A DNA stretch of 64,000 nt from Lonicera japonica. Taxonomy: Eukaryota; Streptophyta; Magnoliopsida; Dipsacales; Caprifoliaceae. The notes below the pieces were generated by a model. It was not told the DNA's origin. It saw only the letters and a list, made by a program, of their open reading frames with translations, and made no database searches. A program made the translations under genes and the position numbers. The stretch spans positions 51,194,783-51,258,782 of the forward strand of contig CM038464.1 in the NCBI GenBank assembly GCA_021464415.1, in the 5' to 3' direction. Positions 1 through 64,000 of this stretch are shown here, one piece after another; the stretch's first letter is position 1; each line of letters begins with the position of its first letter.

Positions 1-1300
1 AATAAATAAATCCCAATTCGAGAAACAACCAAATAGATTCGTTAAATAATATATAATTGACGGATATTGTCCATCTATGCAATAGATGCCATTATTCTCA
101 GAAAATGGTCCACAGACCACAGGTTCGAACAAAAATCTTCGGGGTACGTTTAATTAGTTCATTAAGGAAAAGATTGTATTTTATTTTTCTTTTCCCTTTT
201 TTGGAAAATAACAGATAGCTTCATGAAAACCAAAAAGATATGCTACCCTCCTTAAAAGAAAAATGTAACTAAAAACATCTACCAATCCATAAAAGAATAT
301 ATATATATATATATATTTGAATTTCCTTTATTTTTATCAGAAAAGATACTAAAACATTTTTATGTGGATAATTGAATTTTATGGATAGAGCTATTGTTAA
401 AATAATTATAGTTATTGAACCGTAATATATAACTTTAAAAACATGTGATACAACTTTTGAAAATAATAATATGGTTTAATAAAAGCCATATTTAATTTGG
501 CGATTAGTGCAACCAAACTTAAAAGAGGTAATTGTTGGACCTCGTAGAAAAGGGGGGAAATGAGGTCAAAGAAGACAGTACCCTGTAAAATGATTCGATG
601 AAAAATTAACAAATTAGTGATGCTAAATTTAAGTACTGCTTGTATAATTATGAAAATAGTTATTTCTTGTTGTATCCTTCAGTTAATTGAATAAAGAAGC
701 AATCACCAGGACCGTAGGGTGTTACTCTCCTTACCCATTTTTTAAACTAAAAAAAAATAAAAATCCACTTTATACGAGAAAACATTTATTTTTGGACAGT
801 TTTCACAAAATAAAATACACCACGAGAAACAACAGAAATTTGGCCCAGAAAAAAATGCAATCAGTTCCGAGATTATGACAGGAAACAAACAAAAAGAAAA
901 GGATCACTTTCAGATTTGAAGTGAGAACTGAAAGAAATGAACATAGACCCAACTTTCATGAATATGGATTCAATACTTGTAAACCAGTACAGAAAAATTA
1001 TACACATAATTACTATACAACACTAGTTAAGAAACCCTTCCAAACTGACTATATTCCCCTCAAAACTCAGACAAAACTCTCAAGAACAAAGGGTAGTATC
1101 AAAATTAGTACAGTTAAAGTAGCAATTCAAACGAGTAGTTGATATGCTTGCAACATATGGTTAGGTGTTACCAAATCCCAAAATGCATTGAATCTGATGA
1201 ATCTTTGCCTCGTGATCCGCAATTGGTATTTTCGACTTTAACACGCAATCCTTCAAGTCAAAAAGTGTATACATACATACATATACTTATAATCTCATTC
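1..1300. other. 3' flank of KCBP, no gene seen
   Basis: AT-rich sequence downstream of the KCBP stop codon. Open frames here lack family similarity or codon structure. The KCBP 3' UTR must lie in the right-hand part, but no polyadenylation site could be fixed. Confidence 0.6.
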
Positions 1301-4300
1301 TCACATTGAATGCCGGCCGTCAGATTTATCTTTGACCGGTCGTTCTTCTTGAATCTCTTCCAAATCTTCTTCGTCACCCCTCCTACCTGCCTGCTCCTTC
1401 CAGTATCCCACCAGCTTCTTCAACCGAGCCACTTCCTTTGATGATACGTTTCGGCTCGGATCATTTACGATGGAACGAACCCTTGATGCATACCTAAGTT
1501 CCAAAGAATTAACATAGATGAAGAAACAAGTTCTTATTTTGGATGGAAAATTAAAGCAAATATATGTAAAGGACACTTAAACGGAAGAAAAATTATGTTC
1601 CTATGAGGGTCCGTTTGATAAAAAGCTTAGAAAATGATTGGAAATTAATTTATTCTTTTATGAAAAGTGATGGAGAAATGCTCAGATTTTGACAGATAAT
1701 GTCCAAATTACAGCAAGTGCAGAAGTCTAATGATTGAGGGGGCAAAGCGAAGTGAACTATAAAACCTATTTTAGCTTTAACCCCTTGACCAAACAAAATT
1801 GAATGGAAAGCTTAAACTAATTCAATTCTTACATTTTTCCATTTTCAAGTCACAATCCTCCACAAATTTATCAGATTTGCTAGAAGGCTCAACAATTTTG
1901 CATCAACAAGTCTAAAACATTCCACAAGACTATCAAATATCTCCCAAGAATTCTATAAGAAGGAACTCTGCTCAGTTTTTGATAGATTTTGCCAAATATA
2001 GTTAAATTTAACAGTTGAAGAGGGCAAAGTTCTATAATTTCCCCTAAATTTGAGCACTCCATAATATAAAGTCGTGATCCGTTTCATATAAACACAAAAA
2101 AATATAATAGACACTAATTAAAGAAAGCAGTTTCTGCAACAGTAGCCTATTCAAGTCACAACCAGACTTTAAAAAGTACTGATTCTGATAGAATATGATA
2201 AACGCCGACGGGAAGAAAAGGTAGGATACAGATATAATATGAACACGCCTCCTACGAAGAATCCGTGCTTCGTAGACAGGTATTAAAAAAAAACAAGGGA
2301 GTTTATCAAAAAAATAATACCATGATATAACAACTTACGTCAGAGAATTGTATGATTCTTCCAAGTTTGATTCAGCTGGAGAGATGTTAACGAACATAAG
2401 TGTCTTAGCATTTCCCCCTAATGAATCGCTCATTAGCATTGTCAGTTTATGGTTTCTGTAAGGGATGTGTTGATTGCCTGATGACAAAGCACTGATAACG
2501 TCACCGAGTGCTGAAAGTGATTTATTAATGCTTTGAGCTTCTTTTAGTTGATTACCCGCAGAGCCCGATTTTTTTACTCTTTCTGAGCCAGCAAGGTCCA
2601 CAAAACTTAGCTGCACAACAAGATATATAAATAATCACATAAAGATGGACACAAAAGCTAGTTTTACACCAAAGAAACAAGCAAACGCACATACATACAG
2701 CATAATTGTCAAATTGTAAATCGATTGAATTGTAAGATTTGGTATATCATAAAAACAAAATGCAATTATCTATAAAAATGTTCAAACAAAAGTGGTTGTA
2801 TATAATGTATGCATATTAAATTATAGTGAATAATTAATTTAGGACATTTTGTCCGTCATCTGATTGAAGTACAGTTGCCTACCTGACAAAAGATGGGTTT
2901 GCTTATGAATCTCTATAATGATCCCAAATGGCCAACTCACAACTTCCACATTCTCCACAAAAAAATTCATAAATTTATTATAAACAGTCATGAAGAAGGA
3001 GTCAGAGATGCAGATGATTAAGCCAAAACAAAGTACCATAATTTATTGTCATTTTCGATCCAATAGATAAAATCGTAGAGGACATAATTCAACCGAAAGC
3101 AAAAAGAATATATGTCGTGATTCTCACTCAAAGCAACAGATAAAACCGTAAAACTCACTACAATCAAGTCTGTAAATTTTATAAGCAACTCCAGAATCAG
3201 TGTAGCTATTTTTATTTTTTTTTAACCATGGGTATTGGGGCCCCATCCCCGCTAATCCCATGAGGCCTTGGTTGCTCAACGTTTCACATAGTAGGGAAGT
3301 GAACCTGAGACCATGCGCCTACCCACACAGTCCCAAGTTCGCCCTTACCGCTGTGGCAAACACTTGGGCTAATCAGTGTAGGTATTTGTTGAATTAAATT
3401 GTACAGCTTCAAGTTTGCTACACGATTCATACAAATTCAGCTATGAATCTAGAATCTTATCATTAGTTCAATTGTGTGAATCCTAAAATTTTGGATTCAT
3501 GCAGACTTCAGTTTACATAATCTAATTCCTAAAACCATTTGCATGATTCTTTAGAAATGGAAAAGGGGAGAGAGAGAGCAGGAAATGCATGCCCATGAAC
3601 ACAAAATCTAAATACCATGCCTTTATTTAATAACATATAAGATATCATAAACAATATTTATCATACCTTTCCTCTAGCAACGGATTGAGTTTGAAGGTTT
3701 GTGCTCTCGATAATAACCGAAAGTATCAAATGGGATCTTGAACTTTGTTCATTCATTAGAGTTCCCGTTGTATGGCGTTGTTCAGATCCTCTCTGAATAA
3801 TGCCTTTTAATTCATCGTAAGTTGAAATTGATACAATGGTCACATTTTCCACCGATACCATGCCCTATGTATTTCAACATAAACAAGTATTAGATCAACC
3901 ATATCGTTCATAAAGATCGTATACCAATATAAATTATTTCAGTAATATATTACTTTTACACATTGAAATTTCATGCAGCAACAAGATTATAAACCATTAT
4001 CACCTTGGAATCTTTTTTAATATCTAGTTTCAAACGCTTCGCGTGCTTTGGAAGTAAAAGATCCACCAATGTATCTTGATATAATTCAACCATATATGCC
4101 TGAAGCAAATTCATGATTGATTATAAGTCAACACAAACAATCTTCATATATAATACCAGGTATATTTAAGTCGTATGAAGTGAAAAATGTTAATTCAATG
4201 GACTCTTGGGGTTCAAAAAAAAAAGTTTGACAAATAAATGAAAACTCTACTAAATTTTTGAGGCAGAAAAAGAGATGAGAGATTTCGCGAGATATTCTCC

Positions 4301-7300
4301 ATCTTTCACTTTTTTCGTGGAAAAAATTTCTTTGCCCATCACCAAAAGAATTTGATTCCATGAAAAAATCAAAAAAGTAACAAAACATCTCACATAATCA
4401 ATCATCTCTTTTTCCTACTTCTCGTAAATTTAGTAATGTTTTCAATCATTTCCCAACTTTTTCACCAAACAGACCCTTATAACTAACAAGCTTGGTGTCC
4501 AAAAGTATATAAAATAATACTAGTGATATATATATAGAGTTAAAATTTGCTACCTTTAGGGAGAATGAAAATTTGTTACGATCCCGCCTTAGAATTTTAA
4601 ATAATTCTGAAGTAGCAAGTGGGGTAAGTCCAGGATTGCTATCAGACCCGTAAATAGTAAATGTCTTCCCGGAACCCGTCTGGCCATATGCAAATATACA
4701 TACGTTAAATCCATCTACAGCAGATTGCACCAAATACTGCATAAGTGAGAGAGGAAAAGAATTTCATTAGACGCAATTAATGTAAGATTAAATGAGTTTA
4801 AAATATTACAAGGTGCACATAAAGTACCCATGTACCATATTAATGTTGAAAATCATAATTATTTTTATTATTTTGGTTATTAAGTTATATTAGGTAACTT
4901 TTGTACATCCCATAATATAAGGGATCTTTTAGATTTAGACTTAAATTAGGATTTGATTGTTTCCTTTTTTTCCTTTTTATTTATTTTTCTTTCATCATTG
5001 TAACCCTAGTTGTTTTACATAAATATACCGCTATTAGCTCTCATATCATATTGTGTATGTCAAAACCCAATTACAATTTTCAACTTGTTATCAGAGGGAT
5101 TTGATTCTCACCTAGAGTTTTTGGGTTCCACCCTGATTCTCACCTAGAGTTTTTGGGTTCCACCTTTTTCGGCAAGCGGCCTTTTGCCGCCTGCCCTATC
5201 AAAGAGTTTTTCCTTCATCTCCTTTTATATTTCTTACAGTATCATCAAACAGTCTCTACCCAAACTTCGTCGGATTCTGCTGCCCCCTTTCTTTTTGATG
5301 TTAGTCTTTAGCTTATATCTTATTGGTGGCTTCTGATGCTCTATCCCTGTGCCTTTTTTGTTCTTCTCTTTGAGGTATTTCCTTAGTTTCCTTACTATAA
5401 GCTAAGGTTCATTTCGTGGCCATATTGGCCTGTCCGGTCTTGACATCAGCCTTATTTGGGTGGATGTTGTTCCACCTTTGCACATGTTCCTGTGGATGTT
5501 GTTTCCACTTTTAGCACATGTTACCTTTATTTTACAGAGTTGAGGTATTTTTTTGGACATGCATGGTTCAAGCAAACATTCTTCGACAAGGGAGCAATTT
5601 ATTTGAAGACTTAAAGGGAGAATATTTCCCAGCAAAAGAATGGCATATTGTGATAAGCCAATTGATTTTGGTTTAACACCTCCTTCAATTTGAGGGAGAG
5701 TGTTGAAAATCATAATTAATTTTATTGTTTTAGTTATTAAGTTATATTATGTAACTTTTGTACATCCCATAATATAAGGGTTGTCTTAGATTTGGTTGTT
5801 TCCATTTTTGTCTTTTTATTTATTTATTTTTCTTCATTATACGGCTATGGCTCTCATATTGAGCATGCCAAAACCCAATTATGTTTTCCAACTATTAAAA
5901 ATACTAGCAGATATATACACAATGAATTGGAATCTATGAATTTCATTCAACTTGCCTTTGTATCCTCAAAAATATCTTCTTGAGTAGCATTTCCATCAAA
6001 AACACGATCATAGCAATGTTGCTTTGGTTTGTCATCTCTCCATAAATGTTCGACGGTGAACTCATCAACATTTGTAAGCACATTTCTCTCCTTATCAGTA
6101 TTCTCCTTCTGAGTAAGGGGCCTTACTCGACAATACACTCTAATCTTGCCTTTCATATCTGGGATATAAATAGTCCAACAACAAAGATGAATTCTTAAAT
6201 TAAAAACTAATCATAAATTAAACATGAATTCTTAAATTAAAAATTAACCATAACAATATTCTTGAATAAAAACATGAATTATTAAATAAACTAATCATTA
6301 TGGAAATATTTGATTATACCAAAATAAGAGTTAAAAAATAGGACAAGCAACTTTTACCTTCAATAATATTGAAATATCGTTTCCTCAAAACCTGCTCTTC
6401 CTTGTAAAGTGCTTCTAACTCAGCCAATTGAGCCCCTTGCATTTTCAAGATAGCTGCAGTTTGCTCATTCTTTCTATCAATATCCTAAAAGCAACAATGC
6501 ATCAGCAAAAATTGTTTAATTTAGACTGCGTTAGATAAAAAAAATTGGAAAATTATTTAAAACACTACCAACTTTTTTGAGAAGTTGAACAAAGAGACGA
6601 TTAATTTCGTGAAATGTTACATTACATTTTGGGCTTTCCACGGATTACATTTTCTTTCAGCGGTTGTAAGAAAAAATTTGCATGGAAAATAAGAAAAAGA
6701 TTCAAAAAATCACTCATATATTTTCCAACTTTTCATACAAATTTGTAGTGTTTTTCAATCATTTTGCAACTTTTTATTATACGGACCCTTCGTAGCAAAA
6801 ACTAGAAGCAATTCAAAAAAAAATTGAAGAATACAATATCTCCTGTGGAAATAGGAGAGTAAACAAGATTTTGGTACAAGATCATTACCTCCTTCATTTC
6901 TCTCAAATCCTCTAATTCCCTTAGATTGATTTCCATCGTTGATAACTCTATATTCTTTATTTTAAGATTTGATTCTGCCTTGACCAAATTTTGTGTGACC
7001 TGTTCCAGCTTCTTTTCAAGGTCAGAAACTCGAACCTTAAATGCTTTGCGTTCTTGCTCGAAAGTTTTGTCTAGATTTTGCATCTGCAATTTGACAGCCA
7101 CAAAAAAATCTTCAATGTGAGTACCACAAAGTTTTGGTCCCAAGATTCACAGATCATTCTACACAATATACATTTCCCTGAAAAGTATCAAAATACCAAC
7201 AGATTGCAGATACTCTCAAACATGCGTTCTTTACTTTCGCTCGGGTGCTCATAAATTAAAGAAAAGAGAATAAAATTCTTAATATTCATAATTATATGTA

Positions 7301-10300
7301 ACTATGGGTATAAGTATGTGCCTCCATATAAAATGGGTGAGATAGTGGACCAGAATGTTATCGCATTATGACAACGTCCAAAACTCTGATAGCATGTTAG
7401 ATAACCTAAAAGCTGGACAACAAATGTATATCATATTTTAACAATTGCCGTTCATACAATACTTTATTAATTACTATTTCAAGGTTTTTTATTGAAAGTT
7501 ATTATAGGCTGGATACTTAAAAAAATCTTGAATTTTGGAGTACATAGTTGATTGAAATAACAACTAATTTGCGATTTCCATTAATATATATATATAGACT
7601 TGTACACATGGGCATGCACACAGTTAATATTTAATATATTACCAGTAAATTTATACCACTTATCTATTTAGGGAAATACTAATGCCAAAGCACTTTTTCT
7701 CTAGAGCAAACACTGCATTGAGTTATTGTACATTGTGCTTAAAATCAACATATTTCTCTGGCAGAAGCCATAAGTGCTTTGGCATTAGAGATTTAGAGCT
7801 ACCCATAAATATATAAAGAAGTGCCTTCGTGCCGTATCGTATTTGTATTCATGCTTAGGGTTTTGTTGAGCAAAGCAAAAGAATCAAAATAATTACATCA
7901 TCAGATTTCTTCTTTTCAAGCCTCAAAATTCTGTCCTCCAATAATAGTTTATCATTCACCAATCTCTTCTTAGCTTCTTCTGCCGCATGCAACTCTGAAT
8001 TGCACACTCTTAACTCATCTTGGATTTTGTGCAGGACCTGGACGTATCATCAATAGTGAAAAATATTTAAGCATACATACATATTTATATATATATATAT
8101 ATATATATATTATATGAATGAGACAATAATTGAATGGGTACATACGTCCATTATATGAATTGAACAAGAATAGGACATGGATGTGCATAGAGTAGGATGA
8201 ATGCCACAATTTATACCAAAAATTTGTATTAAACTAAAACTAACAACTTAACCATTTGTATTGACATAAAAATAAATGTACTGTATTATGTATTAGTACC
8301 TGATTAGTTGCGTCAACTAACTCCTTTTTTGTATTGTTTTCCAACTCTGGCTTACTTAGCTTTGCAAGCCTCGCCTCAATGCTCCGCTTCTCCATCAGTG
8401 CATCCTACAATTAACAACTTGTAAGCAAATAAACTAACGATATATTAAATTCTCAAATACAATCATATACTAACCTGAAGTGCTGAATCTTTTTCATTGC
8501 ACAAAGATCTAAGTTTATCTCGATCAGAAGTAAGTTCTGCTAAGTTTTGCTTCTCAGATCCCAATATATCTTTCAAGTTCTCCAATTCTTCCAACATATT
8601 CTCCTCTTGCTTCTTCTTTCCGCGTAAATCTTCCTCCAACTTCATGAGCATTTTAATTAATCAATTGTAAATCCCAAGATAGATGAAACAAATAATAAAT
8701 TTCCTCACAGTTGAGGAAGCCACTTTCAGTAGAGAATCTAATTAGCACAATTACAATATATTTTTATAACATAATTAAATAAGAAAGAGAATGAAACAAA
8801 AATTAACCCACACACTCAACAGTTCTTCCGGCAATCAAGTCAATATTTTTGGGTGATAGATATAGATAAATTTTACTGCTTAGATTTTCCACGTTTATAA
8901 CAAAACGAAAAGAAAACTCAAGAACTTGATTGAGAAGGCATTACTCACTTGATTGACATTATTTTGGGACTCTTCAAGAGCTTTAGACAAATCTTCGATC
9001 CGTTTCCCGTTAACATCCACACTAGGAAGAGGCTTAGAAGTATTAGTAAGATCTCCATTTACTGAGCCATTAGCAGCACCCCGTGCTTTAGAGTAGCGGC
9101 GTAACATAACATCATTTATATGAGTTTGAAGGGCAACACATATTTCCTCTCCCTGAATTGAAGTGAAAAATAAATGTTTCAACAGCAAAAAGAAAAGCCG
9201 AAAGGGGCTAAACTCCAATTATGAATTATCAGCACAAAGAAACTGAAAACAGAGATGGTGATAACCTGCTTAGTTTCAAATTGAAATATATGCAAAACAC
9301 CAGCAACTCTCATCTTAAAAAATACAGCAGTATTACTACTACCAAATTGCATTATGTCTCTTAACTCAGCAGAATGAAGATATTCCTTTGGAACTGGACG
9401 GAAAAAGTGAACCTACAGACAAATGAGCAACCATATTTGCATTCAGCATAAAGCAGTTGTCGTGGATATAGTATGTAAATATATATATATATATAATATT
9501 ATTAAGACAACACAGCAGCAGTCGTGGATATAGTATGTAAATATATATATATAATATTATTAAGACAACACGGAATTCTACCGCCATTACTCATTAGGAT
9601 GTTTCACAATTTGGAATTGCCAATTTTACCCAGGTAATATTTTCATAAAAAGGAATATGCTTCCAACAAGAACTGAACCTTTGGTTGTGGGTAACTTAAA
9701 CATATACTCAACCCTTGCACTTTGAGGGATTCGAACACAGGATCTCCCGCTAAACATACTACTTATGTTCAAGTTTATTATTTAAATGAGATATATGCAA
9801 ATTGCACACGCATAAATTGTGCAGAATAAGCTAGATTATATGTATGTATATAATATAAAGACTCACCCCGCGCTTATTAATACCCAAAATGATTCTTCCA
9901 GGCAAAAGTCCAATTGGATCATCAATCTTCCGAACACCAAAAAAAACCGAATTCCCATAAGGAAGTGTTCTTAAGATCCGCAGAAATTGTTGTCTTGCAT
10001 CATCTTTTGTTAAATTTTCCTGTACAAACAATAGTGGTATCTTAAATTAGATAAAAGAAAATGCTCAGCAAAGCAAAGCACTACTGTCACAGATCTTAAA
10101 TAAATTTTCAAATGCTTTTAACAAATGAATGACATCATACCATTCAAATTCACGTAGTAATTTTTTTAATTTTTTGGATATTATATTAAGAAAAATTGCA
10201 AAATGAGAGTGCAATCCATCCAGCCAGAAAAATGAAAAATAGGAAAACAGATTGCAAAATAAGAGTACGTCTTCCCATATGTAGGACAAAATTGAACCGG

Positions 10301-13300
10301 AAGATGAACATGGTATTGCAAGATATTTGTTATTACCATCGAGCAGTAACGGGAAAGAATATCCAATTCCCACTCCTTTTTTGCTCTGGTGATTGCTATC
10401 TGTCTGGGTAGAAATCGCTCCAGAAGTGATGTCCATTCACTGGTAGTGATGGAAAGGAAATTATGAGTAAAAAATAATAGGAATTATAACAACCCCAGAA
10501 ACAAAGTTACATAAGCAAACAAATTGAATATGCTAACACTATCAGAATATAACCAACTTAAAAGAATTCAGAACAAAAATCCTACATGGAGTAACAAGAA
10601 GCTGACAAAAATGAAACACAAGAAATGTAGAAAAAATAGTTAGGGTTTTTTGACTCTGCCCCTGTTCTTCATGCGAAATTAGACTCACCCCCCTGTTTTA
10701 ACAATCATTAGACTTTGCCCCCTCCGTGTAGGGGAATCTCAAAGAATTATGTAAAAATGAGAGGCAATGTCTGATTCTTTTACCTAATCCTTGACTGTTA
10801 CCCTGTTTTACGTAATTCTTTGTGATTCCCTTCCATGCAGGGGGCAAAGCCTAACGATTATGAAAATATAGGGGGTGAGTCTAATTTTGCATATAAAATG
10901 GGTGGAAATCCAAAAATCCCAAAAAAAAAAAATTACTTACGTGCTTGAGTCGAGGCCAACAACCATCCCAATTTCAACCAAAATTTGCAATGCAGACAGT
11001 TGCGCAGCATCATCCCTTCCAACTGGATAATTGCCTAATATATAATCGTGCTGAGACTTGAATAACCAGAAAAGCACCAAACCGAGAAGTCAGAGAGAAT
11101 TTGAATTGTATGAAGTAGGCCACTAAATTGTCTACTACCAGTAAATGAAACTGCTTTCTGGGTCCTGTAAAATGACGAAAATCACTTTAGATTACAGTTA
11201 TGAAATCTGGACCATTAATTTTAAATAGCACGGTCCATATTTTGAATCCTCGCCAAAGGATGTATATCCCTCTAGTAAGGACTATTAAATAGAAGCTAAT
11301 TTGAACCGTCCAATTTAAAATTAATGGTCCATATTTCATTACTCTAAAGTGATTTTTACCACTTTAGAAGTTACTTTAGAGGAGCCGGATCTATTGGGAG
11401 TGATAGTACAGTACTACTACATACTTGAACGTAGGATAACTGCACAAACATGGGGTCTGCCACAGCTTCATCTGACTCCCGAAATAACTTCTTTTTAAAA
11501 GTCAGCTTGCAGTGCAAAATTTCTCCTTTACTTCTGTCCTTTGCTGCTTTAGATTCCGCCAAAAGATCCCCAATGTACTTGTTATCATCTAATCCAATGT
11601 ACTCCTCTATAGGACAATAAATTCAATCAGTTAGATGACTATTTAGATAACCCAAAAATTAAAATAATTGAGGTGATAATGAGTACCATTTCCCAGATCT
11701 GTTGATTTAGAACCGTTCACAACCTTGCGGCACTCGAACAGAGTGAAGCTGGAATATGCAGACAATTTGATAATCCCCGCAAGCTCCTGGAATGGGTATT
11801 ACAATAAGAAACAACAAAATACTAGAAGAACTAAAGAAACAGGAGGTACACAGCATAATGAAACATAGGGATTTATTTACTTTGCCCCCCATTTTATATG
11901 TAAAATTAGACTTAACCACGCCTTGTTCTCATAACCATTAGGCTTTGCCCCTGCATGTGGGGGAATCTCAAAGAATAACATAAAAATAGGAGTTTAAACC
12001 AATTGATTATGTTAAAAAGTCAGACATTGCCCCCATCTTTATGTAATTCTTTGAGATTTGCCCGCATGCAGAGGACAAAGTCTAAGGATTGTGAAAACAA
12101 GAGGGTAATTCTAATTTCGCATTAAGAATAGGATGCAAAAGTCAAAAAGAGATCAAACGTAACAGAAAAACATCTGAGCAATTCTATCATTTGCACCATT
12201 AATCCCAATTGAAAGGGTGATATCAGATACATATACCCTTTAGATCATATGATTCCAGCAGAACTATTCCATACCTAATACAATAACTTCATAATAACTT
12301 GCCATTAATCCAAAAAGACCTAAAATATTCAAGAAAGAAAAACAAGCATAGAAGTTTTTCCCTTAATATGGATCCTCATAAGATACCGGGAGCACAACAT
12401 TCTTCTAATCCTAGCCCACTATAGGAACCCGGAATGCCTCTGTCTAGCATCTATCCCTAGAATCCGGATTTAAAAAACATTTTCTTGGAATTGGATTGTT
12501 CTAAATTGTTTCATTTGCTATCAGATAAGAGTTGTCATATCTTGGACTCAAGCTACGAACTTGGGCTAACATGCATAAGGAAAAATATAATGACAAAGCC
12601 ATCCCTCCCGGCAGCCTCAGTTTACTAGACCAAAACTGGGTAATTCCTTTATGCATGCTTGCACACACATCACAAAACTATATCTTATCCAGCATATATA
12701 TACACACACACAAATATCAAGTAATATATGAGGTACATTTTTTGTTGAAGAGCATGATATACATTGTTGGCCCACTACTTAATAGCTCAAGCTTTTGGGA
12801 GAGATGGTTTCTAACATGGTATCAGAGCTCATGTTCTACAAGGTCTAGGGTTCAAATCCTCCCGCTTGCATTTTTTTCCCCCTTTGTGTTTGTGCACAAA
12901 GTGCACCTTTGGTTTGGTTTGTCTCTCCACATGTGAGTGGGGGTCGCACATGAGGGGAAGAGCATGATAAGCATGATAATCAGCTTAAGCTTTTGGGAGA
13001 AATGGTTCGTGACATTTTCCACAAACAAAATGCCCCCTTCAACCTAAGAACTATGCAAGAATTGAAACTCTTAATCAAGACAAAAAGAAAAGTAGCTGCT
13101 GTCTGTTGGAATTCCAACAATTGCAGTGCAATTTTTATAATCCCTCCATCCCTTGACAAATCTCAAACATGTCCAAGACCCCTAATTCCATTATCTAGAT
13201 CCTATGCTATATTTGCTATGGTTTTATACTCAACTTCACATTTTCCTTAAAAGGAAGTGCATATACAAATTCAAAAATAGGACAAATTGAGTGGTACCTC

Positions 13301-14779
13301 AACAGCATCAGCCACAGTTGTCGCCATGTCATATGTAATTTCCTCAAAAGTTTCATCCAAGAAAAACACTATTGTTGTAAGCTTTTTACCAGTCAAAAGA
13401 GATTCAATCTCCTCGCGGACCGGTATTATATGCCTTGGTCCAGCCTTAACAGTACGCTTCAAGGCATTTAATGTGTTCAATGCAAGGAGTTGAACCTCTG
13501 AATCAGTACTCACACTGTGAGCTACAGTGTGAACATACTCTGATAAGTATCCACCAATATCCTTGCTAGGAGACATGCACGATGCACATAAATACATTAG
13601 CTCCCACGCACAGATCAAATATTGCCTGCAGATGAAATACAATAATGAGAGCACATATGATATTATATAAATATATATAAATAAAAGTTATAATAACGAA
13701 AAATCACAATGAAAAAGACATATATATTGCCCTCCTTTATTTCATACCTATCAGGACAATTCCTCGTCTGCTTTGAAATTTGTGCGAAAAGTTCATCTCG
13801 AAGCTCAGAACGCTTCAAAGCTTGCTTATATAGTTTTGCAACAAGCTCAATACGTTCATCTAAGCTCATTGGAGCCACTCGGTCCGAACAATCAACTCCC
13901 ATGTACTTTAAAATGACCTGGAACAATTTCACTGCCCGACTTGCTAGAGCGCTGTTTATTTTCAGTAGCGAAGTAGGGATAGGATCCTGTCATCAATAGC
14001 CAATTGGATCTCCAATCAATTAGTTTGGGTAACACAAAACATATGGTGTGGGTGGGAGAATATTTCTTTTACCTTTTGGAAACACAGCATATCCTCAAAA
14101 GTGAATTTTTCTCTAACTTGAGGTCCCACAGATCTTTTGGTGAAAAAACCACGTTTCCCAGCAGATTGAATTTGTTTTTGCATTGCCCTTAAAAATCCCT
14201 CTACCTAATATAAACAATAGAGAAGCTATTACTCTGAAAGTCTGAAACTTTGTTTAACGGTTGACTAAAAGGAAGAAATAGAAGTCAGTCAAATCATTCG
14301 GTTACCATGAAATTAACTACCAACAGTGGACCATGAAGCAGTAGTTTCCTCATTGGTGTATTTTATTTTGTAGGGATAAGAAAACCTTCTCACCTGGAAC
14401 TTATCAATCAAGGGTATAGCACCAGCAAGTTCAACTGGAATAACTCTCGAAAGGGTCGTAGGTGTACTACAGGAAACATGATGTAAACACCACCATTAGA
14501 TATATGCTTGAATGAGTACTTGAGCCACAAAGCCCTTCTAAATTCATTAGAACAGAAAATTTTGCCTAACAATGCACAAATTTAACCAAGTCGTACTATA
14601 AATGCATAAATTTTGAGCTGAAATAGTCAAAGATGAGAATAAGGAACTTACGGTGGTGCAAAATTGGAACCATCACTGTCATAATCGTCCCCGTTTGAGA
14701 CAAATGAGCTGTGAGAAGGAGTCTCAAATCCATTGCTAGAACCAAAGGAAGACCTGCTTGTTCTCATACTTCGGGACAT
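1301..14779 (-). CDS. KCBP: Kinesin-like calmodulin-binding protein (KCBP/ZWICHEL), C-terminal motor kinesin, kinesin-14 family
   Basis: Minus-end-directed microtubule motor. In plants KCBP links microtubules to actin and shapes trichomes, and is inhibited by Ca2+/calmodulin. Coding exons (5' to 3'): 14652-14779, 14394-14466, 14073-14204, 13748-13986, 13298-13625, 11687-11786, 11425-11606, 10941-11050, 10337-10439, 9867-10019, 9266-9412, 8949-9152, 8475-8639, 8300-8404, 7897-8037, 6889-7083, 6358-6484, 5956-6158, 4554-4736, 4004-4099, 3667-3864, 2339-2610, 1301-1493. They total 3777 nt (1258 aa; Arabidopsis KCBP 1260). MyTH4 lies at about residues 100-280, FERM 290-635, coiled coil 640-877, motor from 878. 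P-loop GQTGSGKT is near 965, switch I NEQSSRSH near 1077, switch II DLAGSE near 1109, and the basic calmodulin-binding helix ([20 protein letters not shown]) near 1212. All junctions are GT-AG except intron 18 (GC-AG). The start is the first in-frame ATG before a Ser/Arg-rich leader. No disabling mutation is seen. Confidence 0.96.
1606..1690. mobile_element. Fragment of the GGGTCYGTTTGRT MITE family
   Basis: GGGTCCGTTTGATAAAAAGC at 1606 matches the terminal inverted repeat of the full copies near 53 kb. The opposite end was not found, so this is a one-ended fragment in the last KCBP intron. Confidence 0.5.
3212..3370 (-). mobile_element. SINE with tRNA-like head, A-rich tail and target-site duplication (KCBP intron)
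   Basis: Read on the minus strand, the element starts with a tRNA-like head (CACAGCGGTAAGG as A-box-like, GGTTCACTTCCC as B-box-like) and ends in an A-rich tail, seen as a T run at 3212-3223 on plus. It is flanked by near-identical 17-bp repeats AATCAGTGTAGNTATTT at 3195-3211 and 3371-3387, a typical LINE-mediated target-site duplication. Length is about 160 bp. It lies in the intron between KCBP exons 21 and 22. Confidence 0.8.
4190..4480. mobile_element. MITE of the GGGTCYGTTTGRT family (KCBP intron)
   Basis: An AT-rich block of about 290 bp. Its right end, TTTCCCAACTTTTTCACC then AAACAGACCC, is the reverse complement of the left end of the better-preserved 53393 copy. Internal words such as ATTCTCCATCTTTC and GAATTTGATTCCATG are shared with that copy. 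Left terminus degenerate. Confidence 0.6.
4844..5893 (+). mobile_element. TRIM-like Copia LTR derivative inside a KCBP intron
   Basis: Two direct LTR-like repeats (4844-5085 and 5701-5893) start TGTTGAAAATCATAATTA and end CAAYT. They enclose only about 615 bp with no coding potential. The first is followed by TGTTATCAGAGGG, a mutated form of the initiator-Met tRNA primer site TGGTATCAGAGC. The second is preceded by a purine-rich TTTGAGGGAGAG polypurine tract. Flanks are the 5-bp duplication ATTAA (4839-4843 and 5894-5898). It is either a TRIM or an internally deleted Copia element. Confidence 0.8.
5102..5163. repeat. Short tandem duplication, about 31 bp x 2
   Basis: The phrase TGATTCTCACCTAGAGTTTT followed by TGGGTTCCACC occurs twice back to back in the internal region of the TRIM-like element, just after its primer site. 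Confidence 0.8.
6523..6792. mobile_element. MITE of the GGGTCYGTTTGRT family (KCBP intron)
   Basis: Left end GCGTTAGATAAAAAAAATTG and right end GCAACTTTTTATTATACGGA then CCC are inverted relatives of each other and match the 4.2-kb and 53-kb copies. No ORF. Lies in the intron between KCBP exons 16 and 17. Confidence 0.6.
7679..7789. mobile_element. Small MITE with perfect 17-bp inverted ends (KCBP intron)
   Basis: CTAATGCCAAAGCACTT at 7679 and its reverse complement AAGTGCTTTGGCATTAG ending near 7789 bound a 111-bp AT-rich segment. This is a compact non-autonomous DNA transposon or foldback element. It lies between KCBP exons 15 and 16. Confidence 0.75.
9455..9575. repeat. Tandem duplication next to KCBP exon 11
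   Basis: The segment GTCGTGGATATAGTATGTAA followed by an (AT)n run and AATATTATTAAGACAACAC occurs twice in a row (about 9462-9515 and 9522-9571), the copies differing by AT-repeat length. It lies about 50 bp upstream (minus sense) of the exon 11 acceptor. Confidence 0.85.
9700..9775 (-). mobile_element. Possible SINE fragment (B-box remnant)
   Basis: The minus strand contains GATCCTGTGTTCGAATCCCT, with a good pol III B-box core GTTCGAATCCC, but no clear A-box, tail or target duplication. Probably a truncated tRNA-derived SINE in a KCBP intron. Confidence 0.35.
10636..10928. mobile_element. MITE of the TTTGCCCCC family, copy 1 (KCBP intron)
   Basis: Long imperfect inverted ends: the left end reads GGGTTTTTTGACTCTGCCCC and the right end ...GGTGGAAATCCAAAAATCCC. 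A second internal inverted pair surrounds GAATCTCAAAGAATTATGTA and TACGTAATTCTTTGTGATTC. No coding potential. Two further copies are at 11868 and 57988. Confidence 0.75.
11158..11392. mobile_element. Inverted-repeat MITE abutting KCBP exon 7
   Basis: The left half (AAAATCACTTTAGATTACAG ... ATTAATTTTAAATAGCACGG) is matched in inverted order by the right half (CCGTCCAATTTAAAATTAAT ... CTCTAAAGTGATTTTTACCA). The element ends about 30 bp from the exon 7 donor at 11424, so it lies within the intron's first bases. Confidence 0.65.
11868..12155. mobile_element. MITE of the TTTGCCCCC family, copy 2 (KCBP intron)
   Basis: Starts GGGATTTATTTACTTTGCCC and ends with AGGATGCAAAAGTC. The centre carries GGGGGAATCTCAAAGAAT and its inverted partner ATTCTTTGAGATTTGCCC. 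Same architecture as the copies at 10636 and 57988. Confidence 0.75.
12745..13013 (+). mobile_element. Miniature Copia-type remnant with tRNA-Met primer site (KCBP intron)
   Basis: A short repeat AAGAGCATGAT...AGCTYAAGCTTTTGGGAGARATGGTT occurs at about 12745-12808 and 12957-13006. Just after the first copy is TGGTATCAGAGC (12819-12830), a full-length match to the plant initiator-Met tRNA primer-binding core. Only about 130 bp separates it from the second copy. It looks like a TRIM or an extremely deleted Copia element. Ends are approximate. Confidence 0.6.
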
Positions 14780-14983
14780 AGTGGCAGCTGTTATTTCACC
14801 AAAAAAGCCCGACTATATATGAGATTATTCGAATTGATACCCAACTTGTAAATGGAAAGTTCTTCTCTCAAATGACCCGCTTTTAAGCACTCGAATAAAT
14901 TCCGAAGCTGGTACAATAAAATAAAATAAAAGGAGCAAAACATTCATTGCATTAACAAAGATCATTGAGATTCTGTACCCCAG

Positions 14984-15935
14984 ATCACTATTTTATGCTG
15001 AAGTGAAAATAGCTAGTTTCCACACAGAAAGTCCATTTATTATTCAATATCAAAACAAACTCGTAAAAAGTAAAGCCAATAAATATAAAACATTTCATTC
15101 AACAATACACCTATATAATCGAGAAAAAATCTAAGAATCTAATAAATATCCAAATTAGGGAAAAGATAGGTATAGTGAACTCGAAGATAATAAACCGCTC
15201 AGTTATAACTAAGACATTAGTAGTAAAAGCAAACTAGGATCTTTAAATACAACTGATGAGTATATGCCTTTAAGACAAAGAAATATTCATAAAACTACGA
15301 AAAAAGTCAAACATTAGAATGTTCGACGACTCTACCTCAAACTGAGGAGAATTCTACATTGTACCGTAACAAATGAGACCAGATTGGAGCACTTTTAGGA
15401 ATGCAGTACAAAGGAAGCCAGTATATGCACCATCACTCAAAATCAGAACAAGTCTATATGTGTATGTGAAAAGAGTGTATATATATATAATCTCAAATCA
15501 CTATTTTACAAAAAAATATTGAATTGAAAATAGCTAGTTTCCACACAGAAAGGTCCATTTATTATTAGATACTATAACAAAATCATAAAACTACAGCCAA
15601 AAGAATCATAAGAAGAAACATTTCAATAATATACCAAATTAATCAAGAAAAAAGTCTTTAAGAATCTGAACAAATACCTAAATTAGGGAAAAGATAGGTA
15701 CAGTGAAATGGAAGCTAATCAAGACGCTCAGTTATAAGTAAGATGAAGTCGAACATTAGACTGTTTGATTACTCTTACCTCAAAATGGTGAGAGAGTATT
15801 ATAATCAACTGTAACAAATGAGACCAGATCGAAGAACATTTAGGATTGCAGTACAAAAAATTAAGCTAGTATCTTCACCATTACTGAAAATCAGAACAAC
15901 TCTATATATGTGAATGTGAAATAGTATATTTTTAT
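14984..15935. repeat. Tandem duplication (about 450-490 bp unit) in the KCBP leader intron
   Basis: Copy A (about 14984-15476) and copy B (about 15490-15935) share many long matching blocks in the same order. Examples are GAAAATAGCTAGTTTCCACA at 15006 and 15528, AAATTAGGGAAAAGATAGGT at 15154 and 15680, AACAAATGAGACCAGAT at 15368 and 15811, and ATCAGAACAA near 15441 and 15889. Divergence is substantial, so the duplication is old. It lies between the leader exon and the ATG exon. Confidence 0.85.
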
Positions 15936-16051
15936 GTATAACAAATACAGATAGAATTGGAGAAATGGAAATAAAGTGGAAAGATATAAGAGCATTGGAA
16001 ATGATGAATCTGTAAAATGATTGACGTGGAATTAAAGGGTAAAAGCTGTAC

Positions 16052-16130
16052 CTTAGAATGGAAGATCTCCGGTGGTCGGTCCCGGCGCTGATGAGAGAGA
16101 GAGGGGGAAAAGGGGATGGAGTGAAGGAGG
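16052..16130 (-). promoter_or_regulatory. Probable KCBP 5' untranslated leader exon and promoter edge
   Basis: On the minus strand a pyrimidine-rich, ATG-free stretch ends in a good donor (TTCTAAG followed by GTACAGC at 16051/16050). It sits about 1.3 kb upstream of the KCBP start codon. A weak TATA-like run (TATTTAAAAATG) lies just upstream near 16158-16172. This fits a leader exon joined by a long 5'-UTR intron to the ATG exon. The transcription start and the leader acceptor are inferred, not fixed. Confidence 0.5.
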
Positions 16131-16179
16131 GAGAAAAGGTGTATGGACTGAAAGAAGGCATTTTTAAATAATTTAAATT

Positions 16180-17162
16180 TAGTTTTTGTGTGTGATAAAA
16201 CAAAAACAAAAGTAAACAGTTCTTTCTATTTTATTTTGTTTTGTTTTGATTAAATTATAAAGTATATTAATCAATGTTGGGAGTCTACTTAACCACTAAC
16301 CAATCAATTTTCTAACACATATACATGTATAATTAGTCGGATCATTAAATAAATCTATCACAATAACTAATGCATTTTTTAACAATTATTAGGCCAATAA
16401 CTTAATCTTTTAACTCATAAAATAATTGCATCATGGTTAAAATATCATTTGTTTTTAAAAAAATACATTGTGTAATGCTTTAAATAAACCTCATAAAAAA
16501 TAATTAGTATATTCTTTGACATACTATTAAGATTAATTTTAATCATTTGATAAGTTTATCTCTTTCAAAGCACAAACTAACATTCTTCGTATATGTAACA
16601 TTCTTCGTAATCATATAGCTAATACAATATTCGAATATGAATTTATCCATTTAATGCAAAGCCAGCTTAAGGATGGAAAAATATCGATTACAACCGGTTA
16701 GATTTGGCCAAATCCCCTAACCTAACCAAAACTCAAAGCTGATTTATTTTGAAGAACCAACACCACTCATGTCCTAGCTTGTTTGCTAGTGAGAGTGGCG
16801 TAAAAGCTACTATAACATTGACACACTAAGATATAATCATTATAATTATACGATATTATATGAATATTTTAAAAAAAATTATATTCAAATCGAATTGGAT
16901 CAAGTAAAAGTAAAAGTGGTTTATATATACTTGAACCTAAACTATCCTTAACTTTGGCCATCAAAATCCGTAAACGTCAAATTCTTGAAAAGGTAAATAC
17001 CAAAGTCAATCAAATTAGATCAAATCTGACTATAATTATAATTGCATGGTATTTTAAAAATATTGAGAAAGAAATTTCTAAGATTATCTGAATGTGAAAG
17101 TGAAATGGGGGATGTGACTATAGTTTTAAATTACCTCACGAGAGTTGGCCTATTGATCACTA

Positions 17163-17202
<40 letters not shown>

Positions 17203-19150
17203 AAAGAAGCATAATTTAAGAAAAATAAATAAATAAACTATGAGGTATTCAAGACAGACATGGGAAAGTTGAGACAACTTTAGATGGATTTGATACATAC
17301 CACTTATAAATGCAAAAAAAGTCTAAATGAATTCAAAATAATTTATTTTTCGTTGGGTCAACAACTTTAGCTTTCTATACAACAATGCAAAGACAAATCA
17401 TTGTGGATATATAATAGAAGTAGCTTGGCCTTATTAATTTACAAAAATATCCTACTTTGCTAGGGTATCTACAATGATATAAATTATAATGAGTAAATTT
17501 ATTTTACTTGAGTTTGGTATATGATTTTTTTTATTTTTTTTATGGAAACGAAAAATTATTGTCAATTTGGTATCAAAATTTTAAATGAGCAACAGCTATC
17601 CATTTGAGTTTGTAAATATTGATAAAAGGGTATTTATGAAATTTGAAATTAAAATATTTGTTAAAATTTTCAAGAGTTAAAGGAAGGTCTCAAGTAAAAA
17701 ATAGTTATTATGCAAGTTTCTATTCTTTTTCAGAATGTCAAAAATCAAAATTGAAACTTCTTACAATTTTTTTCCCCAAACAAATGCCTAAATAAACCAT
17801 ATTGTGAAAAATAAATTAATTTAGAACATGAAAAATAGCTAATGCAATCGGACTTAAATTAAACCGTAATAGCTAATGCAATTACACTTAAATCGAACCG
17901 TAATACAAATCTAAAAGCATTTGGCCGTAGAAGAGTGAGTTTGAGAAAACCATATTAAAAATGAAAACTTTTAAACATAGTGCTACTGAAAGTGTTTTTA
18001 CACGTGCAGTGCAAATGCGTTACTCTATGTAAAAAAATAAAAATCTAACATCTAAACACAACAATTTATCTTTATCCTTAGTTTTTCTTTTTCTGACCAA
18101 ATTCCCCGAAGTAAAGACAAGAAACTCCAACATGTAAAGACAGTGAAAGAAGAATTATTCCATCAAAGCGATAATAGGTTTGAGACCGGAAGGAGAAAAT
18201 GATAGTGAAATATGAGAGAAAAAGGTTTTGGAGGTATCCAATCCCTCCACTTTAGTTCTAACATGGGTGGGGGCAGCCCCCTCATGGCATGTACCCTTTT
18301 AAAAGGGATATTGACCCATCCACATTTTTTTTCTCAATTTATCTTCTCTAATCATATTAGAAATATTTACTTTACCTAGGTGATAACAACAACATTATGA
18401 GCTTAAAAATTAAACGTGGTTTTGACTTCTTTTTTTCAGACAAGACATGATGCTAATTAAAGTTTACAAATTTTAGAAATTAAATAATAATATTATCAAA
18501 TCAATTACACTTATTTTTATAATAATATACAACTTGTACCCATTTTTAAAACAGTACTATGATATGGCAAAAAAATAATTACTTTGATATGAATAGCTAT
18601 TATTAAAGCAGTACTATGCTGATATGCATTAACAAAAAGATAATTGATTTGATTTGAGTAGCCTTATTCTAAAATTGTATAATAAATATAATTGCATGTT
18701 TTTACAATATTACCATCTATTACAAACCCTATAGTCTCACCTTTTTTTTTTCTAAATATCTTAAATTAATATTTTTTTTGATATAATTAACATACCAAAT
18801 CTTACATCAAGCACTAGGTTGTATTTTTAATCATTTATTAAGATGAACTTAACATTTTTTTAAAAAAATGTATTCAACTTAAAATGAGATTATTAATTTA
18901 AAACAAAAATTTGCAACTTCTTTTAACTTGTTAGTTAACAACTTTTTGTTGATCAACTTTAACCATGTCCAGTTCACAATTATATATTTGTGGTCCATAG
19001 AAATTTCTAAGAAAATATCGCAAATAGTTTTTCAGATTACCTTTTTTAAATTTATTAAGAAATTTAATGGGTAAGGAAAAGTTTGATGTAATTGAGGGGG
19101 GAGTTGGTTGTCCAATAATAGAGTTGTGTATTATTTTCGCATGAAAGAAA
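16180..19150. other. Intergenic AT-rich DNA upstream of KCBP
   Basis: No coding exon, RNA gene or intact transposon was recognised apart from the CT microsatellite. The right-hand open frames are poly-A/T-rich shadows. Confidence 0.6.
17165..17200. repeat. (CT)n microsatellite
   Basis: About 17 uninterrupted CT units in AT-rich intergenic DNA upstream of KCBP. Confidence 0.95.
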
Positions 19151-19159
19151 TTAACAACT

Positions 19160-19660
19160 AAAAGCATTTCCAATGTAAAAATGGAGGATATTTTTTGATT
19201 ATAAACATATAAGCATGTCTTTCTTATATGATAGTCTTTTAATGTTGTGTTTTACAAAAACTATCTCCAGTGTGATTGTTCAAGAAATTGTCTATTAATA
19301 AATTTATAAAAAAATAAATTAATAATTTTATATATATAATGGGTCTTGTTTAATAGGTCTTGATCCACAGTTTTTTAATGTGTAATTTTTATTAATAAAT
19401 AAATTATAAAATTACAATTAAAACATTTGAAAGCTTAAAAAAAATATGTAGACAAAAATAATGATTTGGCATTAAGACATTGTCTAAAAGGCCCTCTAAA
19501 AGTAGAGGGTCATCCGTACAATGTCTATTTTAATTTTTGCCACATCATTTCCATGGTCATTATGGATGGTTGCATTAGAGAGTATTTTATTAGCTCATTG
19601 TCTATCAATCCTATGTGACATCTCATTTTCACTCAATTCATGGTTGTATTAGAGATGCTT
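19160..19660. mobile_element. Possible MITE with AAGCATYTCYAATRYAA ends
   Basis: The left end AAAAGCATTTCCAATGTAAA and the right end TTGTATTAGAGATGCTT are imperfect inverted repeats bounding about 500 bp of AT-rich non-coding DNA. GTTGCATTAGAGAG near 19571 is a second internal copy of the terminal motif. Confidence 0.5.
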
Positions 19661-19664
19661 CATC

Positions 19665-19972
19665 TTCATAAGTCTCCATTTGATATAAATGTATACATAT
19701 ATATAAAAAAAATATTTGATTTGGTAAGAAGTTGAAAAATAAATTGAAACATGTAATAAAATTCTTTATATTCCATACGCATTTTTCGAACAAATGTCCT
19801 CCATCCTTTATAATTTTTTTGTGAAAAAACCACCAAAAAAAATTTCTCCATAAAAAAAGTCACAAAGTAAGAAAACATCTCACCATATGTCTCAACTTAT
19901 TTTTTAACTTTTCATAAAAATCAACTGTTTTTATTTTTCTTTACCATGTTGTTATCAAACGGATCCTAAATA
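19665..19972. mobile_element. MITE of the GGGTCYGTTTGRT family
   Basis: TCTCCATTTGATATAAATGT on the left and TTGTTATCAAACGGATCC on the right are inverted relatives of the family terminus. The interior shares AACATCTCACCATATGTCTC-type words with the 4.2-kb copy. Confidence 0.6.
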
Positions 19973-20329
19973 TTCTCCATCTTGGTATTTTTATTTTATA
20001 AGACAACAACTACGGCCAAGAAAAAATGACTTGTGCATATACAAATAAAAAGATGGCTGGATACGTAAGAAAATATGATAATTGTGAGAATAAGGTACGA
20101 TTTTAAAAATATATGGTATAATTTTTAAAAGTAATATCATGTTAACATGCTTTGATAAAGTAATAATTACTATGACAATAAATATAATCTAAAGAAAATG
20201 TGATACAATTTTTAAGTACCCATACTACCAAAACAATTATGCATTGGACATAATATAGTATTGCTTTAAAAAAATTGCACTATAAATTTATAATACTGTA
20301 CATAATTTTGGCAATAATATAGCCCTAAG

Positions 20330-20655
20330 CCCTGTTTGGTGGCTTTTTTTTTCCTTTTTTCCTCCAAATTTTAAAAACTCAACTTAAAAACAATTCTACT
20401 TTTACACTTTCCAAAAAAACTTTAACTTTACTTTCTCTCTCTAAAAAAACTTTTAAAACACCGTAACTTTAAATTCAAAAAACAAAATTAAATAAAAAAT
20501 ATATATTTAAAACATACTCGTCGAGATCTATAAAATAAGATCCACTTTGACTATTTTTTGAAATTTTTTTATGAGATTTTTAATTGGTTGAAAAAAACTC
20601 AAAAAAAAACTAAATCCACTTTTCAACGTACTTCTAAATTCTACCAAACACCATA
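20330..20655. mobile_element. Possible MITE with CCTGTTTGGTGG / TACCAAACACCA ends
   Basis: An AT-rich, A/T-homopolymer-laden segment bounded by CTGTTTGGTGGC and CTACCAAACACC, inverted to each other. No ORF. Class uncertain. Confidence 0.45.
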
Positions 20656-20659
20656 TTTT

Positions 20660-22081
20660 AAAAACTCAACTCAAAACATCTACCAAAGTTTTCAATCTCT
20701 ATTTCTCAAACTTTGCTATTAAAGGAAAATGATGGAAGGAGCGCTCTCATAATTTTCCAAACCTCAGAGATCTGTCGTATTTTGCAGATCGAATATTTAG
20801 TTCCAAAATTGGGTGTTAGTATTAAGCACCATTTTCAAACACGATTATTGGTATTGCATCTATACTTTGAAGAGGCACTTGTGTTTTACCTTCCAGCCAT
20901 TTATTTTTACGTCTTTCTTTTTCTTTTTGGCGTAGAGTTTTTCAACTCCCATATAAATTTCACAAAATCTAGGTAAAGCCGGAAAGCCCAATGCAAAACA
21001 AAATGCAGAGTTTTACACTCTGCTTGATTGATTGTATACGTTGCAGAAAGAATTTGTTTACAAGTAAAATGCATCACTATGCGTGTGGTTAAATTACAAA
21101 GATTGTAATTTCTATTTTCATTGTTAACCAACTACACATCAAAACAGAGCGCATTAATTTTATCATTTTCTTATATCGACCTAACACAGACACGAGCATT
21201 TCTTTTGCATGAAAATTTCTTTAGATGGCAAACAATTTCACTGCACCAAATTTTTCAACAATTCAAACACAATCCTAAATTCTATATATTAATTCAGGGA
21301 ATGAATTACCATTTCGGTTATAGAAACTACACCATTATGCCATCAAATAAGAAGACCCCAATAAGCACTTAAACACACATTGCCTCCACTTCTTTTGATG
21401 TGTAGTTAGAATGGGTTAGTCTAGATGAAAAAAGCTCCCTTGAGGCCCCATTTTGAGTCTTTATTATTCGTAGATTTAGACCCTTCGTAAAAAGAAGAAT
21501 AAAAAAAGGAAATTGTAACTCTAATTAGAACGAAAGAAACTCAAGGAATTGGTCTATTGGCTTCAGCTTGTGGCTAAAAGCTCAGGACAGCCAGTCAAGT
21601 GACCTGTACAAGGACCTGGGATTAGTCTGAAGGTGTGGATACCCGTGTGGATACCCGGGGCACGGCCAAAATAAATAATTAAAAAAAATGATAAAAAATA
21701 GACCTAAATAAAAAATATAAGATTCTGAATCCAGTACATAACGATCCTACTTACTGATTCTACACAAAAACAAATTCCCCCTACAAAATTAATAAAACTC
21801 GTGGAGCAAATAGTATGGGATGAAGGGTATAAACTAAAACAGGTAGCCGCATTTTGCATTTCCTTCGTAGTTTCATCCTTCGTGCCATGAATTTTTTTTT
21901 CTCTAATATTAGTCGATTTCCGTCAATGAAAAAACAGCATTTTTTTACCTTATTTTTGGAATTCAATAAAAATATAAAAAATATAACTCAAATCCTAAAT
22001 TGCGATTCCCTCACCACTTGATACGCTTTAGAATTGACCACATGGGGATTTATAGCTTAATGTTTCGAAACCATAGAGGTT
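20660..22081. other. Intergenic DNA 3' of the acyltransferase gene
   Basis: No gene is seen. At 21540-21700 a moderately GC-richer block (GGACCTGGGATTAGTCTG, duplicated GTGTGGATACCCG, then an A-rich tail) looks like a plant SINE remnant on plus, but A-box and target duplication were not convincing. The right-hand part must contain the acyltransferase 3' UTR. Confidence 0.45.
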
Positions 22082-25000
22082 TTAGAGCTTCAAATGAGTT
22101 TTGCTTAAAACCCTTATCCGCTCCATGACCATTCGAATTTTCTCCGATATAGTGGTGTACAGATGTCGTTGTGCTGCCTGATTGAGTCCACAAGGGGTAG
22201 TACTCGGCCACCCATCAATGCGTATGGATGAATCCTTAGATGTGGACAGAGCCATCTGCTTCATTTTAAGAAGGTCGAACTCTATTGGCTCACCAACTAT
22301 TATTTTTATGTTCTTCCTACACAGTGGGAAAGGCGGCCTTCTGCCAAACGCGTAATTTTCCGGCATCACCTGAAATTTGAAAAACAATTAGAGTGCACTT
22401 GATTGAATTAGATGGAAAAGTGAAATCCTTGGAATTGGTTCAAGAGCACGCATAGGTTGGTGAGAATTGGCATCAGAGGAAGCACCATAATGGGTATGGA
22501 ACAGAATGTAGTGCAGCCGGTGATGCATTATACAAGAAGATTTTATTTGTATTTGTATTTGTATTTGTATTTGTATTTGTATCTGTATTCTAGTGTATTT
22601 ATATTTAAGGATAATGTTTAGTATTTATATTTATTTAGGGTGATTAGAATAGTATATCTGTATTTAGGGTAATGAGGATCATATTAGCCAATTACGGAAT
22701 TACCTAATTTAGATTAAGATTTTCTAGGGTTTCCTTAGTGGATTATAAATAAGCTTAAAATCATCATTATTTTCAGAGTTGAATTATGATTTGATCAAAT
22801 ATGCATGCTTAGGGCTTATGAGCCGTCGCCTGTGTGCATCCCTTCTCTTCTATTACTTTCTATGTTGTTCTGAATCACTTGGGTATGCTCCAAGCACCCA
22901 ACATATTGGACCAAACATAGTGAAACCAAGCTAAGTCGTGGACCGTCCTTTTAGGAAGGGGTGACCGGTGGATGTGGGGACCTACAGGCTAGATTATAAT
23001 GCCTTGGCATTCATAATGCTAAATCATCGAATACTAGTAGTTAAGTGAAATTGCCAAAGTGGGAAGGGCTAACCAAGCCAGTGCCGGACTTCACAACAGT
23101 GTGAGCTGCCATGGAGTGGGCCGTCATGGATGATGGTTGTGGACCATGGTGGAATGCTATAACCAAGAACCGCATGGAAAATACAAAAGATTTAGGAGTG
23201 GCATATTAACCCATCGGCACCCTCCCCTGCCAAAGTTTTAACCAAAGGTTTGACCTCTTTGTTGGTCCTCCTTGATTTACTTGGCCTAATATACATATAT
23301 ATATATATATATCTTTGTTCCTAATAAAAATGATAAGGGTGCTTGTGTTTTTGGGGCACCAACATAGTTACTATTGCAAGGTCAAATTTTCCCATGTCCA
23401 TTTTGGTTAAAAGAAAAAAAGTAAGTAGGAGATTACAAACAACATGTATATATATGTAGTGTGTGTGTGTGTGATTACAAGTGTGCACGCATGTAGATAG
23501 ACAGTACAAATAATAAGAGGAGGCATTACCTTATCAAAACCGTGATGGACAATTGGCAAAACTATTGGGGTTACAGGAGCCCGAGCAATGAGACTGGCAG
23601 TTCCCCACTTTAATCGTCTTATTGGTGCATCTTCTTGACACACTTTTCCCTCTGGAAATGTATGTAACTGCTCGTTTAAGATAATATGAACTTCAGAACA
23701 ACTACCACTGTAGTTCTTGTATGAATACAATGTTAAACTGAATCACAGTGTATTTATTTATGAACTTAAAATTGGGGGAATATTCAAAACTATTGTGGGT
23801 CCCTTCAGCAGATTTAGAACGCAAGCCATTGTTTTACATTAACACTTTACTCTTGCAAGGGTTTGGTTGCAAGGGTTTGGTAAATATGCCCAGAGCCCCA
23901 ACGATGTTTCCCCCTAACGATGTTTCCCCCTCATAGGGCCACACGTAAAGCCACATGCTCAATCATATTGACTCAAGATCAAATTCCATTAAGTTGTACA
24001 TTCCAAGAATGTACAACCCACAAATGCATCCGGTATGAATAACCGGTATATGAAGCCGGCAAGTGTAGCATTGCTCTACCACAAAATAATAAATTTCTCA
24101 AAAATAGCCTAAACTCCATTAAATTTAAACCATGACCCTAACATGATGGCAAAATTTTACAAATGCATCACCGAGGCACCAACATAGTATCTTAATATTC
24201 CTTTTAAAAGAAAAAAAGAACTCTGCAGGACAACAACCTTGATTCAGACGAAAACCAAAAGTTTCCAGTTCTAAAAGTAAAATGATCACCAGTACTGCAC
24301 AATGCATAACCCACTCCTTGCCAAATAAATACCAGCCTCATCTTGAACAAAAAGAATTCCATTTACATTCATTGCAGAAGGAGCACCTTAAAATATTGAG
24401 CTTTATGATGATACAAAGGCATAGTTGCCTAGTTTTTTTAAGTTCATTTTCCTGTGATAGATGCACGCTTTAAAGCTTAAGATTTTGATTGTTTTAGCAG
24501 TTGAAAACAGAAAAGGCTTCACAATCCTAATCATATCTATACACAAAAAAAAAAAAAAAAAAACTCAGGTCTATTTCCATAACAACAAGGTTTCCCTTCC
24601 TAGATCTCGTCATTTTGAAACAAACCTCACAAAATATAATGCTTTCTCTAATTAAAGGTTTGGGGATAAAAAAAGGTTGTATCATCAATAAATGTGTCAC
24701 AAATTAACTCTTTCAAAATACTTGTTTCTTCAGCCAACATCGTCCAAACCACCACTAACATGGGCCTACACTATATGTTACCCTTGCTGACAAGAATCAG
24801 AAATGGAGGATGAACAATAGATAACCTCAGATAGTCAAGATTACATGTTGAAAAAACAAATTGAAGATATTCAGAGGTGCACTTCTCGACATGGCACGGA
24901 TGTGATGGCACCCAAAGAGGGGGATCCAAATATGCCAAGGAACTCTTTGTAAGAAAATATTAGAGAAATGGATCTAGGTATAAAAGTCAAATTATTGATT

Positions 25001-27411
25001 AATATTTAATAGTGTACCCATGATCCATCCCTTAGTCGATCAAGAGCTTCATTCATGTGTTCCTGATAAATTCCACCACCTCTGGTTATGGGTATACATT
25101 TTCCTGCAGATTTACAATTTCAACAAATTAAGCACAAAAGCTCAAAATAGTGGAAGTGGATTAAACAATCCCAAATCAAGAATATTGTTGACATCACGAA
25201 GCATAAGAGAGTAACAAGATTAATTTCTCAGCAGTATAGTTTCCTTGTTTCCTAAAATAAACCATGAACTCTAATCCTTTAACTTTGCATATTCTTCATA
25301 CCATCCTATTGGGTTTTGTTAGAACCTGCCTGGCCCAGTAGCAAGTCAGTAGATGAGTTTGACAAGAGGCAGTGGGGAGAGAGAGAGAGAGAGAGATCAC
25401 TCAACTTTGTCAGTAAAGACTAAAGTTACAAACACTCCTTTCAATAATATTCAGTTCTTATAAAACAATTATAAATGTAGCAAATATCTCCTTCATTACC
25501 AGCAGAGGAATTCCCCAAAAAGACAAGAATATGAGAGGGCGGATATTGTTGAGACTTGTTTAACACGGGTACTGAAGTACACAACTCAAGTCTTATTGAT
25601 CTGCTGAAGCACTGTGAGTCTTTAGGATCAGTTCATAGGGAAGTGAAGTGACATACAAAAAAGGTTGATTGGCAAATAATTCAGGTAACTACATAGCAAA
25701 TACAACACCTTTTTTCCCTTCTTTTATTGTAAGAGGCACTATAGATCCAGGGAACGTAGACCAAAAAGATGAAGATGAAAGTAAAACTATTTGGCTCAAA
25801 CAAACAAATTATTACACACCAAGTCGGAAAAAGTATGACAGCACCGTATTTTTAAAGCATATGTCTTCAGCAGCAAGTACCCATCGTGCCAATTTTGCGT
25901 CAGTTATGGGAAAACCTTTAAATCCCCACATGACCGGGTCATCTAACCTGCAATAATTACAAAAAATTTAGAGGAGCCAAATAAAGATTTATCTAACTGC
26001 GGAAATTACAACAATTTGGGGAGAATCAAGTAATGAATCTCTCATAACACTGCTTGAAATAAATCCCCGATTTGCTCGAAGTACAATTTTCTAAGCCATC
26101 GGGATTCTATTATAGCATCCACAATGGTGTAGGTATTTATGAAGGCAAAATGCTATCTTTCGCATTCGAATGTATCTCTCTCTTCAAAATAAGCAACTAT
26201 TAATTTAGCATTCACTCATTCATATTAACATTCAGCCTTAATATTAAATATCCACTGCAAAGCATCAGAGTCTAAATACCTTTTTTGCCTTCGTATTGCT
26301 CAACCATTTCATATACTCTTAAATACACCAACACACAATGGCTAATCTGATTTTCAAAAACTGACTGCACCTAGAGCTTATTTTAGCAACCATGGCCTTC
26401 ACTTCAAACACAGGCAGCAAAATCGGCTTCCTAAGGATTTTAAAGCAAGCATATATGTAACAAACACAAACCAATAATTGGGGATTCAATTGGAGTAAAA
26501 TATACACAGAGACAAATAGTTATGTTATGTGGGCAAGTATATGTATACATGTATAGATGAATTAAAGGTCCTTTTGGTTTGTTCTTTCAATCATTCCTGG
26601 AATCCTAAAATCCCATTCATTCAAGATTCCAAAGAGAGGAGAATTTGCCTCCATTCCCATATTCAATCATGGGAAAGCTAAGAGGATTCCCAGGAATCAT
26701 TTCATATTCTTTGTTTTTGACAAAATTAATCCAAATTTTATCAAGTAACAACACATTTATCATTTGCATCATAACAAAGTAATATTTCACGATGTATTAT
26801 AATACAAAACAAAACCTCCGTTTTGGTTGGGTTCTTTCTAACCGGCTGCTTATATTGAATTTAGCTATAGGCCTAGAATATCTTCTTAACGATTGGGATT
26901 TGGAAGTTATTGTCAATTCGAGGAACGGAGAGTTCCTAGTCCTAGTCAAGTGCAAGGAATCGCAAATGCAGCACAAAAAGCTTTTATGGAATCCGAGGAA
27001 CGGAGAAACCCAAAAATTATTTTCCAACTTTTAACACAAATAAATTGCTTTTTCTATCTTATTATCAAACGGAACCTAAAACGCCAATTCCTTCCTCTAA
27101 AACTAGAGCCAAACAAGTTTAAAAAGGAAAAGTGCAAAGGAAAAAAAGGGGGTGGGATGATGAATTAGGGATTTAGGGTTAGAGGGACTAACTACTGACG
27201 TGGACATGTGGTTGCTGACGGTAAGGAGGGGAACGCCGGGAGGTCGAGATCGGACGAGGCGGATTAGGGTTTCGGCATTTTGAACGGTGGTTGTATTTAG
27301 GAGATTGGCGACTGCTTTAGCGAATGTGCCCACTGCCATTATCGTCATTTTCCTCGGTATCCCTCCTAAATGGTTCCCTTTAGCTGCCCACTCCATCTTC
27401 CTCCCCATCAT
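22082..27411 (-). CDS. Tafazzin-like lysophospholipid / N-acylphosphatidylethanolamine acyltransferase (At1g78690-like)
   Basis: Membrane-associated PlsC/LPLAT-family acyltransferase. The Arabidopsis relative At1g78690 has been described both as an NAPE synthase and as a lysoglycerophospholipid acyltransferase. Exons: 27200-27411, 25820-25947, 25018-25103, 23530-23667, 22082-22369. They total 852 nt (283 aa), in phase throughout with GT-AG junctions. The catalytic HX4D box (His68 ... Asp73, HMSTLD) is split by intron 1. The glycerophosphate-binding FPEGK motif is at residues 146-150, followed by PIRRLKWGTASLIARAPVTP and, in the last exon, GEPIEF. Two adjacent ATGs start the frame; the second (27408) gives 282 aa and matches the Arabidopsis MGR N-terminus better. 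No break is seen. Exact acyl substrate cannot be read from sequence. Confidence 0.93.
22540..22902 (+). mobile_element. Probable solo LTR or LTR fragment (acyltransferase intron 4)
   Basis: The segment begins with a (TATTTG)n hexamer tract (about 22547-22582). It has a TATA-like GATTATAAATAAGC near 22743 and ends AAGCACCCAACA, as Copia LTRs often do. It is followed by TATTGGACC. No partner LTR was found. The start is not fixed. Confidence 0.4.
22547..22590. repeat. (TATTTG)n microsatellite
   Basis: About six to seven hexamer units TATTTG with a terminal TATCTG variant, in intron 4 of the acyltransferase gene. Confidence 0.9.
23286..23480. repeat. AT and GT microsatellites
   Basis: (AT)n at about 23288-23312 and (GT)n at about 23458-23473 near the donor side of acyltransferase exon 4; simple-sequence intronic repeats. 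Confidence 0.85.
23700..25017. other. Acyltransferase intron 3, no embedded gene seen
   Basis: AT-rich intron with an A18-20 run near 24546. No exon, RNA gene or terminal-repeat element was recognised. Confidence 0.6.
26570..27090. mobile_element. Transposon-like remnants in acyltransferase intron 1
   Basis: The right part (27000-27085) carries TTTCCAACTTTTAACACAAA then TATCAAACGGAACC, one terminus of the GGGTCYGTTTGRT MITE family. To the left, GTCCTTTTGGTTTGTTCTTT and AATCCTAAAATCCCATTC are typical of degenerate plant MITEs. Boundaries not resolved. Confidence 0.4.
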
Positions 27412-27479
27412 CCGTTGTGCTCCAACGCCGCCCTACCGAGAAGGAGAACTTCAACGGTTGATCAATCACTAGGCGTTAA

Positions 27480-28738
27480 CAGGGGAGAAGAGGCGCCGTC
27501 AAATTGGAATACAATCTGCCTACAGTGCATTTTCAAGTTTCGCCATCCAAATTATTAATTTTTTCCGCACTTAGGTGACATTTGATAAAATATCTTAAAA
27601 CTGAAAATTAAAATTGAAAAAAATATTTATTTATTTTTAAAAATTATATTTAAAAAAATATTGTTTGTTTGAATATAATATAACTGAAAACTAATTTTTT
27701 TTTAATATGACAATTTTACTTTTATTAGTGTATTTAGATCACATGATTAAGAGTTTAATGAAGATAAAATAGGTATTTTATAATGGGGTATTTTAAATTT
27801 TTAGATATCAGTGCCAAACTTGTCACTTAATTTTTTAGATACAAATTTTTAGATTTAAGTGGTAAGTCACTTAATTTTTTTACCAAACAAACAAATTTGA
27901 TATTAAGTTTTCAGATTTAAGTCATTGAAACAAACAACCCCTTAATTTGATTATTTTTGATTTTTTTATTATTTGAATGTAATATGTGAATATACATATT
28001 AAGGTACTTTATTTTTACCTTATGGTTGAATTGATGACTTGATGTACATTCACTTAGGTGTTTTAGTTTTGTTTAGTTAAGCTAAATATTCACATGATGT
28101 GTCGACAAAGGGGTTTTTTTCAACTTTCTTGCTATAAAAATTTTACATTAATAAATTAAATATTAATTTTTACACTACACTTTTACTCTATCCGTTAAAA
28201 ATGGCCTAAGAGTAACTTGAAAAATAAATTCTAAGTAGTATAAAGCAAACATGAATTACAAGAAGTTTTTCATGTTGAATGATTCCATTAATATAAAGCA
28301 ATATACTTTTCCTTATAAAAGCAACAAAAAGTAATGACAAAGAACATTCAATATTTAAGAGATCGCTAGATATTGCATTTCCAGCTTGATACCTGATTGT
28401 GTAATATAAGTGTAATTAGGCTAATAATATTAATTTTGGGTTTACAAAGATACAACCCAAACCTGAACTAAATTTATTTAGTTTCGATTCAATTTCTTTA
28501 TTTGGGATTTATTTTTTATATTATTTTTTGGAGTTTTAGCGAATCAATTTGGTTCAATCGATCAATTTTTTGGATTCGACACAACATCTTTGACCAAAAG
28601 CCTTTAGTTGGGGACAAAAATAATATTCTTCAACAATTCAAATTTCATTAATCACATTAAAAAATATGAGAGAAACTTAATGATTCAAAGACATATAAAG
28701 AGGTTTCATTCAAATTTTTAACCAAAACAAAAATTTAG
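27480..28738. other. Upstream region of the acyltransferase gene, no gene seen
   Basis: Contains the acyltransferase promoter side (27.41-27.9 kb) followed by AT-rich DNA. No clear TATA box or other gene was recognised. Confidence 0.5.
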
Positions 28739-30062
28739 GTTGCGGTGTTCGTATAGGGTCAGGAAGGGACACTAACGTATGGATGGCTCCTTAGCTAGAT
28801 GACGATGGCTCACCAATGATTAAAACGCCGATTCAGCCCGGAATGGAGGACTTAAAGGTGGCTGATCTAGTTAACCCAGATACAAAAGAATGGAATTTGG
28901 ATTTTATTTATGCAAATTTTTCTCTCAGAGATTGTAAGCAGATCTTAGTTATTCCGGTCTCGAGATTCACAACAGCTGATAAATGGCGATGGAAATAGAG
29001 CGCGAATGGGTATTATACGGTGAAGAGTGGTTATTATAATCTTTCGGTTAATGTGCTCCCAATGTTAGGCCCCTCTAGCATACCGTGGAGCAGCGTATGG
29101 AAGCTTAATGTTCTGGGAAAGGTGAAGAATTTCTTATGACGGTTATTCACAAATAGTCTCCCTACAAAGACTGCCTTGGTTAAGTGTTGTGTCGATATCG
29201 AAGCTACTTGCTCCCTGTGTAATGTCGATTATGAGTCTGATGTGCATATTTTTTTACGTTGTGCTGCTGTGCATAGGTTGTGGTCCCTTACTTCATTCGA
29301 AGACTAAATGGCAGGGCATCAAACTTCCGTGGACTGGTGGAATTTTGTTCAATGTCGTTTTACCACTATTGAAATTGAAGATATGGCTCAGCTGTTATGG
29401 TTTATCTGGTCAGGTAGAAATGACTGCATTTGGAATAAGAAACCGTTTAACACTCAATTCTTGATTCGCAAAGCTTCTAATGCGCAGCAGCAATGGAGGG
29501 GAGTTCACAGCAAGCTGCAAAGTCAACGTCTGGTAGTCCCTGAAGGCGAAGCAGTTCGGCAACGACCTTTGGCAGGCTTCACAAAGTGCAATGTGGACGC
29601 AAGTCTCAGTGGTCCTCGTAATCGCAGTGGTTACAGTTTTGTCCTTAGAAATTAGAGTGGTGACTTCATAGCAGGAGGAGCAGGGATTCGTTGTGGGTTA
29701 CATTCTCCTCTCGTGGCCAAAGCAACGGGAATTCGGGAAGCACTGAGTTGGTTGAAGCGTCGCGAGGAGGCTCAGGTCATTATCGAAACAGACTGTCAAA
29801 TGTTCGTTAACGTGTTTAATAAAAACCAAACAGACTTATCTTTGTTTGGTCTTATTCTTGATGATTGTCGTTTAATTGCTAGCACCTTAGAGTCATGCAA
29901 AATAGTGTTTGTTAGGAGATCAGCCAATGTAGTTGCTCATAGCGTTGCTAAGGCGGCTCTTTCTCAGTCTGGTCATGAGGTTTGGGAGCATGTTCCCCCT
30001 CAATTTATTTCGGATGTAGTTGTTTTTGATTGATTTATGTTATTACTACTTTTCAAAAAAAA
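28739..30062 (+). pseudogene. 5'-truncated LINE (non-LTR retrotransposon) remnant: RT C-terminus, zf-RVT and RNase H
   Basis: Conceptual translation gives a LINE RT tail (RIGSGRDTNVWMAP). Next is a zf-RVT zinc-binding domain (GYYTVKSGYY ... VWKLNVLGKVKNFL ... CSLCN ... HIFLRC). It ends with an RNase H domain (FTKCNVDASLSG, KATGIREALSWL, ETDCQMFVNVFN, VRRSANVVAHSVAK). At least five in-frame stops interrupt it (near 28793, 28996, 29137, 29305 and 29653), so it is dead. The 3' end runs into an A-rich tail at about 30053-30062, as expected for a LINE. The 5' part (endonuclease and most of RT) is absent. A cellular RNase H-like gene is less likely because of the zf-RVT domain. Confidence 0.85.
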
Positions 30063-30660
30063 ACACCTCTAACTTAACTATACGGCCTGGATTTTTGCTA
30101 TGCAGACTTGAGAGTATTTTCAAACAAACACAAGGCTTAGGCGACATTTTTTTTTATCGAAATATGAAATATGGACCTGAAGTTTAAAGATTAATTTAAA
30201 GGCTGAAACATAAATTTAAAAATTTTGTTTGTTATTTGTCTGAATGACGAATCTTAATAGATCTTAACCATTTTATTTAGATTATTTTACTTTTCTCTTA
30301 CTTATTTGACTTTAGTTCTAGGGGGTTATTTCGGAATTTAAATGCCCGTAGAGATTTTGTGTCATTCAGAGGTACCATTGCTTCTTAAAGGATTTTGAGA
30401 ATATTTAACTTTTACCTTACTTATTTTTCGGCCAAAGAAACAATATTGATTGCCTTTGAATAATGGATTAAGAGGGGAGTTCAAGTGGTAATGAAACTCT
30501 TCCACACTTGGTGCACTTGGTGCGGGAGTTCGCACGAATGCTAAATACATAAGATTTTCTAATTTTAGCTTATTATTATCTATCAGGAAAACGTAGAGAC
30601 AACATTAAAATAGAATTCCATTAATATTAAATAAAACATTTAGTAGTTAGTAGTTACACC

Positions 30661-31035
30661 TCAAAAGCATTTGAATGAGTGCTTGGAGGTAGATGTTGGT
30701 GAGGCTTTGGCGCTTCTGTTGGGTCTCAAATGTGTTATTGATTGTGAGGTTATCCTAACGGAATTGGAATCTAATAACAAATCCATTATTGATAGAATCT
30801 CCAATCCAATGCAAAACCGGTCTAATGCCGCGGTGTTTTTAAATGAACTTATGTCACTCATGATCCAGGCTGGAGTGCTTAGGTGTCTTCATGTTTCACG
30901 CTAGCCAACATAGTCACCCATTCTTTGGCTCACTGAGCTTGCAGAGAGGATGCTACAGAGGTGCATGTTTCAAATTTTCCTTCTTGGATTTGGGACCTTG
31001 CTTTGGTTGATTCTCTGTCTTAGGTTTTGTTTGGG
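30661..31035 (+). pseudogene. Second LINE RNase H fragment
   Basis: Encodes part of an RNase H domain (VGEALALLLGLKCVIDCE, VILTELESNNKSIIDRI) and, past a stop at 30901, a tail of the type NIVTHSLAH and NFPSWIWDLALVDS common to plant LINEs. It differs from the 28.7-kb remnant, so it is from another copy or family. Two or more stops and no RT domain. Confidence 0.7.
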
Positions 31036-32049
31036 CTGGTGTTTTAAAAAAAATTATAAAATAAACACAATTTTAGCATTTAATGTCAAATAGACCTTCA
31101 TTCAGTGTTATTTGTTTATTATCTCATGTCAACTTAATTAATTAATGATAAAAAATATAACTTATTTTTTATTATGATATTTCGTACATTAATTATGTCC
31201 AAAGCACCAAGGGAGAGGGATATTCTCCTTTATAAAAAAAAAAAAAAGCCATTCTGAAAAATCCATCGTACACTATCGACGTCAAGCGTAGACAGCATGG
31301 TTTTGTTAAAAATAAAAAGCGTAGACAGTATGGCCTTTGCAACGTAACAATTAATATTGCTACAAATATAAAATAACACAAGTTAATTTAGTATTTGTAA
31401 TAACAATTTTCTTTTCTTTTCCTCGATCATAACTCATTTTAACCTTTCCAATAAAATTAAAATATTTTTTCATAAAACTAGTTTACCATGCTTGTTTTAG
31501 ATTAATATTCGCAATTTTACATCTTCCCTAATTTTGCTTTTCATGAAAAAAAAATTAGGTGATATAAAGTTGGGTACCTCACTAATTATTATATTTATTA
31601 AATAAAAGTTATTTAAAAGTTGAGGTAAATTAAGCTAAATCCTCAATGAACAACGAGAAAAAAGGAAGCAAATACTAATCAACCCAATCCCAATCTCTGT
31701 GTGAAAAATGAACGTGACAAAAATGAAGAATATTCAAAGAATGAAGAAGAAGAATTCCATCATCGTGACATTCAATTATCAATTGTTGTCACACGCGCGT
31801 TGAATCAGTTTAACTACAATACTATTACTGAACATTTGGGTTGTAATAATAATATTTAACGAATGAAGAAGAATTTTTTCTGTGTGTAACATTCACTTGT
31901 CATTTGTTGTGAGATGTTAATTTATGCATAACAATAGTAACTTCCAACACATCATCTACCTTACAATTAGAAAATTTGAAAGAAATAAATATCCAATTTG
32001 AAGAAAAAAAGTTAATTATAAATAATAAGAATTAATTTTTTCTATGCCC

Positions 32050-32125
32050 AACACCTTTATCTATATCTATATACATATAGAGTAACGTAGACCCAATACC
32101 TTTATCTATATCTATATATAGAGTA
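32050..32125. repeat. Short tandem duplication
   Basis: The phrase CCTTTATCTATATCTATATA ... AGAGTAAC occurs twice within 75 bp of AT-rich intergenic DNA. Confidence 0.75.
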
Positions 32126-32616
32126 ACTTTATGGTAAGCACTTTATACCATAGTTTATGATAGGTATCTTTTTAAATTTATACATTTTTATTGTATTTAA
32201 GGCGATGATCCGTTAAATATTGTTATGTTAACTACATATATGATGATTAATTAATGGTATAGTGTAACTAATTATGATATACATGCACATATCATAGTGA
32301 ATGCTCTATAGTACTTAAAAAATCAAAATAAATAGTTTCAGTTCTTAAAAAAATTTCAAATTGAACAATTGGTCTTTTTAATATTATGTAAATATAACTA
32401 AAATGTTAAATCACCAGTATAAAACTTAAAGAAGTGTTAATTTAGAAAAGTAACCACTATTGTTTATGGTGGAAAGTACTTACCAATAGCAATTATAGTG
32501 GCTAACTCTTTAAATTTGTATATATATATAAGAATAACTTATGTGTTTTTTCTTTTTTTATAAAGACAAATATGCCCTTTAATTCTACTCAAGATGCTTT
32601 GAAAAAAAAAAAGGGT

Positions 32617-32990
32617 AATTAACTTGGTTTTAAACTCTATTCTAATTTATAATATTTATTATACTTAAATTTCTATTCTAATTGATTTTAGTAATAATAT
32701 TTAATTTTAATTTAATATACTCAAAATAAACACTTAGTTAAGTTAGTTTTAAACTCTACTCAAATTTATGGTATTTATTCTACTCAAATTCCTACCCTAT
32801 TTTATTTTAGTAATAATATTTTAATTCAATTTAATGTACTCAAAATAAAACATTGCAATTAAGTTACATTTAAACCATACTCAAATTTACAATATTTATT
32901 CTACTCAAATTCCTACCTTATTTGATTTTAGTAATAATATTAGTTGATGTAAAAATATATAACTTTAATTTAATGTACTCAAAATCATAC
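32617..32990. repeat. Three-copy tandem repeat, about 120-125 bp unit
   Basis: Three successive copies contain, in order, TTTAAACTCTACTCAAATTT (variants), ATATTTATTCTACTCAAATT, CCTACCYTATTTGATTTTAG, TAATAATATT and TTTAATGTACTCAAAATAAA. They lie at about 32617-32736, 32737-32860 and 32861-32990. Non-coding. Confidence 0.8.
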
Positions 32991-33126
32991 TTTATTTGTT
33001 ATTTTAGTTTCTCTCCTCCTCCGATTATATTATATATATCTTATAATACATTCTAATCTACTTCAAATAAAATTCAATTCTCAAACTTATATATGCATAG
33101 ACCAAAAAAAAACATATATATATATG

Positions 33127-33722
33127 TGTGGGTGGTGTTTTTGTATACCGGAGCAGGCCCGGCCTAAGCTGATAGAAATGGTAACTGGATTTTGCCTTTT
33201 TTTATTAGGGTTTCTATATCCTTTTCTCGAGAGCATCTTTTTCTATTTATAGATCTGTATTTCCTGTTTCTCAAGATGGATTAAATCACCAGTGAAATGA
33301 CCATCCGAGGCATATCTTAGGGCTCCCGTGGCATTCATTTCCTTCTTCCACCTATCGGAGGGATAGCTGTTGTAACTAACTTTTTCGTACTTTACATGTG
33401 TCACTTCGTCATTCGTTTGTGCAGTAATCATTCATCATGCGATATCATCTGTAGATGTCACTTTCTCATTGGTGAGCAGGCTTGTGTTGATATGTCTTCT
33501 ACCTGCATGTTGGAGATCTTTCTTAAGTTGATTATCTTTTGCTCGGCTAACTGCCGCTTTTTGCTCGGCAAATATTGTATACAGTCTCTCACGTTGTTAG
33601 GCCTCACCCATGGTCCTTTTCATCTTTTATGATAATTGGGCCTCGTCCTACTCATTCGGCCCATAAGGAGATGTTAAGGCCAACTCGGCCCATGAAAGAA
33701 TGCTTAGAATTATGCTCCCATA
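33127..33722 (-). repeat. 3' LTR of the Tat-lineage element
   Basis: Direct repeat of 44092-44657. It retains about 30 bp near 33672-33706 (AGGCCAACTCGGCCCATG region) missing from the other LTR. The terminal TG is mutated to TA at 33722/33721. Confidence 0.9.
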
Positions 33723-33745
33723 ATTGCCCCCCAAGCCTTCAAGTC
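33723..33745 (-). other. Polypurine tract of the Tat-lineage element
   Basis: On minus, GAAGGCTTGGGGGGCAAT lies immediately upstream of the 3' LTR, as expected for plus-strand priming during reverse transcription. Confidence 0.7.
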
Positions 33746-34215
33746 ATGTTGATTCCATGAGTTCGGAGGCTTGATTTCCTTCAAAGCAATTTATCATCCT
33801 TAGTCAGTCTTTTGGAGAATTTTATATTTGTGAGTAGTCTCCACGTGTCATATCGTCAGTCATTGATTTTGACTAAGCGTAATGAGATAACTGTTAAATT
33901 TCATTAAATGAGGATCGCTTTTTACACATATCTCAATAAAGTAAGGCATCTCTTGGAGGGAAATAAATGAAGGAAATTTTCAAAAAGGTTTTATTTCTTT
34001 AACCCTAATTTCTATCTCTTCATCTCCTCCATTTTTTCGCTGGGATCTTTTCTTTTCTGATAGTCGAATTTTTCCTATTGTTTTCTAGTTCATTTCGCCA
34101 AATTCGTTGCTCATCTCGTTCGTCAGTAGTCCTCCTTTCTCTATAAGTCCCTAAATTCCCATTCTTTATTTTCGATTCAATTTTCATAAAACCCTAGGTT
34201 TAATTCTTCTCATCG

Positions 34216-36713
34216 TTGTTATTCGTTGATCACTATGCGGGGAAGTATGCTTTGAATACCGATATAGACAAATCGGAATTCGAAAGGGCCTATATTCCTG
34301 ATGGAAATTCTTGGAGAGAGCCTGGGCCCCATGAAGATATTTTTAAAGATATAGAAATAGGTTTGCCCCCATCTCATGATGAATATCCCATTTATACGTC
34401 CTTCTTTAAGGTTGTTGGATTGAGGATTCCCCTTGACCCTTTGTTAGTAGATTTCTTGAGAGATACTCGTTTTCATCTGTGCCAGCTAACTCCGAACGTA
34501 CTCAGAATTATTTTAGGCACGTCCGAACTGAATAGACGTCTTAATCTCAACTTGGGGTTGAAAGAAATTAAATACTGCTATATTTTGTCTGAGTCCGAAG
34601 ATAAATGGAATTTGAGGGTCAAACCCCATTCTTTTTCTATTATTGAGGGGCTAGCGTCATCTCATAAAGGAGTGTTTAACGACGTAGTTCTTCTTACTGG
34701 GAATCTTGAACCTGACCCAGTTAACAAAAGCATTCCTAGGCATTTCGGTGCACCTGGTTTGCATTTTATTTATTACAAATATATATTTTTTGTCTATCAA
34801 TTGTTTAATGTTTTAACTTAATTGATTTTTCTTCTTTGCAATTGGTGGAGCGAAGAGGTGTTTTAGTAAACCACTTTTGGACGAGCTCAATCGTGACCAT
34901 TTGAACGTGGCTATCAACTATGATGGGCCTGATAATGTAGGGCCTTTTCACCATCCCAAATCGGCTCACATTCTTCTAAATTACATCCCTCCATATACTT
35001 TCTTTTCCAACCGCACCAACATTGTTAAGTGGGTCGGCCCTCCCCTTCTGGATAAGGACAAATACGATTTCTTCAGAGATCATAATGTAGTTAACCCTTA
35101 GGTGGTTGAAAAAAGTGAGGGTATTCAACGGCGTATTATAGCTGGAGAATCTCTGGACTTAAAATTTCCTGAACTTCTAGTTGCCAGAGAAAAAGAGGCA
35201 AAGGGAAGAAGAAAAATAAAAGGCCGGTAGTTGAAATAATTCGTAACCCCCCGGTCGATTATCCCGTGTTGCAAACCGAGAACGCTGAAAGGGTTTCTGT
35301 TGCTGAGCCGAGCACCGCCATTCCAATCTCAAGGAGACGAGGTGAAGCCGTATCTGCTTTTATCGAGGAAGTTGAAGTAAACTTTCCCAAAGAGGAAGAG
35401 TTAGAGGAGGTTGAAGAATCTCCATTAAGAAGAAGAACTAGAAGTGAGGTGTCCGTTCCTGAGTCTTCTGATACGAATATGGATGGCCGGCGTAGTGTTT
35501 TCGATTCTTTGAATGCTCGGCTCTTAAAGATAGAGCTTATGGGAGTTCGACAAGTCCTCCCACTAAAAGGAGGAAAATTGCACAAGAAAAGACTCATCCA
35601 GTTGAAGTTAGAGATCCGATTATAGAGGAAACCCGTCCTGAAGTCACTTCTGGTGGAAATATTAGGGAATCTAGGATTTCAGAGAGTCCTTCTCCTCCAG
35701 CCGAAACAAGGGCACAGGATTATGAAGGTGCCAAACATACGGTCAACTCACCGGCTCATCCTGAGGTGATTGAAATTCAGGAAGATACTCCTTCAGAGGA
35801 AACTCTTCCTGAAGAATTCGTCATTAGGCCCCAAGTTGTTCATGATCAGAGGCCTATTAACATAAAGGACTCTGCTTTGACAAGCAGTAAGGTTGCTCAT
35901 GCTTTAGCAACAGCTATGATTTTGCCAGAAGATGATAAAAAACTGAAGTCCATTTCTCTCTCTGAACTGGAATATAGAGGTTTTCAGTGCCAAGTTGGCA
36001 TAAGATACTATCTCTTTTTTTCATTGAATTTTCACTTTCTTTTCAACAATCATTTGTTAACTGCCTTTTTATTTTTCCTACAGTCAAACCAATACTTTTT
36101 CGAAATGATCTCTCGATACAAACAAGCAAGGAAAGACCACAAAACAAAGGTGGCCAGGCTTAAAAAGGAGATTTCGGAGGCCAAAAAGGAAGCTAACGAG
36201 GCCAAAGTCATAGTTGTTGACGTGAGAAATCAGCTTTCCTCTCTTCAGGCCAATTACAACGATGCGGCGAAGTCGGCTGAGGAAACTAAGACTAATTTGG
36301 AGGGTCAAGTTCAAACTCTTCATGCTCAAATTGCCGAACTCTAAACTTCTCTTACGTTGGCTCAGAATAGTAAAGCTCAAGGTGTAGCCAAGGCCAGAGA
36401 GGATGTGAAAAGGGCTGCCGAAGTAGCAATTGAGGAGCTCAAGTCTCTTTATTTCAAAGAATTAAACAACGCCGAAACAACGGGCTATAATGAAGCCTTA
36501 GACGAAGCAACATCCCAGATCATAAAGATAAAATATATTATTTATAAAGCCGATTATGAATCTGGTTTATCTGTTGCAGGAGTTGTCGAGGGCGATCCCC
36601 TTTTTGATAAACCGGCACTTTGCCCTCCCAACTTGTTCGATCAACCTCCCCCTGTTTCTGGGGAAGAGCAAGAAAGCGATAATGCTGCCGATGATAATGA
36701 GGATGAAAGCTGA
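34216..36713 (+). pseudogene. Antisense ORF (aORF) of the Tat-lineage element: gypsy-associated protein with NLS-like and coiled-coil parts
   Basis: Runs opposite to gag-pol. The N-terminal part (PIYTSFFKVVGLRIPLDPLL ... LTPNVLRIILG) resembles the Transposase_28 / putative gypsy-type transposon family that forms antisense ORFs in Tat elements. Two introns are suggested. One is 34758-34855 (GAPG to RCFSKPLLDEL). The other is 35994-36083, a 90-nt in-frame intron with donor CAA/GTTGGC and acceptor TTTTTCCTACAG. The middle is acidic/Ser-Pro-rich with an NLS-like PTKRRKIA (about 35560). The C-terminal part (36105-36470) is a Lys/Glu/Ala coiled coil. It ends in an acidic tail at 36713. Breaks: no in-frame ATG at the 5' end, stops at 35099 and 36342, frameshifts near 35215 and 35550. 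Function unknown. Confidence 0.7.
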
Positions 36714-37087
36714 TTATCTTCCTTTTTCTTCTTTTCTAGCTGTATTCCCCTTCTTCTTTTTTTGTCATGACTTAATGAAATGTTGTAATGAAATACCTTT
36801 TGCCAAGTATGATTTATTTTATGTATGTAGTATAAATCCTTTTTGCCGAGTATATATCTCTTTATGTATGTTATACTTTGATCTATTGATCTATTGTAAT
36901 TATATCATTCCCCCCAGTTGACCACGTGGCTTTTAGGAAATGGCCACTGGGCAACTAATGCGAGGAGTTTTATTATATTCCCAAAGTATTTCTTTGAATG
37001 AAGATAATAATAAATGGTGAATGTCCTTTCGTATTTCTAGGATATTCATTGCACAGGGTTTTGTGACCCCCTGTGTAACTCCTATCA

Positions 37088-37096
37088 TATATAAAT
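37088..37096 (+). promoter_or_regulatory. TATA box upstream of the small antisense ORF
   Basis: TATATAAAT about 30-35 bp before a plausible start site and 70 bp before the ATG at 37167, in DNA that otherwise serves the minus-strand element. Confidence 0.5.
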
Positions 37097-37166
37097 CGGA
37101 CTCTTCACTGTTTATTTTTCATTGTACTTAACTAAGAGGCAATTTTAACCTCTGAGTTCCATTTTA

Positions 37167-37376
37167 ATGGCGAATCTTAATAACGAATCCGTTTCTGATG
37201 CCGCTTCTCCTTATGTTGAAGGAGTAGATGCCACAGAAGTAGCGGATATGTTAAAGGCTTTTCTTCGCCTTAAACGAAGACACCGTCGCCTGAAGAGGAG
37301 CTATGACCGTCTTGCCGGTCGTTTTCTTCGTTTGAAAGAACGATTCGCCTCTGTCAAGCGCAGGAGGCATTCTTGA
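37167..37376 (+). CDS. Small basic antisense ORF (69 aa) within the Tat-lineage element
   Basis: An intact ATG frame encodes 69 residues. The N-terminal half is acidic and neutral (SPYVEGVDATEVADM). The C-terminal half is an Arg/Lys-Leu amphipathic stretch (FLRLKRRHRRLKRSYDRL, RLKERFASVKRRR). A TATA box TATATAAAT at 37088-37096 lies about 70 bp upstream of the ATG, with a leader in the expected range. It is in the same orientation as the larger antisense ORF and downstream of it. No family recognised. It could be a nucleic-acid-binding peptide, or a C-terminal fragment of the aORF product that kept a frame by chance. Confidence 0.45.
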   Translation: MANLNNESVSDAASPYVEGVDATEVADMLKAFLRLKRRHRRLKRSYDRLAGRFLRLKERFASVKRRRHS

Positions 37377-37844
37377 AGAGAGCTTCGACAAGATTAATAA
37401 ATAACTCGAGAAGGTCATGAGAGTCACCGAAGCTGAACCTTTACATTAAGGCTCTTGTGATGTTGGAGGAGTTGTTTGTAGATAGTTTCTTCTTCTTCTT
37501 CTTCTTTTTCTGGGCCACGAAGCCCCATAAAATGTATTTGTGTTTTGAATTGATGAAGGAGGATTCTGTTGGTACTCATTGTTATATTACTGTTTTAATT
37601 GATTGTAGCAGAAAAATTTCAAGCCCCCACAATATGTAATTGTGTTTTGATTTAATGAAGAAGGATTTTGTTGATATTCCCTGCTATGCAACTGCTTTGA
37701 TTGATTGTAACAGAAAAATATTACACAAATAACTTTAATTAGTTAACAATTTAACTAATCTGAAGTATAGTTGAATGTAAACAAGTCTGTCTTGTTTGAT
37801 TTTTTTGTTGAAAAAGTTACGTTTCTTCTTTTTAATTTTGGGTG

Positions 37845-38040
37845 CCTCGATTAATCAAGGTCTTACACATTTGCATGTTTATTGCCTTGGCCAAGCAAGG
37901 TCTTACACTTTTGTTTGTTGCCTTAGCCGAGCAAGGTCTTACACTTTTGCCTTCTGTTTAAGAAGGTCTTTTATTAATTTTGATGCCTTGGCCGAGCAAG
38001 GTCTTACACGTTTGCCTTCAGTTTAAGAAAGTCTTTTGTT
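37845..38040. repeat. Tandem GCCTTGGCCGAGCAAGGTCTTACAC motif array
   Basis: Four to five imperfect copies of a 25-45-bp unit built on YTTGGCCGAGCAAGGTCTTA and AGTTTAAGAAGGTCTTT. Each core is a small palindrome (CCTTGGC...GCAAGG). The same motif, inverted on plus, recurs at 47936-48240 in the neighbouring LTR element, so in each element's own direction it reads TAAGACCTTGCTCGGCCAAG. Confidence 0.8.
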
Positions 38041-38199
38041 AATTTTTGACAAGATAATATGAAATTCAGGTTTCTTCAAAACTTCCATTTTATTACTTTA
38101 AAATTGGCTCAAACAGAAAAGTTCATTTTTTAGAATTACAACTAGTGATAATATATTCTCAAGTTGGCTACGTTCCAAGGATTTGAAATTAGTTGACCC

Positions 38200-39330
38200 T
38201 CCATATCCTGTAAATGGTAGGATCCGGTTCTAGTAGCTGAAGTGATCATATAAGGACCCTCCCAATTTACTGGAATTTCCCGTGGCTGGGCTTAACTGTT
38301 GTGCCGAGCACTTTCCTTAGAACCAATTCTCCAACTTTGAATTCTCGTAGTTTTGCATTGACTTTGTACTGTTTATCCAAGGTATTTTGATAATTCGCCA
38401 AGTGAACTGCAGCGACCTCCAATCTAGATTCGACCAGATCCAAAACTTCCTCCAGGGCCTGATCATTGTTTCCATTTTCAAATTACGCCGTTCTTAAAGT
38501 GGGTAAGCCGATTTTCAAAGGAATGACTGCCTCCGTTCCGTAGGTTAGGGAATAAGGAGTATCTCCTGTTGATCGGCGCGGTGTCGTTCGGAAGGCCCAA
38601 AGTACTGATTGCAATTCTTGCGCCCAATTTTCTTTCTTCTCTTCTAATCTTTTCTTCAAACCATCCAAGATGGTCTTATTTGATGTTTCAGCCAAACCGT
38701 TGCCCTGGGGATAAGCCACACTAGAAAAGTGTTGTTTAATCCCATAAGCATTGCAGAATTCTTCAACTTTTTAGTTCTTGAACTGAGTGCTGTTGTCAAA
38801 AATTAATACCCGTGGGATGCCGAATCTGGTGACGATGTTTTTCCACAAAAAGCTTCTGACATTAGATTCAGCAATGTTCACCAGAGGAACTGTCTCTATC
38901 TATTTCGAAAAATAATCCGTGTCGACCAAAAGAAACCTTTTATTGCCTAGAGCCCGAAGAGAGGGACCCATAATATCCAATCCCCACATAGCAAATGGCC
39001 AGGGCCTGATAATGGGATGAAGAACGGCAGCATGTTGATGAATCATTGGGGAGTGTTTCTGACATTTGTCGCACTTTTTTACATATTCTACGGCGTTTTT
39101 CTGCATGTAGGGCCACCAATATCCTTGGGATCTAGCCCTGTGAGCCAGAGATCGACCTCTTGTATGACTACCGCAACTTCCTTCATGCAGCTCAAAAGGA
39201 GTATTTTGCACCAATTTCGGATGAACACACCTGAAGTAGGGTCCTGAGAAGGATCTCTTGTATAATTTTTGCTCGACAGACAACCAGTATCTGCTAGCTT
39301 GTGCTATAACCCGATAAGCTTCAGTACTGT
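38200..39330 (-). pseudogene. Integrase region of the Tat-lineage element
   Basis: Minus-strand translation shows the HHCC zinc-binding motif (HEGSCGSHTRGRSLAHRA ... YVKKCDKCQ). The catalytic core follows: first Asp in MWGLDIMGP, second in IFDNSTQF, Glu in [11 protein letters not shown]. Then come the [16 protein letters not shown] block and a C-terminal DKQYKVNAKLREF region. The frame has stops near 38900, 38773 and 38487 and after 38300, so no functional protein can be made. It belongs to the same pol as the RNase H and RT to its right. Confidence 0.88.
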
Positions 39331-39479
39331 CATTCGGCAGTGACCCGTCCCTTAGATAATCAATGATTGGATCTATCCAACTAACACCCAAGTTGGTTTC
39401 AATGTTGCACATTATCGGTTCTCCATCAATCTCTATACTCGGCTTTGGCACAAATTCTACTTCCACTGTTCGCTTTACT

Positions 39480-40081
39480 TCTGAGTTTGTTGTTGAAGCC
39501 AAAGTTGCCAATGCATCCACATATGAATTGTTTATTATAGGGAACCTTTCGATATACACCAAATTAAATTTCTTCATAATTTTTCGAGCCAAGTTCATAT
39601 ACGCTGCCATTCGCTCGTTCTTTGCTGCATATTCCCCAGTTAATTGATTTGCCACCAATTGAGAGTCACAATTAATCACCAGATCCTGAATTCCCAGTTG
39701 TATGGCCCTTTTCATACCCAGTATCAAGGCTTCATATTCTGCTTTGTAGTTACATGCTTTGAAACCTAGCCGAATTACTTGTTCCATGATCCCTCCTTCC
39801 GGAGTTTTGAATATGATGCAAACATCAGAACCACCAATCGTCGACGATCCGTCTATATTCAAGAGCCAGGAAACTGGATTTTGGGGGGATGTGGATTCTA
39901 TGATCAGCTCAAATTGTTCAGATTCGGTCATTTCTACATCATGGCTTTTCCCCCCGGTTGTGGCCAATAACTGATTTTTGGCAGAAATTTTAACATTCCC
40001 CATGAACTCGGCAATGAAATCAGCAAATACCTGCCCTTTGATAACCATCCTTGGCACATATTCGATATGAAATCTCCCCAA
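39480..40081 (-). pseudogene. Archaeal-type RNase H (second RNase H) of the Tat-lineage element
   Basis: Encodes WLLNIDGSSTIGGSDV, CNYKAEYEALILGM, INCDSQLVANQLTGEY and SYVDALATLAS, the four acidic-residue blocks of an RNase H. It follows the degenerate Ty3-type RNase H upstream (TSKCLIGPELNYLP at about 40270). Two RNase H domains in tandem mark plant Tat elements. This part of pol still has an open frame continuous with integrase up to 38900. Confidence 0.85.
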
Positions 40082-41530
40082 CTAAACAAGCCATTTGTCC
40101 ATCCGGCCAGACAAATCAGCTTTCCTGAAAGCTGTCTTGATTGGGCTGTTAGTGAGCACTTTAATCGGATGGGCGTCGAAATAATGCCTCAATTTCCTAG
40201 ATGCTGTGATTAATGCTAATACAAGTTTTTTCAGAGGCAAATAATTTAATTCTGGTCCTATCAAGCATTTACTAGTAAAATATACGGGCTTTTGCACGTT
40301 GGCATGTTCTCTGATTAGGGCCGAACTTACTGCCCGGTCAGAAGAAGCTAAATATATAAAGAGTTGCTCATTGGGGTCCGGGATGGATATTAATTGTGGG
40401 ATGTCAAGGTATTATTTCATCTCATCAAGAGCTTGATCACATTTTGAGGACCATACAAACTTTTTCGTTCTTTTCAAAGATTTAAACAAAGGCATGCATT
40501 TATCAGAATACTTTGAGATAAATCGATTCAGAGTAGCGATCATACCCGTGAGTTTTTGCAGCTCTTTTAGGTTCGTCGGCTTTTGAATATTAACGATTGC
40601 TTACACCTTTTCTGGATTTGCTTCAATTCCTCGGCAGTTGACCAGAAAACCCAAGAACTTTCCCGAACTGACCCTGAGTGTACATTTTGCAGCATTCAGC
40701 TTCATCTTGTAGTGTTTCAGAATTTTGAAAGTCTTGCCCAAGTCTTTGATATGATCGGCTTCCTGCTTACTTTTGACCAGCATGTCATCCACATAAACTT
40801 TCATAGTTTTGCCGATTTCGTCACGGAACATTTTGGTAACCAATCGTTGATAAGTAGCTCCTGCATTCTTAAGGCCGAAAGGCATGACTTTATAGTAATA
40901 CAATTACATCGTGGTGATGAAGGTGGTACACTCTTGATCTGGCCCAAACAATGAAATTTGATGGTACCCTGAATATGCATCGAGAAAGATGAATCTTCGA
41001 TGTTCCACTGCCGAGTCTACCAGCTGATCGATTCTGGGCATCGGAAGGCTATTTTTGGGGCAGGCCTTGTTCAAATTGGTAAAGTCAACACATACCCTCC
41101 ATTTTCCGTTCTTCTTTTTAACTACCACCGTGTTCGAAATATATTCTGGGAAGTTAGCTTCTCGTATAGTTCCAGCCTTAAGCAATTTTTGGACTTCTTC
41201 TACAGCCATAGCCTTTTCGGGTGACGTCCGACGTGGTTTTTGTTTAATCGGCTTAAAAGCAGGGTTTACATGTAAATTGTGGCATATTATATTTGCCAAT
41301 ATTCTAGGCATATCATAAGGTTGCCAGGCGAACACAACAATATTCTTCTTTAAAAACCTGGTGAGATCTTGCCTTTGTTCTGTTGTCAGACTGTTGCCGA
41401 TCAGAAAATGTTTCTCCCTATCATCCGACCCTTCCACTGCGGGGATTTCAAGTAAGTCTTCGAAAACCCTTTTTTCTGGTCGTCCCCTGACCCTAGCATC
41501 GACAGGGGGACCGATCTTTGGTTGCTATTG
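40082..41530 (-). pseudogene. Reverse transcriptase and first RNase H of the Tat-lineage element
   Basis: Minus-strand RT motifs in order: GKWRVCVDFTNLNKACPKN, FIFLDAYSGYHQI, YKVMPFGLKNAGATYQ, the active site VYVDDMLVKS, and KCTLRVSSGKFLGF. The thumb and the first RNase H (KPVYFTSKCL ... LPLKKLVLAL, LRHYFDAHPIKVLT) follow. Stops at 40901-40903, near 40598, near 40414 and at 40082 split it. Upstream LTRFLKKNIVVFAWQPYDMP is the usual Tat linker between protease and RT. Confidence 0.9.
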
Positions 41531-41630
41531 CTTATGCTCCTTGCCCTTCCTCTGACTCGAGGGTTCGGACATATCACTTTCCTTTCCTATTTCTTTCGTT
41601 ATTTTGCTCAACGAATTTGGTCGATTTAAC

Positions 41631-42536
41631 TTACTCAGCATGAGTTGTTTCCTTTGTTTTTGACAGCGATCCTCTGATTGCCAAATTAAAACAATATCTA
41701 GCATTCTCTTGCTTGCCTCGAACCACACACACCCTCTTAGGAGTAGGAAATTTTAGTTTCTGATGGAACGGTGAGGCAACCGCCCTCATTTCTCCAAGCC
41801 AATTTCGGTCGAGTAAAGCATTGTACGAAGATTCAATATTCATCACGAAGAAATCTATTACTACCACCATTTCTCCAATTCGGACCGGAACACTGACAAT
41901 ACAAATTGGCCAAACTGCATTACCACTGAAGCTGTAAATTGGGGAATCGACTTGCCGAACATATTTGCTTGAAATAAACGGTTTCAACTTGTTATATGCT
42001 TTCAGATACATTACCTCAAAAGAATTGCCTGGATCAATTAACACTCGCTTGACATCGAAGTTGCAGATATTGGCCATTATAACCAAAGCATCATTATGGG
42101 GGACATCTAGCCCCTCCAAGTCTTCTTCTGAAAAGGACAATTGATAGACCACATTATTCTCCCGATCCCGTTTGGGAGGCGCCAATATTGACATAACTTC
42201 TTTAACCAGATGAGCTTCTGCCCATAATTTTGCTCGAGCTAACTGTGCTCGCAGATGGTTCCTTGTTGCTTCTGACCTATTGATAACACCGTGTATAGCT
42301 TCAATTATCCCAACAACAGGCTTGGCCACTTGAGCCAAAGTACGATTATCCTCGGCCATTCTTGGTTGCTCATTCGATTTTACCTCATCACGCTTTACAT
42401 ACTTGGATAATCGGTCTTGCTCAACCAATTCTTTCAAAAATTGTTTTAAAGTTTTACAAGTGTCTGTCACGTGTCCATGGTCATTATGATAGAAGCATTT
42501 GAGTGCGGAATTCCGTGTTTTGGGGTCGCCGAGCAT
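41631..42536 (-). pseudogene. Zinc-knuckle-like and aspartic protease region of the Tat-lineage element
   Basis: A 301-codon open frame. Near its start is the modified knuckle ALKCFYHNDHGHVTDTC typical of Tat/Athila gag-pol. Further on is the retroviral-type protease with VLIDPGNSFEVMYLK, in which the catalytic triad reads Asp-Pro-Gly instead of Asp-Thr/Ser-Gly, then YNALLDRNWLGEMRA. It shifts frame into the RT linker near 41700. The Pro substitution could be inactivating. Confidence 0.8.
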
Positions 42537-42739
42537 AGGCTTCGGCCATCTGAAAAACTCTTCATTCTTAATCTCTTACATTATTTTATGGATGGGCTTA
42601 TTAAATACCGTATTCACGCCTTTGAAAGCATTCGATTTCTTATCATCATCACAATTGTCCTTTCAATCACTATCCCTTTTATTCTTCTTATCTTGATTAT
42701 CATCCTTTTGATCGCCATTTCCATTTCTGTCTCTTTTAA

Positions 42740-43907
42740 ACCCCTGTTACTTGTTCATGGCTTTATCGTCGTCCTCCACCCTTGAGAATTCGTCAACCCG
42801 AGCGAGTAAATCATTGAACATTTTAGGAGGTCGGCGTGTTAGGTCATTATAGATACCATTGCTGTCATATGGCAAACCAAACTTGAAAGTGATGAGAGCG
42901 AATCTCAGATCATAGTCTTCGGCTTCTTGATACAATTCAAAGTATCATTGAGAATACTCACGTAGAGTTTCACCATATATTTTTTGAGTTGGGTTAAAGC
43001 TTCGGGACCCTTAATCATTCTGCTACTGGTAATGAATCGAGAGGTAAATTGCTTGGCTAGCTCTCTGAAGCTATCAATCTTTATGGGAGGTAGCTTATCA
43101 AACCATCGGAGCGCAGTATCCCCTCAACTGGCTGGGAACATCCTGCACATAAGGGCTTCCTCACCTCTCCAGTAGGCCATAACTTACTTATAGTGACGGA
43201 CATAATCGGTCGGGCCAGATCGGCCGTCATAAATATTGAATTTCGGTTGTCCAATTTCTTCAGAGGCGGCGCGTTCTGAATACGCTCAGTAAAAGGGGAA
43301 CCATGATCTTCTCCCAAGGCTCTTCTCGCTAATTCTGCAGCTAACTTCTCATCTTCTGTCTTATCGGCTATGGCTGAATGGATTAACTTTCGCAAATCTT
43401 TCTCTGCCCAGTTGTTCAACTGGTTTCCTTCTCTTCAACTCCCAAATGTTCGAAAACACTATGATATCCTGACCAGTTTGGATTGGCCTGGCGTTCATTT
43501 TCATCAACAATACCTTCATTAAATCTTCTTTTCGAATTAACCTCATCATATTCATCCTTTGGGGAAGAGACAACAGTCTCAGTCTCTTTCAATTCAACCA
43601 ATTTGAATGGTTCATGTACCATTTTCCTAAGCATTTGTTCTTTAAGAAGTTGTGACAGTATTTCGTTTTCTCGCCGTAATTTGGCCATTGCAGCAGATTC
43701 ATTTAAAACAGGGGCATCTCTTTCAGGATAGTTGGGATCATAAAGGTTATTCGATGAATGAGTATGGGAATGGTTTAAATTAGGTTTCCTGGGCATTGTT
43801 ACTGCAGGTTTTTTTGTATTCAGGTTAATATTCGGGTTAGGATTTGGCTCTACAGCAGGGACTACATTTGAATTCTCTCCAATTTGATGGCTTCTAGTTT
43901 GAACCAT
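42740..43907 (-). pseudogene. gag of the Tat-lineage element
   Basis: Begins at ATG 43907 (MVQTRSHQIGENSN), with a hydrophilic N-terminus and a short heptad-rich segment (MAKLRRENEILSQLLKEQML). After frameshifts near 43420 and 43200 comes the Retrotrans_gag core (WRGEEALMCRMFPAS, TALRWFDKLPP, SFRELAKQFTSRFI). It ends with YNDLTRRPPKMFNDLLARVD. Several stops and shifts; inactive. Confidence 0.8.
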
Positions 43908-44073
43908 TTCTAAACAGTTATCATAAAGGACTTTGTACTAGATTTCGAGTTAAGTAAGACAATTAGAAGGAAAATGGCGAAAAATGAATAATATAATTTG
44001 AAGAAAACAGTGAGATAATAAAAGGTAAAAATCCAATTACCGGAAGATGATAAACAACTTTTTGTTGTAGTTT

Positions 44074-44089
44074 CCCACAGATGGCGCCA
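44074..44089 (-). other. Primer-binding site of the Tat-lineage element
   Basis: TGGCGCCATCTGTGGG on minus, two bases after the 5' LTR. The TGGCGCC core is complementary to a tRNA 3' end such as plant tRNA-Asp; the rest is a Gypsy-type variant. Confidence 0.75.
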
Positions 44090-44091
44090 AT

Positions 44092-44657
44092 TGTGGGTGG
44101 TGTTTTTATATACCGGCACAGGCCTGGCCTAAGCTAATAGAGATGGTAACTGGATTTTGCCTTTTTTAGTAGGGTTTCTATATCCTTTTCTCGAGAGCAT
44201 CTTTTTCTATTTATAGATCTGTATTTTGTATTTCCCAAGATGGATTAAGTCACCAGTGAAATGACCATCCGGGGCATATCTTAATGCTCCCGTGGCATTC
44301 ATTTCCTCCTTCCACCTGTCGGAGGGACAGCTGTTGTAACTAACTTTTTCGTACTTTACACGCGTTACTTCGTCATTCGTTCGTGCAGTAATCATTCATC
44401 ATGCGATATCATCTGTAGATGTCACTTTTTCATTGGTAAGCAGGCTTGTGTTGATATGTCTTCTACCTGCATGTTGGAGGTCTTTCTTAAGTTAATTATC
44501 TTTTGCTCGGCTAACTGTCGCTTTTTGCTCGGCAAATATTATATACAGTCTCTCACGTTGTTAGGCCTCACCCATGGTCCTTTTCATCTTTTATGATAAT
44601 TGGGCCTCGTCCTACTCATTCGGCCCATGAGATAATGCTTAGAATTATGCTCCCACA
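44092..44657 (-). repeat. 5' LTR of the Tat-lineage element
   Basis: Direct repeat of 33127-33722 with intact TG...CA ends (TGTGGGAGCATAATTC ... CCACCCACA on minus). Confidence 0.9.
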
Positions 44658-44723
44658 ATATATATATACACATATGCCATATCAAGAAACATAAACCAAG
44701 CTACAAGTTTCTCAAGATATACA

Positions 44724-47700
44724 ATGTTATGTCTCTTTCTTCATGCAATTATTATTAGTAGAGTTGTTGACCTATGCATAGCTTATCAAAGATTCAAAGC
44801 CAGGTATTTTTTATTTATAGTGAGGTTGTTAATGAGTTTAGACACTGTTTTTTGTTCATTTCTAATATATTTAATTTGCATTTATAGAATACTTTTAAAT
44901 TTCTAATAAATAGGTTATGTGGGAGCATAAATGTTATGAAGATAATAATGGGCCTAGACATGAGCCAGCTCAAACTCTATGAGAGAATTTGTAAAGGGGT
45001 AGAGTAAGCCCTTTTTAGTCTTTTACACTTAACCCTAATGTAACATATGTAACCTTAATTCTATGAATATAAATAGAAGAAGGGATAGCCATCCTAGGGG
45101 ACTCCTCCCAGATCTTAGAGGAGAGAAAATGAAGCTAGGGAATTATTTTAGAGAAAGAATGTGGCAACTTGTATTTTCATTTCAATTGCCTTTGAGCTAA
45201 TATAATCAAACACACACACCACACACAAATGGAGGATGTACTGTCGGAATAGCATAAGCGCTACCGGGGGAACCTACCATACTAAAAAAATCTCTTGTCT
45301 CTTTCACCATCTCTATCTATTACTTCATTGATTTTGTTAAGAGCTTTATCATGTGGGTTTGCCCAAATTTTTGGCCATTCACAATGGGCGCCGTCTGTGG
45401 GAAACGACTTGACATTCCTAAATTCTTAGCATTTTTCATCTTCACTTCTATTTCATTTTCTGCCCCAGAAAATTGCAAGAAAGAGGAAACAAAGGCCACT
45501 TGAAATATTGCTATTAATATCATATAAGCCTTCTTCTATTCTTAATTGCATATGAGCATCCTTTTAATATTATTTGACCATTATTAATTTTGTGTTCTCA
45601 AGCCTACTTCAAAAAGGTACATTTGTGTAAAAAAAATAATTAAAAATTCGATTATTTTGAGATCTTGGTCCAAGTAGGCCAAAAAGATATCTTTCAGTAT
45701 AAAAGAAAAGGTGCAAGTTATTTACCATGTTGTTGTCTAGCTCGGATGGTTGGCTCCCCTTTTTAAAACAAGGGTTGCAGGTTCAATACTCGGCAGTAAC
45801 AAATATTTGTAGCTGAGTTTATTTACTTCAATGGCCAGATCTATTAAAATAAGCCAAAACGCATATCGAATCTCAAAAGTATGCCTAGCCGAGTTGGTCT
45901 GGCATTCGGCGTGTAGTCCATATCATGTGGTCTTGTGTTTGATTCTTGGCCAAAACAAACATTAAATCATTTATTTCAATGGCCAAAGTTGCGCCGATTA
46001 AATTATATCATAGAAATGCATACATATTTTCAAAATTGACTCCAATCGAGTTGGTTGACTTTTTATTTGTCATTGTGTAATGGTGATCATAGGTTCAACA
46101 CTTGGCTACGACAAAATATTTTTAATTTGGCAGAATAGTTGCCGAGCTCACACAAGCCTGGACGAGTTATCAAATAGAAGTACGAATAAAATTTCAAAGA
46201 TGTCCTTAGCCGAGCTGGTCAAGCTCCGAACTCATAAGCTTGAGTTACAGGGTTTCAAATCCCGACCATGACAGAATATTTTTGCTCGGCATATTACTTG
46301 CCGAGCTCACACAAGCCTGGACGAGTTATCAAATAGAAGTACGAATAAAATTTTAGAGATTTTCTTAGCCTGAGCTGGTTAAGCGCCGAACTCACAAGCC
46401 CGAGGTACAAGGTCCAACTCTCGGGCACGACAAAATGTTTTTAATTCGGCAAAATAATTACCGAGCTTGCACAGACTCAACTGATCTATAAAGTTGAAGC
46501 GCGAATAAAATTTCAACAAAGTATCTAGCCAAGTTGGTATGCAGCTTAATGTGTGACATTGAGGTTGCAGGTTCAATACCCAGCTACGTTAAAATTATTT
46601 TTACTCGGCAAATTGTTGAGTCTAAGGACTATTTCAATTGCCAAAGTTCAGCCGAGCTAGTAATAAATAAAGAAAGGCGAAAATTTTCATGCAGTGAGAC
46701 TTAGCCAAGTTGGTGTGCAGCTTAATGTGTGACATTGAGGTTGCAAGTTCAATACCCAGCCACGGCAAAATTATTTTTACTCGACAAATTGGATGCCAAG
46801 TTCACACTAAAGGAATTGATACTAAAGTTGAAGCGCAAATTCATGCCAAAGGCATTGGTAGCCAAATTGGTTCAATGTTCAGCCTACAAAAAAGAGATTG
46901 TGGGTTCGATACTGGGTAGTAATTAATGTTTTTAATGCCAACCCAGTTGGACGATGTTATATCGAGCTAAGAGGTTTTCAATAAATAAAAAAGGGGGACA
47001 AATATTTAAACATTTTACTTACCTGGGGATATGCAATTCAGTAGCAGTTGAAAGCAGAGAAAAATCCATCATCAAAGTAAATCTAGCTGAGCTGGCTAGT
47101 TATCACGTTTTTATGTTCAAAGTTTATATAGAAGTCGCAAGTACGACACTCGGCCAAGACACTATTTTTTATGAGCTCGCAAGGCTTGCGGATGACTGTG
47201 CGACAACTTCATTCGCCATTTAAAGATAAGTGCTATCCTTTTCTTATTAATTGTTTTAAATTTGTGAGCATGCGGTACATACTACTACATATCATGACGT
47301 TTAAACTTTAGTTAAAATTGAAATTATGGGCTAGATGCCAAAGAGCATGAACATGATATAATGAACATCATAAACTTGAAATCTTGATACATTAAAACTC
47401 TTATACCATAGTCGGCCTGAATATACCAAACATTTTGCATGCTTGAAGACCCCTACTATGCAATTTATTTTGCAATTACCCTTGCTAAAGAAAAACTTCG
47501 ATAGCAATAATTCTTTTAGAAAGCTTGTTATGTATTTTCTCTTGCAATATATAATTAGATATACAAAATTCTTGGTAATTGGAAGCCATTCTTATGCACG
47601 GCATGATTAACACTTCTTGCAAACATTCATGTTAACCAAAAAAAAAGGGGGAGAAATAGATTAAGTCATCGCTACTTATAGCCAAATGCTCTCTTTAGTA

Positions 47701-49907
47701 AGAAAGTTGCACATACAACTATGCATTATTCCTGCCGAAAGATTGACACGATAAATCGCAGTTCTAACCCTCACATTATCTTTATATTGAATAACAACTT
47801 TGTGAAAGTTAAGGAGGCTTGCTGTAGCCAAATCTTTATACTCAAAGATTGTCAATTTACAAGGGGTCAAAGCATGGCAGCCACATTTTGTTTCGGAACG
47901 CATTGGTGTATCCATTGCGGCAAAAAGAAATCATGTAAGACCTTGCTCAGTCAAGGCGGCAAAAATAAAAATGTGTAAGACCTTGCTCAGTCAAGGTAGC
48001 GAAAATGAAAATGTATAAGACCTTGCTCAGTCAAGGCAAAAAAAATGAAATGGAGGGAGTATAAGACCTTGCTCGCCAAGGCAGTCATGTAAGACCTTTA
48101 TCTACTAAAGGCAGATTTATATAAAACCTTGCTCGCCAAGGCATTCCTGTAAGACCTTTATCTAATAAAGGCAGATTTACATAAGACATTGCTCGCCAAG
48201 GCAGTCATGTAAGACCTTTCTTCGAGGGCATTAAAGACCTCCCCTGGGGGCACAACAAAGACCGGATAAACCGATTAAATTACCAGGTAGGCAGGGCCCA
48301 GAAAGCCACCATAAGGACCACTCTCCTGCTTCAGCCGAATTGTCTTTATTGTGTTGATAAACTGCACAAAGTTTAAACTTTTAACTTCAAAAAATTAAAA
48401 AGGCCGAGTAAACCACAAAAATATCAGTTAACTCGGCAAAGATGATTGTTTTTGCCCTAGGGGCAAGTTGATGATGTCTGGAAGGCCAAACAAAAAATGA
48501 TGCTCGACCACCGAGCAAATTAGCCTAGCAAACAATATAGGAAATACAAGTACGATCAAAGCTCCATCCCTAAAAGCCAGACAATTGATCACATATGGTA
48601 GGGGTCCAGGCCCATTGACTATAAGAGGAGGAACTTAAATCAAAAAAATGAGCTCGCCCAACACCAATAGTCACCTGCTTGGCAACAGGTATTTCTTGAT
48701 TTACAACAGTTGGCCTAACAGCCCGATCAGCAACAACAACAACTTGTTAGGTTGGCAAGAGAAGAGGATTTAACACGCCGACCATTCATATATCAACGCA
48801 CCTCACACAAATGGAGGATGTACTACCGGAATAGCATAAGCGCTACCAGGGGAACCTACCATACTAAAAAAATCTCTTGTCTCCTTCACCATCTCCATCT
48901 ATTACTCCATTGATTTTGCTAAGAGTTTCATCATGTGGGTTTGCCCAAATTTTTGGCCACTCACAGGTTAGTAGCCATTACACAAGTTTAATACATTAGT
49001 TACATTAATGTTGTGATTTTATGATTGTAATAATTTACATTTTTAATTATGAATATTTGCTCTTATTTGTGGGTTAGAAAAAGATAAACCGGGTTCCACA
49101 ATTTTTTTCTTTTTTAAACTAAATTCTCGTTGCATTGCATGTACTGTTTATTGAAAAAAATCCATACAAAAGCATAACAGTTTTATGATTCTTTTTTAAT
49201 GTAAGATAAAATAGATTGAATTATTTAATTTATAAGGAATCATGTTAGAATCAATATTTATATTAGTTAGAGTTTGTTCTTGGTGGTTTAGAAATTTATA
49301 ACATTAACATAATCATCTATTGTTTTACCCTTTTTTTTCGACAACAAATATAACATTTAAGAAATTATATTCAAATTCGTTTTAGAATAATAATCTTTTT
49401 AGGATTAAAGTTAAAAAGTCGCATGTGAACGTCCTGGATTTTCAATATAACAAGATATCTTTCAAATGCCATAAGACTTTCATTTTAGAAAGATATATAT
49501 TATATAAATTAATTTTAGCATAAGCTACCTCACTAATAAAAACAAATATTCATAATTAATGACCTAATTATAAGTAAGAAATTAGTATTCTTTCTAATGT
49601 TTGAACGTTTTTATAAATTTTACTGCAACATGATTTCTTAAATAGTTCCTTAATTTCATGTAATTAATTTTAAAATCAAATATATATAAAAAATTAATTA
49701 AAATTGATGTATGAGTATTGAGTATGCGTCGTTGATTTTTATTTTTATTTTAAACGTTATAGTACTTTGTATTAATTATACATTCCAATACACGCGAGCA
49801 CAGGTCCAAGGGCAATGATAATAGACAAAGCTCCATATGCATCAAATGGTGCCACGGCTCGGATGTACCATATGAAAAGTACACCAGATTTACAACATAT
49901 CAACTAA
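44724..49907 (+). CDS. Speculative two-exon small-peptide gene with an LTR element in its intron
   Basis: Exon 1 (44724-44803) starts MLCLFLHAIIIS and ends at a good donor (GCCAG/GTATTT). Exon 2 (49799-49907) starts after ACACGCGAG and encodes TGPRAMIIDKAPYASN ... MKSTPDLQHIN then TAA. Joined length is 189 nt (62 aa), in phase. The N-terminus is hydrophobic but has Arg and Asp inside, so a signal peptide is weak. The whole second LTR element (44918-48965) would lie in the intron, and the first ends 66 bp upstream of the ATG. An alternative acceptor (CACAG, 49802) gives another C-terminus. No family recognised; either exon may be fortuitous. Confidence 0.22.
44918..45383 (+). repeat. 5' LTR of the non-autonomous element
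   Basis: 466 bp with TG...CA ends and a TATA box ATATAAATAG near 45067-45076. Its last about 160 bp is repeated at 48803-48965 with few differences (GGAGGATGTACTRYCGGAAT, GCATAAGCGCTACCRGGGGA). Confidence 0.85.
45384..45403 (+). other. Primer-binding site of the non-autonomous element
   Basis: ATGGGCGCCGTCTGTGGGAA immediately after the LTR; the same GGCGCCRTCTGTGGGAA core as in the Tat-lineage element. Confidence 0.7.
45738..47170 (+). repeat. Array of nine tRNA-like units, about 160-bp period, with A-box, B-box and T-run terminators
   Basis: A-box positions: 45738, 45886, 46043, 46207, 46366, 46526, 46702, 46859, 47084. Matching B-boxes: 45780, 45936, 46092, 46251, 46411, 46570, 46746, 46903, 47140. 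Best A-box TAGCCGAGCTGG fits TRGCNNAGYNGG exactly; best B-boxes are GGTTCAATACCC and GGTTCGATACTG. In units 4, 6, 7 and 8 the spacing is exactly 44 nt, as in a tRNA without intron. Units 3 to 9 are each followed by T5 or T6 (46119, 46279, 46438, 46598, 46774, 46929, 47165). Unit 4 has an AACTC/GAGTT anticodon-arm-like stem; unit 6 has CTTAATG/CATTGAG. No canonical tRNA folds fully. Confidence 0.75.
47936..48240 (+). repeat. Tandem TAAGACCTTGCTCGCCAAGGCA array
   Basis: Seven to eight imperfect 40-60-bp units, each with RTAAGACCTTGCTCRNCAAGG or ATGTAAGACCTTTATCTA. The core CCTTGCTCGCCAAGG can form a short hairpin. It is the inverse, on plus, of the array at 37845-38040 in the Tat-lineage element. 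Confidence 0.85.
48803..48965 (+). repeat. Truncated 3' LTR of the non-autonomous element
   Basis: Matches the final part of the 5' LTR from CACACAAATGGAGG to the terminal CACA. The first about 300 bp of the LTR and the polypurine tract are missing, presumably by deletion, since the outer target duplication is intact. Confidence 0.85.
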
Positions 49908-50194
49908 CGCCACCAAAAAGCAATGGCGGCACAGGGGCTACAATACGGTAAGAGAAGCTACTAATACATTAACAAAAGTAATATTTCATGTCTTGGTTTT
50001 TTGGAATTTTAGCTTGATTTAAGCACCAGTTTAGTTATCTGGACTTGGGTTCATTACACGAACAAGATTCTACTAAATTGGGACGCGTTGTAATAAAACA
50101 CATACATTACAAATGCAAGTAAATAATAGCGTAAAACTAAACATGGCAAAAGAGAGGATATCTGAACTCTGAAAATCGAGGATTTAGGCTATTC
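48971..50194. other. Intergenic DNA 3' of ARF8
   Basis: AT-rich. The only coding hint is the speculative second exon near 49.8 kb. The part next to 50195 must include the ARF8 3' UTR. Confidence 0.5.
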
Positions 50195-52701
50195 TCAATA
50201 TTGAAACGAGCCTAGAGATGGGGGTAATCCAGAAAGGTCTCGACCATCAGCTCCGCCACTGTTCATCCTTTCACTTGCTGCATTTTGGCCGTAGGATTCA
50301 ATATCTTGCTTACCCAGTTTCTGTACATCCTCGGGTGAGAGTATCTTGATGTACCAGACGTTGTTCACAAAAGCGCTGCACAAATGGGATGATAATAATA
50401 TACAGTCAGTACACAGTAAACAAGCATGCTGACACCTTTATATGAACCATAAATTCCTCCTAAAAGAGAGAAGTGTTTCTCTTTTCTTGGAATTCACAAG
50501 TGACCTTTATTAACCGGGACATTTAAGATCAATTTTAAAGGGGGTACTCAGGTGTCCCTGCAGAAAAAAATAACACGGTAAATTGATGCCGAGTGATTAG
50601 TTTACATGGAAAACATGGAAGTAGTTGAATTTCTTGAAATTGCTTTACATGAAAAATTTCGGTGTTAAAGAAAAGCTCAGGAGACCGGGGAGTGGGGTTT
50701 AGCTTCCATGGAGAACCGAAGATTAGGCCAGAGTAAGTTGTACCATAGAAATTGATTACATTAAAAACAAATGTTATTGAACACCAGTTACACCAGCAAA
50801 CATGGAAAACATGGAATCCTAAGCGCTATCCACAATTCCACATAAAAGAAGTGGAATCAAATATACCCTCACAATTCAGTTATAAGAAATGATTTGAGAA
50901 CTCGAAATTACCATATTACAAGCACTACAGCACCGAAAGAAGTTAGGTTAAAACAAAGCACAAGATATGAGATATTTGACATCGACTCGCCTTGGAGAAA
51001 TAAAAATGTCGAGGGTGTGCCCTAAGGGCAAATGTTAATGACCCCATAGAAGGAAAGAACAAACTCATTTGGACTCTGTTCTTTCTGTTTATGGGTCCTT
51101 ATAGTGCGTTTAGGGCACATGCTATAATGACTTTAGGGCACGGCCGCATGGGCTAAGGACCCCCCGCGTATCAGTGCCTTGTTTGATACTACCTCCGTCC
51201 CAAATTAAGAGCCCACTATTCCTTTTTGGGATGTCCCAAATTAAGAGTCCACAAACCTTGTAGAACAAAATCAATGTACCAAAACTACAGATAGGAAACA
51301 ATTTTTGTTCCGAACCATTCATTTTAATGAAATTTGGACATTCTAAAAAAATGTGAAAGTTTAACATGGACTCTTAATTTGGTACGGAGGGAGTACTTAC
51401 ATCTTATTCTTTCTATTTGTGAATCCTTAACATGTGTAATTTACGAGGCATGTTTACATGACCCTTTTTGAGTGTGTATTATTTAGTAGGGGACTTACTC
51501 CCAAGGGTCGTCTCCAAGGAGAAGCACATCGTTCTCCCTGTCAACAAATACAAGCTGCCAGCCTGATCTTTGAGGGTCATCGAGCAACCCTTCGATCCCG
51601 AACATCTGTCCCAGTTCCTCACGCAACTCATTATAGCTGTTGAACCGAGTGATGTCCAGTGACCTCCCAACCGATCCCGATTTATAAACCTGCAAATACA
51701 CAAATGCCTTCATTTAACCATTACTCTTAACACAAGCACATAATAGCAAAATACACAAATCAGCCTTTCATAAGTTTTCACCTTGACAAATGTACGGCTA
51801 GGATTTGTTGATGGGTCCACTTGCCCTGCACTGTGCAATAACTCAGAGTCTTGCATGTACCCATAAAGAGAACTCTGAAACCCAGAACTGCCTAATGGCA
51901 TAGAGGATATATCAGTATCGATCGAGGAAGTACTGATATTGGACACGGTAGTGGGGAGTAGGAGCCCAGAGGAGTCAATATTAGGACTAAAAAGAGATTG
52001 ATTTTGGGCACTCAAGCTACAAGTTTCTTGCTCCAGAGCAGCCTCTTTGTACGGGGTGGCGAGTGAGACCGAACTGGAAGAATTATCGACTGGTGACTGT
52101 GTGAACTTTGTTGCCCATGGTTGTTGATGTGGCTCAAGCATCGATTGACCAGTTCTTGTAAAATTCAAAAGATTTCCACTTGCTTCGGGTAATAATGAAC
52201 CCAGCATATTCTGCATATTGGAAGGTGAGAATTTATTGGTCGAATCGGTGAAGTCCGCTTTTGGAAATGAAGGCGAGGGAACATTGGATTGCTGCCTCTG
52301 AACCAGGTATGGCTCGGGCAAGTTTTCAGGCAGGACTTGGGTTTGACCTTGGAGGATGTGGGGTGGGATTGGTTGCTGCTGCATTACTTGCTGGTGCTGC
52401 TGCAGCAGGGGATTGAGGCTCCCCGAAGGCTGAAGAAATTGGACAGGCTGCTGTTGAAACTGCATAAACTGTTGTTTAAGTGGATCTCCACTTCCTAAAT
52501 TCTGTAATCCAACGGCTAACATAGCTTGGTACTGCTGATTAAGATCATTTCGAAGGAAAGATGGATCAACTCTCTGCTGCATCCAAGGAAAAACACCACC
52601 AGACTGAAAGTTGAGGGAGTGAAGTCCTTGCTCACCAGTTTCCCCTCTCAACCACGACATACCATTAATTGCTTCATCTCTGCTATCTGCAAATCCAGAG
52701 T

Positions 52702-52736
<35 letters not shown>

Positions 52737-55700
52737 TCAAAATTGGGCACGTCAAGGAACGGACATGCTTGGACACGTTAAAAAAGAGTCCTAATTTTTT
52801 GCTTAGTTATACATAGGGACATTCGGACACATTGGGGACACTCTTGGATGCACTAGGGACACATTCGTTCCTTTGTATTAAGTTGAATCAGCGAATAATA
52901 AGATGGTGAAATAATGTCATAGACATTGCCTCAATCACATTATCAAGAACAACTTTACTAAGCTTTCCCTATTCTCGTATCTCGTAAGAGAAAAGAGGAA
53001 ATGGAAAATGAAATTCACATAGGCTCCGTTTGATAACAAGATGGAATATGATAGCGAACGCAATTGATTTTTGTGAGAAGTTGGAAAATCAATTGAGTGA
53101 TGTGTCTCAATGTTCTCTTATTTTTTGGCTTTTTCTACAGAAAAAAATTCTTTGGGTGGTGAGGAAGAAAAAATTTCTACAGAAAATAAGGGACGGAGGA
53201 CATCTACTCAAAAATAAGCATGAGAAGGAGAACGTCTAACCGCATCACTCTTAACTCTTTTTCCAACTTCTCACAAAAATCAATTGTTTTGCCTTCAACT
53301 TTCAACTTGTTATAACGGAGCCATAGATTAATCATATGTAATGAGATGCATGACAATGTTCCACTGGAAGTCAATGACTCACCAAATATTAGGGTCCGTT
53401 TGGTAAAAAGTTGGAAAACGATTAAAAACACTAACAAGTTTTATAAGCAAGTTTGAAAAAAAGATGAGTGATTTGGAGAGACATTCTCCATCTTTTTCTT
53501 ATTTTCCATTGAAAAATTTTCTTACCCAACACCCAAAGCATTTTATTCCATGGAAAACCCAAAAACTATAAAACAATTCAACAAACCACACTTCTCTTTT
53601 TCCAACTTCACATAAAAATTAGTAGTATTTTCAACCATTTTCCAACTTTTGTATCAAACGCACCCTTAGTGTAAAACATTTTAGCCAAATTAGGTTACCT
53701 TGAAAAGACGAGGCTCCAGGATACCAAGGCCGTTTCAGCCTGAGGGGAAACAGTGATGGATACATTGGAAAGGTTGTCAAAGGTTCAATTTCCCATAATG
53801 AAACCCTTGGCTGCCTGTCACCTGCAGTTGACTCGTCCCAACCAACCTACATGGGAAAAAGGTTAAGTAAATAACTGGTGTTAACCAAAGCATTTACTTT
53901 TAATATAACTGTACTGCAAAGAGAGAGAGGAAGGGAGGGCTACTGAAGCGTGGGTAAGAAAAAAGAAATTTAAATGTTTACATCCAAAGAAACCAAAATG
54001 TGATCAAAGAAACTGGAATGCTTGACATTGGTTTGTGATGGCAATTATCAAATACAGTGTCTTTTCTTTATTCACATTTAATGCCTTATGTTGAAGGTAT
54101 TACACTAGATTATAGCTAAACAAGAGATCTTTTTTTTTTTGGCGTTTTGTACTTGTTTACTTGGTCCACTTTCCATTTCCGGATGTCTCAAATTAAACGT
54201 CCCGTTTCCTTTCATGGAAATAATCAATGTACAAAACCTCCAACAGAAAAAAGTTCTATTCTCGACCATTGATTAGGTTGGAATTAGTGTTTTCTTAAAA
54301 CTTGCCAAGGTCAAGTGGGACTATTAATTTGGGACATTAGGAGAATATTTTCTTTCTGCCTGTTTTGCATTACTGCAGGACATGTCGTCTTCTGCTCATC
54401 CAAAATAATTTTTTTAAATCATTTAATAGTTTATTCACCTAAGCACTTTTCTTAGATCTACATTCATGTCATCTTGTGAGGAAGGATGCACATCCCTAAA
54501 ATGTAACTACTCAAATTTGAGCTTATTTTCATTCTTTAATATTTCCAAGCTTTGTCCACCCCCAACTATACGATGAAACAAACTTTGATCTTTTGGCTAT
54601 GGGCCATAACTCAACCTTGACAAACAAAACATAACTCGCAAATAATAGCCAATTAAGCACCAATGGAGAAAAGGCATAGAAAATAAATCAACATAGCGGA
54701 AATCCATTAAAATGGTCAAAGGTGCCATCTTAATCTATGCAAGTGTGAGAAACAATGAAGCAAGATAAATTAGAACCCACCCAACCCTTAATCAATTTTT
54801 CAAATCTGGACCCATTAGAAGTCTTAAGGAAGCCCACGCAACACTGTTGTACACCCCTCCAAGTCGATCTGAAACACAATTCCCTTCCTTTTCTTAGATC
54901 TATACTCCTCGATTGTCTCATTAGCTACTAACACGAGTTCAAGATTTGTCTATCATTTAAGAAAGCTCCATAAGTAGAAAATTAGTATCGTTCGGAACCT
55001 CCCTTAAACTCTTGGAAATACCATTTCACTGCATTATTTTGTATAGCCAAGTAAACAAACTAATTGTTGTCCTTAATCCTAAGAAAATGATGTTGCTTGG
55101 AGTTCACAAACATAATTCGCATGTTTTGCAAGAATTTCACTCCTCAACGTTGAAACTGCTGATCATTTCGGCCCGTCACAATCATACCAAACAATTTTGA
55201 AGAGTAGTCCATTTCTTTAATCCATTTTGGCTTCGCATTACTTCCAAGCCTTCTGTAAATTTCACTTTTCTTAGTTCTTCATTTTATAGTATTCACCTCT
55301 TTCAACCTCATGATCTCCTTAATCTTTTGGAGAATCTAATTTTCTTTTTTAACTCTAATATCCGAACCAAGTACCTTGCATCTAAGGTATATTTAGGTAA
55401 TTGACATTCCTTCTGGAGCTTTCCAAATCCTCAAATCTGTCACTTGAAGTTTCTCGATTACACTTCACCATAAACTACAGATAATTTATTGACCTTGTTC
55501 TCCTATCATATGCCTTGCAAATATGGAGACCACATTCATTTATGATATATTTCACTCGTAACATAATTTTTTGAAGTTTATAATATATAAAACTACAGTA
55601 TTCATGTATATAGTTCTGTCCCCATCCTATCGTGTCCTAAATATTTTGAGATTTTCCATAACGGCGAGTTCATGTTGTATTGGGTACAGTACTCCTACCC

Positions 55701-58700
55701 GTGTCTGGTCTTCATTAGTTCCAACTAGACGAGGCTCTCTAACAGGTATTATAGACAAACGAGTGTAAAAGCAGAAATAACCACCCAAGGTCCCAAGACC
55801 CCAAGTGCTGCAGAACATACGAGGAATCAATAGCCATTTTTTAAGGAATTTTATTATGCCTTAATTTCTATGTGTTTAGATTTAGGAGTGATTTTTTTAG
55901 TACGATCGAAGCAACTAAATCTTCTGGGGACAGGGCTGGTGAGACTTGAGCACAGAAGCTCCAAGTTCGGATGGGCTCTTCTTACCACTTGAGCTATCCC
56001 ACTCACTATATTTAGTAGTAAATTATGTTGTAGTTATTGAAATTAGGAGTTTAGCATATACCACATAGCTTAGATTAGATTTCCAATTTTCCATTAGGCC
56101 ATAAATAGAGAGGCCATTCACCAATGTGATCAGATAAGAACTAATAAATTTAGTCAGTGTTTTAGGCCTCGGTGTCAAGTATCAACATTCTATCCTTTCC
56201 ATAACATTTAGGAATTAGGACTCCATTTCCTTACAGACTAATAATATACACGTACATACGGCATCATGAACAGCTTGCTCTCATTCCTATAGTTGTATTT
56301 TTTAACACAAATCACATTCCAATACTTAGTTAGGAGGACTATTAGTTGAACCAAAAAACCTTGTTACCCACCAATTTTATGAATGATCGGGTAAAAGACC
56401 ATCAAGCAGAACAAAGAGATGGCAAGGTTATCATCCAGAGTTTCTATTGGAACAAATTTGGTCAAAAAATGAGATATTAACCGGCCATGGTTCTAATTCT
56501 ATGTGATAGGGAGAGAACTTTTTATACAAAACAAAGTACCATGTTCACTGAATAGGCATTGACAATTTGTTTGAAAGTAATGAAATTTTATCTTCTAATC
56601 AAGTAAAATTATTTTAACACTGACACTATCTAAGCAAAGTTAAGTAAACAAGAAGCATAAGAATTTCTAATAGAAACCAACCTTCATGAGTTTTAGTTTT
56701 ATCTACTTTCCATAAAATTCAATAGTGCTCATAGGGACAAAAGATTAACACTCAGATTGGTGTTCATGAAGAAACCTTCACTTATTTAAGTTCAAAACAA
56801 CAGCGACACTTAACTGAGCAGTAAATAGACATTTTAAACTTGAGGACAAGTGGAAAACAAAGGCATATAACTAGGTGACAATATTAGAAGCAGTGAAAGC
56901 ACATTAAAAGCCCATTACCTTAACAGATCGCCAGTGAGAATTTGGCCAACGAACAGGATCTAGGTCACAAATGCCAGTGATTGTACCCATGTACCTGGTT
57001 AATGCAAGTTCACACATGAGAAAACAAAAGGCCCCAATACCAACGAACTTCACTCCATTGAATATGCCATAAAAAGATACTACTCGTATTACAAAGAGAA
57101 ATGCTAAACACACTTGCACTATGTGTTGATCTGGAATCCTCCACTAACTACATCACTTTAACTAAGACATGGCAAACCGGCAAAGTGCGATTGTGGATGA
57201 AGATTTTGTGAAGTATTTTGTATGTTTAGCATCTCTTTTACAAAAACAAAATCAAGAATATGAATATGAATAAAAACATCAAGTGAAAAGAAAAGGTGAT
57301 CTCATATTTAAGAATTGCCTATTAATATACCTCCGGACACTTGATTCTTCAGTTTCAAAAAGCATCCGGAAACGCATCCCGACAGAAACACGCGTGTGAA
57401 ATACAGCTTTTACATATTTCGAAAGGGGTATGACAAACTCAGATGGACTAGCCCTGAAACAATTAACATCTAAGTACTAAGTAGAAATAGAATAGAACAA
57501 GAAAAGAAGGAATAAAGATATTTACTCAGCATATCAATTGGTACCTAGGGTTATAAAAAATTGTGAAACAGCTATTAGTAGCAGAAGCATGAGCAGCTGC
57601 AGCGAGAAGTCCAATGTGCATGCTATCACTTGTAAGAACAGATGATGGCATCACAGTTTGTGGTCGAGTGGCTCGTCGAATTCCAAGAAGGAGCTGATTT
57701 TTCTCATTCCTAATATGTAAATTTAGTGGAGAAATTAAAATCTTGGGCAACAAACATAAAACCACTCCGTAATTCACATGTAATAGCTACGGTAGAAAAT
57801 GATAAATTACAAAAAGACAATGTATATATACCAGATAAAAAGAACAGAATCTCCAGCAACAAGTCTCTTGGCACTAACAAACACGCTCCAGCCAGTGGTA
57901 AGAAGATGCCTTTTGGGTTGCCCTGCATGATAAGGACAAAATAAGGCATGCCATCATTATTTATTATATTGTGAAAAAAAAAAGAAGGAAAGAAGGGCTT
58001 TATGACTTGGCCTCCTATTCTTAATGCGGAATTAGAGATGCCCCCATGTTTTCATAAGCATTAGACTTTTCCCCATGTGAGCAGGGTAATCTCAAAAAAT
58101 TACGTAAAGACGGGGTAGTGTCTAATTTTTCTAAAGTAATAATTTGACTCCTCCCGCATGCAAGGGCAAAGTACAACAACTATGAAAACAGGGGGCAAGT
58201 CTAGTTTTGAATATAAAAAGGGGGCAAAGTTAAAAAAGTCCGGAAAAAGAAAAAGACATGTCAGCATATGCAAAAAGACGTGCTTTACACGCTACCCGAT
58301 TTTCTCATTGCACTAGTCCGAATTTAACAAAAGTTTTTGACATAACAAAAGATTCCACCTCAGCAGCTTGAAGCAATTCCAGAAGTAAATAAGTAATGGA
58401 TAAATAGCTAAAATGAAAAACAACAAAACAATTTGCTAATAAATGTTCAGGTAAACATTAAACATCTGTCCTTGTTTTTCAACGGACGTTAATCAAGGAT
58501 TATGAAGACTATTGCACATCAAATGATTCAAATCTATGGTACATATTAACGGACAGGAAGAGTAGCTGTATGAATTTAAGATGTCTATAACTGATTGTTA
58601 TAAGACGCCAAGGTGAACAGAGACATTATTATCCTAGGACAAACAATATATGCCTGAAGAAAACAGGAACAAGAAAAGGAAGTAGTTGTTCCCAGCCAAG

Positions 58701-60615
58701 AAGCTCCCAAAAATTATTAGAAACTTCCAAATCGACACTAATTTAAGGATGGAGGGTAGCATTAAGAATACATTTTCATGAACTGTGAAGAGATTCTTTT
58801 TGTACCATATTTGAATCCCTCCATTTGTCATTGTGTTTTACTCCTAATAACCAAGGACCAAAGAATGTGTTCAAGGAGGAATCCCAAAAACTAATTTCCT
58901 AGGAGAGCCATGTGTGTCTTAATTAAATTACTAATGATTGACCCAACTAATTTCCTAGATCTTAACACCTCCAGACTTCGTAATCTTTTTTACCCTCCCC
59001 AGTTCCCACTTTCCACTACCCTCCTAAAGAAAAACTCTTACTAGTTTTTGTAATTTTCATTAACTTTCACAAGAATTATAAATATTGACTGACATAGACG
59101 TGAAAACCAATTATTGCTAAAATATTATTTGGGCTTATCGCCATAGGATGCAAAGGACTGCAACTAAGCACTGTCTGTAGAAAAAAATGCAAAAAATATA
59201 CAAAGTTTGCCTTGTAAGAAAGGCTCCAATGCCTACCCCGGAAAATATGCCTAAATTTCCACTCAACATCATGTAGATCCCTTGCGATAAGTTCCTGAGC
59301 AGGAGGCTGCTGTGAGAAGTCCTGCGGAGTCCAAGAAGCCAACAAAAACTATATCAGCGTCCAACTTGGAGAAAGGTTATTTAAACCCACAAAATAGCTA
59401 ACCCACCTTCTAAATTAACAATTTTTAATTACATTCGGCCATTTTTATAATAAGAACAAGTGAACGGTTAATCACCAGTGGAGGAAAAACTTTTTCCGCA
59501 GCCCGGCGGGGAACAGAGAACCCTCCATGAGTACTAGTATCGCTCGCTGTCAATGTCTTGCAGAAATAATTTGTTGGCTGCCTAGTAGGGATCCCCAGCT
59601 CAACAGGGAGATATGTGTCCTTTTGCTCTTGCTGAGTACGTACCAAAAGAAAGAAACTTTTCAACTTAATTCACAAGAAACTACAATGGGCAAAATTTGA
59701 ATCAGAACTGAAATGTCAAATCTACCGGAGTCAAGGGCTGCAATGTCATTTGCGCATAAACTTCATCCGTTTCAACATCTGCCTGAAAGTCCACAAGTAG
59801 GAAATTATTTTTTATGATCCACATACCCTTAACAGCAAAGTTTTGGAAAAGTAGTAAGACAATGACACGTTAAAGATTACGAGTATAGAACCCACATGCA
59901 TTGTAATGTTGTGGAGTTGACATATCAACTGGGGCGGCAGGCTTGGGTAATTTGGTATGTGAGCATCCACTTCTTTATTAGTTGTGGCAGCAACCTGGCT
60001 TCCAATTCCAACTGGGTTCCTTTAAAATTTGCTTTTCGAAATCGACAATTGCATAATTTTTGCATATATTCCGCAATGTAATTATTGTACATACATTATC
60101 CTGATGACATGATGTAATAGTGTAATCTTAACATATCAATGGAAAAGAGCAGAGTTTCTGGGATTGAAAAAACCTGCTCACTATGACCCTGAGGGAAGTA
60201 AACAACGCGACTCCCCAGTGTCGGTAGGGACACAAGAGGACCAGCACACGCATGCCATAGTTCCGAATTCAAACATTTCTTCTCCCCTTCCATAAAATAC
60301 AACCAATAAAAAAGCCATCAGACATTAATTTGTACTTTATATCCAAAAATTGTCTGTAAATTCCCCTCCTAATCCATTGATATCATGATAATAATAATAA
60401 TAATATATATATAAGGGTCTTCATTACAAAGAAAAGGCAAACATACAAGCAAAAAGAAACAATGAAAAAGACATATATATACACACACATAAGAAAAAAG
60501 TCCAAGGGGGAAAAGAAGATGATAAAAACAACAAAAATAAAGGTGATAATGAAGGAGAGAAGTGAGATATACCTTCATGATGCTGCTGACCCAACCCTGA
60601 TGTTGAAAGCTTCAT
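50195..60615 (-). CDS. ARF8: AUXIN RESPONSE FACTOR 8 orthologue (B3 / ARF / PB1 transcriptional activator)
   Basis: Nuclear auxin-response transcription factor of the ARF6/ARF8 activator clade. In Arabidopsis it controls stamen and gynoecium maturation, fruit set and hypocotyl growth. Coding exons: 60573-60615, 60174-60286, 59896-59994, 59726-59782, 59476-59631, 59237-59321, 57832-57922, 57545-57709, 57331-57453, 56919-56994, 53699-53846, 51782-52686, 51499-51689, 50195-50375. They total 2433 nt (810 aa; Arabidopsis ARF8 is 811). The N-terminus [11 protein letters not shown] is diagnostic for ARF8. B3 DNA-binding domain about 124-226 ([17 protein letters not shown]), auxin-response domain 249-331, Gln-rich middle region 360-680, PB1 interaction domain from 684 ([13 protein letters not shown] lysine face, GDDPWD acidic face). 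All introns are GT-AG and no disabling change is seen. The C-terminus ends LGSFQY, closer to ARF6 style. Confidence 0.96.
51190..51394. mobile_element. Stowaway-type MITE (ARF8 intron 13)
   Basis: Terminal inverted repeats TACCTCCGTCCCAAATTAAG and CTTAATTTGGTACGGAGGGAGTA, with TA at the insertion point. This is the hallmark CTCCCTCCGTCCC end of Stowaway/Mariner MITEs. About 205 bp, non-coding. Confidence 0.85.
51549..51569 (-). promoter_or_regulatory. miR167 target site in ARF8 exon 13
   Basis: The minus strand reads AGATCAGGCTGGCAGCTTGT, the established miR167-complementary site of ARF6/ARF8, encoding RSGWQLV in the PB1 domain. Pairing with miR167 leaves the usual central and terminal mismatches. 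This predicts post-transcriptional control of this gene by miR167. Confidence 0.92.
52705..52735. repeat. (AG)n microsatellite next to the ARF8 exon 12 acceptor
   Basis: About 14-15 AG units on plus read as (CT)n in the ARF8 transcript, roughly 20 nt before the acceptor at 52687, so they form the polypyrimidine tract. Confidence 0.9.
53023..53325. mobile_element. MITE of the GGGTCYGTTTGRT family (ARF8 intron 11)
   Basis: Starts GGCTCCGTTTGATAACAAGA and ends TCAACTTGTTATAACGGAGCC, a clean inverted pair. The interior TTTTGTGAGAAGTTGGAAAA is inverted as TTCCAACTTCTCACAAAAAT. Confidence 0.8.
53391..53670. mobile_element. MITE of the GGGTCYGTTTGRT family, best-preserved copy (ARF8 intron 11)
   Basis: Left AGGGTCCGTTTGGTAAAAAG then TTGGAAAACGATT. 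Right AACCATTTTCCAACTTTTGT then ATCAAACGCACCCTT. The inverted ends flank about 280 bp with mirrored CATTCTCCATC / CTCTTTTTCCAACTTC words. Lies about 65 bp beyond the 53023 copy in the same intron. Confidence 0.8.
54165..54355. mobile_element. Degenerate Stowaway-like MITE (ARF8 intron 10)
   Basis: CCGGATGTCTCAAATTAAAC on the left and CTATTAATTTGGGACATTAG on the right are degenerate inverted repeats related to the 51190 copy. Internal ATCAATGTACAAAACCTCCA is shared with it. Confidence 0.55.
55892..56009 (-). mobile_element. tRNA-derived SINE with target duplication (ARF8 intron 10)
   Basis: On minus: GGGATAGCTCAAGTGGTAAG (A-box-like TAGCTCAAGTGG) and, 40-odd nt on, GTGCTCAAGTCTC (degenerate B-box). 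The body ends in an A-rich tail. Flanked by ATTTAGGAGTGA (55880-55891) and ATTTAGTAGTAA (56010-56021). Same orientation as the gene. Confidence 0.65.
57988..58250. mobile_element. MITE of the TTTGCCCCC family, copy 3 (ARF8 intron 6)
   Basis: Left end GGGCTTTATGACTTGGCC, right end GGGGGCAAAGTTAAAAAAGT then CC. Centre GGTAATCTCAAAAAATTACG. Same plan as the two KCBP intron copies. Confidence 0.7.
60390..60490. repeat. AT-rich simple repeats in ARF8 intron 1
   Basis: (AAT)n then (AT)n at 60390-60412 and a short (TA)n(CA)n run near 60473-60490. Confidence 0.8.
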
Positions 60616-60660
60616 ATTTGTTTTTTTTTTTTTAATCTAATTTGTATTTGACTAATTGTG

Positions 60661-60692
<32 letters not shown>

Positions 60693-60981
60693 TAAATCCT
60701 CAGCTCAAACAATCCGCACTACCAAATGTCATAATCTTTAGCCCTAATCTATTACTAAAACACGGCATTTTATCCTTAAACAAACACTTCCCTTTCTCAA
60801 TCACCAATTCCCTCATTTTCACTCAAATTCCTCAATTAAACCACAGAAATTTCACACTTCCGCATACTAAAGCAGCAACAAAATCAGGAATACAGATCAA
60901 AGCACAAAAACCCAATGGTGACACCCAATTTCAGTTAAAAAAATAGTAAAAAGGTAAAAAAGTGTAAAACCCTAGGTAACA

Positions 60982-61026
60982 TTAACCGAGCTCAGAGAGC
61001 CACTCGTTGTTCGAGGACACCTCCAT
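60982..61026 (-). promoter_or_regulatory. Upstream ORF (14 codons) in the ARF8 leader
   Basis: ATG at 61026 opens MEVSSNNEWLSELG and stops at 60982. The stop overlaps a second upstream ATG (TAATG) that opens a further 15-codon frame. Both lie about 370-410 bp before the main ATG if the leader is unspliced. Upstream ORFs are common in ARF leaders; effect here is inferred. Confidence 0.5.
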
Positions 61027-61127
61027 GAATGAGCTGAAGTGGAGCTTTCGAGTGGATGAACAGAAAGGGGATTTTAGTGAGAGGAAATGAAGAGAGAGAA
61101 AAATCACTGAAGCCTCTACTATCTGCG

Positions 61128-61134
61128 TTATATA
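61128..61134 (-). promoter_or_regulatory. Probable ARF8 TATA box
   Basis: CCCTATATAACGC on minus, followed by a CT-rich leader start. Predicts transcription start near 61100 and a 5' leader of about 480 nt before the main ATG. A leader intron is not excluded. Confidence 0.6.
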
Positions 61135-61149
61135 GGGCACCCGACCAAG

Positions 61150-64000
61150 GTCGACCTGAGTGCAGTAGACAGAGAAAATATAGAGAGAGAAAGAGAGAGC
61201 ATAATAATAAGACTGTGTATTGATGTGTATATATATTGATCGTATCTTCTCTCTTTCTCTCTCTACTATTAATATCACTACACAGTCTTCTGGTGTTCGA
61301 TAGTAACGTGGATTGGTCTGGTAGATTGTTTATTTCTGATTACTTACGTACTAATAAACAAAATATTTTTATTTATCAATTTTTGTTATATTTTATAAAA
61401 ATATAGTTTAGATAATATATTTGTTGACAATAATAGATGATATAGATTAGGGGGTGTGCTCGATCCAATTAACCTGACCGAATATTATAGAATTGGACTG
61501 GATTGAATATATCAGTCATATAAATTTGTAAACCGAATCAGATTAAAATGAGTGTTAGAACTGGACCAGGCCAAATTGGATTTGCCTCTTCTTCGTTACC
61601 TTTGCCCAAATTTCATTCAATGGGATCTAGTACGTTCAAGGGTTAAATTGATGAATTTTTTCACGAAATTTTGTGGATGTTATTTCTATGATGAGTATAT
61701 TATTTTCACAACATTTTATTAGAATATTCAATTTAAAGGTGGGTGAGATGATCATTTAAAAATTTAATAATCAAAAATAAACATATGCATCAAATTTTTG
61801 TTAAACTTATTTCTGGTTTGATTTCTTGATAAAATTTCATAAATACTTATTATAAAAATTATATTCACCAAGTTTTAAAAAAAAAGATAAAAAAATTCAC
61901 CTACTTAATCCTCAAACTAGATTATGTTGAATAAAATTGAGCCAAAGATGTAATGAAGATGAAAGAGGTCCATTTTTTTCTTTATTTTTATAACATCCAT
62001 GAAAATCATAGATAATATGTGAATATGATTTAATGCTAAAAAATATGATATTAAAATTTTTTTTTAAAATGTTATTTATAGATATAAAAAATATTAATAT
62101 CAGTATTTCACATATATATATATATGTATATATATTCCGTCCCTTTAAATTTATTTTTAATAATATTTTGTATTTATTTTTTAAAATATTTTTTATACAT
62201 TAAAAATGTTTTTGAAAATAATAAAATACTCATATCAATATCCTTCAAAAATATGATGAATCTAGTCTTTCCTAGCATGCTCTTTCTTTCTCTCTCTCTC
62301 TACTAGAGCGAGGTTTTGGGAATCCAATTATGACCGTCGGATAACTCGTACCCGCAAATCGTGGCCGTCCATTTGCTGACTGATAAGACAGGAGGCATGT
62401 GCCACCATCCTTCAGTGGTCGTTGTCAGAGTACGGACCACGAATAAAAAAAAATCACATAAAAATGAGATTTAGAGAGAGAGAGCGCTTGTTGAAAGAGA
62501 GAGTGGGTCTATTTGCGATTATTGTGATATTTTAAAACGTTTGATCATCCCATACCGCAAAATTCCTTTTTCCCCGAAATAATTTAATTTCCCCGCCTAA
62601 TTTATTGCAAATTAAAAAAAATGTGGACTTTGTGCGGTCCATTTCAATAGTGGGGGACCATGGACTAGTTTTTCAAACTTAATTCTTCCCTGAATTTCAT
62701 GAAATTTTCTCACTTTGTAAAGAAAGTGGAAAACTATTGGCACAATTTTTTTCATTCGAGTTTAGTAAAGATAAAAGTGTTTTATTTCTTCAATACACTT
62801 GTAATCCTCAAAGGGTAAGAGTGGGTGAATTTCAATGATTTGATTTGGTAAGTGATCTGTATCAAAATTGAAATTATCGGCCTTGGTATTTTTGGTTTTT
62901 TAAAACATGAAATTAAAAAGCAAATTATGCAATTTTTTAGCATTTTGTTTTTCAGTTTATATACTTAAATTTTTATTTTTAATTTTTTTGCAATTTTTCT
63001 ACAAGACAGGGAATATAAGTATATTATTCAATCTTTACGGATAGATTGTGATGATTTCATTGATATAGAACTGATCAAATATAAAAAAAAAATTAACAAA
63101 TGAGATGCAAATTTTAGAATTAGGCTATTAGTATATATTAATAATCTTATAACATCTCATTTGGCTTTCTAGAGAAATAAATAAATATATATATCATAAC
63201 ATGCCATCATTTTAGGAATAAAATTTTAAATTGTAACACATAATAAGGTAAAACCGAAAATATTATATCTAATAAATAAAATTTAAAGTTCATCTATACT
63301 TTACCTTTATTTTCTGTATTTTGATTTTTGAAATATTCAAACCAAAGGCAACCCAAGGAAAATATGTATTTTCGATTTTTGGTATTGGAATATGTGAAAC
63401 CAAAACTATTTTTTTTTCGGATTCGTTTCATATTTTACCATACTAAATCCCACCCCTAAATAAGAGTCTATGCAACATTCGTTTAATAATCGAAAAAAGT
63501 TCTAGAAGTATCAACCTTTTGTTAGATAACGAGTTGCTTGTTAGGGTTAACAACTGTCTTACAATACATTATAATTGGTGACACATATGATGTGTGTGCA
63601 ATATAATACCTCACATTATTATAGATTTTTAAATCAAATTAACTGTGAGTTGATATTGGATTGAGTGGAAATAACTTGTGTGTTTTCATGGGAGAGGTCA
63701 TGGGTTTAAAATCCTGCTTAAATATTTTTTTTATTGTAATTTTCTAAACATGAAGAATAAATTTGTAATTTTATAGACCCGACAAAACCCCTTTAATGCT
63801 TACATGGACACAGTTACAATTTTGCATCCTAATAGGAGCAGAAATTTTATCTCTTTTAAACACAATTGATACAGTTGGACACGATTAATAACACATAACT
63901 TCAATTTCGTCTCAATTCCATTCCATAGTTTGGACACAGATATGGCAAGGCAATGTCTTAAAAATTATGGGCACAAAAAAATGACATGAACACGAATTGT
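61150..64000. other. ARF8 promoter and upstream AT-rich DNA, no other gene seen
   Basis: The first 200 bp contain CT/GA-rich promoter sequence. Beyond it are AT-rich DNA, an (AT)n tract near 62113-62132 and GAGA runs near 62284 and 62475. No coding exon or terminal-repeat element was supported. Confidence 0.6.

Follow-up and report, generated by a model that had tools for sequence, protein, structure and literature searches.

A tandem array of nine tRNA-like units inside an LTR retrotransposon insertion in Lonicera japonica

Results

The insertion and its surroundings

The stretch of DNA analysed here, called the window, comprises 64,000 nucleotides of the Lonicera japonica genome and contains an ARF8-like gene on the minus strand (~50198–60290), identified by tblastn with six plant ARF-type proteins. 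About 1.2 kb past the last coding match of this gene sits one LTR-element insertion of 4048 bp, positions 44918–48965 (Table 1). It shows LTR ends of the type TG...CA, a short target-site duplication (GGTTA) that borders the LTR-to-LTR sequence exactly at both sides, and a PBS-like site, as in LTR retrotransposons, the 3' LTR being truncated; these ends bear out the initial annotation, which had placed a tRNA-like array within an LTR element. The 5' LTR contains a TATA-like sequence (TATAAAT) at 45068. The remnant of the 3' LTR is 93% identical to the 5' LTR with 12 differences in 170 positions, 11 of which are transitions, and since both LTRs come out alike from reverse transcription the absent 296 bp were most simply lost after the insertion. 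The longest stop-to-stop frame within the element is 98 aa on the plus strand and 86 aa on the minus strand. A gag-like relic at ~48719–48800 was suspected by eye in the translation; the protein search was negative and the relic is not claimed.

A degenerate Ty3-type element, putatively of the Tat lineage, lies next to the insertion at ~33127–44657 on the minus strand. It matches RVT_3 and Integrase_H2C2, with an RVT_1 match below the Pfam cut-off, and its LTRs are 94% alike over 541 bp. Both elements contain the AAGACCTTGCTC repeats (75% identity over 117 bp), which form a second tandem array in the insertion, and a similar PBS region, where positions 45380–45408 are 90% identical to the neighbour over 29 nt. 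The insertion is likely of Ty3 type as well, a typing based only on this PBS region and the AAGACC repeats common to the two, there being no frame longer than 98 aa to prove the lineage by a reverse transcriptase or integrase of its own. The A/B-pair scan and the tRNA-alignment windows revealed no tRNA-like array in the neighbouring element.

Table 1. Features of the insertion and of its tRNA-like array (window coordinates; shuffles are those of the unit itself that reach its score).
Feature	Position	Strand	Remarks
Target-site duplication GGTTA, left copy	44913..44917	.	last 5 bases of left flank
5' LTR	44918..45383	+	466 bp, TG...CA ends
PBS-like sequence TGGGCGCCGTCTGTGGGAA	45385..45403	+	one base past 5' LTR
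Possible degenerate unit 0 (weak)	45593..45672	+	covariance model R1, 15.2 bits, E 0.049 window-wide
u1, tRNA-like core	45731..45801	+	A 45738, B 45780; score 126, shuffle mean 70.5, 0/200
u2, tRNA-like core	45879..45958	+	A 45886, B 45936; 6/200
u3, degenerate	46036..46113	+	A ~46044, B 46092; 22/200
TTTTT terminator-like run of u3	46119..46123	+	
u4, tRNA-like core	46200..46273	+	A 46207, B 46251/2; score 132 to E. coli tRNA-Met, 0/200
TTTTT runs of u4 to u9	starts 46279, 46438, 46598, 46774, 46929, 47165	+	
Linker hairpin GCTCGGCA-TATTACT-TGCCGAGC	46284..46306	+	RNA fold
u5, tRNA-like core	46358..46432	+	A 46366, B 46411; score 134, 0/200
u6, tRNA-like core	46519..46591	+	A 46526, B 46570; 18/18 consensus sites, spacing 44
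u7, tRNA-like core	46695..46767	+	A 46702, B 46746; spacing 44
u8, tRNA-like core	46852..46924	+	A 46859, B 46903; spacing 44
u9, degenerate	47077..47161	+	A 47084, B 47140; spacing 56; 84/200
Second tandem array (AAGACCTTGCTC...CAAGG)	47934..48219	+	common to neighbouring Ty3-type element
3' LTR remnant	48796..48965	+	terminal 170 bp only; comparison with 5' LTR
Target-site duplication GGTTA, right copy	48966..48970	.	first 5 bases of right flank

Organisation of the array

Nine tRNA-like units (u1 to u9) follow each other head to tail on the sense strand of the element at 45738–47170, beginning ~350 bp inward of the PBS. The units had been proposed at this very place and are found there, with u3 and u9 as poor tRNA matches. 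They had also been said to fill the interior of the element, which they do not, the array making up 1433 of the ~3412 bp between the LTRs (42%). The distances from one A-box start to the next are 148, 158, 163, 159, 160, 176, 157 and 225 bp (the anchor of u3 was set by eye), a range of 148–225 bp around the proposed period of ~160 bp. The spacing from A to B box is exactly 44 in u6, u7 and u8, and either 44 or 45 in u4 depending on which G is chosen to start the B box, so that the exact spacing originally given for four units is certain in three of them; it is 42 in u1, 50 in u2, 48 in u3, 45 in u5 and 56 in u9. The sequence CTCATAA of u4 aligns with the anticodon loop of E. coli tRNA-Met, and a 90-bp block of u7 is 93% identical to u6. 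The match at the possible unit 0, where relaxed ARAGORN (-ps80) also reports 45601–45681, lies 138 bp upstream of the u1 match and has poor A and B boxes.

A TTTTT run is situated 25–28 nt after the start of the B box in seven of the nine units, against a background of 4–6% of 13-nt stretches. In tRNA numbering these runs start 4–7 bases beyond position 73, and altogether the array contains ten T5 runs, seven of them at the position of a tRNA terminator. The units thus carry what defines a type 2 pol III promoter, A and B boxes at tRNA spacing with a T-run downstream, at the level of sequence only. In one linker the stretch 46283–46312 forms a putative hairpin (-15.5 kcal/mol, z -6.9).

A- and B-box pairs against chance

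Pairs were scored against A- and B-box consensus strings that we assumed for this purpose, a pair being counted when at least 17 of the 18 consensus sites agreed at an A-to-B spacing of 43–45 nt. Four such pairs were found on the plus strand of the array, none on its minus strand and none on either strand in the remainder of the window. The count was likewise zero in every control: 150 simulated 64-kb windows matching its dinucleotide make-up, 5000 simulated sequences of array composition, 3000 exact dinucleotide shuffles of the array and 20,000 shuffles of a single unit, u6. This final control carries weight, since the units are kin and may amount to about one independent sample. When the threshold was lowered to 16 at the same spacing there was still no pair outside the array, and a looser scan (spacing 30–60, A at least 8, B at least 7) gave three pairs of score 15 outside the units (36265, twice; 47404, once). 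Shuffled repeats scoring as well as the real ones had been named beforehand as an outcome that would speak against the array; the real array exceeds them all, and chance is excluded for the A/B pairing.

The palindromic GCCGAG/CTCGGC recurs both in the linkers of the array element and in the neighbouring element, so that a simple null model underrates how easily part of the A box arises.

tRNA likeness beyond the boxes

Each unit was compared by local alignment with a panel of 28 class I tRNA genes, taken from E. coli and phage T5 only, with no plant tRNA among them. Six units (u1, u4, u5, u6, u7 and u8) outscore 200 of 200 of their own shuffles, and the 14 best of 6390 sliding windows, covering both strands of the 64 kb, all fall on the plus strand of the array. 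The best stretch elsewhere scores 107, which is exceeded by u5 (134), u4 (132), u1 (126), u7 (120) and barely by u6 (109). Within this E. coli/T5 panel the best-matching tRNA varies from unit to unit, being Lys, Met, Arg, Asn/Lys, Thr or Glu.

With the boxes masked only u5 is clearly tRNA-like, its score being reached by one of 1452 control stretches; u1, u2, u4, u6 and u7 are placed in the top 4–10% and u3, u8 and u9 at background. As the signal shrinks in this way, the tRNA likeness that survives is mainly that of the promoter, and with most units weak once masked, it is chiefly the boxes that speak for descent from a whole tRNA.

That the units are real tRNA genes is ruled out by ARAGORN at default settings, by Rfam and by the covariance model R1. 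Default ARAGORN found no tRNA gene. No Rfam family reached its gathering score anywhere in the window, and at E ≤ 10 the Rfam tRNA model matched neither the element nor the single units u4 and u6. The model R1 gave 3–9 bits for six of the nine units (six of the 12 matches at E ≤ 10 in 4.1 kb); two unit matches only are visible window-wide, and the best R1 match (15.2 bits) lies outside the units. A relaxed tRNA search of each unit, as the initial annotation had suggested, succeeded in part: at -ps90 the single ARAGORN match in the window is 46518–46591, which is u6 in register, and at -ps80 two of 38 matches fall in the array, both in register (u1 and u6), where 0.9 would be expected by length. 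The other seven units (u2, u3, u4, u5, u7, u8 and u9) were not found in register down to -ps60. RNA folding of the unit cores gave z values between +0.84 and -2.41 and on inspection no cloverleaf, u4 having partial arms, and as far as can be judged from these predictions the cloverleaf has been lost in the units.

Relationship among the units

Comparison of the linkers showed a strong mutual match for u3, u4, u5 and u7 (z 5–35), while the u6 linker matches those of u7 (z 6–7) and u2 (z 7–8) and the u1 linker matches u2 more weakly (z 3.4–3.8). The linkers of u8 and u9 have no clear match to any other linker (z at most 3.0), and these two units therefore belong to the array by their cores only; among the cores, the pairs u8–u1 and u9–u3 both give z ~6, which tRNA likeness alone could explain. 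By these sequence matches u1 to u7 form one tandem family, and u8 and u9 may stem from very ancient duplications or have been captured separately.

Among the nine units the A box (mean pairwise identity 0.71), the B box (0.68) and the T-run zone (0.60) are better conserved than the linker (0.48), the inter-box stretch (0.43) and the 5' flank (0.40). Among sliding windows over the nine units, two of 148 reach the level of the A box and six of 148 that of the B box. For the seven units tied by their linkers the values are 0.69 (A), 0.69 (B), 0.64 (T zone), 0.45 (between the boxes) and 0.54 (linker), and for u1, u2, u4 and u6 they are 0.78, 0.68, 0.56, 0.39 and 0.47 in the same order. These values should be read with the units having been cut at their A boxes, u3 by eye, so that A-box conservation arises partly by construction. 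Little contrast is left in the youngest group, u3 to u7, where the A box has 0.68, the B box 0.73 and the linker 0.62, and where 53 of 147 windows reach the A level and 23 the B level; the case for constraint therefore comes from the older comparisons.

The 90-bp block of u6 and u7 differs at 6 of 90 positions and the LTRs at 12 of 170 (7%), which makes this duplication about as old as the insertion. The linker blocks of u3 and u4 differ at 11 of 92 positions and those of u4 and u5 at 33 of 92, and 32 of the 36 unit pairs are 42–57% identical in gapped alignment, a figure given without a baseline. As unit divergence mostly far exceeds that of the LTRs, most of the array predates the insertion, and the array has presumably been copied along with the element.

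Discussion

Comparison with known elements

The initial annotation knew of no LTR element with a tandem tRNA-like interior. As regards tRNA sequences in LTR elements in general there are two precedents, a tRNA dimer in cqgypsy_1 (PMC3286476) and one tRNA-like sequence in each LTR of Helenus (PMC10886601). The open-licence literature, judged by titles and the beginnings of abstracts, revealed no plant LTR element with a tandem tRNA-like array.

The Helenus elements are described as TRIMs of 311–1263 bp, known among plants from Selaginella only, and their origin has been proposed to be a SINE insertion (PMC10886601). They resemble the array element in having conserved tRNA-type A and B boxes within a non-coding LTR element, in being unlikely to give a functional tRNA and in a 5-bp target-site duplication, which is found in plants and fungi (PMC10886601). 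The array element differs in carrying its nine units inside a 4-kb element and no tRNA-like sequence in the LTR, and at 4048 bp, compared to at most 1263 bp, it does not belong with Helenus (PMC10886601). In cqgypsy_1 of Culex, an 11.9-kb coding element of the Osvaldo lineage with a non-canonical PBS, two tRNAs that fold (Lys and Glu) are placed head to head, with CCA ends, at the PBS (PMC3286476). The two elements are alike in that more than a single tRNA sequence follows closely on the 5' LTR; the nine units of the array element, however, are unfolded, run head to tail and begin ~350 bp past a PBS-like site of the normal kind (PMC3286476).

Cassandra is a TRIM with a 5S rRNA-like pol III promoter in its LTR and is likewise reported with promoter and terminator sequences for pol III and with possible tandem arrays (PMC7215508). 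Its tandem unit, however, is the whole LTR with interior and its promoter is of 5S type (PMC7215508), and no Rfam family reaches gathering score in the present window that would place the element with Cassandra. Short tandem arrays, variable in sequence and monomer length, are also embedded in Ty3 elements of plants, and in the Tat lineage (Tat/Ogre) such repeats are common and hypervariable (PMC7004042). These are located in the 3' UTR downstream of gag-pol, and the accessible text of that source mentions no tRNA or pol III content in them (PMC7004042). Finally, 38 families of non-autonomous LTR elements with tandem repeats are listed from Culex, which agree with the array element in lacking coding capacity and in having LTR-bounded repeats, and differ in that the repeats are not described as tRNA-like in the part of the source at hand (PMC3286476).

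Searches for relatives gave little. Exact patterns of the array element found no relative in viral contigs, where three stretches fitted a pattern for reverse transcriptase relatives and none was confirmed; the PBS pattern had one match in genome contigs, in a Chloroflexota MAG, and one reading frame of the array had no relative among 5.8 billion proteins. The array element appears to combine features known singly, and the tandem interior tRNA-like array would be a variant not previously described in plants.

Origin and possible function of the array

The A/B pairs, the shuffles and the tRNA alignments argue, as had been proposed, for a tRNA-derived array resembling pol III promoters, and the units likely represent pol III promoter modules rather than tRNA genes. 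The explanation we put forward, with about even confidence, is that a Ty3-type element carries a nine-unit array, derived from one or more captured tRNA genes or a SINE head, which would offer promoter modules for the binding of TFIIIC. One or a few tRNA genes plus linker, or a tRNA-derived SINE head, would have been captured and then multiplied by repeated tandem duplication through slippage or template switching during reverse transcription, as has been proposed for the tandem repeats of Tat elements (PMC7004042). The array would have spread inside the pol II genomic RNA of the element, and its boxes would have been conserved through TFIIIC binding while the element was active. Such binding might serve either to produce short pol III transcripts, each terminated at a T-run, or to set up a boundary marked by TFIIIC on the inner side of the 5' LTR; its purpose is the least certain step and is suggested here quite tentatively. 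A tDNA-type boundary in particular, where a row of B boxes inside the 5' LTR gathers TFIIIC and shields the promoter from silencing or marks insertion sites, seems rather unlikely, its model being the gypsy insulator of Drosophila, a tandem repeat in the 5' UTR (PMC3286476), of which it would be a plant counterpart in tRNA boxes.

The data do not support a role of the array in priming, as had also been suggested initially, and a primer derived from it was rejected: the complement of the PBS fits the array no better than shuffled versions do, 267 out of 300 of them equalling or surpassing its match.

The strongest competitor is a passive one, in which a captured tRNA gene or SINE head was multiplied by the ordinary repeat process of Tat-type elements, its boxes serving no function. 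This is a serious possibility, though a minority one in our judgement, and agrees with the lost cloverleaf, with u2, u3 and u9 being weak or degenerate, with the lack of box contrast among the youngest units u3 to u7, with the presence of a second, different array in the same element and with the common, hypervariable tandem repeats of the Tat lineage (PMC7004042). Against it stand the T-runs, which are kept in register, and the higher identity of the A and B boxes (0.71/0.68 in the nine units, 0.69/0.69 in the seven tied by their linkers, 0.78/0.68 in u1, u2, u4 and u6) than of the sequence between them (0.43, 0.45 and 0.39, respectively). On balance an array of TFIIIC-binding modules appears somewhat preferable to a purely passive repeat, the array family being represented by one copy. 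Separate captures of different tRNAs, if they took place, would explain shared boxes without selection.

SINEs join a tRNA-type promoter to an unrelated downstream part, and their size fits a unit of ~160 bp. Each unit could accordingly be a whole tRNA-headed SINE gained by insertion, in line with the SINE origin likewise proposed for Helenus (PMC10886601). By eye, however, neither a tail rich in A or T nor a target-site duplication is seen between the units, and the linkers common to u3–u7 and to u2 and u6 (u8 and u9 not being covered by this argument) fit duplication in place, which leaves a tandem SINE array improbable.

It is very unlikely that the repeat has a non-tRNA origin and is a satellite-like sequence, rich in GCCGAG/CTCGGC palindromes, with a coincidental likeness to the boxes. 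The recurrence of the palindrome in the linkers and the neighbouring element, the weak box-masked similarity of most units and the lack of an Rfam tRNA match would suit such an origin, but GCCGAG does not account for the B box at its exact spacing, none of the 20,000 shuffles of u6 reproduced the pairing, the array tops the 6390 sliding windows, u5 stays tRNA-like with its boxes masked and u6 is the sole -ps90 match of ARAGORN in the window. That the array is a host locus or satellite with LTRs around it by chance, as its single visible copy could allow, is hardly credible with GGTTA flanking LTR-to-LTR exactly and the array placed ~350 bp inside the PBS on the sense strand of the element.

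If the preferred reading, an array of TFIIIC-binding promoter modules, is right, it bears on how retrotransposons use the promoters of small-RNA genes, whose borrowing is known in the form of one copy in the LTR, as in Cassandra and Helenus. Where several units lie in the interior, the promoter boxes are uncoupled from the initiation of the genomic RNA, and it would become directly testable whether A and B boxes benefit an element through the binding of TFIIIC rather than through RNA that they produce. A large family could, in addition, give rise to clusters of tRNA-like pseudogenes in plant genomes.

Sequence features in and around the array

The highest-scoring match to the tRNA covariance model in the window (45593-45672; 15.2 bits, E 0.049) adjoins unit 1, the first tRNA-like core of the array, on its upstream side and is overlapped by a prediction of relaxed ARAGORN at 45601-45681. 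It may be a degenerate, AT-rich tenth unit. Other linkers between the cores contain, by eye, decayed versions of the linker hairpin listed below.

In the neighbouring Ty3-type element RNase H-like and integrase zinc-binding matches were found, with the RT match below cut-off and the frames interrupted by stops and shifts. The open frames antisense to it gave a single Pfam match, TPR_MLP1_2, weak and below cut-off; they resemble the ORF that certain Tat elements carry in antisense orientation. Short tandem repeats are common to this and the array-bearing element, which are otherwise different. The RVT_3 frame is probably a piece of another retroelement. The array-bearing element lies 1.2 kb beyond the final coding match of the ARF8-like gene.

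Positions of features in the window
Feature	Position	Strand	Remarks
Frame with RNase H-like (RVT_3) match	29656-30033	+	
Degenerate Ty3-type element	about 33127-44657	-	LTRs 94% identical; domain matches
Open antisense frames	34204-36713	+	Between integrase side and 3' LTR
Short tandem repeats	37830-38013; 47934-48219	-; +	AAGACCTTGCTC(GG)CCAAGG
Linker hairpin	46283-46312		Arms GCTCGGCA/TGCCGAGC; z -6.9
ARF8-like auxin response factor gene	50198-60290	-
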